Below are positions 1 to 64,000 of a DNA stretch of 64,000 nt, piece by piece. Each line of letters begins with the position of its first letter. Position 1 is the first letter of the stretch. Under the pieces are notes generated by a model. That model worked only from the letters and a program-made list of their open reading frames with translations, was not told the DNA's origin and did no database searches. A program made the position numbers and the translations under genes. Source of the stretch: Siphonodentalium dalli (Eukaryota; Mollusca; Scaphopoda; Gadilida; Siphonodentaliidae); the NCBI GenBank assembly GCA_032622095.1, contig CP136066.1:42173835-42237834 (forward strand). The letters run 5' to 3'.

Positions 1-63
1 CGATATTAGATCGTTGTTATTATCGATATTAGATCGTTGTTATTATCGATATTAGATCGTTGT
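1..63. repeat. 23-bp tandem repeat, about 2.7 copies
   Basis: The unit begins CGATATTAGATCGTTG and repeats at positions 1, 24 and 47. The array may continue beyond the left edge of the window. Confidence 0.85.
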
Positions 64-167
64 CGTTACCTTTGAATTTATTGAAATTGGCGTACAGTCT
101 CCCTTTAAGTCGAGTAAACTTTGACTAGATAGAACCCCGAATACATCTGTAAAACGTCAAGGCTCAT

Positions 168-943
168 TTAACCATTTCTATACTAAATGGACTCTCCCAT
201 TCGGTTATAAAGGTATACATTGGAACGATCTATTATCATTTTGAGGGGTGTTCATGTAATTAAAGCAGACGACATACATACGAAAGAAAAGATAATACAA
301 GTGCAGAAGGATTAATATGTGCATTGGATGGAATATGGTCGTTTGTTAAACTTATAATCTGAACATTCCATAATGGCTACTCGTCAATGAGTATTTAGTA
401 CACCACACTCTTAGAACAAATGTGTATAAATACTACACAATATGTGTTACATTTGATCTTAAACAAAATTGTGTAGAAATGCAACATGACATAAATGTGT
501 CGGTGGAATTTTCTCAACATTGAATATGAGTGAATATCTGAGTATATTATATTTAATAGATGAGATATGTTCTATTTGAGATATAAACCTCGTAAAAGCT
601 GCCATAATAAAAAATTGGCAGCTGCTTTAAAACATTGAGCTACACAATTATGTGTTGTTCAGTATTTACACAAACATAGTGTAAAACAAAGTTTAAAGCT
701 GCTGCCAATTGTTTGTTCTGTGGTAGCCATTACGAGTTTTGTGTCTCCAATAGGACACATTTCATCTAATAACTATGATACACTCACATATTCAATCATA
801 TTCAACATTGATGATATTCCACCGACACATTTAATAATTATATGTCATATGTCATTTCTACACAATTTTGTTTAAGATCAAATGTAACACATTTTGTGTA
901 GTATTTATACACATTTGTTCTAAGAGTGCATGCGTACGGTTAA
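168..943 (-). mobile_element. TTAA-ended MITE, single-unit copy, interrupted
   Basis: The left end is TTAA followed by CCATTTCTATACTAAATGG. The body contains the reverse complement of the conserved segment GAATAATAGACCATTCC/GTCGTCTGC seen in the other family members. Near 352-405 comes one copy of the terminal unit (CTGAACATTCC ... GAGTATTTAGTAC). The expected final TTAA lies at 940-943, beyond an inserted palindromic MITE. TTAA targets with CCCTTT ends are typical of piggyBac-type elements. There is no transposase, so this is a non-autonomous copy. Confidence 0.65.
406..928. mobile_element. Palindromic MITE with CACTCTTAGAAC ends
   Basis: The terminal inverted repeats begin CACTCTTAGAACAAATGTG on the left and mirror it on the right (GTTCTAAGAGTG at 917-928). 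The first 75 bp pair almost perfectly. Inner segments also pair more loosely (about 480-610 with 720-850), so most of the 523-bp element is a long imperfect palindrome. No coding capacity is visible. I could not settle the target duplication, so no superfamily is assigned. Confidence 0.8.
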
Positions 944-1683
944 ACGGATATGGGTCGTAAAAACCTGAAAGGTCATTATGTACATATCCCATTGCAAATT
1001 ATACCTAGCAATTCTCACTTGTCTCATTTTTGTGGATCAGGGGGTTAGCAGACACGAGATGTGCCCGTATAGGGTACGTTCATACACTCGCAAGTTTACA
1101 CGGTATGTTGTGAAGGCATTTCGTCGTAGAAAATGAAAGAATATGAAAGGAAACATCCATAAAAAATAACGACATGAGAAGTAAATATATATTCGGTGGT
1201 ATTCCTTAAAAATGTGTTCAAATACCTGTATGATTGATTCTTGCGAGATAATTGCATGCTATTTACAGGTTAATTTCGATAGCATCATTACAGGTGGAAC
1301 TACAGATAGGTTTTACATCTTAGCTGCCGTACAGTTTCGTGCATTGTATATGCATGTTTCCGTTCATATTCTGACACCATATGGTTTCCTACGATGAAAT
1401 TGAATGCCTGCAAACATATCGTGCAAACTTGATAGTGTGTGTACGAACCCTTATACGGACTTTTAAAGATGGCCTGTCCTACTTTAAACCATATATAGAA
1501 CCACAATATATAGGTGTTCTACACCCCCCCCCCCCCCCCGAAATGATTCGATCGACCCCATGATCCAATTAATACGGGGTATTGATGTCCATATATCGAA
1601 TTTCACAAGAGGAAGCTTTAACAAGTTTTACACTTTATAACTACTGGCCAGCAAGTATTAATTTTAGTCGTCAAAATTAATGG
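944..1683. other. No gene seen; poly-C tract and weak dispersed repeat
   Basis: A run of 16 C lies at 1524-1539. The stretch 1065-1180 (CATACACTCGCAAGTTT) recurs at about 33285-33490. An inverted relation between 1138-1160 and 1350-1380 (AATATGAA.GGAAACAT) suggests a degraded inverted-repeat element. The small open frames here show no family resemblance. Confidence 0.5.
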
Positions 1684-3404
1684 TTAACCCTGTTTATATT
1701 AAAGCATCATTGATGAGTAGCTATCCCATAGAACATGTTCAGATAATAAGTTTAACCCTCTCTATACTAAAGCATCATTGGTGAGTAGTTATCCCATAGG
1801 AAATGTTCAGATAATAAGTTTAACCATCTCTATACTAAAGCATCAGTGATGAATAGTTATCACAGGAAATGTTCAGATAATAAGTTTAACCCTTTCTATA
1901 GTAAAGCATCATTGGTGAGTAGTTATCCCATAGGAAATGTTCAGATAATAAGTTTAACCTTCTCTATACTAAAGCATCATTGATGGGTAGTTACCCCATA
2001 TGAAATGTTCAGATAATAAGTTTAACCCTTTCTATAGTAAAGCATCATTGGTGAGTAGTTATCCCATAGGAAATGTACCCTTTCTATAGTAAAGCATCAT
2101 TGATGAGTAGTTACCCCATAGGAAATGTTCAGATAATAAGTTTAATCCTTTCTACACTAAAGCATCATTGATGAGTAGTTACCCCATAGGAAATGTTCAG
2201 ATAATAAGTTTAACCCTTTCTATACTAAAGCATCATTGCTAAGTAGTTACCCCGTAGGAAATGTTCAGATAATAAGTTTAATCCTTTCTATACTAAAGCA
2301 TCATTGATGAGTAGTTACCCCATAGGAAATTATCCGATAATAAGTTTATTCTATACTAAAGCGTCATTGGTGAGTAGTTATCCCATAGGAAATGTTCAGA
2401 TAATAAGTTTAAACCTTTCTATACTAAAGCATCATTGATGAGTAGTTACCCCATAGGAAATGTTCAGATAATAAATTTAACCCTTTCTATACTAAAGCAT
2501 CATTGATGAGTAGTTATCCCATAGGAAATGTTCAGATAATAAGTTTAAACCTTTCTATACTAAAGCATCATTGATGAGTAGTTACCCCATAGGAAATGTT
2601 CAGATAATAAATTTAACCCTTTCTATACTAAAGCATCATTGATGAGTAGTTATCACATAGGAAATGTTCAGATAATAAGTTTAAACCTTTCTATACTAAA
2701 GCATCATTGATGAGTAGTTACCCCATAGGAAATGTTCAGATAATAAATTTAACCCTTTCTATACTAAAGCATCATTGATGAGTAGTTATCACATAGGAAA
2801 TGTTCAGATAATAAGTTTAAACCTTTCTATACTAAAGCATCATTGATGAGTAGTCACCCGATGAAATGTTCAGATAATAAGTTTAAACCTTTCTATATTA
2901 AAGCATCATTGATGAGTAGTTATCACATAGGAAATGTTCAGATAATAAGTTTAAACCTTTCTATACTAAAGCATCATTGATGAGTAGTCACCCGATGAAA
3001 TGTTCAGATAATAAGTTTAAACCTTTCTATATTAAAGCATCATTGATGAGTAGTCACCCGATGAAATGTTCAGATAATAAGTTTAAACCTTTCTATACTA
3101 AAGCATCATTGATGAGTAGTCACCCGATGAAATGTTCAGATAATAAGTTTAAACCTTTCTATACTAAAGCATCATTGATGAGTAGTCACCCGATGAAATG
3201 TTCAGATAATAAGTTCAACAGACAGATCGTTTGTTGAACTTATTATCTAAAACAAAATTCCCTCAATAAAAAAGGCTCCTTCTGCACTTCCATTTACATG
3301 TCGTCTGCTTTTATCACCATAACATCCCTCCAAATAAATAATAGACCATTCCGAAGTACACGTTTAACTGACTGGGAGAATCCATTCATTGTAGAAAGGG
3401 TTAA
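1684..3404 (+). mobile_element. TTAA-ended element with a tandem array of its own terminus (array A)
   Basis: The element starts TTAACCCTGTTTATA at 1684 and ends GTAGAAAGGGTTAA at 3404, so both ends read TTAA-CCCTTT inward. From 1684 to about 3215 it is roughly 23 tandem copies of a 66-68-bp unit (CCCTTTCTATACTAAAGCAT, then GATGAGTAGTTA, then AAATGTTCAGATAATAAG). Each unit starts with the TTAA-CCCTTT terminus itself. The array stops at a hairpin (3204-3248), followed by the unique body (CTTCTGCACTTC, GTCGTCTGC, AATAGACCATTCC, CTGGGAGAATCC). Single-unit copies elsewhere in the window show that the unit is normally one end of the element. Confidence 0.8.
3204..3248. repeat. Hairpin closing array A
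   Basis: Arms AGATAATAAGTTCAAC and GTTGAACTTATTATCT enclose about 13 bp. The left arm is the 3' end of the repeat unit, so the array abuts the hairpin stem exactly. The same hairpin occurs at 26293-26337 in a copy without an array. Confidence 0.85.
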
Positions 3405-4178
3405 ATCATTGATGGAATTTATGATGAAACTTGAGGGGTCAGCAGTCGTTTGTTGAGAATTGCTTGTTGAGACTAATTGGCTTAGTTTGTCCATATGTCC
3501 CGGGGAAATATTGAAGTCTGCGTTCAATTATTTGTGGACAGTTTTGATGAGACAATGTCAGGAAGAGACGTTGGACCTTATCTGTCGAGGACAAAAAGAC
3601 GGCAATTAACGCGAGAACTCGAGATTAGTCAAGTAGCAATTAAGGTGGACTCGATTGTTCTTATTGATCTGCTCCGGGCGTGTTAGCTCTGAAAACATTC
3701 GGAGTTAGATAGCAGACGATGGCCTGTCCGGAACCAGATGGCGCTAGTAATTTATTGACCCAGGTGTCCGAATGTAGGGCTGGGTTAGATCCGCGTTCAA
3801 CAGATTGGGTATTCGGGGCCAGAATCCTACGCTATATACTGGGGATCGGGACCACCCGCCTCAGGGACAATCCGACCCAATCGACCCGGCCCAGATAAAA
3901 AAAATGAATAACGTTCTTCAAAACGTTATTCAAAATAAAATATGGGAAACAATAGTAAATTTGTTTTTAATCAGAATGTTTAAAAGGTTAAATCAGCTAG
4001 TAATTTATATGTGTTTTATAATATGAATTTAACTTTTCAAACATTCTATGAAGAAAAAATTGTGAATATGACAAAAAATATTTAATCAAAACATGGGACG
4101 GACATTCGACCCGGGAAATCTGGACAACCTGAACCAAAATACGCCCGTCCATATGGCGAGCGTATGGTCCCACTTCCG
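3405..4178. other. No gene or recognised repeat
   Basis: Only short unsupported open frames are present. A small stem (GAATAACGTT ... AACGTTATTC) lies near 3906-3932. Confidence 0.5.
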
Positions 4179-4186
4179 GCCACTGG

Positions 4187-4431
4187 CAATCCTTGAAATA
4201 GTGCGTCTGTCATTTGCAGAATGAGGTCCCCAGAGGGTGAATTTAGTGATACTACCCCGCATAGTGGGCTAGCATCACCAAATTCACCCTCTGGGAACCT
4301 CAATCTGCTGAGGTGTAAGATCCCCAGAGGGTGAATTTGGTGATGCTAGCCCGCTATGCGGGGTAGCATCACTAAATTCAACCTCTGGGGACCTCATTCT
4401 GCAAATGACAGACACACTATTTCAAGACTTG
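4187..4431. mobile_element. hAT-type MITE, palindromic, 8-bp TSD
   Basis: The ends are CAATCCTTGAAATAG and CTATTTCAAGACTTG. The 8-bp GCCACTGG stands directly on both sides (4179-4186 and 4432-4439). An 8-bp target duplication is the hAT hallmark. The interior is a double palindrome of GAGGTCCCCAGAGGGTGAA and GTGATGCTAGCCCGC blocks. There is no transposase. The perfect TSD suggests a fairly young insertion. Confidence 0.9.
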
Positions 4432-4439
4432 GCCACTGG

Positions 4440-5424
4440 AGTAATCTCCAAACGGTCTGTTCTGTACATTGCTATCTGCATGGAACTAATGCATTGGATG
4501 AGCTATGTATAGTTGTTATGTGAGTTATTGTGCAAACAAGTGAAATGAATATGTGAATTTTACGAACATCTATCACATGGTTGAGGTGTGTTTTATTTTC
4601 CTTTTAAATTTCAGTTATATAAATACGATTTTTAGCGATTACTTAATTTTGTTATGTGAACATGTGTTGTTTTTTTTCAGGAGCATGTATACACGTAAAA
4701 AATAAATAAATAATAATAATCAACATGGATTGGGTACCGTGTTCATTTTGTCCACCCGGACCATCCGCTATCTCAAGTCATCAAGGCACTCAAATCATTG
4801 TGAAGTGTTGATGCGAGCTGTCAAAAGCAAAGGCGATGATTGACTCAAATGCTCTTAATGGCTGCCATTCGTAATGGATCTGAGGAGTGGGCGCGCGACA
4901 GGAATTCCGATCTGATCCCCGGTTATTGAGGCACGCCAATGGCTTTTCAAAGTGAAGTCGATCGCACGGTGTGACCTTCCGACATTTGCCGTTCACACCA
5001 CACTTGGTGAATTGATCGTCGGATATGTCGATTGTTGCGAGATTTTTCGCCATTGTTTCGCACTTTCTTGCTCGGACAAATAGCTGTGCATAATTTCGCT
5101 CGTGTTGCCGTATGGGTTTATGGAAACAAGGGCTGCATTTAGCGAAGTTTGCGGTCAGCTATTGAAGACAAAGGTGATTGTCTTACAGATGTGAGACTTC
5201 AATAATCAGCTACTTGATTGCTGCATCACATTCTTAGTTAATTGGGGTCTTCTGTTTCTTGCAACTTATGCTGACACAGATCATTAACCTTCTGAATACT
5301 ACAAGAAATAAGTTGAATACACCTGAACACAATTTTAATATCAATAGCTTGCGGCCATTCTTGATAGTGGCCCTTTTCAAGACTGTATGAAGCGTTGACG
5401 TGACCATAACGCGCGATAATGTCA
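4440..5424. other. No gene seen; AT-rich stretch
   Basis: The segment 4655-4680 looks like a splice acceptor (T-rich run then CAG), but stops follow in every frame, and an AAT-rich run lies at 4702-4721. No repeat family recognised. Confidence 0.45.
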
Positions 5425-5590
5425 ACTTTTTGCTTAAATAACAGGTTTTGGGCAAATTTATACTATAGTTGACTGTGGTTTAGCATTATTTTTGGACAAT
5501 TAATCGATCCTTATAACTGAAGCGGCATTTCAAAAAAAATTGTTGTTCTTGTTGGAATCTGATGATATGGGCACCATCGAATCTGATTCA
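5425..5590 (-). repeat. Dispersed repeat, copy 1
   Basis: On the minus strand this reads ATGCCGCTTCAGTTA ... ATCGATTAATTGTCCAAAA ... CAACTATAGTATAAA. It matches the plus strand at about 46073-46220 with scattered differences. The frame open in the 46-kb copy is closed here, which argues against a protein. Confidence 0.65.
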
Positions 5591-5840
5591 GTAGCTTTAA
5601 GCAAAGTCTTATTTGTATATCATGTATTTTTCGAACTATTTCAATCGCTATGATCATAGGTTTATATCTTGAGGCTTTAGCATTTTGTTGGCCCCTATAT
5701 AACCTTATATAAACTAATACATAAGATGGCATTCAAATGCCTCGAGTTTGTCTAGACACCAGGCATGCAGTGAGTGAGTTGCACCAAATTATCAAGTAAT
5801 CCGTGGGATACACATGCTACTTGTTACTAAACCAATCGAG

Positions 5841-6240
5841 TTAACCCTTTACCCAACAAACCGGCCAAAACCGGCCAAATAAAGCTTCAACAGCCTAAAA
5901 TATCTTCGGTCTGTCTCAATAGAACCATACAAATATGGATATCATTGGAACCGGCTCCTTGACCACATTGTGATAGTTACAGTTATGCCCTGTGCCAATG
6001 CATTCTCTTATATATGCGAGTCGACCATAGGTCGCCTCGCATATATAAGAGAATGCATTGGCCTAAAAAAAATCTTTTTTTAACACTTTTTACCATTTTT
6101 TCTTACATTCTTTAACAATTTTATAATTTTTAATGTGTTAAGCCAATGCATTCTCTTATATATACGAGGCGACCTATGGTCGACTCGCATATATAAGAGA
6201 ATGCATTGGCACAGGGCCCTTCTGTTGGGTAAAGGGTTCA
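5841..6240. mobile_element. TTAA-CCCTTT MITE with paired hairpin core
   Basis: The left end is TTAACCCTTTACCCAACA. The right end is GTTGGGTAAAGGGTTCA, with the last TTAA drifted to TTCA. Each half carries a 66-bp hairpin (GCCAATGCATTCTCTTATAT, loop near GACCATAGGTC), and the two hairpins are inverted copies of each other around a T-rich centre. TTAA plus CCCTTT fits a piggyBac-type MITE. The core recurs near 9510, 15890, 28680, 30710, 33550 and 51830 with other ends. Confidence 0.8.
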
Positions 6241-6740
6241 CCGCTGAGCGACTATACCACCATTATAAAGTTAGAACGTTTCATGCGATGACTTATGGGC
6301 CGCCGATAAGATCATTATAATGGGGACTATAATCCGGACCATCGAGAATTATTTATGCAAATTTAAAGTGGATTGCTGTGTTATGACCAAATGCATATCA
6401 TATACGTACATTAGATCCTTCGTACCTGCTACATCGAACAGTTACCAAACAGCTATTTATCTCGAATTCAAAATCTTCAACTGCGGGCGGTCCTATGGTA
6501 AACACCGATTGACGCGATTAAGTGGGCGAATTGGGCTGGATAAATCAAAAATTTAAATGCTTATTAATTGAAAGTAATCTAGTTATATGCGTTTTACCTG
6601 AGCGTTCCTTTGAAGTGCCGAGGGCGTTCAGTTACTCGGGCATGATTGTATATTGTTATAGATGCCCTGGTTCAGGGGGGATACATTGTGATGTGTCGCA
6701 CCACCCACTAACAGTATGATCATAAGACAATTTTTATCAC
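6241..6740. other. No gene or clear repeat
   Basis: Short overlapping open frames only, with no recognisable domains or splice framework. Confidence 0.45.
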
Positions 6741-7140
6741 ACAACACCGAATATTCGGACAATTCGAAGTTTGGTGTTAGGGGGCCTATGTTGGGGTTGT
6801 CCAACTTTAAATTTCCAACTGCGTACCCACATTGAACCAGACAAAATTCCCATGTTCGCAATATTCCATGTGCACCCCTTTTGAGTTGGAACTTTTCAAC
6901 TGGGACGACCTCAACTTCCTCAAGCTTTCAACTGTTGGAAAATCTCGAACTGGTGGCCGTTTCAGACCAAATTTTTGACAAATATAAAATTATGCTGCCG
7001 TTGGTCCGAGGACAACAAATTCCCCACTAATTACTGGTTGGTAAATCAAACAATAAGAAAAATTTCAATTATAGGTGGTGAACTCATGTTGTGTCAAGCA
7101 TGAAATTTCCAACTGTTGAACATTTTGAACAAAGTTGGTG
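6741..7140. repeat. Dispersed repeat rich in TTTCCAAC motifs
   Basis: Several copies of AAATTTCCAACTG-like words occur. The stretch 7030-7140 (GTTGTGTCAAGCATGAAAT, CCAACTGTTGAA) resembles segments at 26460-26610 and 51600-51710. The boundaries are unclear and no coding is visible. Confidence 0.5.
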
Positions 7141-7234
7141 GGTGAGACAGAATCCTTCTGCACTTGTATTATCTATATTATCGTCTGCTTATTTTCCTGA
7201 AAAACCCTCCAGATGAATAATAGACCATTCCACT

Positions 7235-7814
7235 GTATACTCACGGTGAGGAGTCACGTGGTTTCGATTTGATGAGAATCACGCATTCAAAATGGCAGAG
7301 GCGATCGAAAAAGCGACCAGAAAGGAGGAAAAAGGTAATAAACTATATAGGACATTGATAAATTGCATAGTATTTTGTCAGCAACGAGAAGATAGCATTT
7401 GCTCGTTGCTGACCAAATACTATGTAATATATCAATGTCCAGATGCTATACTATTTTTCAAACAAGTTGATACATAAGTTGTGTCAAATTCGCAGTTGTT
7501 TGCTCTAGCACTCTCACCAAAGGTGTCAGTCGAAGGATTCATCGAGATGTATATATGGACTGGTGTATTCCACTAAACTCCTACAAGCAACTTCGGTCAG
7601 AATGTTATATAGAAAACCACGGAGTATTTTCGAACAAATAAGGTATCAACTTGTTTTAAAAATAAACCAGCATATGCTCGTAACAGTAAAAACGCTATAT
7701 GTTTTATGTCAGTTTCTCGCATATTATGTTATTTGTGCGTGTGCACCAGCCTCGGCCATTGTGTATGCGTGGTACTCACCAACCTCGAAACCACGCGATT
7801 CCCCACCGTGATAC
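7235..7814. mobile_element. TIR element nested in the TTAA MITE
   Basis: The imperfect terminal inverted repeats are GTATACTCACGGTGAGGAG/CACGTGGTTTCG on the left and CGAAACCACGCG/CACCGTGATAC on the right, about 35 bp each. The interruption of the host repeat fits these ends. No transposase is recognised and the target duplication is unclear. Confidence 0.65.
7350..7440. repeat. 91-bp foldback inside the nested element
   Basis: Arms GGACATTGATAAATTGCATA and the mirrored TATCAATGTCC pair over about 38 bp around a short loop. It may be a third-level insertion or part of the host element. Confidence 0.75.
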
Positions 7815-7859
7815 TTCTAAAACCCAGTGGGAGAATCCATTTAGTGTGGAAGGGGTTAA

Positions 7860-8265
7860 GAAACCCAACAAGGGACGGATTGATAGATATTTTTTAACCA
7901 AACGTGAACATTAAACGGTGTTATGGACAAATGTAGATTGTTACAGAAACAAATGGCATTTATATATAACAGCAAGAAAGCGCATCGCCTGTTTGTGCCA
8001 AATAGAACTGATGTTCCAGGTACATTATCTGTTATCAAGGATCGGTACAAGAGACGACTTGATAGTTTTTTACCAATGGAACACGAAACGATAGTAAAAC
8101 AAAACGAAGTTGTCATCTTCCGCCAAAAGAATGCAGTCCAACTGTTCGCGCCAATGTCTTTTATAACCTCGGCTATACGATCATAGATCGCGGGAACATT
8201 AGCCCGTTGTTAAAGGCTCGTGCTCATAAGTTAGGATTGATCCAGACTTCCCAGACTACGCCTGC
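7860..8265. other. No gene recognised
   Basis: Open frames of 60-90 codons overlap on both strands at 7856-8186. None shows a known motif, and overlap on both strands argues against coding. Confidence 0.4.
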
Positions 8266-8269
8266 GTAT

Positions 8270-8675
8270 AGAGTGCCCGTCATTTGCAGAATGGGGTTCC
8301 CAGAGGGTGAATTTAATGATGCTAGCCCGCTATTCTGCTTAGGCCTCATCTTCTCTGGAAAAGTTTCTTTATTATCAAATTTCTATAGAAACTTCTTCAC
8401 ATATATAGATTATATTTCTTAAATTAGTTTAGTTTTTCTAAATCCCCAAAATTTGCAGAAGACAGTCGAGGTTCCCAATGGGTGTACATCACAATATTCA
8501 CCATTTGGGAACTTCAATCTGAGTATATGTCTAAAATAGCAGATGAGGCCATGCAGAATGAGGTCACCAGATGGCGAATTTGGTGATGCTAGCCCGCTAT
8601 GTGGGATAGCATAACTAAATTCACCATCTGGGGACATAATTCTGCACATGACAGGCACACTAAACTCAGACTTGA
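8270..8675. mobile_element. Degraded hAT-type MITE copy
   Basis: The left part has GTCATTTGCAGAATGGGGTT and GTTCCCAGAGGGTGAATTT. The right part has GATGCTAGCCCGC and CATCTGGGGACATAATTCTG, then CATGACAGGCACACT. The same blocks form the element at 4187-4431. The middle (about 8340-8560) is diverged or contains extra sequence with a weaker second palindrome (GAGGTTCCCAATGGGTG / CACCATTTGGGAAC). The ends have decayed and I could not read a TSD. Confidence 0.65.
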
Positions 8676-9466
8676 CACTCACCCCATGCAGTAAGCGTAT
8701 CGGGTAATAACGGGGTGATCGGATCTGTCCATACAAGACAATCACCAGCGAATATAGTTAACTGTCAAGAAATCTCTCTCATACATATCAACCATGATAT
8801 ATAGTTTCAAATTTATTTAAACAAACGATAATACCCAAATCATATCAACCAGACGCGAATTGATCCAGTCTATGTGTCTCTTTTTTATCAGTCTCAGCGA
8901 ACCTGCATGGGTGTCTTGTTTATCAGTTTTAGGAATCTCGATTACATTATACCCAACGCCATGGGGTAACGACCAATTCAAATATACTAGTATATAAATA
9001 ACTATACCGAGTAGTATATCACATCCTAAATATATTTTTAAACGTATTGATATGACTTGGACGATAGGTTAACATCGAAAGATATTCCGTTAACATTAAT
9101 ATTCTGCCCTATAACATTCAACGGGGTTATCCAATATTCGCACTTTTTCTATACCGTAAACCGGACATCATTCTATTGGCCAAATATGTCATTATTCGCA
9201 GAGCTCTACACATGCATGGCTGTCACCGGCATATATCTTACTGAACCAAAGGATACATACCAATTACATCATTTTAAAACAGACAACTTTCGCATAATGA
9301 ACTACTAGTAATGAGAATTAGTTCTTCGTCACTTAGTCTATAATTTGTGTTCTTTCTATCAGTTGTCCTTCTGGCCATATCCGTAGTTACAAATGACAAG
9401 CATTGTCACGTGACCTTTGCATGCAGTCATCGAACCAACAACTGATATGACCTGATAAAAACATTG
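8676..9466. other. No gene or recognised repeat
   Basis: AT-rich sequence with one unsupported 83-codon frame at 9057-9308. Confidence 0.45.
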
Positions 9467-9655
9467 TTAACCCTTTCATGACTGGAGCTTCCTGAATTTT
9501 TTGCGAAAACCCTGTGCCAATGCATTCTCTTATATATGCGAGTCGCCCATAGGGCGCCTCGCATATATAAGAGAATGCATTGGCCCTAACAATATTTACC
9601 TTAATTTTGTAAGCTAGTGCATTCTCTTATATATGCGAGGCTCCCTATGTGTTAT
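9467..9655. mobile_element. Left part of a TTAA-CCCTTT hairpin-core MITE
   Basis: It begins TTAACCCTTTCATGACTGG at 9467 and then GAGCTTCC, matching the right end of the element at 30622-31118. One complete hairpin with loop GCCCATAGGGC follows. A second hairpin begins near 9610 but is lost, so the element is 3'-truncated around 9655. Confidence 0.7.
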
Positions 9656-9912
9656 CATGAATTAGTCAGAGCACTAGACTATTAAAACTTCTAAATGTTT
9701 TTATAGGAGAGTTTTGTAAATGGCTAAGATACCTTTCGATGCCCTTACCACTGAACAAAAATATATCTGTGTCTACAGTCCAATACAAAGTTCGGGTGTG
9801 CACCTTTTTCTTGGGTGGGTAGGGAAACCCTAAACACAGGTATTTTATATGGCCTAAGTTATTGTAGGTGTTATGTGAAGATTTTCTGTCTCCGGGATTT
9901 ATGTTTATTCAT
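9656..9912. other. No gene or repeat seen
   Basis: Short unique-looking spacer before array B. Confidence 0.4.
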
Positions 9913-11996
9913 CCCAACCCTGTTTATACTAAACCATCATAGTTGAGTAGTTATCCCATATAAGAAATGTTCACATAATAAGTTTAACCCTGTGCATACT
10001 AAAACGTCATTGATGAGTAGTTATCTCATAGGAAATGTTCACATAATAAGTTTAACCCTTTTTTATACTAAAACGTAATTGATGAGTGGTTATCCCATTG
10101 GAAATGTTCACATAATCAGTTTAACCCTTTTTATGCTAAAACGTCATTGGTGAGTAGTTATCCCATAACAAATGTACACATAATAAGTTTAACAATTTTT
10201 ATACTAAACGGCATTGATGATTAGTTATCCCATAGGAAATGTTCACATAATAAGTTTAACCCTTTTTTATAATAAAACGTAATTGATGAATAGTTATCCC
10301 ATAGGAAATGTTCACATAATAGGTTTAACCCTTTTTATACTAAAACGTCATTGTTGAGTAGTTATCCCATAGGACATGTTCACATAATAAATTTAACCCT
10401 TTTGTACTAAAAGATCATTGATGAGTAGTTATCCCATATATGAAATGTTCACATAATAAGTTTAATCCTTTTTATACTATAATGTCATTAATATTTAGCT
10501 ATCCCATAGGAAATGTTCAGATAATAAATTTAACATTTGTTATACTAAAACGTCACAGCATTGATGAGTAGTTATCCCATGGAAATGTTCAGATAATAAG
10601 TTTAACCCTTCTTATACTAAAACATCACTGATGAGTAGTTTTCCCATAGGAAATGTTCAGATAATAAGTTTAACCTGTTTTATACTAAAGCATCATTGAT
10701 GAGTAGTTATCCCATATGAAGTACTCAGATAATAAGTGTAACCCTTTTTATACTAAAACATCACTGATGAGCAGTTATCCCGTATAGGAAATGTTCACAT
10801 AATAAGTTTAACCCTTTTTATACGAAACGTCATTGATGAGTAGTTATCACACATGAAATATTCACACAATAAGTTTAACCACTGTTATACTAAAACGTCA
10901 CAGCATTGATGAGTAGTTATCCCATAGGAAATGTTCAGATAATAAGTTTAACCCTTCTTATACTAAAACATCACTGATGAGTAGTTTTCCCATAGGAAAT
11001 GTTCAGATAATAAGTTTACCCTGTTTTATACTAAAACATCATTGATGAGTAGCTATCTCATAGGAAATGTTCAGATAATAAGTTTAACCCTTTTTGTACT
11101 AAAACATCATTGATGAGTTTCTATCCCATAGGAAATGTTCACATAATAAGTTTAGCCCTTTTTATACTAAAACATAATTGATGAGTAGTTATCCCGTATA
11201 GGAAATGTTCAGATAATAAGTTTAACAATTTTTTACGAAAACATAATTGATGAGTAGTTATCCCATAGGAAATGTTCAGATAATAAGTTTAACCCTTTGT
11301 AACTAAAACGTCATTGATGAATAGTTATCCATAGGGATGTTCAGATAATAAGTTTATCCCTTTTTATACTAAAACATAATTGATGAGTAGTTATTCCATA
11401 GGAAAAGTTCAGATAATAAGTTTAACCCTTCTTATACTAAAACATCACTGATGAGTAGTTTTCCCATAGGAAATGTTCAGATAATAAGTTTAACCTGTTT
11501 TATACTAAAACATCATTGATGAGTAGCTATCTCATAGGAAATGTTCAGATAATAAGTTTAACCCTTTTTGTACTAAAACATCATTGATGAGTTTCTATCC
11601 CATAGGAAATGTTCACATAATAAGTTTATCCCTTTTTTATACTAAAACTACATTGATGAGTAGTTATTTCATAGGAAATGTTCATATAATAAGATTAACC
11701 CTGTTTATACTAAAAGATCATTGATAAGTAGTTATCCCATAGGAATTTTTCAGATAAGTTTATACCGTTTTATACTAAAACGTCATTGACGAGTAGTTAT
11801 CCCATATAGGAAATGTTCAGATAATATGTAGGTCGTTTGTAAACATTTCCCTTAATAAATATGACTCCTTCTGCGATTCTATTTATCTGTCGTCTGCTTA
11901 TATTACATGTACGTCCCTGCAAATCCATAATAGACCATTCCTATGTACACTTTTTAACTGACAGTGAGAATCCATTTAGTATAGGATATGTGTTAA
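9913..11996 (+). mobile_element. TTAA-ended element with terminal-unit array (array B)
   Basis: About 28 units of 65-70 bp run from 9913 to about 11825, followed by the unique body (TCCTTCTGCGATT, GTCGTCTGCTTA, AATAGACCATTCC, GAGAATCCATTTAG) and a final TTAA at 11993-11996. Units differ from those in array A (TTTTTATACTAAAACGTCATT versus TTTCTATACTAAAGCATCA), so each array has homogenised separately. The hairpin before the body is mostly lost. A multi-unit block beginning CCCTTCTTATACTAAAACA recurs near 10604, 10951 and 11424. Confidence 0.8.
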
Positions 11997-12955
11997 TAGC
12001 ACTGTGTTTGTGTTTTGCTTGCCGTACATCTTTACGTACTCTATTTATAATACAACTCGGTTTCCTTGGTCATAATAAACAGTTCATTCTTGAAGGGTAT
12101 ACGTATCGTGTAAAAATTTAAACGGACATGGCTCATTAGAACTTCCGAGTTTTGTCTGCGTAATTTAGAAGGAGGTACTCAAGACAGGTTGATAAATACA
12201 CGAACTGTTGATGGACCGATTTCGTATGCTCTGAGAAATACTTGCCATGGTCACGTGATCTCACAAGTGCAGCCATTTTCCAGCTGTTTTCAATTTTTCG
12301 CACAGAAGTGAAAAAACGCTCTTTATGCCTACCATATAAGGAATAGACTAATCCGGAACACTCTTTTCTGTCCCATACCGTGCACACGGCTGTTGTTAGT
12401 TTGGGGCCTAAACACCGGCGCGCATACCGTGTTCAAAGTTGTATTTATTTATGACATGACATCAATGCGCCTTTCTGTGATATATAACGCCAGTAGAAAT
12501 GTAGTTCAAGAAACTATCGACCTTTCAATATCGGGAAAAATTAAAAAGCGAATATTATTAGGTGTATTTTGGAGCGCAAACCGCCATGTGGCTTTAACTC
12601 CAAAACAATTTGACCACATTCCGTGCCATATATGGTTAACACCGTATGGTAATCCCTTGTCATTCTGCCCTGCTGACAATGTGGCCATGCTCCGTGAACA
12701 CACAGTGAGGAGTTGATGAGCTCCGGAGCGGCTCTAGCGTGCTCTCGGTTCACTGTCACGCTGTGTTCCTTTATATGGGAGTAGCTGTGTTGGGATATCG
12801 AGTACACCCGATTGTCTAAACATTATATTAAAATCACGTATTTCGCGCCAGTTAATCCTCGTTGGCATGCGCTGTATATTGTTTGGGGTATTAATCTCAA
12901 ATTAAATAGTAATATTACAGTAATAAAATTAATTCATTGAGATATACTGAGCTTT
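11997..12955. other. No gene recognised; weak foldback near 12690-12775
   Basis: The longest frame is 107 codons (12393-12716, plus) with no recognisable domain, overlapped by two minus-strand frames. The stretch near 12690-12775 (GAACACACAGTGAGGAG ... CACTGTCACGCTGTGTTC) forms an imperfect inverted repeat. Confidence 0.45.
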
Positions 12956-13334
12956 AACCCATGTATGTCATCCTATACACTGGCACGGTGTGGTATATTG
13001 CTCAAACAGTATAGTCACCTCATCCATTAGTATACTGCGCGCTCCCCGAAAATAAATATCACCCTTACATCAGGTTTAGTAACACACATTCTTTTACAAT
13101 TTGAAGCACCACAGCATGCCATTCTATAGTATCTTATATTAATAAATTGGAACTCATCTCAAAGGGGAAGACGGGATTACAAGTAGACTATGCCACCCCT
13201 AACAATATACTATATAAATGTGTATACACGGATAAAATAAAAGAGCAGAAACCACTACACATTCAGTGTGTAGTAACCATTCCAACACAACAAAAAGTGT
13301 TTGTCTTGGCGTAATGTATATCTATTAGTGTATT
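12956..13334 (+). repeat. Dispersed repeat A, copy 1
   Basis: Shared blocks include ATCCATTAGTATACTGC, CTCCCCGAAAA, AAATATCACCCTTACAT, CAAAGGGGAAGAC and AGAAACCACTACACATTC. They recur in the same order and orientation at about 19400-19790. Divergence is appreciable. No coding and no obvious terminal repeats are visible. Confidence 0.75.
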
Positions 13335-14272
13335 TTAAAAATTGTCCTATATCTTATCCCATTACGTACACATTAAGTTGGTTTATTTTTTAATTACTGG
13401 GGAATTCATTTCATATAATTTTTCAAAATGGACTGGTGATCTTCATATCATGGGACAAACAATTCTTGCATAATTATATCCAAAAACTGTTATCAGATAA
13501 ATTGGTAAAAATCCCACTCAGAAAACTCGGCCCATATATCAAACGACACGAAGTTCTGCCGTTTTATTTTCGCACTGTATATGTTGAATTATGTTTTTGC
13601 TAAATTTATTGATTGGGATTTAACGTTGTTTCAGTCGTTAGTCCATAAGAAAAGATCAGATACGATTTATTGCAAAATACCCCCAGTGGGCAGTTTCACG
13701 TATGTATACACTGTAAATAAAAAAACCAGTGTCAGAAAAGGTAACGCCCTCAACGTCATATTATTCTGTATATGTAAAATATATTGGTTTCATGAATTAA
13801 TGCACCACCTCAGAATTCCGTTAAAATAATAAATCCTTCAAAGTATTAATCGGATTAAATACACCCCGATACTTCGTAATACGACATTTAGTCTAAATTC
13901 CAAATGAGACATACTGCATCAGCAATTCTAGCTGTTATATTATGCATTGGTTCCGCAATCAAATCTTCAAGGGTGGCCCAGACATGGTTCGCACATAAAT
14001 ATCGAAAGCAATTAACGCGGCCATAAAAGTTACACACTGCAACAATGAGACATATGCAAAGATAAAGCATAAATCCTGCAAAAATTCTAACCGGTATGCA
14101 ATATAGCGAGTACGTTATTAATCAAAATTACCCCCTACAGCTCATAAGGCTATGGCCATAGAAATGTTTATACTAAATATCACCACGAAATTGTGATTCG
14201 ACAGTGGCGCTTACATATATGTCGCTGTACGAGCACTTAGTGGTTTCTACCTGAAACTGCGTAGTTTCGTGG
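13335..14272. other. No gene; short dispersed repeat at 13725-13830
   Basis: The words ACCAGTGTCAGAAA, ATATTGGTTT and CTCAGAATTCCGTTAAAATA recur at about 32075-32190. Nothing else is recognised. Confidence 0.45.
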
Positions 14273-14550
14273 TTAACCCTTTCTATAATTAAGCATCATT
14301 TATGAGTAGTTATATATCCCATCGGAAATATTCAGATAATAAGTTTAACTCTTTCTATACTAAAGCATCATTGATTAGCAGCTATCCCATAGGAAATGTT
14401 CAAGATATTAAGTTCAAAAAACGTGTAACTTATTATCTAAACATTTCCCGAAATTGTTATCACCTTAATTATATCCTTCCAAATCAATAATCATTCCTAT
14501 GTACACTGCTTAACTGACTGGGAGAATCCACTTGGTATATACATGGTTAA
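14273..14550 (+). mobile_element. TTAA-ended MITE with two terminal units
   Basis: TTAACCCTTTCTATAATTAAG starts at 14273 and GGTTAA ends at 14550. Two terminal units precede the family body (ATTATCTAAACATTTCCC, AATCATTCCTATGTACAC, CTGACTGGGAGAATCC). It is a small version of arrays A and B and fits an early stage of unit duplication or a contracted array. Confidence 0.75.
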
Positions 14551-15310
14551 ATAAATCATCTTTGTTGTCTTTTCTTCGCCACTAACATTGAGAACGTCGT
14601 GATATCATGCCACCTAGCGGCTAAAATTGCTAAACCCCCAATCAACTAATCGTCTGCAATGCTAATGTGAAAACCTCGTGACTTTCATGATCATGATAAC
14701 TCTATATCGTCTGTGGGCTTTCTAAAAGGTCGTACCTCAGGAAAATCAAATTGTTCAGGAGACACAAACAGATATTTATATCTGGAACTAGAATTGGTAT
14801 CTGCCAATAACTTTGCACAATAACACTTTTTATCTACCACTCACTACCTCTATTGCCTACATAGAGCCTGCCTAATAAACGTTACGTTTATTACGTCAAG
14901 GTAGCTTTATTAGGTCAACGTAGCTTTATTAGGTTAGTACTACTTTTATGACGTAATTTGATATGCAAATTGCGCAGGTAACTAGGGACGTCAACCGGCC
15001 TTATAATGACGTCATTGTGATTTCAGAACGTTCTTATCGTTTAAATTCACTAAAATAATTCGTAAAATTATATATGTTTTAGCTCTAAAACATCTATAAA
15101 TCATCAGAACAAGGTCTGCTTATAATAAATGTAAAAATGAAAATGAACTATTTCGCTCTAAGCTGCATTCCGGTTTTCACACGTCATGAATACTAATTGG
15201 TTTGCTTGACCTAATAAATGTAATGGCGTCATCGAAGTAACGAATGTAAAACTGAGGAAAATGACCGATTTACCTCACAAAAGGCAAGTTTTGTGCGATG
15301 GATAAATAAA
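14551..15310. other. No gene; short tandem motif at 14872-14945
   Basis: TAGCTTTATTAGGTCAACG-like words repeat two to three times at 14872-14945. The remainder shows nothing recognisable. Confidence 0.45.
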
Positions 15311-15454
15311 ATATGTAGCTAATGTCATCGCTTAAACTGTTTATGTCCGCTCGGGGGATTTGGCATCTATTGGACTCGGCAGAGCCTCGCCCAATAGATG
15401 CTCAAATCCCCCTCACGGACATAAACGATTTAAGCGGCGACACTAGCTACATAT
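15311..15454. mobile_element. 144-bp palindromic MITE
   Basis: Arms run from ATATGTAGCTAATGTCATCG to its mirror GACACTAGCTACATAT. They include GGGGGATTTGGCATCTATTG and a central GACTCGGCAGAGCCTCG. Pairing is nearly complete over about 60 bp per arm. No TSD is settled. Confidence 0.75.
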
Positions 15455-15830
15455 TCTATATGTATCACAGTTGGTATAATAGATACACTTTCATATTCAA
15501 TTATCTTCTAGTTGATGAGAAAACATGATTTGATTGTGTTATACGACACTTTAGAAGTTAAAAATCGAAATTTTGTCTATACGACATTTTAGTTTTGACG
15601 ATACCTGCGGCTTCGTTGGTCTCTGTCACTCAGGATTAGGAGGATACGCAATCCGACCATTCTTCTCTTCAAAACAATCCAATCCGATCCGATTATCCTA
15701 TGATATCAGGAACAGTTTAGAAATAAAAATTACGAAATTTTAGAATTAACAAAAAAAATCGCGGGAACCCATAATTTCCCTGATTAACATTGAAAAGTGG
15801 CATTTATATACTTGAATTATTGACAAGTTA
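15455..15830. other. No gene or recognised repeat
   Basis: AT-rich spacer. No supported feature. Confidence 0.4.
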
Positions 15831-16265
15831 TATGTGACCCGCCATATCAAATCCAGTCGGAAGTCGGGATTTTTTTTACCCTGTGCCAATGCATTCTCTT
15901 ATATATGCGAGTCGACCATTGGCCTAAAAAAAATTTAACATTTTTTTAAAATAAATTGTTTCTGACAATTTTTAGGACATAAAATAAAAAAACATCCATT
16001 ACCCTGCAGGGAGCCCCACACATATATAGAAGCATATAGAAGAGTGTCGTCTGCTCATGTTTGTCTGGGGCTCTGTATGGGTGAAATTATAAAATTGTTA
16101 AAGAATACAAGAACAAATTATTAAAATTGTAAAAAATATGTTAGGCCAATGCATCTCTTATATATGCGAGGCGACCTATGGTCGACTCGCATATATAAGA
16201 GAATGCATTGGCACAGGGTAAAAAAATCCCGACTTACGACTGGATTTGATATGGCGGGTCACATA
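15831..16265. mobile_element. TATGTGACCCGCC-ended MITE with hairpin core, TSD TTA
   Basis: The terminal inverted repeats are TATGTGACCCGCCATATCAA on the left and its mirror GGCGGGTCACATA on the right, each followed inward by CCAGTCG.AAGTCGGGAT. TTA stands at 15828-15830 and 16266-16268. Inside are the left hairpin (partly deleted here), a middle with GAGCCCCACACATATATAGA, and the intact right hairpin. A 3-bp TSD fits PIF/Harbinger- or CACTA-type cut-and-paste, but no transposase is present to decide. Confidence 0.8.
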
Positions 16266-16268
16266 TTA

Positions 16269-16849
16269 GGAACTTATGTAATCGAACCATTAGATTCCGA
16301 AAATGCAATAAACAATTTCGCGCCAAAATGGCTGGTACGACCTTTTAGAACCCCACCGACGATATTTGTTATCGAGCATGTAATTTTCCGTGTAACATTT
16401 CCATCTGTAATAACTTCCGCTAAATAGCCCACTTGAATTGCTCCCCAGACTGCCCTCTTCACAACAAGATGTATGCGGCATTTCCTGAACAATTACCCCG
16501 TGTTTGCACGGAGCGTTAGGGACGAATGCACCCAGTTTCAAGTGTGTACTCGATCTGACGGGGTCGCATGATACGCGGCGCGATCGAGACACAAAATGTG
16601 TTCACTCATTCTCCGCTGCATTTCCTCATCGATAAACGCATGTCTGTCGACATGCAGCTCATACAAAAGTAGTGTAATCGTCAACATTTTTTTCTGCAGA
16701 GTTTAGATCGTAACTTGACATATCACGAGAGAAACGCGATTGGAATAACGCGGGATGTCATGTCGCCATTAACTTTCAAGATATCGAAATGTGGAAAGGT
16801 ATATATATAGTACTCGCTGGGTAATCAGTAACTCGAATTATCTTTTCTA
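16269..16849. other. No gene recognised
   Basis: Two overlapping minus-strand frames (16274-16592) lack recognisable motifs. Somewhat less AT-rich than its surroundings. Confidence 0.4.
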
Positions 16850-17176
16850 TAACGAGGTCGGACGGTGACTCAGATTGTAAAGTGCATGGCACATAAAGCC
16901 AACATATAAGCCACCCAGCGACGGAAAACCTGGTTCGAATCCCGATATAAAGGACGGATTTGTTATCCACGAAAAAGGGTGACAACATGATGATCTGGGT
17001 CAGTTTTTCACCGGTTGTTGTTGGTTTCGACGTGCAGTGGGGTGATTTCCCGGCGAAATTAGCCGTCTGTGCGGTCTTTTGTCCACACATAAAACTGCCA
17101 ACATTGTGATATGACCTATATATATATATAGCAGTCGATACGATAATACACCCATAAAACAAAACCAAACCACAAA
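16850..17176 (+). mobile_element. tRNA-derived SINE
   Basis: The head has a promoter-like A-box region (GACGGTGACTCAGATTGTAA) and an exact B box GGTTCGAATCC at about 16931-16941, the spacing expected of an RNA polymerase III promoter. The body (GGTGATTTCCCGGCGAAAT, GCGGTCTTTTGTCC, CACATAAAACTGCC, ACATTGTGATATGACC) matches what I recall of SINE tails in molluscs. It ends in an A-rich AACAAAACCAAACCACAAAAA tail. It would be transcribed by Pol III and moved by LINE machinery in trans. I recognise the type, not a named family. Confidence 0.75.
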
Positions 17177-17196
17177 AAGGTCAGCAAGCTGCAAAA

Positions 17197-17471
17197 ACAG
17201 AGTTCAGTCCCCTCGTTACGCTATGTCTGACCTCTGCCGGCATGTGTATTTTCTTAATTAAATCTAACATTTTTATTGAAGTGTTTTGTCAGTTACAATT
17301 TATTCTGGCTTGATATAGACAATTTTCAAATGAATATGGACAGTTCAGTTTCTCAGAATAATGCAGAATGAATTGTAACCTACAAACGTCTCAAATAAAT
17401 AAATGTGCGATTTCTTCACATTACGTGTAGGTGCTGGCAGTGGTAAGTCCTGCGTAGGGGACTGAACTCTG
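17197..17471 (+). mobile_element. TIR element CAGAGTTCAGTCCCCT, copy 1
   Basis: The ends are CAGAGTTCAGTCCCCT and AGGGGACTGAACTCTG. The interior carries TGTCAGTTACAATTTATTCTG and GAATTGTAACCTACAAA. An inverted copy lies at 47042-47299. The two copies also share outside sequence (GCTGCAAAA or TTGCAAAA on one side, CATGGAGCT on the other), so the true unit is larger than the TIRs suggest. Confidence 0.75.
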
Positions 17472-17508
17472 CATGGAGCTTACAGGGTCAGCTGTTCGCA
17501 GACATCCT

Positions 17509-18052
17509 GGGCTCGTATTCACCAACTGCATGGGTTTATATATAGTCCAGGTATAGTTTACACCGCGGGCGAGGCTCAACGCGAAGCTATCTGTGGTCGT
17601 CGATCGAATTGACATCGCGGCGGTATAAGATTATACAATCAAGTAGATTTGACGACTATCACAGATCTGTCACAATTGTTGATCGCATTCGCGTGTAGCA
17701 GTGTTCATGCATTGTTCATATCAGTTACATGTATGAGCAGCGTTTTGTGTACTGACGTTCACATTCTTGAACACAAAGAGACGAGAAGACGGTATCCACC
17801 AACCCAATTATATCTTCAACACTCATCCCGCAGAAAAATCTGTCTGAGTATCTTCGTCTATTTGCGGATTTTATCCGGTGAGAGTTCGGGATTTAGTCGT
17901 GAGGCAGTGTCGAGTGATAAATGATAAATATGTTATATTTCTTATCGACGATAGCGTTTCGTAAAGCCACAGCGAAGGTACCCTTGCGTTCAGCCGCTAC
18001 CATATAAACTACCAGGTTTATAACATAAAACCAGTTGGTGAATACGAGCCCT
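17509..18052. mobile_element. TIR element with GGGCTCGTATTCACCAACTG ends
   Basis: GGGCTCGTATTCACCAACTG occurs at 17509 on plus and mirrored at 18033-18052. A looser second block follows inward on both sides (TTTATA ... CCAGGTATAGTTTA / AAACTACCAGGTTTATAA). Length is 544 bp. No transposase and no clear TSD. Confidence 0.6.
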
Positions 18053-18064
18053 GTTGACGCACAT

Positions 18065-18729
18065 GCCCCTGGGAAAATTACTAAAATGCCAATATAGACT
18101 ATACCAGTGCAAAGGTTCCAATGATCGATATTGGCTAAAACCACAACTACAGTATAAAAATCCTAATAAATTCTAGAAATCGATAATTGCAGCCAAAATA
18201 TCATCAGGTGTGTCCTATTGGCAATACAATTCCCTTTCATTTGACATATAACTCTTGTTTCTGGAATTCGTTTGATGAATAGAGTTGAAAAAATAGGCAC
18301 AAACACATCGATGAAATAAAAAAGGTATGGATGGCCTCGGAATGACTTGTGGAACATATATGAGCATTTATGGGTTATGTCATCGCGTTTAAGTACACGT
18401 TCGCGACAAATTATTGCTCGAAAATATTCATCTTATAACTAGGTCAAAGGCCTCTGAGCGACAGGGAGATTAACGACCCGATTTCTTCGATAGAATTTGG
18501 CTAGTTTCCGAATAGTTTCTCGATTTCGATTCGTTCAATTTCGCCGAGTTATATGTCAAATGAAAGGGAATGCTATTGCCAATAAGACACATCTGAGGAT
18601 ATTTTGGCTGCAATTGTCGATTCTAGAATTTATTAGGGTTTTGATAGTTGGTGTGGTTTTAGCCAAAATCGATTATTAGAACCTTACACTGGTATAGTCT
18701 ATATTGGTATTTTAGTAATTTTCCCCAGA
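18065..18729. mobile_element. Foldback element with arms of about 190 bp
   Basis: The left arm 18065-18256 and right arm 18546-18729 pair throughout (GGGAAAATTACTAAAATGCC with GGTATTTTAGTAATTTTCCC; TTGCAGCCAAAATAT with ATATTTTGGCTGCAA; CATTTGACATATAACTC with GAGTTATATGTCAAATG). Small differences accumulate across the arms, so the insertion is not recent. The central 290 bp is unique and non-coding. Confidence 0.75.
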
Positions 18730-19054
18730 GGACTGTGTGTTAATAACGAAACCGTGATATCCAGACCTAGTTTTGAAAGACATGTCCATTTGAAAAAAAA
18801 CTCTGGAGTGCCAAGCACAATGACACAACTGGAAAAGTCTAGCCTTTGTTATAGAAAATTATTCCCACCTATTATATATACTGTGTGACTTTCTTGTGAA
18901 TGTCCCCAGCTATATAGCTTATATAATTCGCACATAACCGATAATGAAAGGACCTGCGACCATATAGGGTTATGCTGACATTTGGGTGAATTGTTGACGC
19001 GTCTAAAATCAACACCAACGTCGATCAAATAAAGAAGCCCAAAACTGTGCAATA
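18730..19054. other. No gene or recognised repeat
   Basis: Spacer with one unsupported minus-strand frame. Confidence 0.4.
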
Positions 19055-20330
19055 CATAGTGTACGCGTTATAATTGATCTCATTGTATGTGTACACATCG
19101 AGTGTATGGATCATAATGCCCCTATTAATTCAAGTATATGTCTGAGGAGCTAGCGACGTCTGTGGTTCATATCGAACTGGCTTCTAATTTAACATGAGTT
19201 AGGAGTCCGCCGCACTTAAGATAACAAGCTCCAGAATGCTCTGCAGTGCGTCTGTATCCCCAGGGACATGGCGATTCCCCCTGGACAAACTTTCTCAACA
19301 GTTGGATATTTATTGACTAAGGACATATTTTAATACTGCATAGATAATTCTGATAATTTGAATTTCAATCATTTTCAACAATTTCATGACTGAAAGTTAA
19401 ACCGCGAACTGTATGTCGCCCTATGCACTGTCACGGTGTGGTATATCAGCCAAATAGTATAGTCATCTCATCCATTAGTATACTGCTCGCTCCCCGAAAA
19501 ATAAATATCACCCTTACATATAAGTCAGGTTAAGTCACACACATTCTTATACAATTTGAAGCACCATTGCACGCCATTCTACGGTATCTTATCTAAATAA
19601 ATTGGACCTCAACGCAAAGGGGAAGACAGAAATACAAGTGGACTATGCCACCCCCTAACAATATACTACATATATGTGTATACACGGACAAAATAAAATA
19701 GTAGAAACCACTACACATTCATTGTGTAGTAACCGTTCCTACATACCGAAAAGTGTTTTTCTTGCCGTAATGTATATTTATAAGTGTACACGTATATTGA
19801 AAACTATCCTTTTTCCTATCCGAAAACTACATACGTACCAAACTGTCAAACTGCAAAACAGACTGATTGTTCAGATAATTCGAATTATCAATCAATATTT
19901 AGTGTACAGTTTTAGACTGAAATTGCCCTCAATTGGAAACTTTCTATATCCATTGTGTAGGCGTTATAAGTTATCTCATTGTATGGAGACACATCGAGTG
20001 TACGTATCATAATGATCCCTATTAATTCAAGTATATGTCTGAGGAGTTAGCGTCGTCTGTGGTTTAGATCGACCTGGCTTCTATAATTTAACACATGCTA
20101 TAGGACTCCGCACTTATATAAGATAGCAAGCTCCAGAATACTCATCCAGTGCGTCTGTGTCCACAGGAACATTGCAACAGGGGTTGAATGTATGCCTCAC
20201 CCCTCCCAATACAGGCCAAACATGTTCAACAGTTGGGAATTTCTTGACTGAAGGTTAAACTGGCTTATAATTTAACATGAGTTAGTAGTCGGAACGTAAG
20301 ATAACAATTAACCTCCATATAAAACTCAAC
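19055..20330 (+). repeat. Alternating direct repeats B-A-B'-B'' (block of about 900 bp)
   Basis: Segment B (19055-19325) has CACATCGAGTGTATGGATCA, AATTCAAGTATATGTCTGAG and AAGCTCCAGAATGCTC. It is followed by the second copy of repeat A (19400-19790), then B again at 19950-20260, then a partial B (TTTAACATGAGTTAGTAGTC) from about 20265. CAGTACGTCTGTAAACTCTG is itself doubled near 20330-20385. The order implies tandem duplication of an A+B unit. No coding is visible. Confidence 0.7.
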
Positions 20331-20439
20331 AGTACGTCTGTAAACTCTGTTTCCATGGCAACAGTACGTCTGTAAACTCTGTTTCCATTGGTATGTTTTG
20401 TTCACAGGGATGAGTCGAAGGGACTGATCGTGCCTCACC

Positions 20440-21000
20440 CAATCTAGAACATCATGTCTCATGTTCGCTTTTTTAAAACGATAACAAGAAGAGAAGAGTC
20501 AAATTCACAGGCAAGAACCATAACTCTTCCAGTTTATTCCCTCGTGAGTTTGTTTACTGTTCTCGTTGCACACGTTTCGTCTCGCGAGACCATGCAGAAT
20601 ATCTCATGTTCGCTCTTTAATAACAAGTTTACATCGTACAGAGTCAACTTCATTTCAAGAACTTTAACTCGTTCAGCTTGTTCCCTCTTCGTTTGTTAAG
20701 TTGGTTACTATTCTCCTTGCACGTATTTCAGATTTTGCGATTCTAGATGACCACATGTGTTTCATCACCAACAACAAGGGTATATGCATGCATACAAGAG
20801 TCAAATTAATTAGCAAGAACCAAACCTCTTTCAGTTTGTTTCCTCTTAATCGGTGAAGTTGGTTTACCATTCTCGTGGTATACCTTTCATCTCGCGAAAC
20901 CAGAATATCTCATATTCGCTCTTTAACAACAAGTGTATAGAGAAGAGTCAAATTCATTAGCAAGAACCATAACTCTTTAAGCGCGTTCTCTCGTGTAATT
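20440..21000 (+). repeat. Degenerate tandem repeat of about 145-150 bp, four units
   Basis: Each unit carries AATATCTCATGTTCGCTCTT, GAGTCAAATTCA, GCAAGAACCATAACTCTT and TTGTTCCCTC-like words. Starts lie near 20453, 20596, 20745 and 20895. Units are well diverged. Confidence 0.65.
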
Positions 21001-21659
21001 TCTGCCACAGTGGGCAACCTTCCGCGGAACACTTGATCGCCGGTTATCAGTCGTCACTCAAGTGGCAGCATGTTGAGCTGATTGAAAGACAAACCACAAT
21101 GAAGCAGTATATATCACGGTATATATACTTCAACGCGGGTGGGTTGTAATTGCATCTAATTCCAAAATTATGTTTCTATGAACCACAAAGAGGTGTTGTA
21201 CTAAGCGCCATCTCTAAATGTATGTTCATATGTTTTCTCCGAACAGCTCAGGGGGACGGGGTCTGCAAAAATGTTCCAGACACATGGAGATGCTGGTTGG
21301 ATGGTTCGAAAAAAAAACATCAAACATATTTGACAACTATATCAGACTATATCACTTAGTTGTGTAGTGTGCTAACTGTTGTATCATTTCTTGTAGTATA
21401 TGCTTGTGTCAGTGTGTCTATATATTAGAGAATAAAGAACACTGTATGCATCTGCAAGTTCGACACCTAGGTTAGGCCTTTAGCTTAGCTGCTGTAGCTA
21501 TATTGGGTTGACTGATTGTTTTAACCCAACGTGAAGTCAAAATGTATATCATTGCATTGCAGAGGCACCATCTATGCTATAATTAAGCATTTACCAGACA
21601 TTCAATAACGACTACATGTAGTTCATGCATTGGGCAACAAGGTCTCAACTTTTCTCAGT
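21001..21659. other. No gene recognised
   Basis: No repeat family or domain is recognised. A 69-codon frame at 21150-21359 has no support. Confidence 0.4.
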
Positions 21660-21660
21660 A

Positions 21661-21990
21661 TTTTTTTTTTTTTTTGTACTTTAAACATATTTTATTCGTA
21701 TATAAATATACAAAAGGGATCGGGGCACAAGTTATTTCAACTTAGGTAGTCCCTCTCCCGTACAAAATTGACAATACATTGTTATAAGATGACAGAAAGG
21801 CGATAACAGAAACGTTTGTACGTGGTGCATTGTACATTTCTGCCAGTCGATACTCAAGTAAATAGACATACTGACCAGCAGCCCCAAAATGGCTATGTAT
21901 GCATTACACACAAATCCATTTAAACGACATTTTGAACGACAAAATGTGACATCGGCATGTCAAAAAAATAAAGTTATAACAAAATTATTT
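21661..21990 (-). mobile_element. 3' end of a polyadenylated retroelement, minus strand
   Basis: A run of 15 T at 21661-21675 reads as an A tail on the minus strand. An AATAAA signal sits about 16 nt upstream of it (plus 21691-21696), and the preceding text (GTACGGGAGAGGGACTACC, TTGAAATAACTTGTGCCCC) resembles LINE 3' untranslated regions that I recall from marine invertebrates. No reverse transcriptase is visible upstream, so it is a short 5'-truncated copy. Its 5' limit is a guess. Confidence 0.55.
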
Positions 21991-22445
21991 GCAAATATTA
22001 CCTGCCTTCTGAGCATTTTACACCAGTCAGAGGTTATAGAAACCAATTTATTTTAATTAGGATGGTCACCCATGCCTAAATAAGCTACAACTGAAGCACT
22101 GTCCATAGCCTATTGAGTTCCACCTGGATTCTATTGACCAGCAAACTTGCACGATGTGTGGAAATGATCATATTCGTGTGATAACCATAACTATGTCTGC
22201 AAATTGTTTCACACCCCCCAACCGCGGAATAGCTCTGCGTTTGTTTGTTTTTTTTCTTCTAGAAAGGGGCATATGTAGAGGGTGTCACTCCTACCCCCAT
22301 AAATCCAGAGTACCAGTTATCAGTGAGGGGTGAATCCTGCGTACCGGGTAGGAAAGTATTGAATACAAGTCATGGTTATTGGTTATCTCACACTAATATG
22401 ATAATTTTAACACATTTGCTGCAGTAATGTCCATAACTTCAATTC
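21991..22445. other. No gene recognised
   Basis: Unremarkable sequence before the 22-bp minisatellite. Confidence 0.4.
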
Positions 22446-22815
22446 ATCAAGATGTATGAGACCTAAACTCAAGGTGTATGAGACCTAAACTCAAGGTGTA
22501 TGAGACCTAAACTCAAGGTGTATGAGACCTAAACTCAAGGTGTATGAGACATAAACTCAAGGTGTATGAGACCTAAACTCAAGGTGTATGAGACCTAAAC
22601 TCAAGGTGTATGAGACCTAACTCAAGGTGTATGAGACCTAAACTCAAGGTGTATGAGACCTAAACTCAAGGTGTATGAGACCTAAACTCAAGGTGTATGA
22701 GACCTAAACTCAAGATGTATGAGACCTAAACTCGTCAAAATATATCAAGGTGTATGAGACCTAAACTCGTCAAAATATATCAAGATGTATGAAACCTAAA
22801 CTCGTCAAAATATAT
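22446..22815 (+). repeat. 22-bp minisatellite grading into 35-bp units
   Basis: The unit GTATGAGACCTAAACTCAAG (20 of its 22 bp) is repeated about 13 times and is nearly identical throughout. The last three units are lengthened by GTCAAAATATATCA. The homogeneity suggests recent expansion. Confidence 0.9.
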
Positions 22816-22894
22816 CAATTTGGCTGAGAAATAATAAATATTTAACAAGGTGGTGCCATAAAGGCTGCGTACCAGGCTGGTTGTTGAATCCTGA

Positions 22895-23461
22895 ATACAG
22901 GTTAATTGGGCATATGAATCCGGAGCATGAATCCTGAATACAGGTTAATTGGACATATGAATCCCGAGTACCAGATATGAATCCTGAATACAGGTTAATT
23001 GGGCATATAAATTCCGAGTATGAATCCTGAATACAGGTTAATTGGGCATATGAATCCCTAGTATGAATCCTGAATACAGGTTAATTGGGCATATGAATCC
23101 CGAGTATGAATCCTGAATACAGATTGATTGGGCATATGAATCCCGAGTATGAACCCTGAATACAGGTTAATTGGGCATATGAATCCCGAGTATGAACCCT
23201 GAATACATGTTAATTGGGCATATGAATCCCGAGTATGAACCCTGAATACATGTTAATTGGGCATATGAATCCCGAGTATGAATCCTGAATACAGGTTAAT
23301 TGGGCATATGAATCCCGAGTATGAATCCTGAATACAGGTTAATTGGGCATATGAATCCCGAATACCATAGTATGAATCCTGAATACAGGTTAATTGGGCA
23401 TATGAATCCCGAGTATGAATCCTGAATACAGGTTAATTGGACATATGAATCCCGAATACCA
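22895..23461 (+). repeat. 43-bp minisatellite, first block
   Basis: The unit pairs two half-repeats, ATGAATCCTGAATACAGG and ATGAATCCCGAGT, joined by TTAATTGGGCAT. About 13 units are present, some lengthened by ACCATAGT. The block ends at the hairpin module that begins near 23462. Confidence 0.88.
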
Positions 23462-23660
23462 TAGTATATTTACATACACCTGATATCTCTTCCGATTTCC
23501 CCATAGCGTTACGATAGACACGCCCCCTTATTCAATGCGTTCATAAACCTATGAACGTAACGTGACGTCACTTTCAATGTCGTTCATAGGTTTATGAACA
23601 CATTGGTCCCGGAAATCACCGGGGATTGTCGGACATTACCGACAGCTTGAGTATCTAGTC
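23462..23660. repeat. Hairpin module H2, copy 1
   Basis: Arms at 23533-23556 and 23582-23605 (GTTCATAAACCTATGAAC, itself a palindrome) flank CGTGACGTCA. The module TTTACATACACCTGATAT ... GTCGGACATTACCGAC recurs at 24887-25078 with few differences. Confidence 0.85.
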
Positions 23661-24062
23661 AGCCAATACGCCAAGGATTTGATAGCAAACAATGTGTAAT
23701 CGGGGTTCACGATTGGATGGCTAGTGGCATCTAATCGCGAGCACGGGTGGCACGATATGTTCGATTGACTATCAGAATGTTGTTATCATATAATCCCATA
23801 TCCCATAATATGTCAAATATAGCGAATTATCGAAATATGAAATACAACGAAAAAGCGATATATGAAAATACAGCGAAATAGCACGAAAAATCGAAATAGG
23901 AAAATACAGCGAAATAGGGCGAAATATAGAGCGAAATATAGAAATAGGAAATTATTTTTATAAACGAAATAACGGAGATATTTGAAAAAGTGTTTTTGAC
24001 GAAATAACGGACATATTTGGAGAAGTGTTTTAAAGAGCGTAAGTATATAAATATAAATAATA
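23661..24062. repeat. Linker with GAAATA-rich degenerate repeats
   Basis: The stretch 23815-24035 is made of CGAAATA, GCGAAATAG and CGAAATATAGA words. It differs from the corresponding linker at 25079-25558, so only the hairpins and minisatellite are shared between modules. Confidence 0.6.
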
Positions 24063-24200
24063 AACGGCGGATTCAACGTGGTCATGGGTTTTGACCGCGA
24101 TAAAAAATCAGCAAACTCCGCATGAACCCCTTCGGGGTTCATGCAGTTTGCTGAATTTTTCTCGCGGTCAAAATCCCATGACCACATTGAAACCGCCGTT
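24063..24200. repeat. Hairpin module H1, copy 1
   Basis: A 138-bp near-perfect palindrome has AACGGCGG ... CCGCCGTT ends, TTTTGACCGCG/CGCGGTCAAAA stems and a GAACCCCTTCGGGGTTC apex. It is immediately followed by the minisatellite. Frames reading through it are palindrome artefacts. Confidence 0.9.
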
Positions 24201-24207
24201 CATTTCT

Positions 24208-24886
24208 TATATGAATCCTGAATACAGATTGATTGGGCATATGAATCCCGAGTATGAATCCTGAATACAGGTTAATTGGACATATGAATCCAGAGTATGA
24301 ATCCTGAATACAGGTTAATTGGGCATATGAATCCCTAATACCATAGTATGAATCCTGAATACAGATTGATTGGGCATATGAATCCCGAGTATGAACCCTG
24401 AATACATGTTAATTGGGCATATGAATCCCGAGTATGAATCCTGAATACAGGTTAATTGGGAATATGAATCCCGAGCATGAATCCTGAATACAGGTTAATT
24501 GGGCATATGAATCCCGAGTACCATAGTATGAATCCTGAATACAGGTTAAATGGGCATATGAATCCTGAGTACCAGAGTATGAATCCTGTATACAGGTTAA
24601 TTTGGCATATGAATCCCGAGTACCAGGGTATGAATCCTGAATACAGGTTAAATGGGCATATGAATCCCGATTACCAGAGCATGGATCCTGAATACAGGTT
24701 AAATGGGCATATGAATCCAGAGTACCAGGGTATGAATCCTGAATACAGGTCAATTAGGCATATGAATCCAGAGTACCAGGGTATGAATCCTGAATACAGG
24801 TCAATTAGGCATATGAATCCCGGGTACCAGGGTATGAATCCTGAATACAGGTTAAATTGGCATATGAATCCCGAGTACCAGGGTAT
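24208..24886 (+). repeat. 43/51-bp minisatellite, second block
   Basis: It starts with 43-bp units and shifts from about 24480 to 51-bp units that add ACCAGGGT. Because 51 is a multiple of three, the later units keep one frame open (about 140 codons, repeating MNPEYRLNGHMNPEYQG). There is no gene context and the frame is stopped at once outside the array. Confidence 0.88.
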
Positions 24887-25078
24887 ATTTACATACACCT
24901 AATATCTCCTCCGATTTCCCCATTGCGTTACGGTAGACACGCCCCCGTATTCAATGCGTTCATAAACCTATGAACGCAACGTGACGTCACTTCCAATGTC
25001 GTTCATAGGTTTATGAACACATTGGTCCCGGAAATGACCGGGGATTGTCGGACATTGCCGACTGCTTGAGTATCTATA
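24887..25078. repeat. Hairpin module H2, copy 2
   Basis: Arms lie at 24952-24975 and 25001-25024. The whole module is close to the copy at 23462-23660, including the CGTGACGTCACTT centre and GGGGATTGTCGGACATT. Confidence 0.85.
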
Positions 25079-25559
25079 TACTACGTCGGGATTTGGCAAG
25101 AATTTTTTTTTGGTCTATAATCATTGTTGTTGCCCGGTGTTACTGAACGTTGATGTTCAAAAATCCCGCTACTTAATAACGTTTTATCATATTCCTTACC
25201 GCTACAAATATCCCCCGAACCTCACAAATATATCATTATGGTAGAACGGCGTGTTGTCGATTTCTTATCCACAGCCGAAACTTAATTGTTAGTTTCAGTT
25301 ATCATTCTTGAAATCAACACGTCTACATTAGTTATTAGCTAAACAAGACAGTTTGTCATATGAGTATACTGAACTGTGAAATTGCGTTTTTTTTTCCGTT
25401 CTTCAAGAACGGATTCTCAAAATGTTTGGTTTTCCAAAAAACGAGGATTCGCACTTTCTGAACTGAACTCCGTGCGTTCATTTAAATAGATGAATAAATA
25501 GTGGGAAAGACAGACAATCCTAGTTCATAGTGAATTTAAGTATATAAATATAAATAATA
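25079..25559. other. Linker without recognised gene
   Basis: Contains a 17-bp palindrome CCGTTCTTCAAGAACGG at 25396-25412. No coding seen. Confidence 0.45.
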
Positions 25560-25698
25560 AACGGCGGATTCAACGTGGTCATGGGTTTTGACCGCGATAA
25601 AAAAATCAGCAAACTCCGCATGAACCCCTTCGGGGTTCATGCAGTTTGCTGATTTTTTCTCGCGGTCAAAATCCCATGACCACATTGAAACCGCCGTT
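25560..25698. repeat. Hairpin module H1, copy 2
   Basis: Nearly identical to 24063-24200 and likewise followed directly by the minisatellite. The preceding AAGTATATAAATATAAATAA is also shared. Confidence 0.9.
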
Positions 25699-25707
25699 TA
25701 TTTCTTA

Positions 25708-25870
25708 TATGAATCCTGAATACAGGTTAAATGGGCATATGAATCCCGAGTACCAGGGTATGAATCCTGAATACAGGTTAAATGGGCATATGAATCCCGA
25801 TTACCAGAGCATGGATCCTGAATACAGGTTAAATGGGCATATGCATCCCGAGTACCAGAGTATGAATCCT
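25708..25870 (+). repeat. 51-bp minisatellite, third block
   Basis: Three 51-bp units (MNPEYRLNGHMNPEYQG in one frame), then a degenerate half unit. Unit variants such as ATTACCAGAGCATGGATCC are shared in the same order with 24655-24700, which points to block duplication rather than independent growth. Confidence 0.85.
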
Positions 25871-26123
25871 GCGTACCCGTCTTCAAAATCACCCGAATCC
25901 CACGTACCAACAGGTGAGGGGGTGACACTTCATAATTGGGGACGCTCTTTATTATTTACTGAATTTGGGTAAACGCTCTTTGTTATAGAGACGATAATCG
26001 ACGATCGTTCATTGTTGGTCCATTCTATTCTTGATATGGTTTGAACAAAGAGAATTTGTCTCACTTCTGGGCGAAAATTGAAAATAATTGAAAATTACTA
26101 TGGTGTCAGGTGTCCTGTCCCAT

Positions 26124-26385
26124 TTAACCCTTTCAAAAATTAAATGAATTCTCCCATTCAGTTTATAAGAGAATACATGGGAATGGTCTATTATTCATTT
26201 GAAGGGGTGTTCAGTGTAAATTAGCTGACGGCATCCCAACGAAAAAATATTTCAAGTGCTGAATCATTCATATTCATTGGTGGGAAATGTTTAGATAATA
26301 AGTTCATCTTTGTTGAACTTATTATCTGAACATTTCCTATGGAACTACTCGACAATGAGTAATTAGTAATATTTATTCGGCTTCT
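26124..26385 (-). mobile_element. TTAA-ended MITE, single unit, with intact hairpin
   Basis: It begins TTAACCCTTTC at 26124, then GAATTCTCCCATTCAG, GGAATGGTCTATTATTC, and the hairpin at 26293-26337 (AGATAATAAGTTCA/TGAACTTATTATCT). One reversed terminal unit ends near GAGTAATTAGTA. The outer TTAA on the right is lost. Confidence 0.75.
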
Positions 26386-26459
26386 GTGCTGAACAATAGT
26401 TGATTTATGTCGAGGAACCCATCCTTCAGCTATTACATTTCGTTTTTTTAAATATGTTA

Positions 26460-26615
26460 ATGTTATCCACCTCGAATTGTTGGGAAATAAATCAAACTAC
26501 CATAACAATTTATATTTTGGTGTGATATTTGCAACTAATTTTGTGTCAGACATGATATAATATTTGCAACTTTTGAAAATGTCCCATGTTTGGGATGAGA
26601 CACCCTCCAAACGCC
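26460..26615. repeat. Dispersed repeat (GTGTCAGACATG type)
   Basis: ATTTGCAACTAATTTTGTGTC, AGACATGATATAATATTTGC and GAAAATGT resemble 7030-7140 and 51600-51710. A mariner-type palindrome lies just downstream. Confidence 0.5.
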
Positions 26616-26628
26616 ATGTAGCTATATA

Positions 26629-26841
26629 CAGTAATGCCCAAAGTAATTGACCACTTAACCACAGCAGAATTATGGGTAATTTTTCAGGATTTAGTCGGAA
26701 ATATGGCTTGTTGCCATTCATCGGAAAGCTCTCGATGAGAGCTTTCCGATGAATGGCAACAAGCCATATTTCCGACTAAATCCTGAAAAATTACCCATAA
26801 TTCTGCTGTGGTTAAGTGGTCAATTACTTTGGGCATTACTG
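26629..26841. mobile_element. Mariner-type palindromic MITE, TA target
   Basis: It starts CAGTAATGCCCAAAGTAATT and ends with the exact mirror GGGCATTACTG, flanked by TA at 26627-26628 and 26842-26843. The 213-bp element is essentially a perfect inverted repeat around a few bases near 26736. TA duplication plus CAGT ends is the Tc1/mariner signature. The perfect arms imply a recent insertion or recent origin. Confidence 0.9.
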
Positions 26842-27277
26842 TACGTCCCTGTATTTTAAGGGGTTAATATAGTCTAGTCTTACAATTATGTGTTAATTTG
26901 TAGATCATATATGATAACAAGGATACAATGTGGTAATTCAATCTTTATTTGCAAAACCTGTATTGGACAACCCATTATTTGACCGGCGTTATTACCATGA
27001 GCATGTTAAGTCAATGAGAAATATTGCTGTGCGTGTCTGGAATATCCATCTAGAATCGGCGGGTCTCAACACAGGCAGCTCCAGACTGCGATCGCATAGA
27101 AGGAGGACAAAAGATTGTCTGGGTCTTTTAGATTTTAACATTGTCATCTATATCAGATGAGACATAGAAAGTCGACATTAAATCAATGTTCATAGTGAAA
27201 GAGAACGATGGAAACTTTCTGCGCGTAAAGAAAGTTCTTTTTTATATACTTTAGGGCGTGTATTGATCTTGCTAGGT
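26842..27277. other. No gene recognised
   Basis: A 76-codon frame at 26930-27160 has no recognisable family. Nothing else is seen. Confidence 0.4.
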
Positions 27278-28582
27278 TTAACTCTTTCTATACTAAAGCA
27301 TCGTTGCTGAGTAGTTATCCCATAGGAAATGTTCAGATAATAAGTTAACTCCTTTTTATACTAAAGCATCATTGCTGAGTAGTTATCCCATAGGAAATGT
27401 TCAGATAATAAGTTAACCCCGTTATATACTAAAGCATCATTGGTGAGTAGTTATCCCATAGGAAATGTTCAGATAATAAGTTAACCCCTTTTTATACTAA
27501 AGCCTCATTGCTGAGTAGTTATCACATAGGAAATGTTCAGATAATAAGTTTAACCCTTTTAATACGGGAACATCATTGACGAGTAGTTATCCGATAGGAA
27601 ATATTCAGATAATAAGTTTAACCCTTTTTATACTAAAACATCATTGATGAGTAGTTATCACATATGACATGTTCAGATAATAAGTTTAACCCTTTTTATA
27701 CTAAAGCATAATTGCTGAGTATAGTTATCCCAAAGGAAATGTTCAGATAATAAGTTTAACCCTTGTTTATACTGAAGCATTATTGATGAGTAGTTATCAC
27801 TTAGAAAATGTTCAGATAATAAGTTTAACCATTTTTATACTAAAGCATAATTGCTGAGTATAGTTATCCGAAAGGAAATGTTCAGATAATAAGTTTAACC
27901 CTTGTTTATACTAAAGCATCATTGATGAGTAGTTATCACATAGGAAATATTCAGATAATTAGTTTAACCATTTTTATACTGAAACATCATTGACGAGTAG
28001 TTATCCGATAGGAAATGTTCAGATAATAACCCTTTCTGTACTAAAGCATCATTGATGAGTAGTTATCCCATAGGAAATGTTCAGATTATAAGTTTAACCC
28101 TTGTTTATACTAAAGCATTATTGATGAGTAGTTATCACTTAGAAAATGTTCAGATAATAAGTTTAACCATTTTTATACTAAAGCATCATTGATGAGTAGT
28201 TATCCCACATAGGAAATGTTCAGATAATAAGTTTAACCCTTTTTATACTAAAACACCATTGATGAGTAGTTATCACATAGACATGTTCAGATAATAAGTT
28301 TAACCCTTTCTATACTAAAGCATCATTGATGAGTAGTTATCACAAAGGAAATTTTCAGATAATAAGTTTAACCCTTTCTATACTAGAGCATCATTGATGA
28401 GTAGTTATCACAAAGGAAATGTTCAGATAATAAGTTTAACCCTCTCTTTACTAAAGCATCATTGATGAGTAGTTATCACAAAGGAAATGTTCAGATAATA
28501 AGTTTAACCCTTTCTATACTAAAGCATCATTGATGAGTAGTTATCACATGGGAAATGTTCAGATAATAAGTTCAACAAACAA
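27278..28582 (+). mobile_element. TTAA-ended terminal-unit array (array D), truncated
   Basis: About 19 units of about 67 bp begin at TTAACTCTTTCTATA. The last unit runs into AATAAGTTCAACAAAC, the left arm of the family hairpin, and stops there: the right arm and the unique body are missing. Early units show GTTAACCCC junctions and late units CACAAAGGAAAT variants, so subfamilies are spread along the array. Confidence 0.8.
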
Positions 28583-28625
28583 CCAGGAAAATTACTATGC
28601 TCGCATTAAAGATTTCCTGCCCAAA

Positions 28626-29147
28626 TTAACCCTTTGGTGACGTTCATAACGGGAGCTGCGCTGGTGCAGCATTAAAGACCATGTGCCAGTGCATTATCTT
28701 GTATATGCGTCATTATATGTCAGTCTCTCAAAGAGAGTGTCGCATATATAAGAGAATGCACTGAATTTCTCAGAAAGTTGAAACTCGAATGCCCAATCAT
28801 GTTAAATTGGCTGATGATACACATCACAGAATATTGAGACCAAGCAAAAAGTATCTGAATTGGCATTGGAAGATGAAGAGGGTTCTCATGAACAAAAAAA
28901 AAATGATATTAAGTAAATAAAGTTATATATATACATTTTGTATTGTATTGTTTTTTGTATTCATGTTAAAAAATATGTAATACTATGAATATACTGTAAC
29001 CAAAAATATGAATAAATTATAATAAAAAAACCCTGAAAAAGAAGAAAAAAAGAAGAAAAAAAAGATAATGCACTGGCTTACCCGGTCAATGTAAATATTG
29101 TTAGGCCAATGTATTCCCTTGTATATACGTGGGGCTCCCTATGTGAG
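28626..29147. mobile_element. TTAA-CCCTTT hairpin-core MITE, diverged
   Basis: TTAACCCTTTGGTGACG starts at 28626, then AACGGGAGCTGCGCTGG. The first hairpin (GTGCCAGTGCATTATCTTG ... ATAAGAGAATGCACTG) has drifted. A long A-rich middle precedes GGCCAATGTATTCCCTTG and GGGGCTCCCTATGTG, after which the copy is lost. AACGGGAGCTGCGCTGG recurs at 30675. Confidence 0.65.
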
Positions 29148-29327
29148 ACTTCTGCCATTTTATTGGAACATAACAATGCACTTCCTCCTTGGGTCGGTGG
29201 TTTCTATCGGCAGTGGTGGGGATTTACTGGTGAGATAACTATGCATGCATGCACATTTAAACTGCATGACGTCGTAACAAACGATAAACGACAATAAACC
29301 AAATATAACGGACCAGGAAACACATAT

Positions 29328-29476
29328 ATAATACACCTATTGTAGCCGAGAATACTAAATTTTCACCACGAGTGGAATTGTGGTTTTAACCACGAGCCTT
29401 TTGGCGAGTGGTTAAAACCACAATACCACGAGTGGTGAAAATGTTGTACTCTTGGCTACCATGCATGGGTGTATTT
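29328..29476. mobile_element. Foldback MITE with GTAGCC inner ends
   Basis: Inner arms 29359-29390 and 29405-29440 (TTTTCACCACGAGTGG, TGTGGTTTTAACCAC) pair around GAGCCTTTTGGCGA. Outer pairing continues through GTAGCCGAGAATAC / GTACTCTTGGCTAC to AATACACC / GGTGTATT. Total about 149 bp. Confidence 0.75.
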
Positions 29477-29589
29477 TATTTATGCCATAATTATCATTTT
29501 GTTATTTGTTCCGCGAATTCAACCACTCCGTTGTTTACTTTTAATGTATATATCCGAGCGACACAAACACAACACTGTGTTAAGGAATG

Positions 29590-29697
29590 TGCGTCACGCG
29601 TAGTGATGCAAACATTTACGTCATGATGCGTAGTGGTGCAAACAGTTACGGCATGACGTCATGACGCGTAGTGATGCAAACATTTACGTTATGACGT
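29590..29697 (+). repeat. Short tandem repeat, three units
   Basis: CGTAGTGATGCAAACATTTACG is repeated with variants, spaced by CATGATG or CATGACGTCATGA. Confidence 0.7.
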
Positions 29698-29879
29698 CAG
29701 TATGTTTCTGAGCCACCAGTAACTTGATGCAACAACTCACATGTTTCCTAGTTCATATAACACTAGCAAGGGTAAGCAAGCTACATTTGATTGAAATGCA
29801 GCAATGTTCCTCATATCTAATTGAAATTATGACAACTTACAATTTTAAATCAATGTAACATAAGAACTATTTTCCCAAC

Positions 29880-30065
29880 TACGATGTAATTTCCACTGTG
29901 GGTATAAACGTTTAACACATGCATGAAATTACGTTTGAACATTTACACCCACAGTGGAAATTTACATCCACAATAGGAAGCTGTATACAACAGTACGGTG
30001 TAAATTTACGCCATCAATAGGAAGCTATATACAACAGTACGGTGTAAAGTACAAGCAATTATGGT
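29880..30065. repeat. Inverted repeat plus a tandem pair
   Basis: ATTTCCACTGTGGGTATAAA at 29891 pairs with TTTACACCCACAGTGGAAAT near 29943-29963. This is followed by two copies of ATAGGAAGCT.TATACAACAGTACGGTGTAAA. Confidence 0.65.
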
Positions 30066-30621
30066 ATAAATAGTTATTACACATGAATTGGGGGGTAGTT
30101 GGTGAGAAGATATCATCGATTTCTGTCTGTAAACACCTTAATCATTATATATTAGAAGACGGATGGAATTGTTCTGGATTACACTTCGTCTACACTCATT
30201 AATTTGAAAAAAGCAGACGTTTTATGCGGATTGCGAGATATGATATTAATCGGAAATCATAAACCTTCAATATCTCAGCGTTCATAGTCGTAATGTGCCG
30301 ATGAATATATTGGAATATATTGAAACATATTGAGTTATATACGCCGCAGAAGGCAAGGTCTGTGGAATATGCATCAAAAGACGGCTTAATTTGCATTCCT
30401 CAAGATGAAATCTATACAAATTTATTGCTTTTGTGACACTCCGGTCATATATTGGTTGACAAAATACTTGATAAACTGAGACACGGATTTTGTGTATCGT
30501 GCGATGAACAGACGTTTTCAATATTGGGCGAAATTGTGGACCAAAATGTTTTGATTCTATACAGTAAATGACGCGAAATTTTCTCTTTATAAGCTATATA
30601 CCTCTCGATTCTTATTCAAAA
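30066..30621. other. No gene recognised
   Basis: Two overlapping minus-strand frames (30199-30521) with no family resemblance. Confidence 0.4.
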
Positions 30622-31118
30622 TTAACCCTGATAATTGAAGAATGGACACATTTTATTGGGGTACATTAGCTCATGACGGGAGCTGCGCTGGCGCGTCATT
30701 AAAGACCCTTTGCCAATGCATTGTCTTATATGTGCGCGGCACAGTGCGCCTCGACCATACGTCACCTCGCATATATAAGATATATAACAATTTTTTAATT
30801 TTTCTTACATTCTTTAACAATTTTTATCATTTTATATTACATTCTTCAACAATTTTACCATTCATTTTTTTTTAATTCTTATATTCTTTATCATTATTTC
30901 TTACATTCTTTAACAATTTTTATCTAATTTTATCATTATTTTTAAAATTATTTAACAATTTTTTATCATTTTTTCTTACATTTTTTAACTATTATAAAAA
31001 ATAACATAAAATTTGTTAGGCCAATGCATTGACTTATATATGCGAGGTGACCTATGGTCGACTCGCATATAGAAGAAAAATGCATTGGCACAGGAAGCTC
31101 CCGCCATGAAAGGGTTAA
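30622..31118. mobile_element. TTAA-CCCTTT hairpin-core MITE
   Basis: The right end is complete: GAAGCTCCCGCCATGAAAGGG then TTAA at 31115-31118. The left end keeps TTAACCCT at 30622, then CATGACGGGAGCTGCGCTGG. The left hairpin (30712-30780) is decayed and the right hairpin (31018-31090) is good. Between them is a T-rich degenerate repeat (ACATTCTTTAACAATTTTTA). GAGCTGCGCTGG links it to the element at 28626. Confidence 0.75.
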
Positions 31119-31634
31119 ATGTATCTATCCGTGATAGACTGTAGCAATGGGTTGCACTCATAACTAACATATGTGTAGTCCATGCGTGTGGTCTGATGCA
31201 TGTGGCTGGAAGGTTTATAGTGACCACCACATGTGGGATTCTATAACAGATGTGGAGGACTGATTCCATTTTAATGACTTTTCATTGCGCCCCATCAAAT
31301 ATTATGTGTTCCATATGCAACGACGTGTGCCGTTATCGTATCAGAGCGATTGGTCATTTTGAATTTACTTACACGTAAGTTGAAATGAGGTTACTACCTA
31401 TACGTTATATACCGCGGAAGAAGAACCACCACATAAAGGCGGTATCATGCATCATCCAAAAAGGTGTTACCGACAGCGGAGCAATGGTTAAAAAATCAAC
31501 ATATCTTCACTCAGATGAATGTATAATATTATTTTTACATGTATCGCCTTGTTGAACCATGGTGTGCACTGTTTCAATGATATTTTCGTGATGCGGAATG
31601 ATCACTCAATGGGACATATATCACCCTGGCATAT
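31119..31634. other. No gene recognised
   Basis: No repeats or coding features identified. Confidence 0.4.
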
Positions 31635-31728
31635 TTAACCCTTTTTGTATGGTCGTTTGTTGAACTAATTATTTGAACATTTCTTCAGGGAAATGATCAT
31701 CAATGAGTATTTAGTATAGAAAGGTTAA
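31635..31728 (-). mobile_element. Minimal 94-bp TTAA-ended copy
   Basis: TTAACCCTTTTTGTATGG, then GTCGTTTGTTGAAC (right hairpin arm), one reversed terminal unit, and AGTATAGAAAGGTTAA. Both TTAA ends are present. It is essentially the hairpin arm plus one terminal unit. Confidence 0.75.
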
Positions 31729-33016
31729 TTGAAATTCCGGCTTATTTCCGCATTTATCATAAATTTTTAACTTTAGGAAGTCCGTTGGAGTCAAGATGAT
31801 CCACAACTGAAGGCGGTTAATGTCTGTATGAATAGAAAAATATATGTTTGAGTAATCTTAAAATTTTCTGCCCTATATAAGCTATAGTGCGGTTGATAAA
31901 AAAGTGAGGCACCCAGCAGACTTTCGGGTGCACGTCAAAGCCGCGGTTTCATAGTGATCCGGCGTTAGTGACATCAAGGCTCCGCGACTTTGACATCTCT
32001 CTGGTCGACATGACATTGTGTTGTCATTAACTAAATTACTATAGACATCGTATAATCTCACCGACAAGAACAACAAGAAAACCAATGTCAGAAATATCAT
32101 ATCTTATATACCCATGATTGTAATTATAGAATATAAACTATATTGGTTTTGCAAATGACCAACTCAGAATTCCGTTAAAATAATAATAACAAGCAGCACC
32201 TAATTAACGAACCGGTGGCCGACTCGGCCGTCTCCGACCACAATCCCCAGTGGGCTGAAGAACGAAAAATGTCTATAAAAGTAGAAATATAAGACTTACA
32301 AATTATCTTTTATTTGTAATTGACATAGCTTATCACAAACCAAAAATCAACATTATTGACATAACGTTAACGACAATAAACGAAATTGAAATTCCCAACT
32401 ACACTTTTTACCGGACTCGGCCTCCGGTCGCAGTTCGACTTTTAATCCTCCCAAAAATTCCCATTCTATAAATAAAACACCCAGGCGCCCAGGCGAAACA
32501 AGAATATCTACATTAGTATACACGCGGCGCGCGTAATAAACGCTTAAACAGTGACCTTACCATTTATGTTCTGTTCGATTTGTTTATGATTTTCCTTCAT
32601 CGTAAATTTGCGTTAAGGTTAATAAACACCACGACTTTCCCCCAAGACATGAACGCGCAATCATAGATGGGAGATAACTATATCATCACAAGCTTTGGGT
32701 CGATTAATTGATTGTTCGATTGATTGAAGAAATTTATGTGGTTCCACGTGTATATACATGCTACTGCCATTTGCCTTCAAATACATGTATGATGAATGGT
32801 TGGTTTTTAGCCAACGAACAATAGTGGTTACTGTTAACAGAGACCAGACATTTTATGGTGTAATTTTGTCACAAATAAACAATTATAATCATCGCTTATA
32901 ACTATGGAATAAAACAATACAACCAATCAATCTGGGATATTTGACGTAATGCTCTCTATCGCTACATGGTATCACCCGAATGGTCTGTTCTAAAAATAGA
33001 CAAATAAACGGTCCCA
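31729..33016. other. No confirmed gene; short repeat at 32075-32190
   Basis: The stretch 32075-32190 repeats words of 13725-13830 (CTCAGAATTCCGTTAAAATAAT). A minus-strand frame at 31882-32100 opens with a hydrophobic MIFLTLVFLLFLSV and has a donor-like G/GTGAGA right after it, but nothing confirms an exon. Confidence 0.4.
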
Positions 33017-33083
33017 ATAGAATGCATTGGCACAGGGTAAAAAAATCCCGACTTACGACTGGATTTGATATGGCGGTCACATA
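33017..33083 (-). mobile_element. Fragment of the TATGTGACCCGCC element
   Basis: Only the end is left: AATGCATTGGCACAGGG, CCCGACTTACGACTGGATTT, then GGCGGTCACATA. About 67 bp. Confidence 0.75.
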
Positions 33084-33549
33084 TATCATAAGTACTTTTA
33101 GTGTTATGACCATCCAATTCTGTGCCAGGGAAATTGGCATGAGATATTTTTACTATATACACGTAACTCAGAAATGTTGACAATTCCCCAAATTTTGCTG
33201 GTGACTAGTGTGTGTATGTGTAGTTTTAGCCATAGTGACTAGTATATGTGTGTGTGTGTGTGCAGTTCAAATCAGTTTATTAGGGTATACGCTCATACAC
33301 TCGCAAGTTTTTCCAGACATTTCGTCTTATATTTAGAACTATAAACTCTTATCAATTTGTAAATGTTGTGCGCGGCGTGAACTACATTATTTACTCTTCT
33401 TCTAGAAGAGGTGCCTCGAAAAGTCATCGGGGTAATTTCAAGACAAGACAAGGTGCCAGAATATGAACAGAAACATGCCTATAAAATACACATATACGAC
33501 AGCTAACTATGTATAAAATCTCTGCAAATAGTTATAAATAGCATGAAGC
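33084..33549. other. No gene; TG microsatellite at 33247-33262
   Basis: A (TG)8 tract, and at 33285-33490 the dispersed repeat also seen at 1065-1180. Confidence 0.5.
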
Positions 33550-33936
33550 ATAGGTCGCCTCGCATATATAAGAGAATGCATTGGCCTAACAATTTTTTAC
33601 AATTTTAATAATTTGTTCTTGTATTCTTTAACAATTTATAATTTCACCCATACATGCAGAGCCCCAGACAAACATGAGCAGACGACACTCTTCTATATGC
33701 TTCTATATATGTGTGGGGCTCCCTGCAGGGTAATGGATGTTTTTTATTTTATGTCCTAAAAATTGTCAGAAACATTTATTTAAAAAAAATGATAAAAAAT
33801 TGTTAGGCCAACGCATTCTCTTATATATGCGAGTTGACCTATGGTCGACTCGCATATATAAGAGAATGCATTGGCACAGGGTAAAACAATCCCGACTTAC
33901 CGACTTACGACTGGATTTGATATGGCGGGTCACATA
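33550..33936. mobile_element. Left-truncated TATGTGACCCGCC hairpin-core element
   Basis: It starts in the loop of the left hairpin (CATAGGTCGCCTCGC), so the left TIR is missing. The middle (CAGAGCCCCAGACAAAC, GTGTGGGGCTCCCTGCAGGG), the right hairpin and the right end GGCGGGTCACATA are intact and close to the element at 51778-52242. Confidence 0.85.
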
Positions 33937-33954
33937 TACGTATATATATCAGTG

Positions 33955-34200
33955 TTGTGGACACGCGGAAAGTACATTGCAAGGCTTAATACGGGTACCA
34001 TGCACTTAGACTCTGGTTTATGAGAGTTATCGTCCCTGCAAACATGTAGAAAGTACATAGCAATGCTTAATACGGGTAACACGTATAAACTCGTCTATGT
34101 AATGGGAGTTATCGTCCCTGCAAACACGCAGAAAGTACATAGCAATGCTTACTATGGGTACAACATATACATTCGTCTATATATGGGAGTTATCGCCCTT
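33955..34200 (+). repeat. Three-unit tandem repeat, about 85 bp
   Basis: Each unit contains GAAAGTACATAGCAATGCTT, ATACGGGTA and GGGAGTTATCGTCCCTGCAA. The units have diverged moderately. Confidence 0.8.
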
Positions 34201-34689
34201 TGGTATCTTTGTTCGCAGATCGTCTTCGTCTTCTTTATACTTATAGTTCACAGGGAACAACATGCTTGTCAGTGGTGCATGCTCAATGCATGTTTTGTTC
34301 TCTTTCGCATGTCGTCTGCATTAAGTATTTTTGACTTAGGAATGCGATAAAGCGAATGCAACTAACGAGATGAGCAAATAGCGAGATAATGCATCTTGAC
34401 TACACTTAAAAGCCTGGCTTTTAGTGTCGTGCTTGATTTCCCATTTACCTAATGTTGAGACAACAATTGTCACTTCATGAGGAGCACTTGTATAAAATTC
34501 ACTCTTACTGTATCTATCGAGCAATCATTGCAACGACAATTTCGTATCGCACACGAAATTGCTTTCACTCTATAGTTCGAGTTGTCTTGTCACATTAGCA
34601 ATATGCGGATGTGGGCCATTTTGTGGAAAACTCAGCAATTTGTGGCAATTTTTTCATAAACCGCTACAGATTTTCTGCGGGTTAATTAC
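34201..34689. other. No gene recognised
   Basis: Overlapping small frames on both strands without family support. Confidence 0.4.
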
Positions 34690-34759
34690 CAGCAAATAAT
34701 ATAGAATCAATTAATGCTTGTCTGTGCACAAACAAGCATTGATTCTATATTATTTGCTG
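34690..34759. mobile_element. 70-bp hairpin, probable small foldback
   Basis: CAGCAAATAATATAGAATCA at 34690 is mirrored by TGATTCTATATTATTTGCTG ending at 34759. There is a second AAGCATT/AATGCTT pairing near the loop. Confidence 0.75.
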
Positions 34760-35129
34760 CTATCACTAGCAGGCTCGTTTCGTAAAATATTAGCGCCTCA
34801 AGAGATGAACAATTTCACCCAAGTGCTAACTTGCCTCCCTGTTGGATGATTCGAAACTGAAGTCTCACTCACCGAGGGGGGGGGGGTAAAGTGCCTCCAT
34901 AAAGTGTAAAATTACCAATCTTCTGGAGGTACACATTAGCACGTTCGGTGTGTTAATTTAGCACTCTTGTGTGTTGTGAAATATAGTGCACCTGTTTACC
35001 TCTCCACTGAGCGGTAAACATATACCACCCCATGCAGGAGTGTTAATATTTTGCCTCCCGGAGATGCTACCTAGCACTTTGGAGGTGTGAAATTAAAAAC
35101 AATTTATTCAAATATATGAGTAGAATTTC
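34760..35129. other. No gene; poly-G tract and repeated GGAGGT/TTAGCAC words
   Basis: A run of G near 34877-34887. The words TTAGCAC, GCCTCC and GGAGGTGT recur on both strands between 34800 and 35095 and may mark a decayed inverted-repeat element. Confidence 0.4.
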
Positions 35130-35975
35130 GCAAATAAAAGATGCAGGTATACTTTCTGATTAATTCTCTGAATCAATCAATTAATTCATTACCCAATACT
35201 TGGATGCAAATTTTAGCAACATATAGTATGAAACTTAATGACATCGGAAAACTAATTGCAATTGACAAATATATTATAGCGAATGATTTTAAATCAGGGC
35301 ATATCGAGAAATTTATACGCGATATATATATATACGGTGATGAAAAATCGTCTGGAGGCTGGAGCAAATAAGCTCCATATACGTATATAGATCCTTTAAG
35401 GATAAGTATATAATTAAGCCTTTTCTCGAACATACACGATGCCACGAAGCGCGAGAAATGTTTACAAGACTTCGTATTAGTAATCACAATTTGGAAATAG
35501 AAAAGGTAGACATAAACAACCGAAAACTCCAGTTAAAACAGATTGTGTGCGATCAGGCACGTGTTGAAACTGAATCAGTGTGAATACCATTGCATGTCGC
35601 TATGACAGTAAATTATGTGTGAATGACGCGAGTGTATCAAATAAATAGATAGTCTGTATATAGTAACGGGCACATCCACCCTGACTTAGTCTTTATCTTT
35701 TTATTCAATTTTTTCTACTTTTGCTATTATGTCCAATGATCAACAACGTTGCGATATTCACCGTACTGCCGAATAAGGAAGAGTCTCAATCGCACTTAAA
35801 GGTTTCATGACATAAGTTTTGGGTGGATGTGCCTTTAATCAATATATTAATATTACATATACTATAATATAATTATGTACCTGTTAGATGTGCTTTTGTC
35901 ATTTATTTGTATTTATATTTATGTATCTCAAATGCCATGTATATTGGTTTATCGAGATTAAAGAATTGAATTGAG
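35130..35975 (+). mobile_element. LINE fragment: C-terminal end of ORF2 and 3' UTR
   Basis: An open frame at 35141-35371 gives way to another frame that reads MFTRLRISNHNLEIEK near 35459-35506. The pattern 'LTKFRISxHxLxIExGRY', following an 'FKxxYxxExYL'-like stretch, is typical of the region after the reverse transcriptase in many invertebrate LINEs. Here it reads YRSFKDKYIIKPFLEH before HEAREMFTRLRIS. At least one frameshift (near 35371) and a premature end show the copy is dead. The 3' part is AT-rich and ends in AAAGAATTGAATTGA near 35974, like LINEs with short A/T-rich tail repeats. The reverse transcriptase core is absent, so the copy is 5'-truncated. Confidence 0.6.
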
Positions 35976-36317
35976 TGTAGTGCATACTCTGATCTAAGGG
36001 CAAGACTATTTCGATATATTGAAGAAAATAAGGGTGAATTTTCAAAAAATGAGCGCTAGTGAATAATTTCAAACGATTATGAGAAGTGATAATGCAAAAA
36101 TTATAAATATCGTATATGTAACAATTAACATGATCCGGTCGTTCTTTCTCCGAAGGGGGTCTTTGAAAGTTCAATATATTATAGAGATAAATCTGATAAG
36201 ATAATGGTGGTCGTTGAATGACGATGCATTGCATCTAACAATTATATTGGACACAAATTATGTTCGTTTGTATTTACATGTTTTTAAGTTTTAACTCATT
36301 ATGTAACTTGCAACTGC
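35976..36317. other. No gene recognised
   Basis: AT-rich spacer. The minus-strand frame at 35899-36234 has no support. Confidence 0.4.
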
Positions 36318-36590
36318 CTATACCTGGGGTATTACCATAAATATTCTATTCTATTTTATTCTCTACAAGGCTTCATGCCAGTACGACCCTATACCTGGTG
36401 TATTACCATAAATATTCTATTCTATTTTATTCTCTACAAGGCTTCATGCTAGTACGACTTCATGCTAGTACGGCTTCATGCTAGTACGGCTTCATGCTAG
36501 TACGACTTCATGCTAGTACGCTTCATGCTAGTACGACTTCATGCTAGTACGGCTTCGTGCTAGTACGACTTCATGCTAGTACGACGACAG
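36318..36590 (+). repeat. 72-bp duplication followed by a 16-bp minisatellite
   Basis: ACCATAAATATTCTATTCTA with its context is duplicated (36318-36388, 36390-36460). The last part, CTTCATGCTAGTACGA, then continues about nine times. The minisatellite evidently grew from the end of the duplicated unit. Confidence 0.88.
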
Positions 36591-36666
36591 TTTCATTGGG
36601 ATACATATACTCTGGATATAAGAAAGTTGACAGTAAAACGTACAGATGGTTGCTTATGGTGTCAAA

Positions 36667-36969
36667 TCGGCCGTTTGTTGAACTTACATTAATGCCCTAG
36701 TTAATCGACTCCTTTAACCAGAGCAGAATTATGGGTAACTTTTCAGGATTTAGTCGGAAATATGGCTTGTTGCCATTCATCGGAAAGCTCTACCCGAGAG
36801 CTTTTCGATGAATGGCAACAAGCCATATTTCCGACTAAATCCTGAAAAGTTACCCATAATTCTGCTGTGGTTAAAGGAGTCGATTAATTAGGACATTACT
36901 GTGTATCTGAACATTTCCTGAGGAGCTTCTCGTAACTCGTCAATGAGTATTTAGTACAGAAAGGATTAA
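36667..36969 (-). mobile_element. TTAA-ended MITE copy split by a mariner-type palindrome
   Basis: CGGCCGTTTGTTGAACTTA (right hairpin arm) at 36667, interrupted at 36687-36901, continues TCTGAACATTTCCTGAGGAG ... GTATTTAGTACAGAAAGG and ends TTAA at 36966-36969. The uninterrupted equivalent is at 45966-46052. Confidence 0.8.
36687..36901. mobile_element. Mariner-type palindromic MITE, nested
   Basis: It shares the interior of the element at 26629-26841 (ACCAGAGCAGAATTATGGG, TTTAGTCGGAAATATGGC), but its ends read CATTAATGCCCTAGTTAATC and GGACATTACTG, so it belongs to a variant subfamily. It is inserted at a TA in the hairpin arm of the TTAA element. The copy is about 215 bp with near-perfect arms. 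Confidence 0.85.
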
Positions 36970-37204
36970 GATATCGTAGAAACCATGCATGACGTCAGTG
37001 ATGACGTTCTTATAAATTTTGATGGTCCTTATAAAATATGTTTGTTGTGGTATAAGATCGCCGAATTATACATTTTGTACAACTTGCCACAGGGTTATTT
37101 ATCAATAGAGTGTTTAAAATTTGAGTTATATTATGACATAATCCATTTCTCAGAAATGTAACCCGACGCGTCTCGTAGATCAAACGGCGTGAATTGGAGT
37201 AAAA

Positions 37205-38586
37205 TGTTCGCATGTTTGTTCTATATTGTTTCATGCAGTGGCGTAACATGTGTGCACTATATTGTACTATAACATGTGTGTACTATATTCATCCAGTGGC
37301 GTAACATGTGTGTACTATATTGTTGTTAGCATGTTTGTACTACATTGTTTCATGCAGCGGAGTAACATGTTTGTACTATATTGCTGTTCGCATGTTTGTA
37401 CTATATTGTTTACATACAGTGGCGTAACATGTTTGTACTATTTTGCTGTTAGCATCTATGTACTATATTGTAGTTCGCATGTTTGTACTATATTGCTGTT
37501 CGCATGTTTGTACTATACTGTTGTTCGCATGTTTGTACTATATTGCTGTTCGCATCTTTTTACTTTATTGCTGTTCGCATCTTTGTACTATATTGTTGTT
37601 AGCATGTTTGTACTATATTGTAGTTCGCATGTTTGTACTATATTGCTGTTCGCATCTTTGTACTATATTGTTGTTCCCATGTTTGTACTATATTGCTGTT
37701 CGCATCTTTGTACTATATTGTAGTTCTCATCTTTGTACTATAATGCTGTTCGCATCTTTGTACTATATTGTTGTTCGCATGTTTGTACTATATTACTGTT
37801 CGCATCTTTGTACTATATTGTTGTTCGCATGGTTGTACTATATTGCTGTTCGCATCTTTTTACAACATTGTTATTCGCATCTTTGTACTATATTGCTGTT
37901 CGCATGTTTGTACTAAATTGTTCGCATCTTTTTACAATATTGTTATTCGCATCTTTGTACTATATTGTTGTTCGCATGTTTGTACTATATTGTTGTTCGC
38001 ATCTTTGTACTATATTTTGTTCGCATCTTTGTACTATATTGCTGTTCGCATGTTTGTACTATATTGTTGTTCGCATCTTTGTACAATATTGTTATTCGCA
38101 TCTTTGTGCTATATTGCTGTTCGCATCTTTGTACTATATTGTTGTTCGCATCTTTGTACTATATTGCTGTTCGCATCTTTGTACTATATTGCTGTTCGCA
38201 TCTTTGTACTATATTGTTGTTCGCATCTTTTTACTTTATTGCTGTTCGCATCTTTGTACTATATTGTTATTCGCATCTTTGTACTATATTGCTGTTCGCA
38301 TGTTTGTACTATATTGTTGTTCGCATCTTTTTACAATATTGTTATTAGCATCTTTGTACTATATTATTGTTCGCATGTTTGTACTATATTGTTGTTCGCA
38401 TCTTTGTACTATATTTTGTTCACATGTTTGTACTATATTGCTGTTCGCATGTGTGTACAATATTGTTGTTCGCATCTTTTTACAATATTGTTATTCGCAT
38501 CTTTGTACTATATTGCTGTTCGCATCTTTGTACTATATTGTTGTTCGCATCTTTGTACTATATTGTTGTTCGCATCTTTGTGTGTA
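37205..38586 (+). repeat. 25-bp minisatellite, about 50 units
   Basis: The unit is TTTGTACTATATTGTTGTTC then GCATC. The first 230 bp has longer mixed units with TCATGCAGTGGCGTAACATG. The rest is regular with T/C, G/C variants. Because 25 is not a multiple of three, each plus frame reads the same 25-residue cycle. No unit variant makes a stop, so frames of up to 292 codons run in all three plus frames. I regard these as non-coding. Confidence 0.92.
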
Positions 38587-38590
38587 GTTT

Positions 38591-38995
38591 ATTGTTGTGT
38601 TAATTTCATGTTTAAAGGTACACTGTCCGATTTGGCATCGAATTAGTCTTCTTTTTTTTAAAATTAATTTTCAGCTTACAATCACCACCATTGGTATTCC
38701 ACAGATATAGATATGTTTGGGCGACAGAAACGTGGACGCTCTTTATAAGAGACGATTATTTGAAAAATTTGATAGTTTATTGAAATACAGAGTGGATCGA
38801 TGGTCGCAGTTTATTCACCGATAAATAAGGGTGTATACATGTGATATGCTGATGTTATACCACGTTCACATATGTCTTTTGTTTTAAATTTGCGTGTACA
38901 TTTCCGCGAGGCCATGAAGTTTGCACCGCCAATATTACATGTATGTGGGGAAATTCATATGACAAGTATGTTTTAAGCCGTGTTCCTTTTCGCTA
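38591..38995. other. No gene recognised
   Basis: Unremarkable spacer between the minisatellite and the MITE triplet. Confidence 0.4.
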
Positions 38996-38997
38996 TA

Positions 38998-39448
38998 GGT
39001 TACACTGGTGTAAATAAGGTTCCGAGTGACATCTAGCGGATGCGGGAGGAATATATAGGAGAGAATAAAATAGACACTGGGCCCTGATTGGTCAATAGCC
39101 GTGTGTGCTTTTCACATAAAAAAATCATCACACCTCTTCCCTATGATTTCCCATAGGTAAAATAACCATTGGCAAAGGAATTAACCCTTTGTAGTGAAGT
39201 TTGAATTTTTTGGTGTGGTCTAAAATATGACTGTATTTTTTTATGCGGTTCTGACACTAGTTACGAAAACATAAGATTTAAAGGCGAATTCCCTGCTAGA
39301 CAGACATGATTTTTTTGTGTAAAAAGTTTCCCAAAATGTCAATTTTTCAGATTTAAAGAAAATTTTGGACCCAACATTTATATTGCCAACACTATACGCT
39401 AAAACGTTAGCACTGAGGCCTATGGAAAACATTTACACCAGTGTAACC
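38998..39448. mobile_element. GGTTACACTGGTGTAAAT-ended MITE, copy 1 of 3
   Basis: The ends are GGTTACACTGGTGTAAAT and ATTTACACCAGTGTAACC with TA on both sides (38996-38997, 39449-39450). The 451-bp element has no coding capacity. TA flanks suggest a Tc1/mariner-like or other TA-targeting element. Confidence 0.85.
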
Positions 39449-40350
39449 TAAAGGGAAAAAATAGCTTTTTATCATTTTTGATTCCTGGGAGTCACTTTAA
39501 AGCATTTTAATGCATTTTACAGAGCCTGGTCTTTCAGTCCAATGAATATCTCATGCTTGGTGTGGCTATTCTTGCTGCTGATGTCTTCTTTCACTTACAT
39601 CAGCCAAAAAAATAGTAAGATTTTTCATAAAAAATGCCAATTTTTCAAGGTATTTTCAAAAAATTTCAAGGTGGTAATAGTCACATGATAATGCAAATGA
39701 CCCATAACATGAGCATGTCAACGACACATATATCAATTGTTATAAGAACCTAATCTAACAAGTATTTTGGATTTTATAGCCAGTGATATACAGATATATA
39801 TCATAAAAGTGTGTCATTTCCACTGGTGGGTATGGTCATTTGAAGGTTAATAGCACTAAAACTTGGACACATTTAAGAAAATGCTTCAGCAATTCAAAGA
39901 GAGCATATCTTTATTCAACTAATTCAATATACACCCACATCCAGTTATCTTGGATCACCCTTGCAGACCTGAAAATGTCATATTTTATTCTTCAATGTGC
40001 TGATAAAGTCATGCGCTTGATGCTCAGCTGATCAGATCTGGACTCAATGACCTCACATCACCAGAAGTTCTCTCATGGAAAGAATATTGTACAGTCTTCC
40101 ATAGCTGATCCAAGTTTGCAACACCAGACCCCTAAAACTGAGTGAAAATGGGGCCTGAACATGACTGGTGGTGGAAAATTGTGCTTTTTTGATGAATAAT
40201 GTGTTAAAGGGGGTGGGGTTAAATTGTGTGTGATAAATAAAGAACCACAGAAGTGATATTGTTTTTGAACACATTTTTTCCATTGATGGGTAATTCTGAA
40301 GAAATGTAGGGAGTTACAATTATTCCGCGAAAAAGCGGGCTATCGCTTTA
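39449..40350. repeat. 902-bp spacer, copy 1
   Basis: Non-transposon sequence between MITE copies 1 and 2, repeated almost without change at 40801-41702. It ends with a small stem (AAAGCGGGCTATCGCTTT). Two small frames (63 codons plus, 76 codons minus) are identical in both copies, but recent duplication explains that. Confidence 0.85.
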
Positions 40351-40800
40351 GGTTACACTGGTGTAAATAAGGTTCCGAGTGACATTTAGCGGATGCGGGA
40401 GGAATATATAGGAGAGAATAAAATAGACACTGGGCCCTGATTGGTCAATAGCCGTGTGTGCTTTTCACATAAAAAAATCATCACACCTCTTCCCTATGAT
40501 TTCCCATAGGTATAATAACCATTGGCAAAGGAATTAACCCTTTGTAGTGAAGTTTGAATTTTTTGGTGTGGTCTAAAATATGACTGTATTTTTTTATGCG
40601 GTTCTGACACTAGTTACGAAAACATAAGATTTAAAGGCGAATTCCCTGCTAGACAGACATGATTTTTTTGTGTAAAAAGTTTCCCAAAATGTCAATTTTT
40701 CAGATTTAAAGAAAATTTTGGACCAACATTTATATTGCCAACACTATACGCTAAAACGTTAGCACTGAGGCCTATGGAAAACATTTACACCAGTGTAACC
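40351..40800. mobile_element. GGTTACACTGGTGTAAAT-ended MITE, copy 2 of 3
   Basis: Differs from copy 1 at only a handful of bases. TA flanks at 40349-40350 and 40801-40802. Confidence 0.85.
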
Positions 40801-41702
40801 TAAAGGGAAAAAATAGCTTTTTATCATTTTTTATTCCTGGGAGTCACTTTAAAGCATTTTAATGCATTTTACAGAGCCTGGTCTTTCAGTCCAATGAATA
40901 TCTCATGCTTGGTGTGGCTATTCTTGCTGCTGATGTCTTCTTTCACTTACATCAGCCAAAAAAATAGTAAGATTTTTCATAAAAAATGCCAATTTTTCAA
41001 GGTATTTTCAAAAAATTTCAAGGTGGTAATAGTCACATGATAATGCAAATGACCCATAACATGAGCATGTCAACGACACATATATCAATTGTTATAAGAA
41101 CCTAATCTAACAAGTATTTTGGATTTTATAGCCAGTGATATACAGATATATATCATAAAAGTGTGTCATTTCCACTGGTGGGTATGGTCATTTGAAGGTT
41201 AATAGCACTAAAACTTGGACACATTTAAGAAAATGCTTCAGCAATTCAAAGAGAGCATATCTTTATTCAACTAATTCAATATACACCCACATCCAGTTAT
41301 CTTGGATCACCCTTGCAGACCTGAAAATGTCATATTTTATTCTTCAATGTGCTGATAAAGTCATGCGCTTGATGCTCAGCTGATCAGATCTGGACTCAAT
41401 GACCTCACATCACCAGAAGTTCTCTCATGGAAAGAATATTGTACAGTCTTCCATAGCTGATCCAAGTTTGCAACACCAGACCCCTAAAACTGAGTGAAAA
41501 TGGGGCCTGAACATGACTGGTGGTGGAAAATTGTGCTTTTTTGATGAATAATGTGTTAAAGGGGGTGGGGTTAAATTGTGTGTGATAAATAAAGAACCAC
41601 AGAAGTGATATTGTTTTTGAACACATTTTTTCCATTGATGGGCAATTCTGAAGAAATGTAGGGAGTTACAATTATTCCGCGAAAAAGCGGGCTATCGCTT
41701 TA
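40801..41702. repeat. 902-bp spacer, copy 2
   Basis: Matches 39449-40350 with very few differences, for example TTTTTTATTCCTGG for TTTTTGATTCCTGG near 40828-40841. Confidence 0.85.
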
Positions 41703-42154
41703 GGTTACACTGGTGTAAATAAGGTAACCGAGTGACATCTAGCGGATGCGGGAGGAATATATAGGAGAGAATAAAATAGACACTGGGCCCTGATTGGTCA
41801 ATAGCCGTGTGTGCTTTTCACATAAAAAAATCATCACACCTCTTCCCTATGATTTCCCATAGGTAAAATAACCATTGGCAAAGGAATTAACCCTTTGTAG
41901 TGAAGTTTGAATTTTTTGGTGTGGTCTAAAATATGACTGTATTTTTTTATGCGGTTCTGACACTAGTTACGAAAACATAAGATTTAAAGTCGAATTCCCT
42001 GCTAGACAGACATGATTTTTTTGTGTAAAAAGTTTCCCAAAATGTCAATTTTTCAGATTTAAAGAAAATTTTGGACCCAACATTTATATTGCCAACACTA
42101 TACGCTAAAACGTTAGCACTGAGGCCTATGGAAAACATTTACACCAGTGTAACC
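41703..42154. mobile_element. GGTTACACTGGTGTAAAT-ended MITE, copy 3 of 3
   Basis: Third near-identical copy, after which the duplication stops exactly at the MITE end and TA (42155-42156). Total array 38998-42154, period about 1352 bp. Confidence 0.85.
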
Positions 42155-42156
42155 TA

Positions 42157-42615
42157 TAACCTCCTTGTTTTCTACTCTCTAAACGACGGTTTGATCAACC
42201 TACACGTGCATTACTCTGAATTATCTCTGTCATTCTAGTGTGCTATAGGTGTGACCGTGTTAGGTTCGCTTACCCTCTCAGTGGTATTACCTGGCGAGAT
42301 ACCCTATTACCTATTATGGTACTGGTACATATAAAACACAATAGTTTGAATCGTGTGATATACGGTGTGTTAAGGGTGAAGTGAACGGCACATTGCAGTC
42401 CGACCATCCCGGAAACATTCCACCGAAAACAACTCAACTATATACTGGTATGTTACAATTCTGAATCTAGGCAGGGCCGTAAATGATGGGGTGTATAGGG
42501 GGTCGTAATATCTAGGGGCGTCTATAGGGCGTACTTTATACCCCGACCCCAAATACTCCAGATACTTCCGTCGGGATGGTCCTTCTTTTTGGTAAATATT
42601 TTGGACTGAAGTGGC
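42157..42615. other. No gene recognised
   Basis: A minus-strand frame of 82 codons at 42370-42618 shows no known domain. Confidence 0.4.
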
Positions 42616-43080
42616 CATCAGTTAGAAATTTTCCAACCTTAAGGGGTGTCAGGTTGGAAATTTCCAACACTTGGAAAGCTTGTGTCCTGGTCCCTTCCCC
42701 GTGGCCAGTCAAACACTTCTAGTTAATTTAAGAAAACAATATTTCCTACATTTGGTCAAAATTGTCACTGGAATTGTCATCATCAGTTTGAAATTTCCAA
42801 CTCTATGAATACTTGAGGCTAGTCTATGCTAGGATGTTGCGATTTTCTTGTTCAGATTTCAAAATTTTCGCACCCGTGGCCAATAAAAAACTGCTAATGA
42901 GTTTAAGAAAACAATATTTTACTACATTTGTTTAAAATTGTTGACTGAAATGGTCATCAGTTGGAAATTTTGCAAACTAAGGGAGAGTATGAGGTTTGAA
43001 ATTTCCAACACTAGGAAAGCTTGAGGTCAGTCTAGATGCTAGGATTTTGCGATTTTCTTGTTTAGTTTTCAAAATTTTCC
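42616..43080 (+). repeat. Degenerate tandem repeat with GGAAATTTCCAAC motifs
   Basis: TTTAAGAAAACAATATTT occurs at 42727 and 42901. GCTAGGAT.TTGCGATTTTC occurs at 42828 and 43038. TTGGAAATTTCCAAC-type words occur five times. Units of about 175-210 bp are diverged. The same motif appears at 6741-7140 and 61615-61680. Confidence 0.65.
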
Positions 43081-43236
43081 TGGTCCTGGTCTATTGTCCG
43101 TAGTCGTGTGCATTTGTCTGGAGTTAGACCACTAGATGTTAGGATTTGTGCAATTTCCAGGTTCAAAATATATGAATATTATCATACCGGGTAGATAGAA
43201 CCATGGTTTATAACTAGGCCTGTGAACACTTAGGTG

Positions 43237-43380
43237 CAAGGAGGTAATGAAATTATGCAAAACCTTTGGTCTGATTCAAGGGTTTTTTTGGTTTGATTCA
43301 AGGGGTGCGCAAATGGAATTATGCAAAAACCTTGTCTCTGGTCTGATTCAAGGGGGGTTGCAGTTGGAATTATCAAGGTG
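43237..43380 (+). repeat. Short tandem repeat, three units
   Basis: GGAATTATGCAAAACCTT and GGTCTGATTCAAGGG alternate three times with length changes. Confidence 0.75.
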
Positions 43381-43385
43381 GACAC

Positions 43386-43798
43386 CTCCCCCAACGGAGA
43401 CCATCTAGCCACGTCCCTGATAACTGCCCATTAAAATTCAGTAAATGGGATCTATCTGTGTTGTCCAGTCTATTTGTTTTGGGGCACCTTGTCAAATAGT
43501 TTTATGACTCATGAGACTCTTACTGCCATACACCACTGTACACTTTTTTAAATCACAGACTTTCGATTCAGTGTAAAGTCCAAGGGTGCCATTATGAATT
43601 ATTCTGTACGGTGAGTACACATTGTTTTACAACCTCATATAATGAGATAAATGGGGTGGTTTTCGATAATTGTCTTCAGTATGTCCTGAATTATATAACG
43701 TCTGGCAATTTGGCTGGGACGTCGGACAAGGATGATATATACGTTACACCCCACCCATAATATCTTGGGGACGCCACAGTTCTTAATCTAGTTCTTAC
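43386..43798. other. Presumed intron downstream of the minus-strand exon
   Basis: It begins on the minus strand with GTAAGAACTAGATT at 43798. I found no matching acceptor and second half-domain within it, so the intron probably continues further left. Confidence 0.4.
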
Positions 43799-44018
43799 CT
43801 TCTCTCGAGGCTGATGAGAACGTGACGTGTGGTTGACCGAGACCCGACGAGCAGACCTGACAACACCCACAGTGATCTTTCATCACTTTCCCCGTGCAGA
43901 ATAATATTTTCGGACATTTCTTTTCGACACATCGTCCACAAGTCCGGGACAAAAATCCATTAACATTGTGCACCACAACTCCACATAAAACCAGAATATT
44001 CAATACGGAAACATACAT
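43799..44018 (-). CDS. First coding exon of a secreted IGFBP-domain (SIBD/perlustrin-like) protein
   Basis: The minus-strand frame from ATG 44018-44016 encodes a hydrophobic leader, MYVSVLNILVLCGVVVHNVN, a good signal peptide. The mature part follows with cysteines spaced C-x2-C-x4-C-x5-C-x8-C-x-C-C-x2-C: TCGRC, KKC, LFC, then DHCGCCQVC. The CGCCxxC motif is the mark of the IGFBP N-terminal domain, also found in CCN, HtrA1 and ESM1 proteins, single-domain SIBD proteins and mollusc perlustrin. Only eight of the usual twelve cysteines are here. The exon ends in phase 1 at a consensus donor, AAG/GTAAGAAC, at 43799/43798. The remaining cysteines should lie in a second exon further left, which I could not find. 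An in-frame ATG at 44057 would add 13 residues before the leader, so the inner ATG is preferred. Small size would suit SIBD or perlustrin, but a larger protein cannot be excluded. Confidence 0.75.
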
Positions 44019-44959
44019 AGTGCGTGCCCGGTAACCATGGATATATAAAACTTCCAAAAATTCCCCTCGAAATTTCTTATTTCACATCCTTCAAAATCCT
44101 ATATCACATGCGCGCATGTTCTTCACATAGCAGCAACAGTTTGATGAGTTTCTATCCCTTGGCAGTTCACATCGTACGAACGTCAATTAAATCACATACG
44201 TCTGATCGCGCGTTAGGTGTGACTATAATATCGCCGGTCTGTGGTTATCGACATTGAGTCGGATGCTATACTGTAATTGAGCTGTCAATCAAACTGAATG
44301 GTGATATTATTGGCACCTCCCCGAATCAGTTCTTGTTAGGAACGAACCACTTGGAACACAGCTGATTGCGTTTGTATAAAGATTGTTTGCGTATCGTTGA
44401 TAGCTGTACCAACTAATCATTACTGCACCGGGTATGACATTCTCCCGTATTGTGTGCACGTCGCTTTGATTTTATTCATCAACTATTCACTGCTTTCAAT
44501 ATGGTTGGTTTTAACCCCGGAGAAATTTGATGAAGATATTATGTGTCAGTGTAGGGGCAATGAGGACGAAACGAAACCAATAGCCAACTCCATAAAGGTG
44601 TCCAAGTGTAATGCAATATGAACCCATAAACACTGCATTTGACAAAAACCGGAAGTTCAAAATTCCACACAGGTGTACGTACCCTGATATCTCGTTCCTT
44701 CTTTAATTTGCAATTATAAATTTCAATTGAAGACGACCATTGGTTTCTATATGTGCCAACAACCTCCTAGCCTTCTCAATTACTTTTGTGTAAAAATATG
44801 GTGAACATCATCGGTTGTCATATCGTCAGCATGATATCCCAATTTTCCACCCAAGTGTGTGAGCTACCACCCATTTTTCGTACTTGTTTTTAAACTTTTT
44901 TAATTTAAATTTAAAATTGCAAAGGGGTTGGGGTAGACTTTTCAATAACTTTAGAGCCG
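44019..44959. other. Upstream region of the IGFBP-domain exon; no other gene seen
   Basis: A TATATAT-containing stretch near 44040-44046 lies just upstream of the start on the minus strand, too close to be a conventional TATA box for that ATG. Frames at 44024-44257 and 44397-44621 (plus) show no recognisable domain. Confidence 0.4.
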
Positions 44960-45900
44960 TGCTCAGGATTCCGACTATATATCGTGCGTTGATTCCAACC
45001 CTATATATATCGTGCCCCGGATTCCGACTGTATATATATCGTGCCCCGGATTCCGACTGTATATATATATATCACACGCCAGATTCCAAATGTATCGCAC
45101 ACCAGATTGCGACTATATCACACACCGGATTCCGACTACATATCGCGCGCCGGTTTCCGACTGTATCGCATGCTGGATTCCATGCATCTGTATCGCATAC
45201 CAGATTCCGAATGTATCGCAAACCGGATTCCGAATGTATCGCACGCCGGATTCCAAATGTATCGCACGCCGGATTCCGACTGTACCACACGCCGGATTCC
45301 GACTGTACCGCACGCCGGATTCCGACTGTATTTCACGCCGGATTCCGACTGTATATCGCACGCCGGATTCCGACTGTATCGCACGCCGGATTCCGACTGT
45401 ATTTCACGCCGGATTCCGACTGTATATCGCACGCCGGATTCCGACTGTATCGCACGCCTGATTCCGACTGTATTTCACGCCGGATTCCGACTGTATATCG
45501 CACGCCGGATTCCGACTGTACCGCACGCCGGATACCGACTGTGTCGCACGCCGGATTCCGACTGTATTTCACGCCGTATTCCGACTGTATATCGCACGCC
45601 GGATTCCGACTGTATCGCACGCCGGATTCTGTCTGTATCGCATGCCGGATTCCGAATGTATTTCAAACCGGATTCCGTCTGTATATCGCATGCTGGATTC
45701 CGTCTGTATCGCACGCCGGATTCCGACTGTATCGCACGCCGGATTCCGGTACCGCACATCAGGACTGTAAGGCATGCTAGATTCCGACTGCATGTATCAC
45801 AAGCCAGATTCTAACTCTACATCGTGCCCCGGACGTCTACTGTATAGCTCACCGGATTCCGACTCTATCGTGTCCCGGATTCCGACTATATCGCAAAATA
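44960..45900 (+). repeat. 23-bp minisatellite, about 38 units
   Basis: The unit is ACGCCGGATTCCGACTGTAT plus CGC, with 25-bp variants that add AT and TTTC variants. It is more GC-rich than its neighbours. As 23 is not a multiple of three, all plus frames cycle through the same peptide (ARRIPTVSHAGFRLYRTPDS). Several minus frames are open too. Units get more diverged towards both ends. Confidence 0.92.
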
Positions 45901-45965
45901 AGAAATATTACCGCATTGCTTTCGACATCGCCACAGCAATTAAAGGTGCTCAATTCGATTCGAAA

Positions 45966-46052
45966 ATCGGCCGTTTGTTGAACTTATATCTGAACATTTC
46001 CTGAGGGAACTTCTCGTAACTCGTCAATGAGTATTTAGTAAAGAAAGGATTA
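45966..46052 (-). mobile_element. Short TTAA-ended copy (hairpin arm plus one unit)
   Basis: CGGCCGTTTGTTGAACTTAT, then CTGAACATTTCCTGAGGGAA ... GTATTTAGTAAAGAAAGGATTAA. It is flanked by ATTAAAGGTGCTCAAT on the left and ATTAAAGGTACTCAAT on the right, so the host repeat was locally duplicated. Confidence 0.75.
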
Positions 46053-46220
46053 AAGGTACTCAATCCGATTCGATGGTCCCACTTTAATCAGATTCCAACA
46101 ACAACAACATTTTTATAAATGCCGCTTCAGTTACCAGAATCGATTAATTGCCCAAAAATAATACTAACCACTGTCAACTATAGTATAAAATTGCCCGAAA
46201 CGTGTTATTTATCAACACGT
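46053..46220 (+). repeat. Dispersed repeat, copy 2 of the 5425-5590 family
   Basis: ATTCGATGGTCCCACTTTAA, AATGCCGCTTCAGTTACC, CAACTATAGTATAAAATTGCC. Continuous with the repeat that follows. Confidence 0.65.
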
Positions 46221-46500
46221 TGTTCGACGAAATTTGGTCGTATTATCAACGCAAAGCCTCTTGGTTTTAGTATTATCCATCTTCATCCGCAATTTGGTCT
46301 GCGACTGTCGGATAGTCGACCATTTACTGGGCCACTAATAAGTCTCGATGGTGAAAAATAATAGATTTCAAAAATCGATATATAATAACTCTAAGCTTTG
46401 ATAGGTGGGCTCCTCGACTCGAATCAAATATTATTTACCCCCGAAACCATATAAATATAGTAATTGATTGGAGCTTAATCGGATTATGCATCTTTATCTT
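46206..46500 (+). repeat. Dispersed repeat, paired with 49024-49313
   Basis: TTGTTCGACGAAATTTGG, CATCTTCATCCGCAATTTGG, TAAGTCTCGATGGTGAAAAA and CCTCGACTCGAATCAAATAT occur in the same order in both copies. The peptide LSTxCSTKFGxIIN is open in both, but other frames and the 5-kb relative do not support coding. Confidence 0.7.
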
Positions 46501-47041
46501 ATTCGATACACCGAGATCAACAGTTATCGAATAATTTCATATATTTTATTTATTATTGTTGCCATGGTTTTCAATTTTCCTTGTTTACGTTTTGGGCAGC
46601 TTTGAAATTTGAATACTCAAGTAGTGCGTGGGTGTATTAAGATTATACCCGGATGCTTGGTATTAGTAAAGTACATTTTAGGTAACTCATTATATGCGTC
46701 TGTTGACTAATGAAGTTCAAAGTAAATCGTGCAGATGTACCGCAAATAACAGGTGAAGAAAACACCAATGGTGTTGATGACGTCACGGCATGTCAGTTCA
46801 CAACCTGTTTGTCGGGGGCACTCCCTTTCGGGATGATCCTTTTAGCACCTCGTTTATTAGTTAGTTAACTACAGCGTTCTTGCAAAGAAATCAATGCATG
46901 GGATTTGCTCTATTTTTGGTATACAATCCTTACTTGTGGAATTCCTCGCTCTTTCTCATCCGAAACACAATCGTTTGGCGATACTGCATGCATGCGCATA
47001 TTTTGCGTTAGATGTATATCATAATTATGTCCAGCTCCATG
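46501..47041 (+). repeat. Unassigned region; direct repeat 46772-46868 with 47518-47624
   Basis: GTTGATGACGTCACGGC, GCACTCCCT and TTTTAGCACCTCGT recur in order at 47518-47624. No gene is recognised. Confidence 0.5.
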
Positions 47042-47299
47042 CAGAGTTCAGTCCCCTACGCAGGACTTACCTCTACACATAATGTGAAGAAATAGCACAT
47101 TCAGTTATTTGAGACTTTTGTAGGTTACAATTCATTCTGCATTCTGCATTATACTGAGGAACTGAACAGTCCATATTCATTTGAAATGTGTCTAGATCAA
47201 GCCAGAATTAATTGTAACTGACAAAACACTTCAATAAAAAAGATTTAATTATAAGAAAATTGTCAGACATAGTATAGCGAGCTAGGGGACTGAACTCTG
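47042..47299 (-). mobile_element. TIR element CAGAGTTCAGTCCCCT, copy 2
   Basis: Inverted copy of 17197-17471 with the same ends and interior (GTAGGTTACAATTCATTCTG, AATTGTAACTGACAAAACAC). Confidence 0.75.
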
Positions 47300-48230
47300 T
47301 TTTGCAACTTGTGTATATGTGAACGCATTTGCTCAGTTCGTTACCTCAATGTGCGTGAACAAATATCATTTCTTATCAAAATGGTCATGTATCGATCGGA
47401 ATGGTACATTGAGATGTGAGCAGTACCCCTTTGCTGGTCAAGCTTGAAAATCGGTCCGAATATCGCCATTGTTGGGGCTAAAAGTTAAAACCCACTCCAC
47501 GCACGCACGTCTGTGTGTTGATGACGTCACGGCGTGGAAGTCAACACCTTGTTTATCGCGAGCACTCCCTGTCTTATATGTGTGGATGAAACTTTTAGCA
47601 CCTCGTGGGATTAGTTAAGGGTCAGACGCACGTTTTGCCAAAATTTCCTGGTATTTAAAAATGGATTTTCTCAAAAAAATTCTATATTTGAGAATTTTCA
47701 TCTCATACCTGTTCGGATGAGTTGTGAGTCATGGTTCATAACCTAGTTAAATCTGACCAGCATATTTCTTAACACTGTAGCCTAATTCGGTTGATTGATC
47801 CCTGCTTGAGTTGACCGCACTTTATATCAACATTTGTTTTCATTGGGCTGTAATATTTGTGACTGCTTTATTCTTCATTATAATATATGGGGGTACGATG
47901 CTATATTATAATATATGGGGGTACGATGCTATATATATTATGCAATTTAAAATCTAACTCAACATTGTGATACGAATGAAGCCTCCTCTCATAGAGCCAA
48001 GACAATATGTTATTTGGTGATTGGAGTTTTGTGTGAAATTACTAATTATTCTAGAAGTTCTTGGTACCGAAAGGGACAAAAAAAGAAGAAAATAATATCT
48101 TCAACCTCTCAAATGTAATAAAATCCATTGTTTTTGTCGTCTCTTAATAATTGCTCAGATTCTATATACAATGAAGATGATGATATGAGAAACTCAAGAT
48201 TGTTTGCCAGATAGATTCAGAGGAATTCTC
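47300..48230. other. No gene; small duplication at 47880-47935
   Basis: TATAATATATGGGGGTACGA is repeated twice at 47880-47935. The second direct-repeat copy lies at 47518-47624. Nothing else is recognised. Confidence 0.45.
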
Positions 48231-48232
48231 TG

Positions 48233-48440
48233 TTGAAAATCTCTTGCCATTTTTGGCTGGATTTATTGCACAACGTCTGTCCCCCCTTAACTATAGAGTT
48301 CTTGAACAAGATGCAAAAACATCAATGGGATTTGCTCTTTATTGGTATACAGTCCTTATACTTATGTAGAAATTATAGAGAGATGAGGTTGAGTCCTGGG
48401 GGTGCAAGGATCGACCAATATCTCCTGGACTAATACATCC
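48233..48440 (+). repeat. Dispersed coding-like repeat, segment 1
   Basis: A frame ending GGARIDQYLLD (plus) matches GGAEVDQYLLD on the minus strand at about 52870-52925. The word GGGATTTGCTCTATTTTTGG at 46908 is also related to 48329. The function of the peptide is not recognised. Confidence 0.45.
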
Positions 48441-48696
48441 CGTACCCGCCTAGCCGCCTAGCCCTGACTGTGATTGAGCGGGTCACCCATGCCAAAAATT
48501 ATTTGACCCCCGTGTCTTAGATTTCATTTCCAAAGCCAAATATCGTTGGTTATATGTCTGTCTCCGAAGTTCTGGTGTCTATGGAATTGTCCGGGTATGA
48601 CTGATCTTGATTAAAAACGTAGGGGCAAAATGCGTCCATTGTCCTAACATAGATTTGGCGCTAGACCAATAAGTATGTTTTACGTATAGTATTGTA

Positions 48697-48990
48697 TTAT
48701 TTCCCCCCAAGTAATTTCACAGACGAGGAACCCATCTTGACGAAGAACCTATATTGATTAGTCCAGTCTGGCACTAGACCGAACCATGAATCTCTATTCT
48801 GGCTACGCTTGTAGAGAACATATTCCACCAGTTCAAAACCTGGGAACATTTTGATGTTCTGATGGGAACTTAATTTTAAACATTGAACACACAACTCGGT
48901 AGTATACATCTTATAATTATACCTGTTCCGTAATAATGCATGTACACCACAGTACATGTAGGTGGAGGTCCCAGTTCGAGATTGCATGGT
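48697..48990 (-). repeat. Dispersed coding-like repeat, segment 2
   Basis: A 96-codon minus frame contains ELCVQC, NIKMFPGFELVEYVLY and RDSW. Related peptides are encoded at 52705-52860 (minus: ELFVQC, NIKKFPGFERMEYDLY, SDSW) and 53553-53640 (plus: KKFPCFELVEYDLY, RDSW). Residues agree better than expected for drifting non-coding DNA, so an ancestral protein-coding element or gene family is plausible. I do not recognise the family. Confidence 0.5.
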
Positions 48991-49023
48991 TTATGCTACT
49001 TTTGTGAACATATTTTAAACTTA

Positions 49024-49313
49024 TGATTTATCAACATGTTGTTCGACGAAATTTGGCCTTATTATCAACACGAAGCCTCTTGATTTTAGAGTTACCCATC
49101 TTCATCCGCAATTTGGTCCGAGACCGTCGGCTCGTCGACTTTTTTTCTGGGTTACTAATAAGTCTCGATGGTGAAAAATAATAGATATCAAAAATCGATA
49201 TCTGATAACTCTGAGCTTTAATCGGTGAGTTCCTCGACTCGAATCAAATATTTTTACCCCACAACCAGATAAATAGTAATTGAGGGGCGCTTAATCGGAT
49301 TATGTATCTTTAA
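49024..49313 (+). repeat. Dispersed repeat, second copy of 46206-46500
   Basis: Same order of blocks as the first copy, with scattered substitutions and small indels. Confidence 0.7.
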
Positions 49314-49399
49314 ATGGGGGTTTTGATGGCCAGATATCGACTTACAGAAGAGAAATTTTTAACAGCGATCGCCTCTTACAAAGAGCGTCCATCATTCCG

Positions 49400-49920
49400 T
49401 CGCCCAAAATCGGTAGATAATAAAGAGCGTTATGAGATTTTGTGACGTAGATAATGAAGAGCGTTATGAGATTTTGTAACGTAGATAATGAAGAGCGTTA
49501 TGAGATTTTGTAATGTATATCATGAAGAGCGTTATGAGATTTTGTAACGTAGATAATGAAAACCGTTATGATATGTTGTGACGTATATAATGAAGAGCGT
49601 TAAGAGATTTTGTAACGTAGATAATGAAGAGCGTTATGAGATTTTGTAACGTAGATAATGAAAAGTGTTATGATATTTTGTAGATAATGAAAAGTGTTAT
49701 GAGTTTTTGTGACGTAGATATAACGAAGAGCGTTATGAAATTTTGTAACGTATATAATGAAGAGCGTTATGAGATGTTGTAACGTAAATAATGAAGAGCG
49801 TTTATGATATTTTGTGACGTAAATAATGAAAAGCGTTGTGAAATTTTGTGACGTAGATAATGAAAAGCGTTATGAGTTTTTGTAACGTAGATAACGAAGA
49901 GCGTTATGAGTTTTTCTGAA
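49400..49920 (+). repeat. 34-bp minisatellite, about 15 units
   Basis: GTAGATAATGAAGAGCGTTA then TGAGATTTTGTAAC. Units vary (GTGACG, AAAAGTG, TATATAATG) and one is shortened near 49677. Confidence 0.88.
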
Positions 49921-51589
49921 TGTTTTCGACTTGTTACCTATGGATGATTTTGTGGATTTTCATAAGCGGAACATTTGCTTTGGAAACATGGACTAATTTG
50001 GTGTCAAATCGAACAGTTGATATCTCTTTAGGAATCAGGGAGCTAAATGTGTTCCAGAGTCGGGGAGCGAGTGCACCGTGGAATGCTAGAGGTTAAGGTA
50101 ACTGAAGAATTACTTTCACCTGTTACATTTGGCAAGTTATTAAAGGATGAAATCTTGTTTATTTGATTTGTGCATCATATCTAAATAATTTAAACTGGTG
50201 AATTAATGGGGGAATGAATCTTTGTGAGTGGGAAATTTATTTTACTAGCTTCTGTAGTTCTGTGTTTTTCCAGATAAAATTTGGCTGTGGATAGCCCTGT
50301 CGTACACTTGGGGATTTATTTTAAAAAGTAAACACATGACCTATGATTTTTCTTGCATTTTCGTGATCAACTGGTGTCAATCTAGCTGGGTGAACATCAT
50401 TGGAGTGGCATGCAGGCTTAAATTCAGTGAATTTGGCTGAAACATTAACACTGTCGCCTATAGGGAAAACCATTTAGTTCAGTGATTCCTTCAGTCTAAG
50501 AGAACTCGGAACGACTGGTGAGAGTTAGATACAACGGTCCCCTCATATTGGCCTGAGATAGGCATGCGTAGTTAATCTAGTTTTCGCTGGTTCAATTTAA
50601 TTATATACCGTTGTAAGCTACGATGAAAGCGTTCTCTGGAAAGTCTTCATTATTTGGGAGTTAAATTGCCCGCTATGAATGAAAGAAACCGTCACAAGAT
50701 TGACAAAGGCTGAGATAATTGGGTGCTATCTTCCAAGCAAAATACATAAACACAACATACAGGACTATAGCCAAGCTTATTAAAACGTGGTGTGTTTGTG
50801 TGAGAAGACAATATAAATCCAATCTACTCGCTTTCAATTTCCCGATTCCTCTTGGCGGAGATCAATTTTGAAACAGACAAAGATCAAGACAGTCAAGATA
50901 TTGTGTAGGATCGAACTGTTACATCGGATGTCATCCCATTGCCAGTTTTTCACGATTCATGAATTTACTCCCCAGTTATCATTGAAAAGTGAGGGGTATA
51001 AAAAAAATACTCCTACCGCCCTGGTTTCAAGCAGAAACCCACCCCCTGGTGGGCTAAAAACAATGATTCCCCACTATTATTAATTTAGTTACCACCCCTG
51101 GTCAAGTTGTCCTGCTGGCTGCTAATGTGCTATGCTGAGGTTGGGTCTTGCTGAATTGTTATGATGCTCTTAGGGCAAAATTATGCTGTTAACAAAAAGC
51201 ACCGTTATATTTTTTTTAATTTGCCTTTTTCGCGGTATTCGAATGATCTGAACATACACAGGAAAGGCCATTATGCATATCAAACATTCAAAAACATATT
51301 TATTGCGAAATATTGTTAATACTGGTTGTATTAGTTGTTGGAAATCGACCATAATCAAGATGGTTATTCTCGTCGTTTTAGAAACACAAGCGCGGACATT
51401 ATTGTATTTTTCAAAAAATATATATGTTCATGAATGTTTCATATACACACTGGTTTTTTCTCTGACAACTTTAGAAAAAAATATCGGTACTTTTTCGTAA
51501 CGGCATCAGCCCTACCGGCATCATAGCAATTCAACAGGACCACCATCATCATAGCATATTAGCAGGACCACTTGACCAGTTACTTTTTG
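49921..51589. other. No gene or repeat recognised
   Basis: About 1.7 kb without a family I can name. Small frames at 50868-51083 and 51170-51500 lack support. Confidence 0.4.
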
Positions 51590-51715
51590 GAAAATCACAC
51601 AATTAGAATAATTTCAACCCCTATATGTGGTGTCGAATATCCAACTAATGTTGTGTCAGGCATGAAATATTCAACTGTTGAAAATGTTGGGGTAGACACC
51701 AACGACCCTGTGGAT
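51590..51715. repeat. Dispersed repeat (GTTGTGTCAGGCATG type)
   Basis: ATCCAACTAATGTTGTGTCAG, GCATGAAATATTCAACTG and GTTGAAAATGTTGGGG resemble 7030-7140 and 26460-26615. Confidence 0.55.
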
Positions 51716-51777
51716 CCCTGGTGTGAAGGCACTGCAGTGCAAGCACGTGTTTAAATTGCCAGACCATGCATGATTGA

Positions 51778-52242
51778 TATGTGACCCGCCATATCAAATC
51801 CAGTCGGAAGTCGGGATTTTTTTTACCCTGTGCCAATGCATTCTCTTATATATGCGAGTCGACCATAGGTCGCCTCGCATATATAAGAGAATGCATTGGC
51901 CTAACAATTGTTTACAATTTTAATAATTTGTTCTTGTATTCTTTAACAATTTTATAATTTCACCCATACAGAGCCCCAGACAAACATGAGCAGACGACAC
52001 TCTTCTATGTGCTTCTATATATGTGTGGGGCTCCCTGCAGGGTAATGGATGTTTTTTTATTTGATGTCCTAAAAATTGTAAGAAACATTTATTTAAAAAA
52101 CATGATAAAAAATTGTTAGGCCAATGCATTCTCTTATATATGCGAGGCGACCTATGGTCGACTCGCATATATAAGAGAATGCATTGGCACAGGGTAAAAA
52201 AAATCCCGACTTCCGACTGGATTTGATATGGCGGGTCACATA
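51778..52242. mobile_element. Intact TATGTGACCCGCC hairpin-core MITE, TSD TGA
   Basis: A complete 465-bp copy: TATGTGACCCGCCATATCAA at the left end, mirrored at the right (GATATGGCGGGTCACATA), with TGA at 51775-51777 and 52243-52245. Inside each end are CCAGTCGGAAGTCGGGAT, CCCTGTGCCAATGCATTC and a 66-bp hairpin. The centre has GAGCCCCAGACAAACATGAG. Both hairpins are almost perfect, so it is the youngest-looking member. Confidence 0.9.
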
Positions 52243-52704
52243 TGAACATTCAATGCAGTCCATTAGAGAGAACGGATTGGGTGGGGATGCCCTTGACTTC
52301 TTATTCAAATGCTCGTGATTATCTAAGAAAATCCACTGTAGCATTAATCAATGCACCACTTGGTGATATGGGGATCAATGTCAGCATATTGATTAAATCA
52401 TTAGATCGATTACATCAAAGTGGATCTGAGAACCAGCCGCCTTTGGCTTTGGAAATCCGGGAAGGTAGCGAATGAAACGCAGACAAAGAAATTCGACCAC
52501 ATTTGTGCCGCTATCATGCAAAATCAACTTCTATCGAATTGAAGAAATTGAAAAAAAAATTATTTCAATATTATACTCTCGCCCTTAACCACTAAGTCTA
52601 GACAATCAAATCAGTAATCGATATAAAAATTTACTTCAGAAAGAAATAGCAGCCGCAAGTAACAAATCATGAAATAAGTTGTTACTCAAATCCTACAGAT
52701 CATG
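52243..52704. other. Possible coding remnant at 52243-52475 (plus)
   Basis: A 77-codon frame abuts the end of the MITE and reads RDYLRKSTVALINAPLGD and later SLDRLHQSGSENQPPLALEI, a composition that looks protein-like. AAG/GTAGCG near its end could be a donor. No family is recognised and there is no second exon, so this is a candidate only. Confidence 0.25.
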
Positions 52705-52935
52705 CCATGAATCACTACCGTGACTATGCCCGTAGAGATCATATTCCATCCGTTCAAAACCTGGGAACTTTTTAATATTCTGAAGGGGAACTTTATAACA
52801 TTGAACAAACAACTCAGGGAATATACTTCATTGTTAATACTTGTTCCTTAATAACCCATTTCACAGTAGTAGTCCAGGAGATATTGGTCGACCTCTGCAC
52901 CCCCCAGGACTTAAACTTAAAGTGATGTGAAACAC
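52705..52935 (-). repeat. Dispersed coding-like repeat, second copy
   Basis: On the minus strand it holds both peptides found separately at 48.4 and 48.8 kb, GGAEVDQYLLDYYCEMGY and then, in another frame, PELFVQC and FPGFERMEYDLY. The frames are broken relative to each other, so it is a decayed copy. Confidence 0.5.
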
Positions 52936-53534
52936 TCCGGTAGGGTGATCAAATAGAAATGGAGAATAATCTTGCTCAAAGTAGTAAATTTTACAAATGT
53001 TATATCCAAATTGACAACAAGCACCGTCATTCTTATATATTAATTAAATACAGTGACTCTCGATGGCAAAATCGTTTTCGTTAGTTTATCGCAGATGGTT
53101 AATTGCGACCCGAATCGAGAAGTAAATATTTACAATTGGGCGTAATTCAGATGATGTTTTCTATGGAGTGGTACCTGTATGGTCGATTTGCTTGAAATTT
53201 TCCGCGATTTTACTAGAATGCTACATTCCTCCAGTTGGGATAGCGCCTGAATTCTAACTTATTAGTTTCACGCACCCGAATAAGTACATAATATGTCATT
53301 AACTATTGGGTGTGATCCCAGCTCGAGATTCCATATTTTTGTGTATTCTGTTAGCCGATATCGCAATAAGCATTGAATTGATTATCCGAGAGAAATTCCA
53401 TGATAGTAAGTGACGCAATGCAAAATCGCTCACCAAAGTCATGTAATCATGCAATCTCGAACTTGAACCTTCACATTCATTGAAATACAATAAGGTAATA
53501 GCTACGAAATATATTATATATACTATTTTTTCAA
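52936..53534. other. No gene; minor similarity to the coding-like repeat
   Basis: MESRAGITPN (minus, near 53300-53330) resembles MQSRTGTSTY (minus, near 48960-48987). Nothing else is supported. Confidence 0.4.
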
Positions 53535-53640
53535 TGTTATAAACGTCAAAAAGTTCCCATGTTTTGAACTGGTGGAGTATGATCTCTATTATAGGCGTTA
53601 CCAGAGTAGAGATTCATGGCATCATCTACTAGAAACCCTC
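53535..53640 (+). repeat. Dispersed coding-like repeat, third copy
   Basis: The plus frame KKFPCFELVEYDLYYRRYQS and RDSWHHL matches the minus-strand peptides at 48.8 and 52.75 kb. The copy is inverted relative to them. Confidence 0.5.
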
Positions 53641-53805
53641 ATAGATCAGTAGTTTAAATATCACTGATTTCTGACGATTGATACAACGTTAGTCATTATT
53701 GCAATGCGATGGTCAACTTTGGTTTACGAACATATTGACTCAATGTCCATGCATAATGCTACAGAAAATGGTACGTAATAGAATATGTATCAAAATATAG
53801 AAATA

Positions 53806-53902
53806 CAGTAATGCCCAAAAGTAATTGACCACTTAACCACAGCAGAATTAATTATGGGTAATTCTGCTGTGGTTAAGTGGTCAATTACTTTGGGCATTAC
53901 TG
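53806..53902. mobile_element. 97-bp mariner-type palindromic MITE, TA target
   Basis: CAGTAATGCCCAAAAGTAAT to its mirror GGGCATTACTG, with TA on each side (53804-53805, 53903-53904). Only the outer half of the 213-bp form remains, joined at AATTAATTATGGG, so it is an internally deleted derivative. Confidence 0.9.
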
Positions 53903-53959
53903 TATAAAAGAGTACGATTTCAAGCAAATTTGGCGAGGTAATTCCGATCACCCTGGCCA

Positions 53960-54350
53960 ATGTTACAACTGCGTTAGTTTTTGTCCCCCGAAAAATTTAG
54001 TTTTGGGGGACTATAGAAACGGGCTCTGTCCGTCCGTCCGTTGTACTGTCCGTCCGTCACACTTTTGAGTACTTCATGGTGTAATCATCTGTTACATATT
54101 TCATCCCAGAGATTTGAAACTTCAGAATATTGTTGCCCATATATTGAAGATGTGCAACATGTATATAGATGACGCATTTTTTTTTTTAACGGAGTTATTA
54201 ACCCTTTTCGACATAGAAAATTTCAACATTGTTTTTTATTTCTTTAATTTGCCACGTTTTCGGAGGACACTGTGGTCGGCTGACCTTTTATTTGTTTTTA
54301 ATTTGGAGAAAAAATTAATTCAAAAATAGCGTTTTGTTAAATTGAGCAAT
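53960..54350 (+). repeat. Dispersed repeat with CCGTCCGTCCG motif
   Basis: GTCCCCCGAAAAATTTAGTT, GGGGGACTATAGAAACGGGC, CTGTCCGTCCGTCCG, then ATTTCATCCCAGAGATTTG and GCCACGTTTTCGGAGGACAC. I remember similar repeats from mollusc genomes, but cannot name the family. Open frames inside it are not supported. Confidence 0.6.
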
Positions 54351-54900
54351 CTAAAGATCTAAATTGTTCAATCTAAAGAAAAAAAATGAAATATGAATAT
54401 TTGCTTTTGTTAAATCAAAATGTTTAAATGATCAAATTGTGTACAAAACGCACAAATGGGGCGCTGCTGAATAATGGCTCTGTCTAAGATTGACCACTCC
54501 GACGCCGAATAAAGGATCCCAAAGGGAGTTGGTGCTTTAAGACAATGTATGGAAGCCTGAGATCCATAGTTTTAACACTATTTAGTCCCAAATTTTGATA
54601 TTTAGACAGTATTTTTGACAGAAATGAGTATTTTATGTTTGATATTTATTGTACCCATGGTCCGCGCTGGATCTAAATTGACTTTTGCCAAATAATTTGC
54701 CAAGTAAATTGTTTTTGCCAAATTATGTTAGCATTTTCCAAAAGCTATCCCTGATAGTATCATTTTTTTTGCAACCTTAATTATCATGTTTCGACACTCT
54801 TGACTTGAACGACTTTTGATATCTACATGTATAGAAAAGCATACGCATCTCTATTGTGGTTAATCATACAACAATAAGCCAATCACCAAACAATGCAATG
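54351..54900. other. No gene recognised; TTTTGCCAAAT-rich stretch
   Basis: TTTTGCCAAATAATTTGCCA near 54686-54730 has partners at 60640-60710 on the far side of the large TIR element. Confidence 0.4.
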
Positions 54901-55033
54901 TTTGAAGGGTTGCTTCATCAGAAGGGCACATCATATATAGGAGGATTAGTAATCCCCCCCCCCCACCATCAGTACTAATGCTTTGAGATTAACTGCATCT
55001 TAATAGAGGTGTTAACTTTCCATAAACCTTATA
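54901..55033 (+). repeat. Direct repeat flanking the large TIR element, left
   Basis: TTTGAAGGGTTGCTTCATCA ... GGTGTTAACTTTCCATAAAC, 133 bp, matched by 60414-60537. Differences are a few bases plus a longer C run here (54955-54964). Confidence 0.85.
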
Positions 55034-55829
55034 GTATGGTCGTCAGTATCGTCGTCGGAGGGTTAGACCCAGAAGAAATTGGTAAAGAAGCGGTTTTGGT
55101 GTCATTCGACGCGGGAGAATCTCGTGTATAAAATATCAAAAATCCGCTAAAATCCGCTTTGGGGAAAATGCAGAATTCAAGATGGCGTCCAACATAGCCG
55201 CCAATAATAATGAAAATAGCAAATAGGCAGTTATTCACGAAAACCCACGCGATAAAACGCCAATTTGGCACCAATACACATCATTGATTGAAATCAGTAT
55301 GTGTTTGTGGGTATGCGTAGCCAAGCACGATTCAAAATTCTAAGATGGCTACCAAAATGGCCACCGAATATTGTCGAAATTTAAGTTCTGCTCAGAGGAA
55401 AGCCGAAACAACATTTCGGTTGTGAGTTAACGATGCCAGACTCATTAAACATGTTGACAATAATATCTACTACCACAATCATTTCAGTGCGTAATGTTCC
55501 AACGAAGCAGTATCTGGGTGAACTGGTATTGCAAGGTTGTCATTGGATAGAAATGCCACATGAACATGGTGACAACAACATGTTTGTCAAAGAAATGTCA
55601 AAGAAATGTTCTTTTCCGGATGCTAGAAAATCAAACTGCCACATAAGACTTTCATCCATGCTGATCAGAGCACGAAACATGTGCAAATTATTGAGATGAA
55701 AACTATCTCCTGCAGACGACGTACTCTAGACCTACATCCAACGTCATTTCTATGAACTTTTACTGTTTGTAAAGACGTTTTCGAGTTTTGAAAATCACGC
55801 TTGTCCAAGAAGACCTCCACAGACTTACT

Positions 55830-58417
55830 TTTTTTATTAAGTTTTTATTGATCAAGATTAAATGTATATAAATATTGTAACAAGATTTGCAAAAAAAGAT
55901 CCCACACTAACTCTTTCATCCCCAGGGTATCAGTAAGTTGCATACATCCTTTCGCTCACATGCTCTTTCACTCATCGTACGACAAGTTTATAATTATACA
56001 CGTTTCTGGTATGGGTCCCGCAAGCTATGTTAGACATAGGTTTAGTCAAAGAGCTAATATCGGTAGGTCCAATGCTTGTAAGATATTAATTGTGTATATA
56101 TAGCTCTTTGCTGAGTATAATGGGATTTTGATTGATGTTGAAATAAGTTTTTTCCCTTTCTGGTGGATCAACTCGGCGGTTTCTCGGCACTTATTCCTCT
56201 GGTCAATACTTGTGAGTTTGAGAGGTAATCTTGGGTTTTGGTTGGAACGATACATCATGGTTTGTTTGCTTCTGACGTTTTGTTAAGAGCTTCAGTGATT
56301 AAAAACCAGTTTTTCTCAAAAGAGGGTAATTTCATTTGGCACTGTGCCAACAATTTCTCCTGTAAATATCTAGATTGTAGTTCTGATAGAAAGGATTTTA
56401 GTGATAACATATCAGGATTAAATTTAGTTTTATATATGTATTGTTTTATCAGTAGACAAAACAGATTCATCATAGAGTTACCGCCCATTGATAGGGATAC
56501 AAGAATTGCAATCTTTCTTGTGGCTAACAAGGCGATACCATTTGATTTGCACCAAATAGTAACATCATTTATAAAGTTTTTTACAAGCGGACAGTCCCAA
56601 AAAATATGGGATATATCTTCAGATGTTGTGTCTCAGCGATTACATAAATCGTTTTGTTCTAGGTTGACCATTTTAAGAAATTTCTTTGTGGAAAGTATTC
56701 TATGATTAGTTCTATATTGTAACCACCACATTTTCGTGTCAGGCGTCGTGGTGAAAGCAAGCCGGTTGTAGTTTTCCCATTGAATGTCATTATCCTCAAA
56801 TTCAGCCTGTCATTTTGTATGGGATTTTGGTACGATATTCATTGAATTTAAAATTGTGTAGAAGTCCTGTCCACCATGAGTATTGTTCAATGGGATAACA
56901 AAATTACTTGGAAGGAAAGGGCTTTCAATACGAAATAAGGGTTGGCTGAGCTTTTGTGCCATATAGCTATTATTTGTTTCCAGATGCTGTTCATTGTCAG
57001 AAAATCTGTACGTATATGATAACATTCGAATAAAGATTGTTCTGTGTGTAATATGCCACCTCTTTGAAACAAGTCATTTACATATATAATTCCTTTTTTT
57101 CGCCATGAAAAAAATTTAATGGCGTGTCCTTCCATTTTTATATCGGGGTTGTTCCAAATAGTGCATGCCTGAAATCGATTTTGTTTCTTATTTTTTCCTA
57201 ACATATTTGCAAAAGCCAGTAGTACGTCATGCAAGAAAGGATTTTTCACGACATTAGCTTTGTTTTTTAGAAAAGCATGGTTGTATGTCAGAAATAGGTG
57301 GTCTTTGGTGATAGGAAAGTCGGTTAGGGGGGTGTCCATTTTGAACTTTTCAATAACAATCGTCTCACCCAAGTTATTTTCATTGACATGAGGAAATTGT
57401 TTACATCTACCATTTTCATTCCCCCGTGCGAGTGGTCTTGACAGACGAGTTTTCTTTTTACTCGGTCCCGCTTGGAATTCCAGAGAAAATTTAATAATAT
57501 TTTTTCGAGTTTGGTCATGAAATTGTTGTTAGGGTTAGGTAATGCGATGAATAAGTGAGTTAATTTGGGGATAATGATGGATTTCATAACTGTTATACGA
57601 CCAAATGGGGTAAGTAGTCGATGATTCCATGTTTCTGTTAATCGTTTAATTTCATTCAGCTTATTTTCAAAATTAATCGACATTTTGTTTAAAGTAGTAT
57701 TAAAGTTGATTCCAAGAAGATTAAATGAGTCAGCAAATGTGAGATGCAGGTCCGGACATATATTTTCTTGCCGCCCCACCATGGATCCAATCCACGACGC
57801 CTGACACTTACTCGCATTGAGATTGAGTCCGGATATTTTAGCAAAGACATTTAGGGTGGAATAGGCCTCCCTCAGACTACTTTCGGAACCGTCTAGAATA
57901 AGTGTCGTGTCGTCTGCGTACTGCGTTAACTTAAATTCAAAACCATCGAGGGTAATTCCTTTGATTTTTTTTTATTATTTCTAATCATGAGAGCTAGGAT
58001 TTCTGCGCAAATAAAAAAAATGTACGGAGATATAGGATCGCCCTGCCGACAGCCTCGACTTGAAACGTTGTGATATGTGCCCATTTATGAGTAAGGAAGA
58101 GTTAATATTCGTATAAAATATTGAGATCCATTTTTTTTATCGTTTCTCCAAAGTTGAAAAATTCAAGACATTTGTGCATGAAATTCCACGATACAGAGTC
58201 AAATGCTTTCTCAAAATCTAAAAGTAGTAAGAGGCAAGGAATTTTCTCCAAGTTAGTTTGGTATATAAGATCATAAATCAGTCGTGTATTGTCTCCTATG
58301 TATCGACCCTTCAAGAAACCCGTTTGGTCCTCGTTAATGATATGAGGGAGAACTTGTTTCATCCGCTGAGCTCTCCATGCAGATGTCAGCTTATATGAGC
58401 TGTTCAATAAGGTAATA
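55830..58417 (-). mobile_element. 5'-truncated L1/Tx1-like LINE with 12-bp TSD
   Basis: The target duplication CACAGACTTACT stands at 55818-55829 and 58418-58429. The element is on the minus strand, ends in an A-rich AATAAAAACTTAATAAAAAAA tail at the low-coordinate side, and begins abruptly inside ORF2 at 58417, so reverse transcription stopped early. About 425 bp of 3' UTR follow the ORF2 end at 56255. The clear TSD makes it later than the surrounding TIR element. Confidence 0.88.
56255..58417 (-). pseudogene. LINE ORF2: reverse transcriptase to C-terminus, broken
   Basis: It starts with ITLLNSSYKLTSAWRAQRMK, then INEDQTGFLKGRYIGDN, and the first catalytic aspartate in LLLLDFEKAFDSVSW (about 58190-58230). 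The second motif, LTQYADDTTLILDG, has YADD at 57909-57920. Thumb-like NHRLLTPFGRITVMKSIIIP and LEKILLNFLWNSKRDRVKRK follow, then TIWNNPDIK and FSWRKKGIIYVNDLFQ. The C-terminus carries a zinc-knuckle pattern, NDLCNR-x-DTTSEDISHIFWDC, in which the second cysteine codon is TGA at 56633-56635. Frameshifts lie near the T runs at 58131-58138 and 57962-57971 and around 57324-57372. The order and wording fit the L1/Tx1 group. The endonuclease and ORF1 are absent by truncation. The copy cannot make an active protein. Confidence 0.85.
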
Positions 58418-60413
58418 CACAGACTTACTGTTCGATGTGTAAACAATGTATGGGGATAGGTTCCTGATACATATATGTATTTCGCACAAGTATTTTCTAG
58501 GACATAAGACATCAACATTCACGGGGGAGTTGATATCTGAGAAGAGCTAAGAGTAAAACCACTTCTCGTACATGTTGAAATGGGGAATCCATGGGCTACA
58601 TTTAGTTCCAGCTAGCACTAACAACGATGTCGTTCACAATCCGTTTAAGTGGAAATTTATAGCCATTATGTTTTACTTTCTATCGAAACCGTCGAACTAA
58701 AGAGTTTTTTCCCCCAGTGTATCTCAACCTAGCTATAAATCGGACACGTTCCTGTTTTGGTAACCTTCTTAAGAGGTTGGGGAATATGATTTTTCATATA
58801 TATTCCAGATTAAAACATATACTGTATTCAATAAGATATATATGCACATAAAATTCTTTTTTTTCGAAAAGGAATCAAAGAGCAAATATCCTATTTATGA
58901 CTTCTATCGTTGACGGGGGGGGGGGTATATTGGATGCCATCTCTGATCTTAAAGTTTTCCCAAAGCTGATTTTATCCGATATCCGATAGGGTGTTCTGAA
59001 GTCAAAATTGCTCTATGCTTACTTTTTCTGGAACAACCTCTTTTGCGACTATCGCGACCGTGTACCGAAAGTGTACGAAATGATGGCCAAGCCCGAATAG
59101 TTAATATTTGCCAACCCGCAGGAAGCTACCAAAAGTTTGAAAATAAACCAAGGCTTCATTATTATAAATATTAGTTTTGATGTATATAAGGCACATAGAT
59201 TAGTCAACTATCAACTGCATCCACCAGTCACAACTTCCATTATATGACAAGCTGAGCAGAGTCTACCATTTTCGTTTTGGAAGTCATATTAGATAACATT
59301 TATTATTTCTTTTGGTCCATTTGAGATGGAATGTTCACAAATAAAAGAAACGCTCAATTATTTTGTAGAAAAGATCTGCTCATCCCTAAATATCAAATGT
59401 GACCAGAACCCCAAAGCGGATTTTTGGTTAAATTTCATACCGCATTCGTTAGAACTAATGAGTGAAGGACCGGAATAAACTATGACCTAAACGATTACAC
59501 ATGACATTGCTGGAATGACCACGACCATTGAGAGAGTATACCCATTGTATACCAGTTCAGAGAGCAATAAGTGATAAAAAGAGTGATAGAAAGTAGTATT
59601 TTTCACATCGGGTGGCCATATTGGGTACGGATTTTTTTGTTTTTCCATAGAGCTAGCACAATGGCATCATAAAGAGGTATACATTCGTATCTATTTAGTC
59701 AATTTTATTCATCAACCACTACTTATAATCGATTGAATGACACTCTGGGCAATATCCGTCATTTTCCATATTTTGACCGCCATTTTGAGACAATGCGCCA
59801 ATTTGGGTTTCATTGAATTGGAGTATTCATAGATAAAGGTATGTCCAACTTACATTGAACTGTTCTGTCCATTTCTTGTTTATATATGACTGGAATCCCA
59901 ATGGCGATTTTTGTGAAATTTTATACCGCGTTCTGTAAAATCGAATTTTTGAGGGTGTGGATGAGTCTGGGACCCCATTTGTAATATCTTTCATTGCTCC
60001 AATGCTGAATTAACATGAATAAGACAAAGCAAAGTCGCCAGTCTGAATCATTATCAAATAACAGGAACTGATATTTAAGATATTGGGCAAAAACTTAAAG
60101 TTTTCGAGTTTAGGCCGCCATTTTGGCGGCCATCTGGGACGATGGGCTCCATTTTTGCCATAAACTGGAGGCATAATATTTTACCTTCGCAAAAATGTAT
60201 ACATTTGCATACATACGACAACATTTGTTATCACTATAATCTAATTAATCTCAGTCAGAATCTCTTTTGACTAAACGACAGCCATGTTGGACGTCATATT
60301 GGATCCTGGATTTTCCCCAAAGCGGATTTTAGCTATGTTGTACCAGAGATTCTCCCGCGTTGAATGACACCAACATCGCTTCTTTACCAATTACTTCTGG
60401 GTCAACCCCCTTT

Positions 60414-60537
60414 TTTGAAGGGTTGCTTCATCAGAAGGGCACATCACAGGAGGATTAGTAATCCCCCAACCATCAGTACTAATGCTATGAGATTAACTGC
60501 ATCTTAATAGAGGTGTTAACTTTCCATAAACCTTATA
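60414..60537 (+). repeat. Direct repeat flanking the large TIR element, right
   Basis: Matches 54901-55033 in the same orientation and directly abuts the right TIR. Confidence 0.85.
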
Positions 60538-60900
60538 AAAAAACACCGCTAATATAATTATGTTGTAAGAGTTTCCTGAAATGAATGGTAATGATTGACC
60601 AATATTTTTCAAATTGCTTGAGGAATTAAAAAGTGACTTGCCAAAACTTTTGCCGAATGAAAATATTTTTTGCCAAATGTGAAATATTTTTGCCATTGGA
60701 AATTTGGCAAGTGGCAGCGCGAACCCTGATTGTACCAGGGTCTGATTTTTTCTATTTTGATGACCTGACTATATATATTGTGCGTAGACGTCAAAGTCTA
60801 TCAAAATTTACCTCCATTTTGTTTTGTCAACCCAGAAGTGTCATGCAATTGAAGATTTTGTGGGAAAACTAAACGAATGCCAAAACTTTTTGTGGCTTAT
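60538..60900. other. No gene recognised; TTTTGCCA-rich
   Basis: TTGCCAAAACTTTTGCCGAA and TTTTTTGCCAAATGTGAAA at 60639-60690 echo the stretch at 54680-54730. Confidence 0.4.
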
Positions 60901-60908
60901 TTTCTAAG

Positions 60909-61133
60909 CAAGCCTTGAAATAGGGTGTCTGTCATTTGCAGAATGAGGTCCCCAGAGGATGAATTTAGTGATGCTACCCCGCATAGCGGGCTAGCATCAC
61001 CAAATTCACTCTCTGGGAATGAGGTCCCCAGAGCGTGAATTTGGTGATGCTAGCCCGCTGTGGGGTAGCATCACTAAATTCACCCTCTGTGGACCTTATT
61101 CTGCAAATAACAGACACGCTATTTCAAGGCTTG
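60909..61133. mobile_element. hAT-type MITE, 8-bp TSD TTTCTAAG
   Basis: CAAGCCTTGAAATAGGGTGT starts the element and CTATTTCAAGGCTTG ends it. TTTCTAAG stands at 60901-60908 and 61134-61141. The interior is the same double palindrome as at 4187-4431. Confidence 0.92.
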
Positions 61134-61141
61134 TTTCTAAG

Positions 61142-62259
61142 TATCTTTGATGTTGCTTCTTTTCCAGAATTTCCAGTGAAATCAGGTGAAATACACATTA
61201 TGTAATTTTACAATTGAAGGTCAGATATAGGCCAAATTTTACCAAAATCAGCTCAAATAAGGGTTAAAGCAGGTTTTTTTTATGTGACATATTTTCAGGT
61301 TGCCACCTGTTGTTGTTGTTGCAACATATGCCAAAATTGATTTTTATAAAATAACAAGACAGTCAATAACTGTGTAGTCGTCTACCTGACTCCAAAGACT
61401 GGGACTCTGAAGACTGCAAAGTCAGTACATGTTAAAATCACTTAAGACGAGTAGCCCTAAACAGGAACATAGCTGGAGGATCTCCGTTGAGCAGGGGTCT
61501 TCATCTTGATATCTTATTTGCACACCACTGACAAATCTCCAACCCTACCTGTTATAAAAAGACAATCACACCACAGTCCTACAAGTACATAAAATTCATT
61601 TTGCACATCCCTCTTAGGTTGGAATTTTACAACTGGTACTTCAAGCTCTCCGACTTTTGGGAATTTCCAACCAGGCATCCTCCATAAAGTAAAAATTTGT
61701 GGCTAACCTTTTATCTGCCATAAAGGTAAAACTTGTGTCCGATGTGACATCCCCCACAAAGTTAAAAAATGGGCCATTTCGGTTGAAGTAGGACAATATG
61801 AAAAAAAAAACTCATAGGAAGTAAATGTGTTAAATCCCTATCGCTGCCACTTTTGACTAGCTAGTATTCAAATCAATCCACATAGATTGTATGGTTTATA
61901 CAGACACCATCTCACTCACTTTGAAAGAGAAATTATAATTTGTTGACAAGGTAGACTGATTAAAACAACAAATGGGATTCCATCTCAAATCTGAATTGAA
62001 CTTTAATGACCCCCACTCGCCCCAGTTGTTACTTGTTTATCAAACATGTCAGATAAGATCTGACAACCTGTGTAATAAGGCATACTTATCGACAATATTG
62101 TTACAGTGCATGAAAAAGTGTTTCATAACAGGGGTGTTTTTTTTCTTCAAAACCTTGTTTTTTATATAAAACAAAATTTGTTAAATCTAAATTAACATAA
62201 TTTTTCTTGAATTATTTAAAGTTATTTTGAAGTGAGTAAGGAGTCCAATCTAATTTTTT
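61142..62259. other. No gene; TTGGAATTTTACAACTGG-type repeat near 61615-61690
   Basis: The GGAATTTCCAACC motif recalls the repeats at 6741-7140 and 42616-43080. The rest is unassigned. Confidence 0.4.
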
Positions 62260-62269
62260 AATTAATATA

Positions 62270-62576
62270 TTTAAGAGTTATGTCGCTGGCTCCGTCCATA
62301 TTTGATCCAGTGACCCCATTTGAAAAAGTCTGAACCCCAGTCACCCAAGGATCCTCCAAACCAAATATAAGCTAAATAGGCCTGATGGTTGAGAAGAAGT
62401 TGTTTTAAGAATTACTATGGATGGAAAGAGTGATGGCCCTGGTTTTTCAACTATTTGACTATATGAGGAAGATGTTTAAAGAATTGTTGACGGACAGATG
62501 GACGGAGAGACAGTCTATGAGTAATGACCAAAGCTCCACTTGAGATTTGTCTCAGGCGAGCTAAAAAGGTCATAAA
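62270..62576 (+). repeat. Dispersed repeat ending CAGGCGAGCTAAAAA
   Basis: GACGGACAGATGGACGGAGA, GAGTAATGACCAAAGCTCCA, CTTGAGATTTGTCTCAGGCG, AGCTAAAAA. The 3' hairpin (CTTGAGATTTGTCTCAGGCG) and the preceding GACGGACGGAC tract match a repeat type I recall as abundant in molluscs. The 5' limit is approximate. Confidence 0.65.
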
Positions 62577-62850
62577 TCAGTTTTAAAATATGCATATATC
62601 CAGTAGGCCTGAAGTTTTACTATTGCTGAAACCCAAACCTGGCTGATGAATCTCAAATACATGAAACAATCTAGGGTTATGTTAAATTCTTAAATAATGT
62701 AATGATACATAAGACAAGTTCTCCAATGCATGCCTAATTGCCTATACTATAGTATAGCCACTGCAATTGGGGGGGGGGGGTCAGGACTGAAAAACAGTAG
62801 AAAAGCTTGCGGTACCAGTTAGAAAACTCAAACACAAACCTGGTTATAAA
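62577..62850. other. No gene; poly-G tract at 62769-62780
   Basis: Unremarkable except for the homopolymer. Confidence 0.4.
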
Positions 62851-63215
62851 GTGTGTTTCATCAGAATGAGGTCCCCAGAGGGCAAGCCTTGAAATAGGGT
62901 GTCTGTCATTTGCAGAATGAGGTCCCCAGAGGGTGAATTTAGTGATGCTACCCCACATAGCGGGCTAGCATCACCAAATTCACCCTCTGGGAACCTCATT
63001 CTGCTGAGGTGTAAGCAGAATGAGGTCCCCAGAGGGTGAATTTGGTGATGCTAGCCCGCTATGCGGGATAGCATCACTAAATTCACCCTCTGGGGACCTC
63101 ATTCTGCAAATGACAAGACACCCTATTTCAAGGCTTGCCAGAGGGTGAGTTTAGTGATGCTATCCACACAATGGGCTAGCATCACCAAATTCACCCTCTG
63201 GGGTCCTCTCTTCTT
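62851..63215. mobile_element. Outer hAT-type MITE copy, interrupted by a sibling
   Basis: The left piece CAGAATGAGGTCCCCAGAGGG (62863-62882) and right piece CCAGAGGGTGAGTTTAGTGA ... CACCCTCTGGGG (63138-63202) are parts of the same family as the inserted element. Confidence 0.75.
62883..63137. mobile_element. hAT-type MITE nested in its own family, TSD CCAGAGGG
   Basis: CAAGCCTTGAAATAGGGTGT ... CCCTATTTCAAGGCTTG, flanked by CCAGAGGG at 62875-62882 and 63138-63145. The target duplication lies within the outer copy's conserved GGTCCCCAGAGGGTGA block. The interior double palindrome is almost perfect. Confidence 0.92.
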
Positions 63216-63284
63216 ATGGGAAGTATCTTGTCTCAAATTATATATATCTTTATTCCTCCATACAATGAAGAGCATATATATAAA

Positions 63285-63330
63285 CAAAACAAAGAAGAAA
63301 AAAAAAAATCATTACAAATAAGTTGAGAAC
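63285..63330 (+). repeat. A-rich low-complexity tract
   Basis: AACAAAGAAGAAAAAAAAAA-type sequence. It might be the tail of an unrecognised retrocopy. Confidence 0.5.
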
Positions 63331-63489
63331 AAAAATACATCAAAATTTGGCAATACAATATACATGGTTATATAATTTGACTGCCAAAAGAGACAGATAC
63401 GAACATACGAGTACACGAGTACACGCTCGATCACGCACTTGCATATGCACTTCATGCATATACACATACATCCACTTATACATATATAG

Positions 63490-63645
63490 ACACTTTCACA
63501 CACACACACACACACATACACACCCTCACACACACACAAACACACACGAACACACCCTCTCCACCCTCTCACACGCACGTGCACACCCTCACGCACACAC
63601 ACACACCCTCACACACACACACCCACCCTCACACACACATCCACG
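63490..63645 (+). repeat. CA microsatellite with CACCCTCACA variants
   Basis: Long (CA)n runs interrupted by CCCTC words. The apparent reading frames on both strands are low-complexity artefacts. Confidence 0.92.
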
Positions 63646-63902
63646 CATATATATGAATACATTATGTAACGTCATGCACCTTTATATGCAGTGTATATGT
63701 GCATGTACATGGAATTAACTACACCAAAGCATATTATGTGGGACATTATGAGGAAATAAGGAGTATGAAATAATTCACGTCGAGCTGAAGCGGGACTTTA
63801 AATTGTGTATAAAACGGTTATACAATATGTTAATTAACAGGGTTATCTTAAGTGCAAGCGAGATATCTCCAAGGTTTGAATAATTGCAAAAGTTGTATGG
63901 TA
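63646..63902. other. No gene recognised
   Basis: Spacer between microsatellites. Confidence 0.4.
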
Positions 63903-64000
63903 TTTATATACACATACATATGTATACACACATACGCATGCATGTATACATATACATATACGGACTATACGCATACATACACACATACATATACATATAC
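63903..64000 (+). repeat. TACA/TATACA microsatellite
   Basis: ATACACATACATATG-type repeats run to the right edge of the window. Confidence 0.9.

Follow-up and report, generated by a model that had tools for sequence, protein, structure and literature searches.

A tandem array built from the end of a transposon may give that transposon additional ends with which to move, or it may be a satellite in the making. A stretch of 64,000 nucleotides from contig CP136066.1 of the scaphopod Siphonodentalium dalli (hereafter, the window) raises this question with three arrays, here called A, B, and D. Our reading, to which we assign a probability of roughly 0.72, is that they belong to a piggyBac-type MITE family that is non-coding, TTAA-specific, and present in high copy number, and that the left end of this family underwent local duplication and then grew in place.

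Arrays were detected in the window with Tandem Repeats Finder, which returned a period of 68 at 1684-2076, 2079-3215, 9916-11826, and 27276-28576; BLAST of the unit counted 23 units in A, 28 in B, and 19 in D. In all three, the segment repeated in tandem is the 68-bp left terminus of a short element flanked by TTAA, and it contains the TTAA itself; this confirms the sequence-only reading that the unit is the transposon's own terminus. The limits which that reading gave for element A are also borne out, with TTAA at 1684-1687 and at 3401-3404. For element B, the array stands, but the left TTAA is lost (it reads CCCAACCC), the start lies at 9916, and the right end is worn (GTATAGGATATGTGTTAA). 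Array D has neither tail nor right end and stops shortly past its last unit, at TTCAACAAACAACC. Among the elements of the window, only A has a good right end; the proposal of one opposite-facing end per array thus describes A well, but not B, where this end is worn, or D, where it is absent. Similarly, the proposed 20-28 potential ends per array must be set against the units with an intact end: a perfect TTAACCCTTT is found in a minority of the complete units scored (5/21 in A, two incomplete units among its 23 being left out; 6/28 in B; 7/19 in D), so this figure is an upper one. Element C (Table 1) was missing from the earlier list.

Table 1. Copies of the family and their parts in the window, numbered from its first letter.
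Feature	Position	Strand	Description
Element A	1684..3404	+	23-unit left-end array followed by hairpin centre, tail and right end, with TTAA on either edge
Left-end array of A (68-bp units)	1684..3214	+	Higher-order period of two units
Hairpin centre of A	3205..3247	+	Short inverted repeat past the last unit; read directly
Right end of A	3391..3404	+	GTAGAAAGGGTTAA; sole oppositely facing end
Element B	9916..11996	+	28 units up to 11829, then tail
Element C	14273..14550	+	Two units (14273-14413), tail to 14550, worn right end GTATATACATGGTTAA
Array D	27278..28584	+	19 units up to 28571, then beginning of centre
Single-unit relative	168..402	-	Left tip lost
Single-unit relative	26124..26385	-	Right end, tail, centre, partial left end
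Short relative	31635..31728	-	TTAA at both edges, most of tail gone
Left end only, cut at loop	36667..36969	-	A different palindromic repeat sits inside
Left end only, cut at loop	45966..46053	-	

A normal copy begins with TTAA and the 68-bp left end, continues through a short hairpin centre and a tail of ~150 bp, and closes with the right end and a second TTAA; with 3-5 units, an element measures about 390-520 bp. Single-unit copies elsewhere in the genome share this plan and a common right end. This agrees with the earlier suggestion that single-unit copies represent the normal state, but two of the examples offered for it, at 36667-36969 and 45966-46053, are without the right half. The left end is CCCTTTCTATACTAAA, and the right end, reversed, starts CCCTTTCTATACTAAAT (e.g., in L013, L016, and L026). 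As is typical of MITEs, the family is short and non-coding, has terminal inverted repeats, and is present in high copy number, with 11,949 genome-wide occurrences of the exact centre motif; no transposase-like ORF was seen within the window. Helitron and HINE elements are not known to make a target-site duplication and typically carry their repeats internally, and Helentrons use a different transposition chemistry; the TTAA on both sides and the terminal repeats place the present family outside the Helitron/HINE group. The hallmark of the piggyBac superfamily, as quoted in PMC2872659, is a CC[C/T]T terminus with a terminal inverted repeat of 12-19 bp. The terminal CCCTTT next to TTAA fits this motif, the inverted repeat falls within that range, and the TTAA target duplication is seen both at the edges of the elements extracted for a flank test and in the single TTAA that marks the empty sites of L021. 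Kolobok T2-MITEs also have a TTAA target, but the ends given for them in the consulted part of PMC6004289 are AGGRR, whereas those of this family are CCCTTT.

Transposase genes of the piggyBac type are present in the genome: the profile PF13843 (DDE_Tnp_1_7) gave 649 candidates and 128 match rows, and about 116 loci were scored. The sequence-only reading had suggested looking for an autonomous piggyBac-like transposase flanked by the same ends. In the 40 loci read of these ~116, with flanks of 1.5-2 kb, no transposase with the family's ends was found, nor any transposon's own end beginning TTAACCCTTTCTATACTAAA. Other TTAA-CCCTTT ends did lie beside the transposase loci read, among them TTAACCCTTTATCTG and TTAACCCTTTAGC. 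Single-unit copies of the family adjoin a transposase at L037 and L048 and were read as separate insertions.

The position of the true terminus bears on whether the arrays came from the transposon at all. An older satellite could have been captured, its likeness to a transposon end being secondary, and the existence of tail-less arrays (D and L005) would suit such an origin. However, among 17 independent loci fetched by similarity to A's tail, and thus not a random sample, the left end is a single unit in 11 and multi-unit in 6 (19 loci were reduced to 17 when L024 and L028 were recognized by their flanks as duplicates of L017 and L027). All six multi-unit elements extracted for a flank test have TTAA on both edges, and 31 of 33 non-self matches read across the TTAA without the element. 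These matches all concern the flanks of L021, a five-unit copy. Its empty sites coincide precisely with the outer edge of the units, which makes the edge of this array a true transposon end. The flanks of four other multi-unit copies (A, L013, L016, and L019) are unique and matched only themselves, and L008 was excluded because its flanks hold another family copy. The outer array edge as a real terminus is therefore supported by empty sites at one five-unit copy, which speaks against termini lying outside the arrays, the case named beforehand as fatal to the idea. We consider capture of an older satellite to be extremely unlikely.

The array pattern is not a matter of chance, since a search of the genome for the exact array junction gives 7,928 occurrences and its reversed control gives 0; of the left ends whose core is intact (8,698 genome-wide), 4,882 lie inside arrays. 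Junctions are of the type AAGT|TTAA or of a shorter type, AAG|TTAA, the latter being concentrated: 5 of the 17 clusters account for 78 of the 100 places listed. These two types were not accepted as proof of independent origins, because the loss of a single T would give an equal outcome. At C1:6425440-6426500, the spacing between left ends is different, at about 50 and 99 bases. At a duplicated locus (L069/L070), common flanks (95.7% and 96.7%) enclose 8 units in one copy and 13 in the other. Moreover, units generally lie closer to those of their own array than to others: mean distance shows this for 14 of 17 arrays (the exceptions being L016, L021, and L074), and nearest-neighbour comparison for 16 of the 17. 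These distance counts, like the conservation counts given below, used 282 units of 24 elements; units with incomplete ends, including two of A's 23, and all of L010, L018, and L023 were dropped. Unit number that differs between copies of one locus and local homogenisation are the marks of a tandem-repeat MITE or an emerging satellite. Satellite birth, already proposed in the sequence-only reading, is supported by arrays with higher-order patterns and by arrays without a right end.

Arrays could also have formed outside the chromosome, from excised elements or circles copied by rolling circle and reinserted as concatemers. This route has been proposed for TE-derived satellites (in the part of PMC12628747 consulted), and large arrays with long repeated patterns, such as one on C1 that spans ~19 kb and shows a shift of 7,846 bp, are compatible with it. 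However, a concatemer of whole elements would also repeat the tail and right end, whereas the arrays read repeat the left 68 bp only, and arrays of 2 to 5 units, together with the 8/13 pair, are better suited to stepwise change. An extrachromosomal origin thus appears unlikely.

In many copies of the family, the left end is present as a tandem duplication that takes in the TTAA and the terminal inverted repeat. For growth in place, we propose that the first step was mis-templated repair or slippage involving two nearly identical words, TTAAC at the terminus and, 68 bp away, GTTCAAC at the centre; it is the likeness of these words that suggests it, the array junction reading AAGT|TTAAC and the centre AAGT|TCAAC. 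The later steps are visible in the sequence: unit number has shifted in place, units have become locally homogeneous, multi-unit blocks have been copied, and some arrays without a right end persist as satellite-like DNA. The outer edge of an array would stay a true transposon end.

Under this scheme of local growth, the ends within arrays most likely arose as passive by-products. The sequence-only reading had also imagined a platform for repeated mobilisation, in which a transposase could use any of the internal left ends together with the single right end, giving daughters with varied unit numbers and leaving upstream units behind. Each junction does carry TTAA and the terminal motif (a perfect TTAACCCTTT in 145 of 257 internal units), unit number varies widely, and a few arrays or single units stop exactly at TTAA beside other sequence (L073, L080, L085, and L086). 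However, the end motif is not specially conserved, as the number of units with a perfect match, out of the 257, ranges from 111 to 200 for other 10-base windows. Candidate excision scars are also few: of 189 exact scar-like matches, 20 were sampled, and 16 of these were ordinary copies with a changed centre, one (L091) was a tail-side arm beside other sequence, and three were candidates. The candidate L085 adjoins sequence resembling the TTAA element of L074, and internal TTAAs can be used as targets by other TTAA elements. In piggyBat, furthermore, a third left-end binding site reduces activity, according to the part of PMC11707139 consulted. No convincing evidence has emerged so far that the surplus ends take part in transposition, and we regard the platform as very improbable. 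Unlikely, too, is a role in self-limitation, similar to the effect of the extra left-end site in piggyBat: a full array, which groups many transposase sites in one orientation against a single opposite end, might sequester or mis-pair transposase and so damp the family, or occasionally free shorter elements via an internal end.

The conversion of transposons into satellites is a known process. The sequence-only reading knew of no TTAA-type element that amplifies its own terminal repeat; coral CMITEs do form tandem arrays, but as whole elements (text of PMC2872659 compared here). Like this family, they are short, non-coding, and of the piggyBac type, with TTAA duplications and CC[C/T]T ends. 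A common conserved internal region of 75 bases defines CMITEs, and their tandem arrays are ascribed in that paper to replication slippage. CMITEs repeat the whole ~100 bp element, whereas here the left 68 bp alone is repeated and a single right end kept, and one-end-only arrays are not described in the text compared (PMC2872659). In Tetris/TIR-220 of Drosophila virilis, tandem repeats within the terminal repeats likewise grew to satellite arrays, and two alleles have three and four repeats; however, Tetris is a Foldback element with target duplications of 8-10 bp, and its repeats sit behind an outer flanking domain rather than forming the outermost tip together with the target site (PMC4079207, as far as consulted). 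Xmix/Xstir of Xenopus is a TTAA-targeting MITE with self-derived tandem repeats, but the amplified segment is internal (parts of PMC6004289 and PMC12628747), and its class is given as Kolobok with AGGRR ends in the former source, versus piggyBac-MITE in PMC2872659. The Xenopus miDNA4, a MITE with one or many repeat copies for which short direct repeats are the proposed trigger, differs in its Tc1/mariner type and internal repeat (part of PMC12628747). Finally, the oyster CgHINE Helentrons are non-autonomous and scatter short satellite-like arrays, but with central repeats (part of PMC9659126). Against this background, the new twist looks like the use of the left end itself, target site included, as the repeat unit.

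In this family, the functional end of a transposon and its target site become the monomer of a satellite-like repeat, and one genome holds the steps from a single unit to an array of ~19 kb. These copies make up a natural series in which to test how MITEs give rise to satellites, and also whether surplus ends aid or hamper a cut-and-paste transposase.

The arrays claimed for A, B and D by the sequence-only reading are present in the window, with a period of 68, and a fourth family copy, C, carries two units. The family follows a common plan: TTAA, a left end of 68 bp (the unit, TTAACCCTTTCTATACTAAAGCATCATTGATGAGTAGTTATCCCATAGGAAATGTTCAGATAATAAGT), a hairpin centre, a tail, a right end and TTAA. 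In A, the last unit is followed by AAGTTCAACA...TGTTGAACTTATTATC, a short inverted repeat, and the tail 3' of this repeat terminates in GTAGAAAGGGTTAA. One relative in the window (7114-7860), apparently split by an insertion, has a tail fragment (7114-7240) and a right end (7821-7859) with ~580 bases between them.

Arrays and copies of the family in the window, and multi-unit relatives elsewhere in the genome (L-numbers)
Feature	Window positions	Units
A, period-68 array	1684-2076 / 2079-3215	23 (BLAST)
B, period-68 array	9916-11826	28 (BLAST)
D, period-68 array	27276-28576	19 (BLAST)
C, fourth family copy	14273-14550	2
L013		3
L016		3
L019		17
L020		4
L021		5
L026		~18, plus a stretch with two inverted units

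When the last 14 unit bases of A and its tail were used as query (40 of 3,580 candidates scored), 19 loci were read besides A, 17 of them independent by their flanks; these numbers are lower bounds from a sample biased towards A-like copies. Six of the 17 have more than one unit (table) and 11 have one, whole or partial. Single-unit copies, the normal state, have the unit as their left end, and the flank adjoins it at TTAA wherever the tip survives. Another repeat, a nearly perfect palindrome (CAGAATTATGGGTAA...GCTTTCCGATGAATGGCAAC, also found reversed), occurs at window 26640-26845 and 36700-36885, once within a family copy.

Both edges are TTAA in A, L008, L013, L016, L019 and L021. A search for empty sites with the joined flanks of these elements except L008 scored 40 of 67 candidates; L021 alone sits in a repeat, and the 33 non-self matches among the candidates scored all fall in its block. 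Termini beyond the array, the finding that would have counted against the sequence-only reading, were not seen in this one multi-unit element, because 31 of the 33 matches span its TTAA without the element (71-86% identity); in this case the outer end is the true one.

Exact-match counts over 2.23 Gb, with a reversed control of 0 for each motif, gave 7,928 matches for the array junction AGATAATAAGTTTAACCCTTTC, 444 for a shorter junction (AGATAATAAGTTAACCCTTTC), 2,537 for the right end CCATTTAGTATAGAAAGGGTTAA, and 11,949 for the centre AATGTTCAGATAATAAGTTCAACA, where one copy may count twice when both arms match. The core TTAACCCTTTCTATACTAAANNNTCATTG occurs in 8,698 left ends, of which 4,882 lie within arrays, since AAGT directly precedes them, a count restricted to this junction form. 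All nine contigs carry array matches (40 of 3,091 candidates scored), and 100 listed exact junctions in the first 13.08 Mb of contig C1 form 19 clusters spanning ~2 to ~77 units. Match positions on this contig also outline a "satellite-like" array of ~19 kb (G000:C1:84570691-84589643), whose pattern recurs after 7,846 bases, and ten intact TTCTCA-type left ends spaced ~50, 99 or 149-192 bases apart (G000:C1:6425479-6426486); these may mark an array of a different unit length that arose a second time.

Array length differs between duplicated loci: L069 and L070 lie 0.46 Mb apart and have 8 and 13 units, respectively, between common flanks (95.7% and 96.7% over ~1.4-1.5 kb, some array sequence included). 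Homogenisation is local: on mean distance, units of the same array are nearer to each other in 14 of the 17 arrays (exceptions L016, L021 and L074), and on nearest neighbour this holds for 16 of the 17. Block patterns are also found: the period in A spans two units (distance 0.047 at lag 2 versus 0.067 at lag 1), and L006 mingles TACTCA-type and GCATCA-type units in repeated blocks.

Three lines of evidence on the proposal that arrays act as a platform, releasing elements repeatedly through internal ends, are negative or weak. The terminal motif TTAACCCTTT, perfect in 145 of 257 internal units, shows no special conservation, since the corresponding figure for the other 10-base windows compared ranges from 111 to 200. 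If an internal end were excised, it should leave a unit, TTAA and flank, a form with 189 exact matches in the genome. In a later sample of 20 of these, 16 proved to be ordinary copies whose centres had changed, one (L091) is a tail-side arm adjoining other sequence, and three (L080, L085, L086) are candidate scars; L085 adjoins sequence resembling, by eye, the TTAA element of L074. A further candidate, L073, an array without tail ending at TTAA, comes from the four loci read among the first six of this form. Of the same four, L069 and L070 were rejected as scars, their altered junctions lying within arrays. A few candidates thus remain, and the platform keeps a low probability. Against it, a third left-end site reduces activity in piggyBat (PMC11707139), so surplus ends need not increase jumping. 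Other TTAA elements do insert into unit-boundary TTAAs: in L074, on the downstream side of the array boundary near 1523, a second TTAA element (ends AGGTACTCAACCCG) lies in such a TTAA, and a unit resumes past it (both by eye). Similar AGGTACTC sequence borders the single copy at window 45966-46053.

The window also holds unrelated tandem arrays (22447-25871, 37205-38581, 45068-45748 and 49413-49915; units of 22, 43/51, 25, 23 and 34 bp) and, on the minus strand at 57324-58518, reverse transcriptase pieces (PF00078, E 2e-7 and 8e-11), probably of an old LINE-like element. In the genome, 128 match rows for piggyBac transposase fall at ~116 loci; open frames of 500-720 codons are frequent among them, and there are several near-identical groups, which suggests recently active piggyBac families.

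In published work, tandem arrays are described for whole piggyBac-type MITEs (CMITE), for parts within terminal repeats (Tetris) and for segments internal to a MITE (Xstir, miDNA4), and a review notes that tandem monomers often derive from terminal inverted repeats (PMC9659126). No description of arrays built from one transposon end and its TTAA was found in the full-text literature covered, which includes few subscription journals. Internal ends probably have no regular use. The first duplication may have arisen by slippage or repair between the terminal TTAAC and the central GTTCAAC, and mobilisation of the family would be of the piggyBac type.
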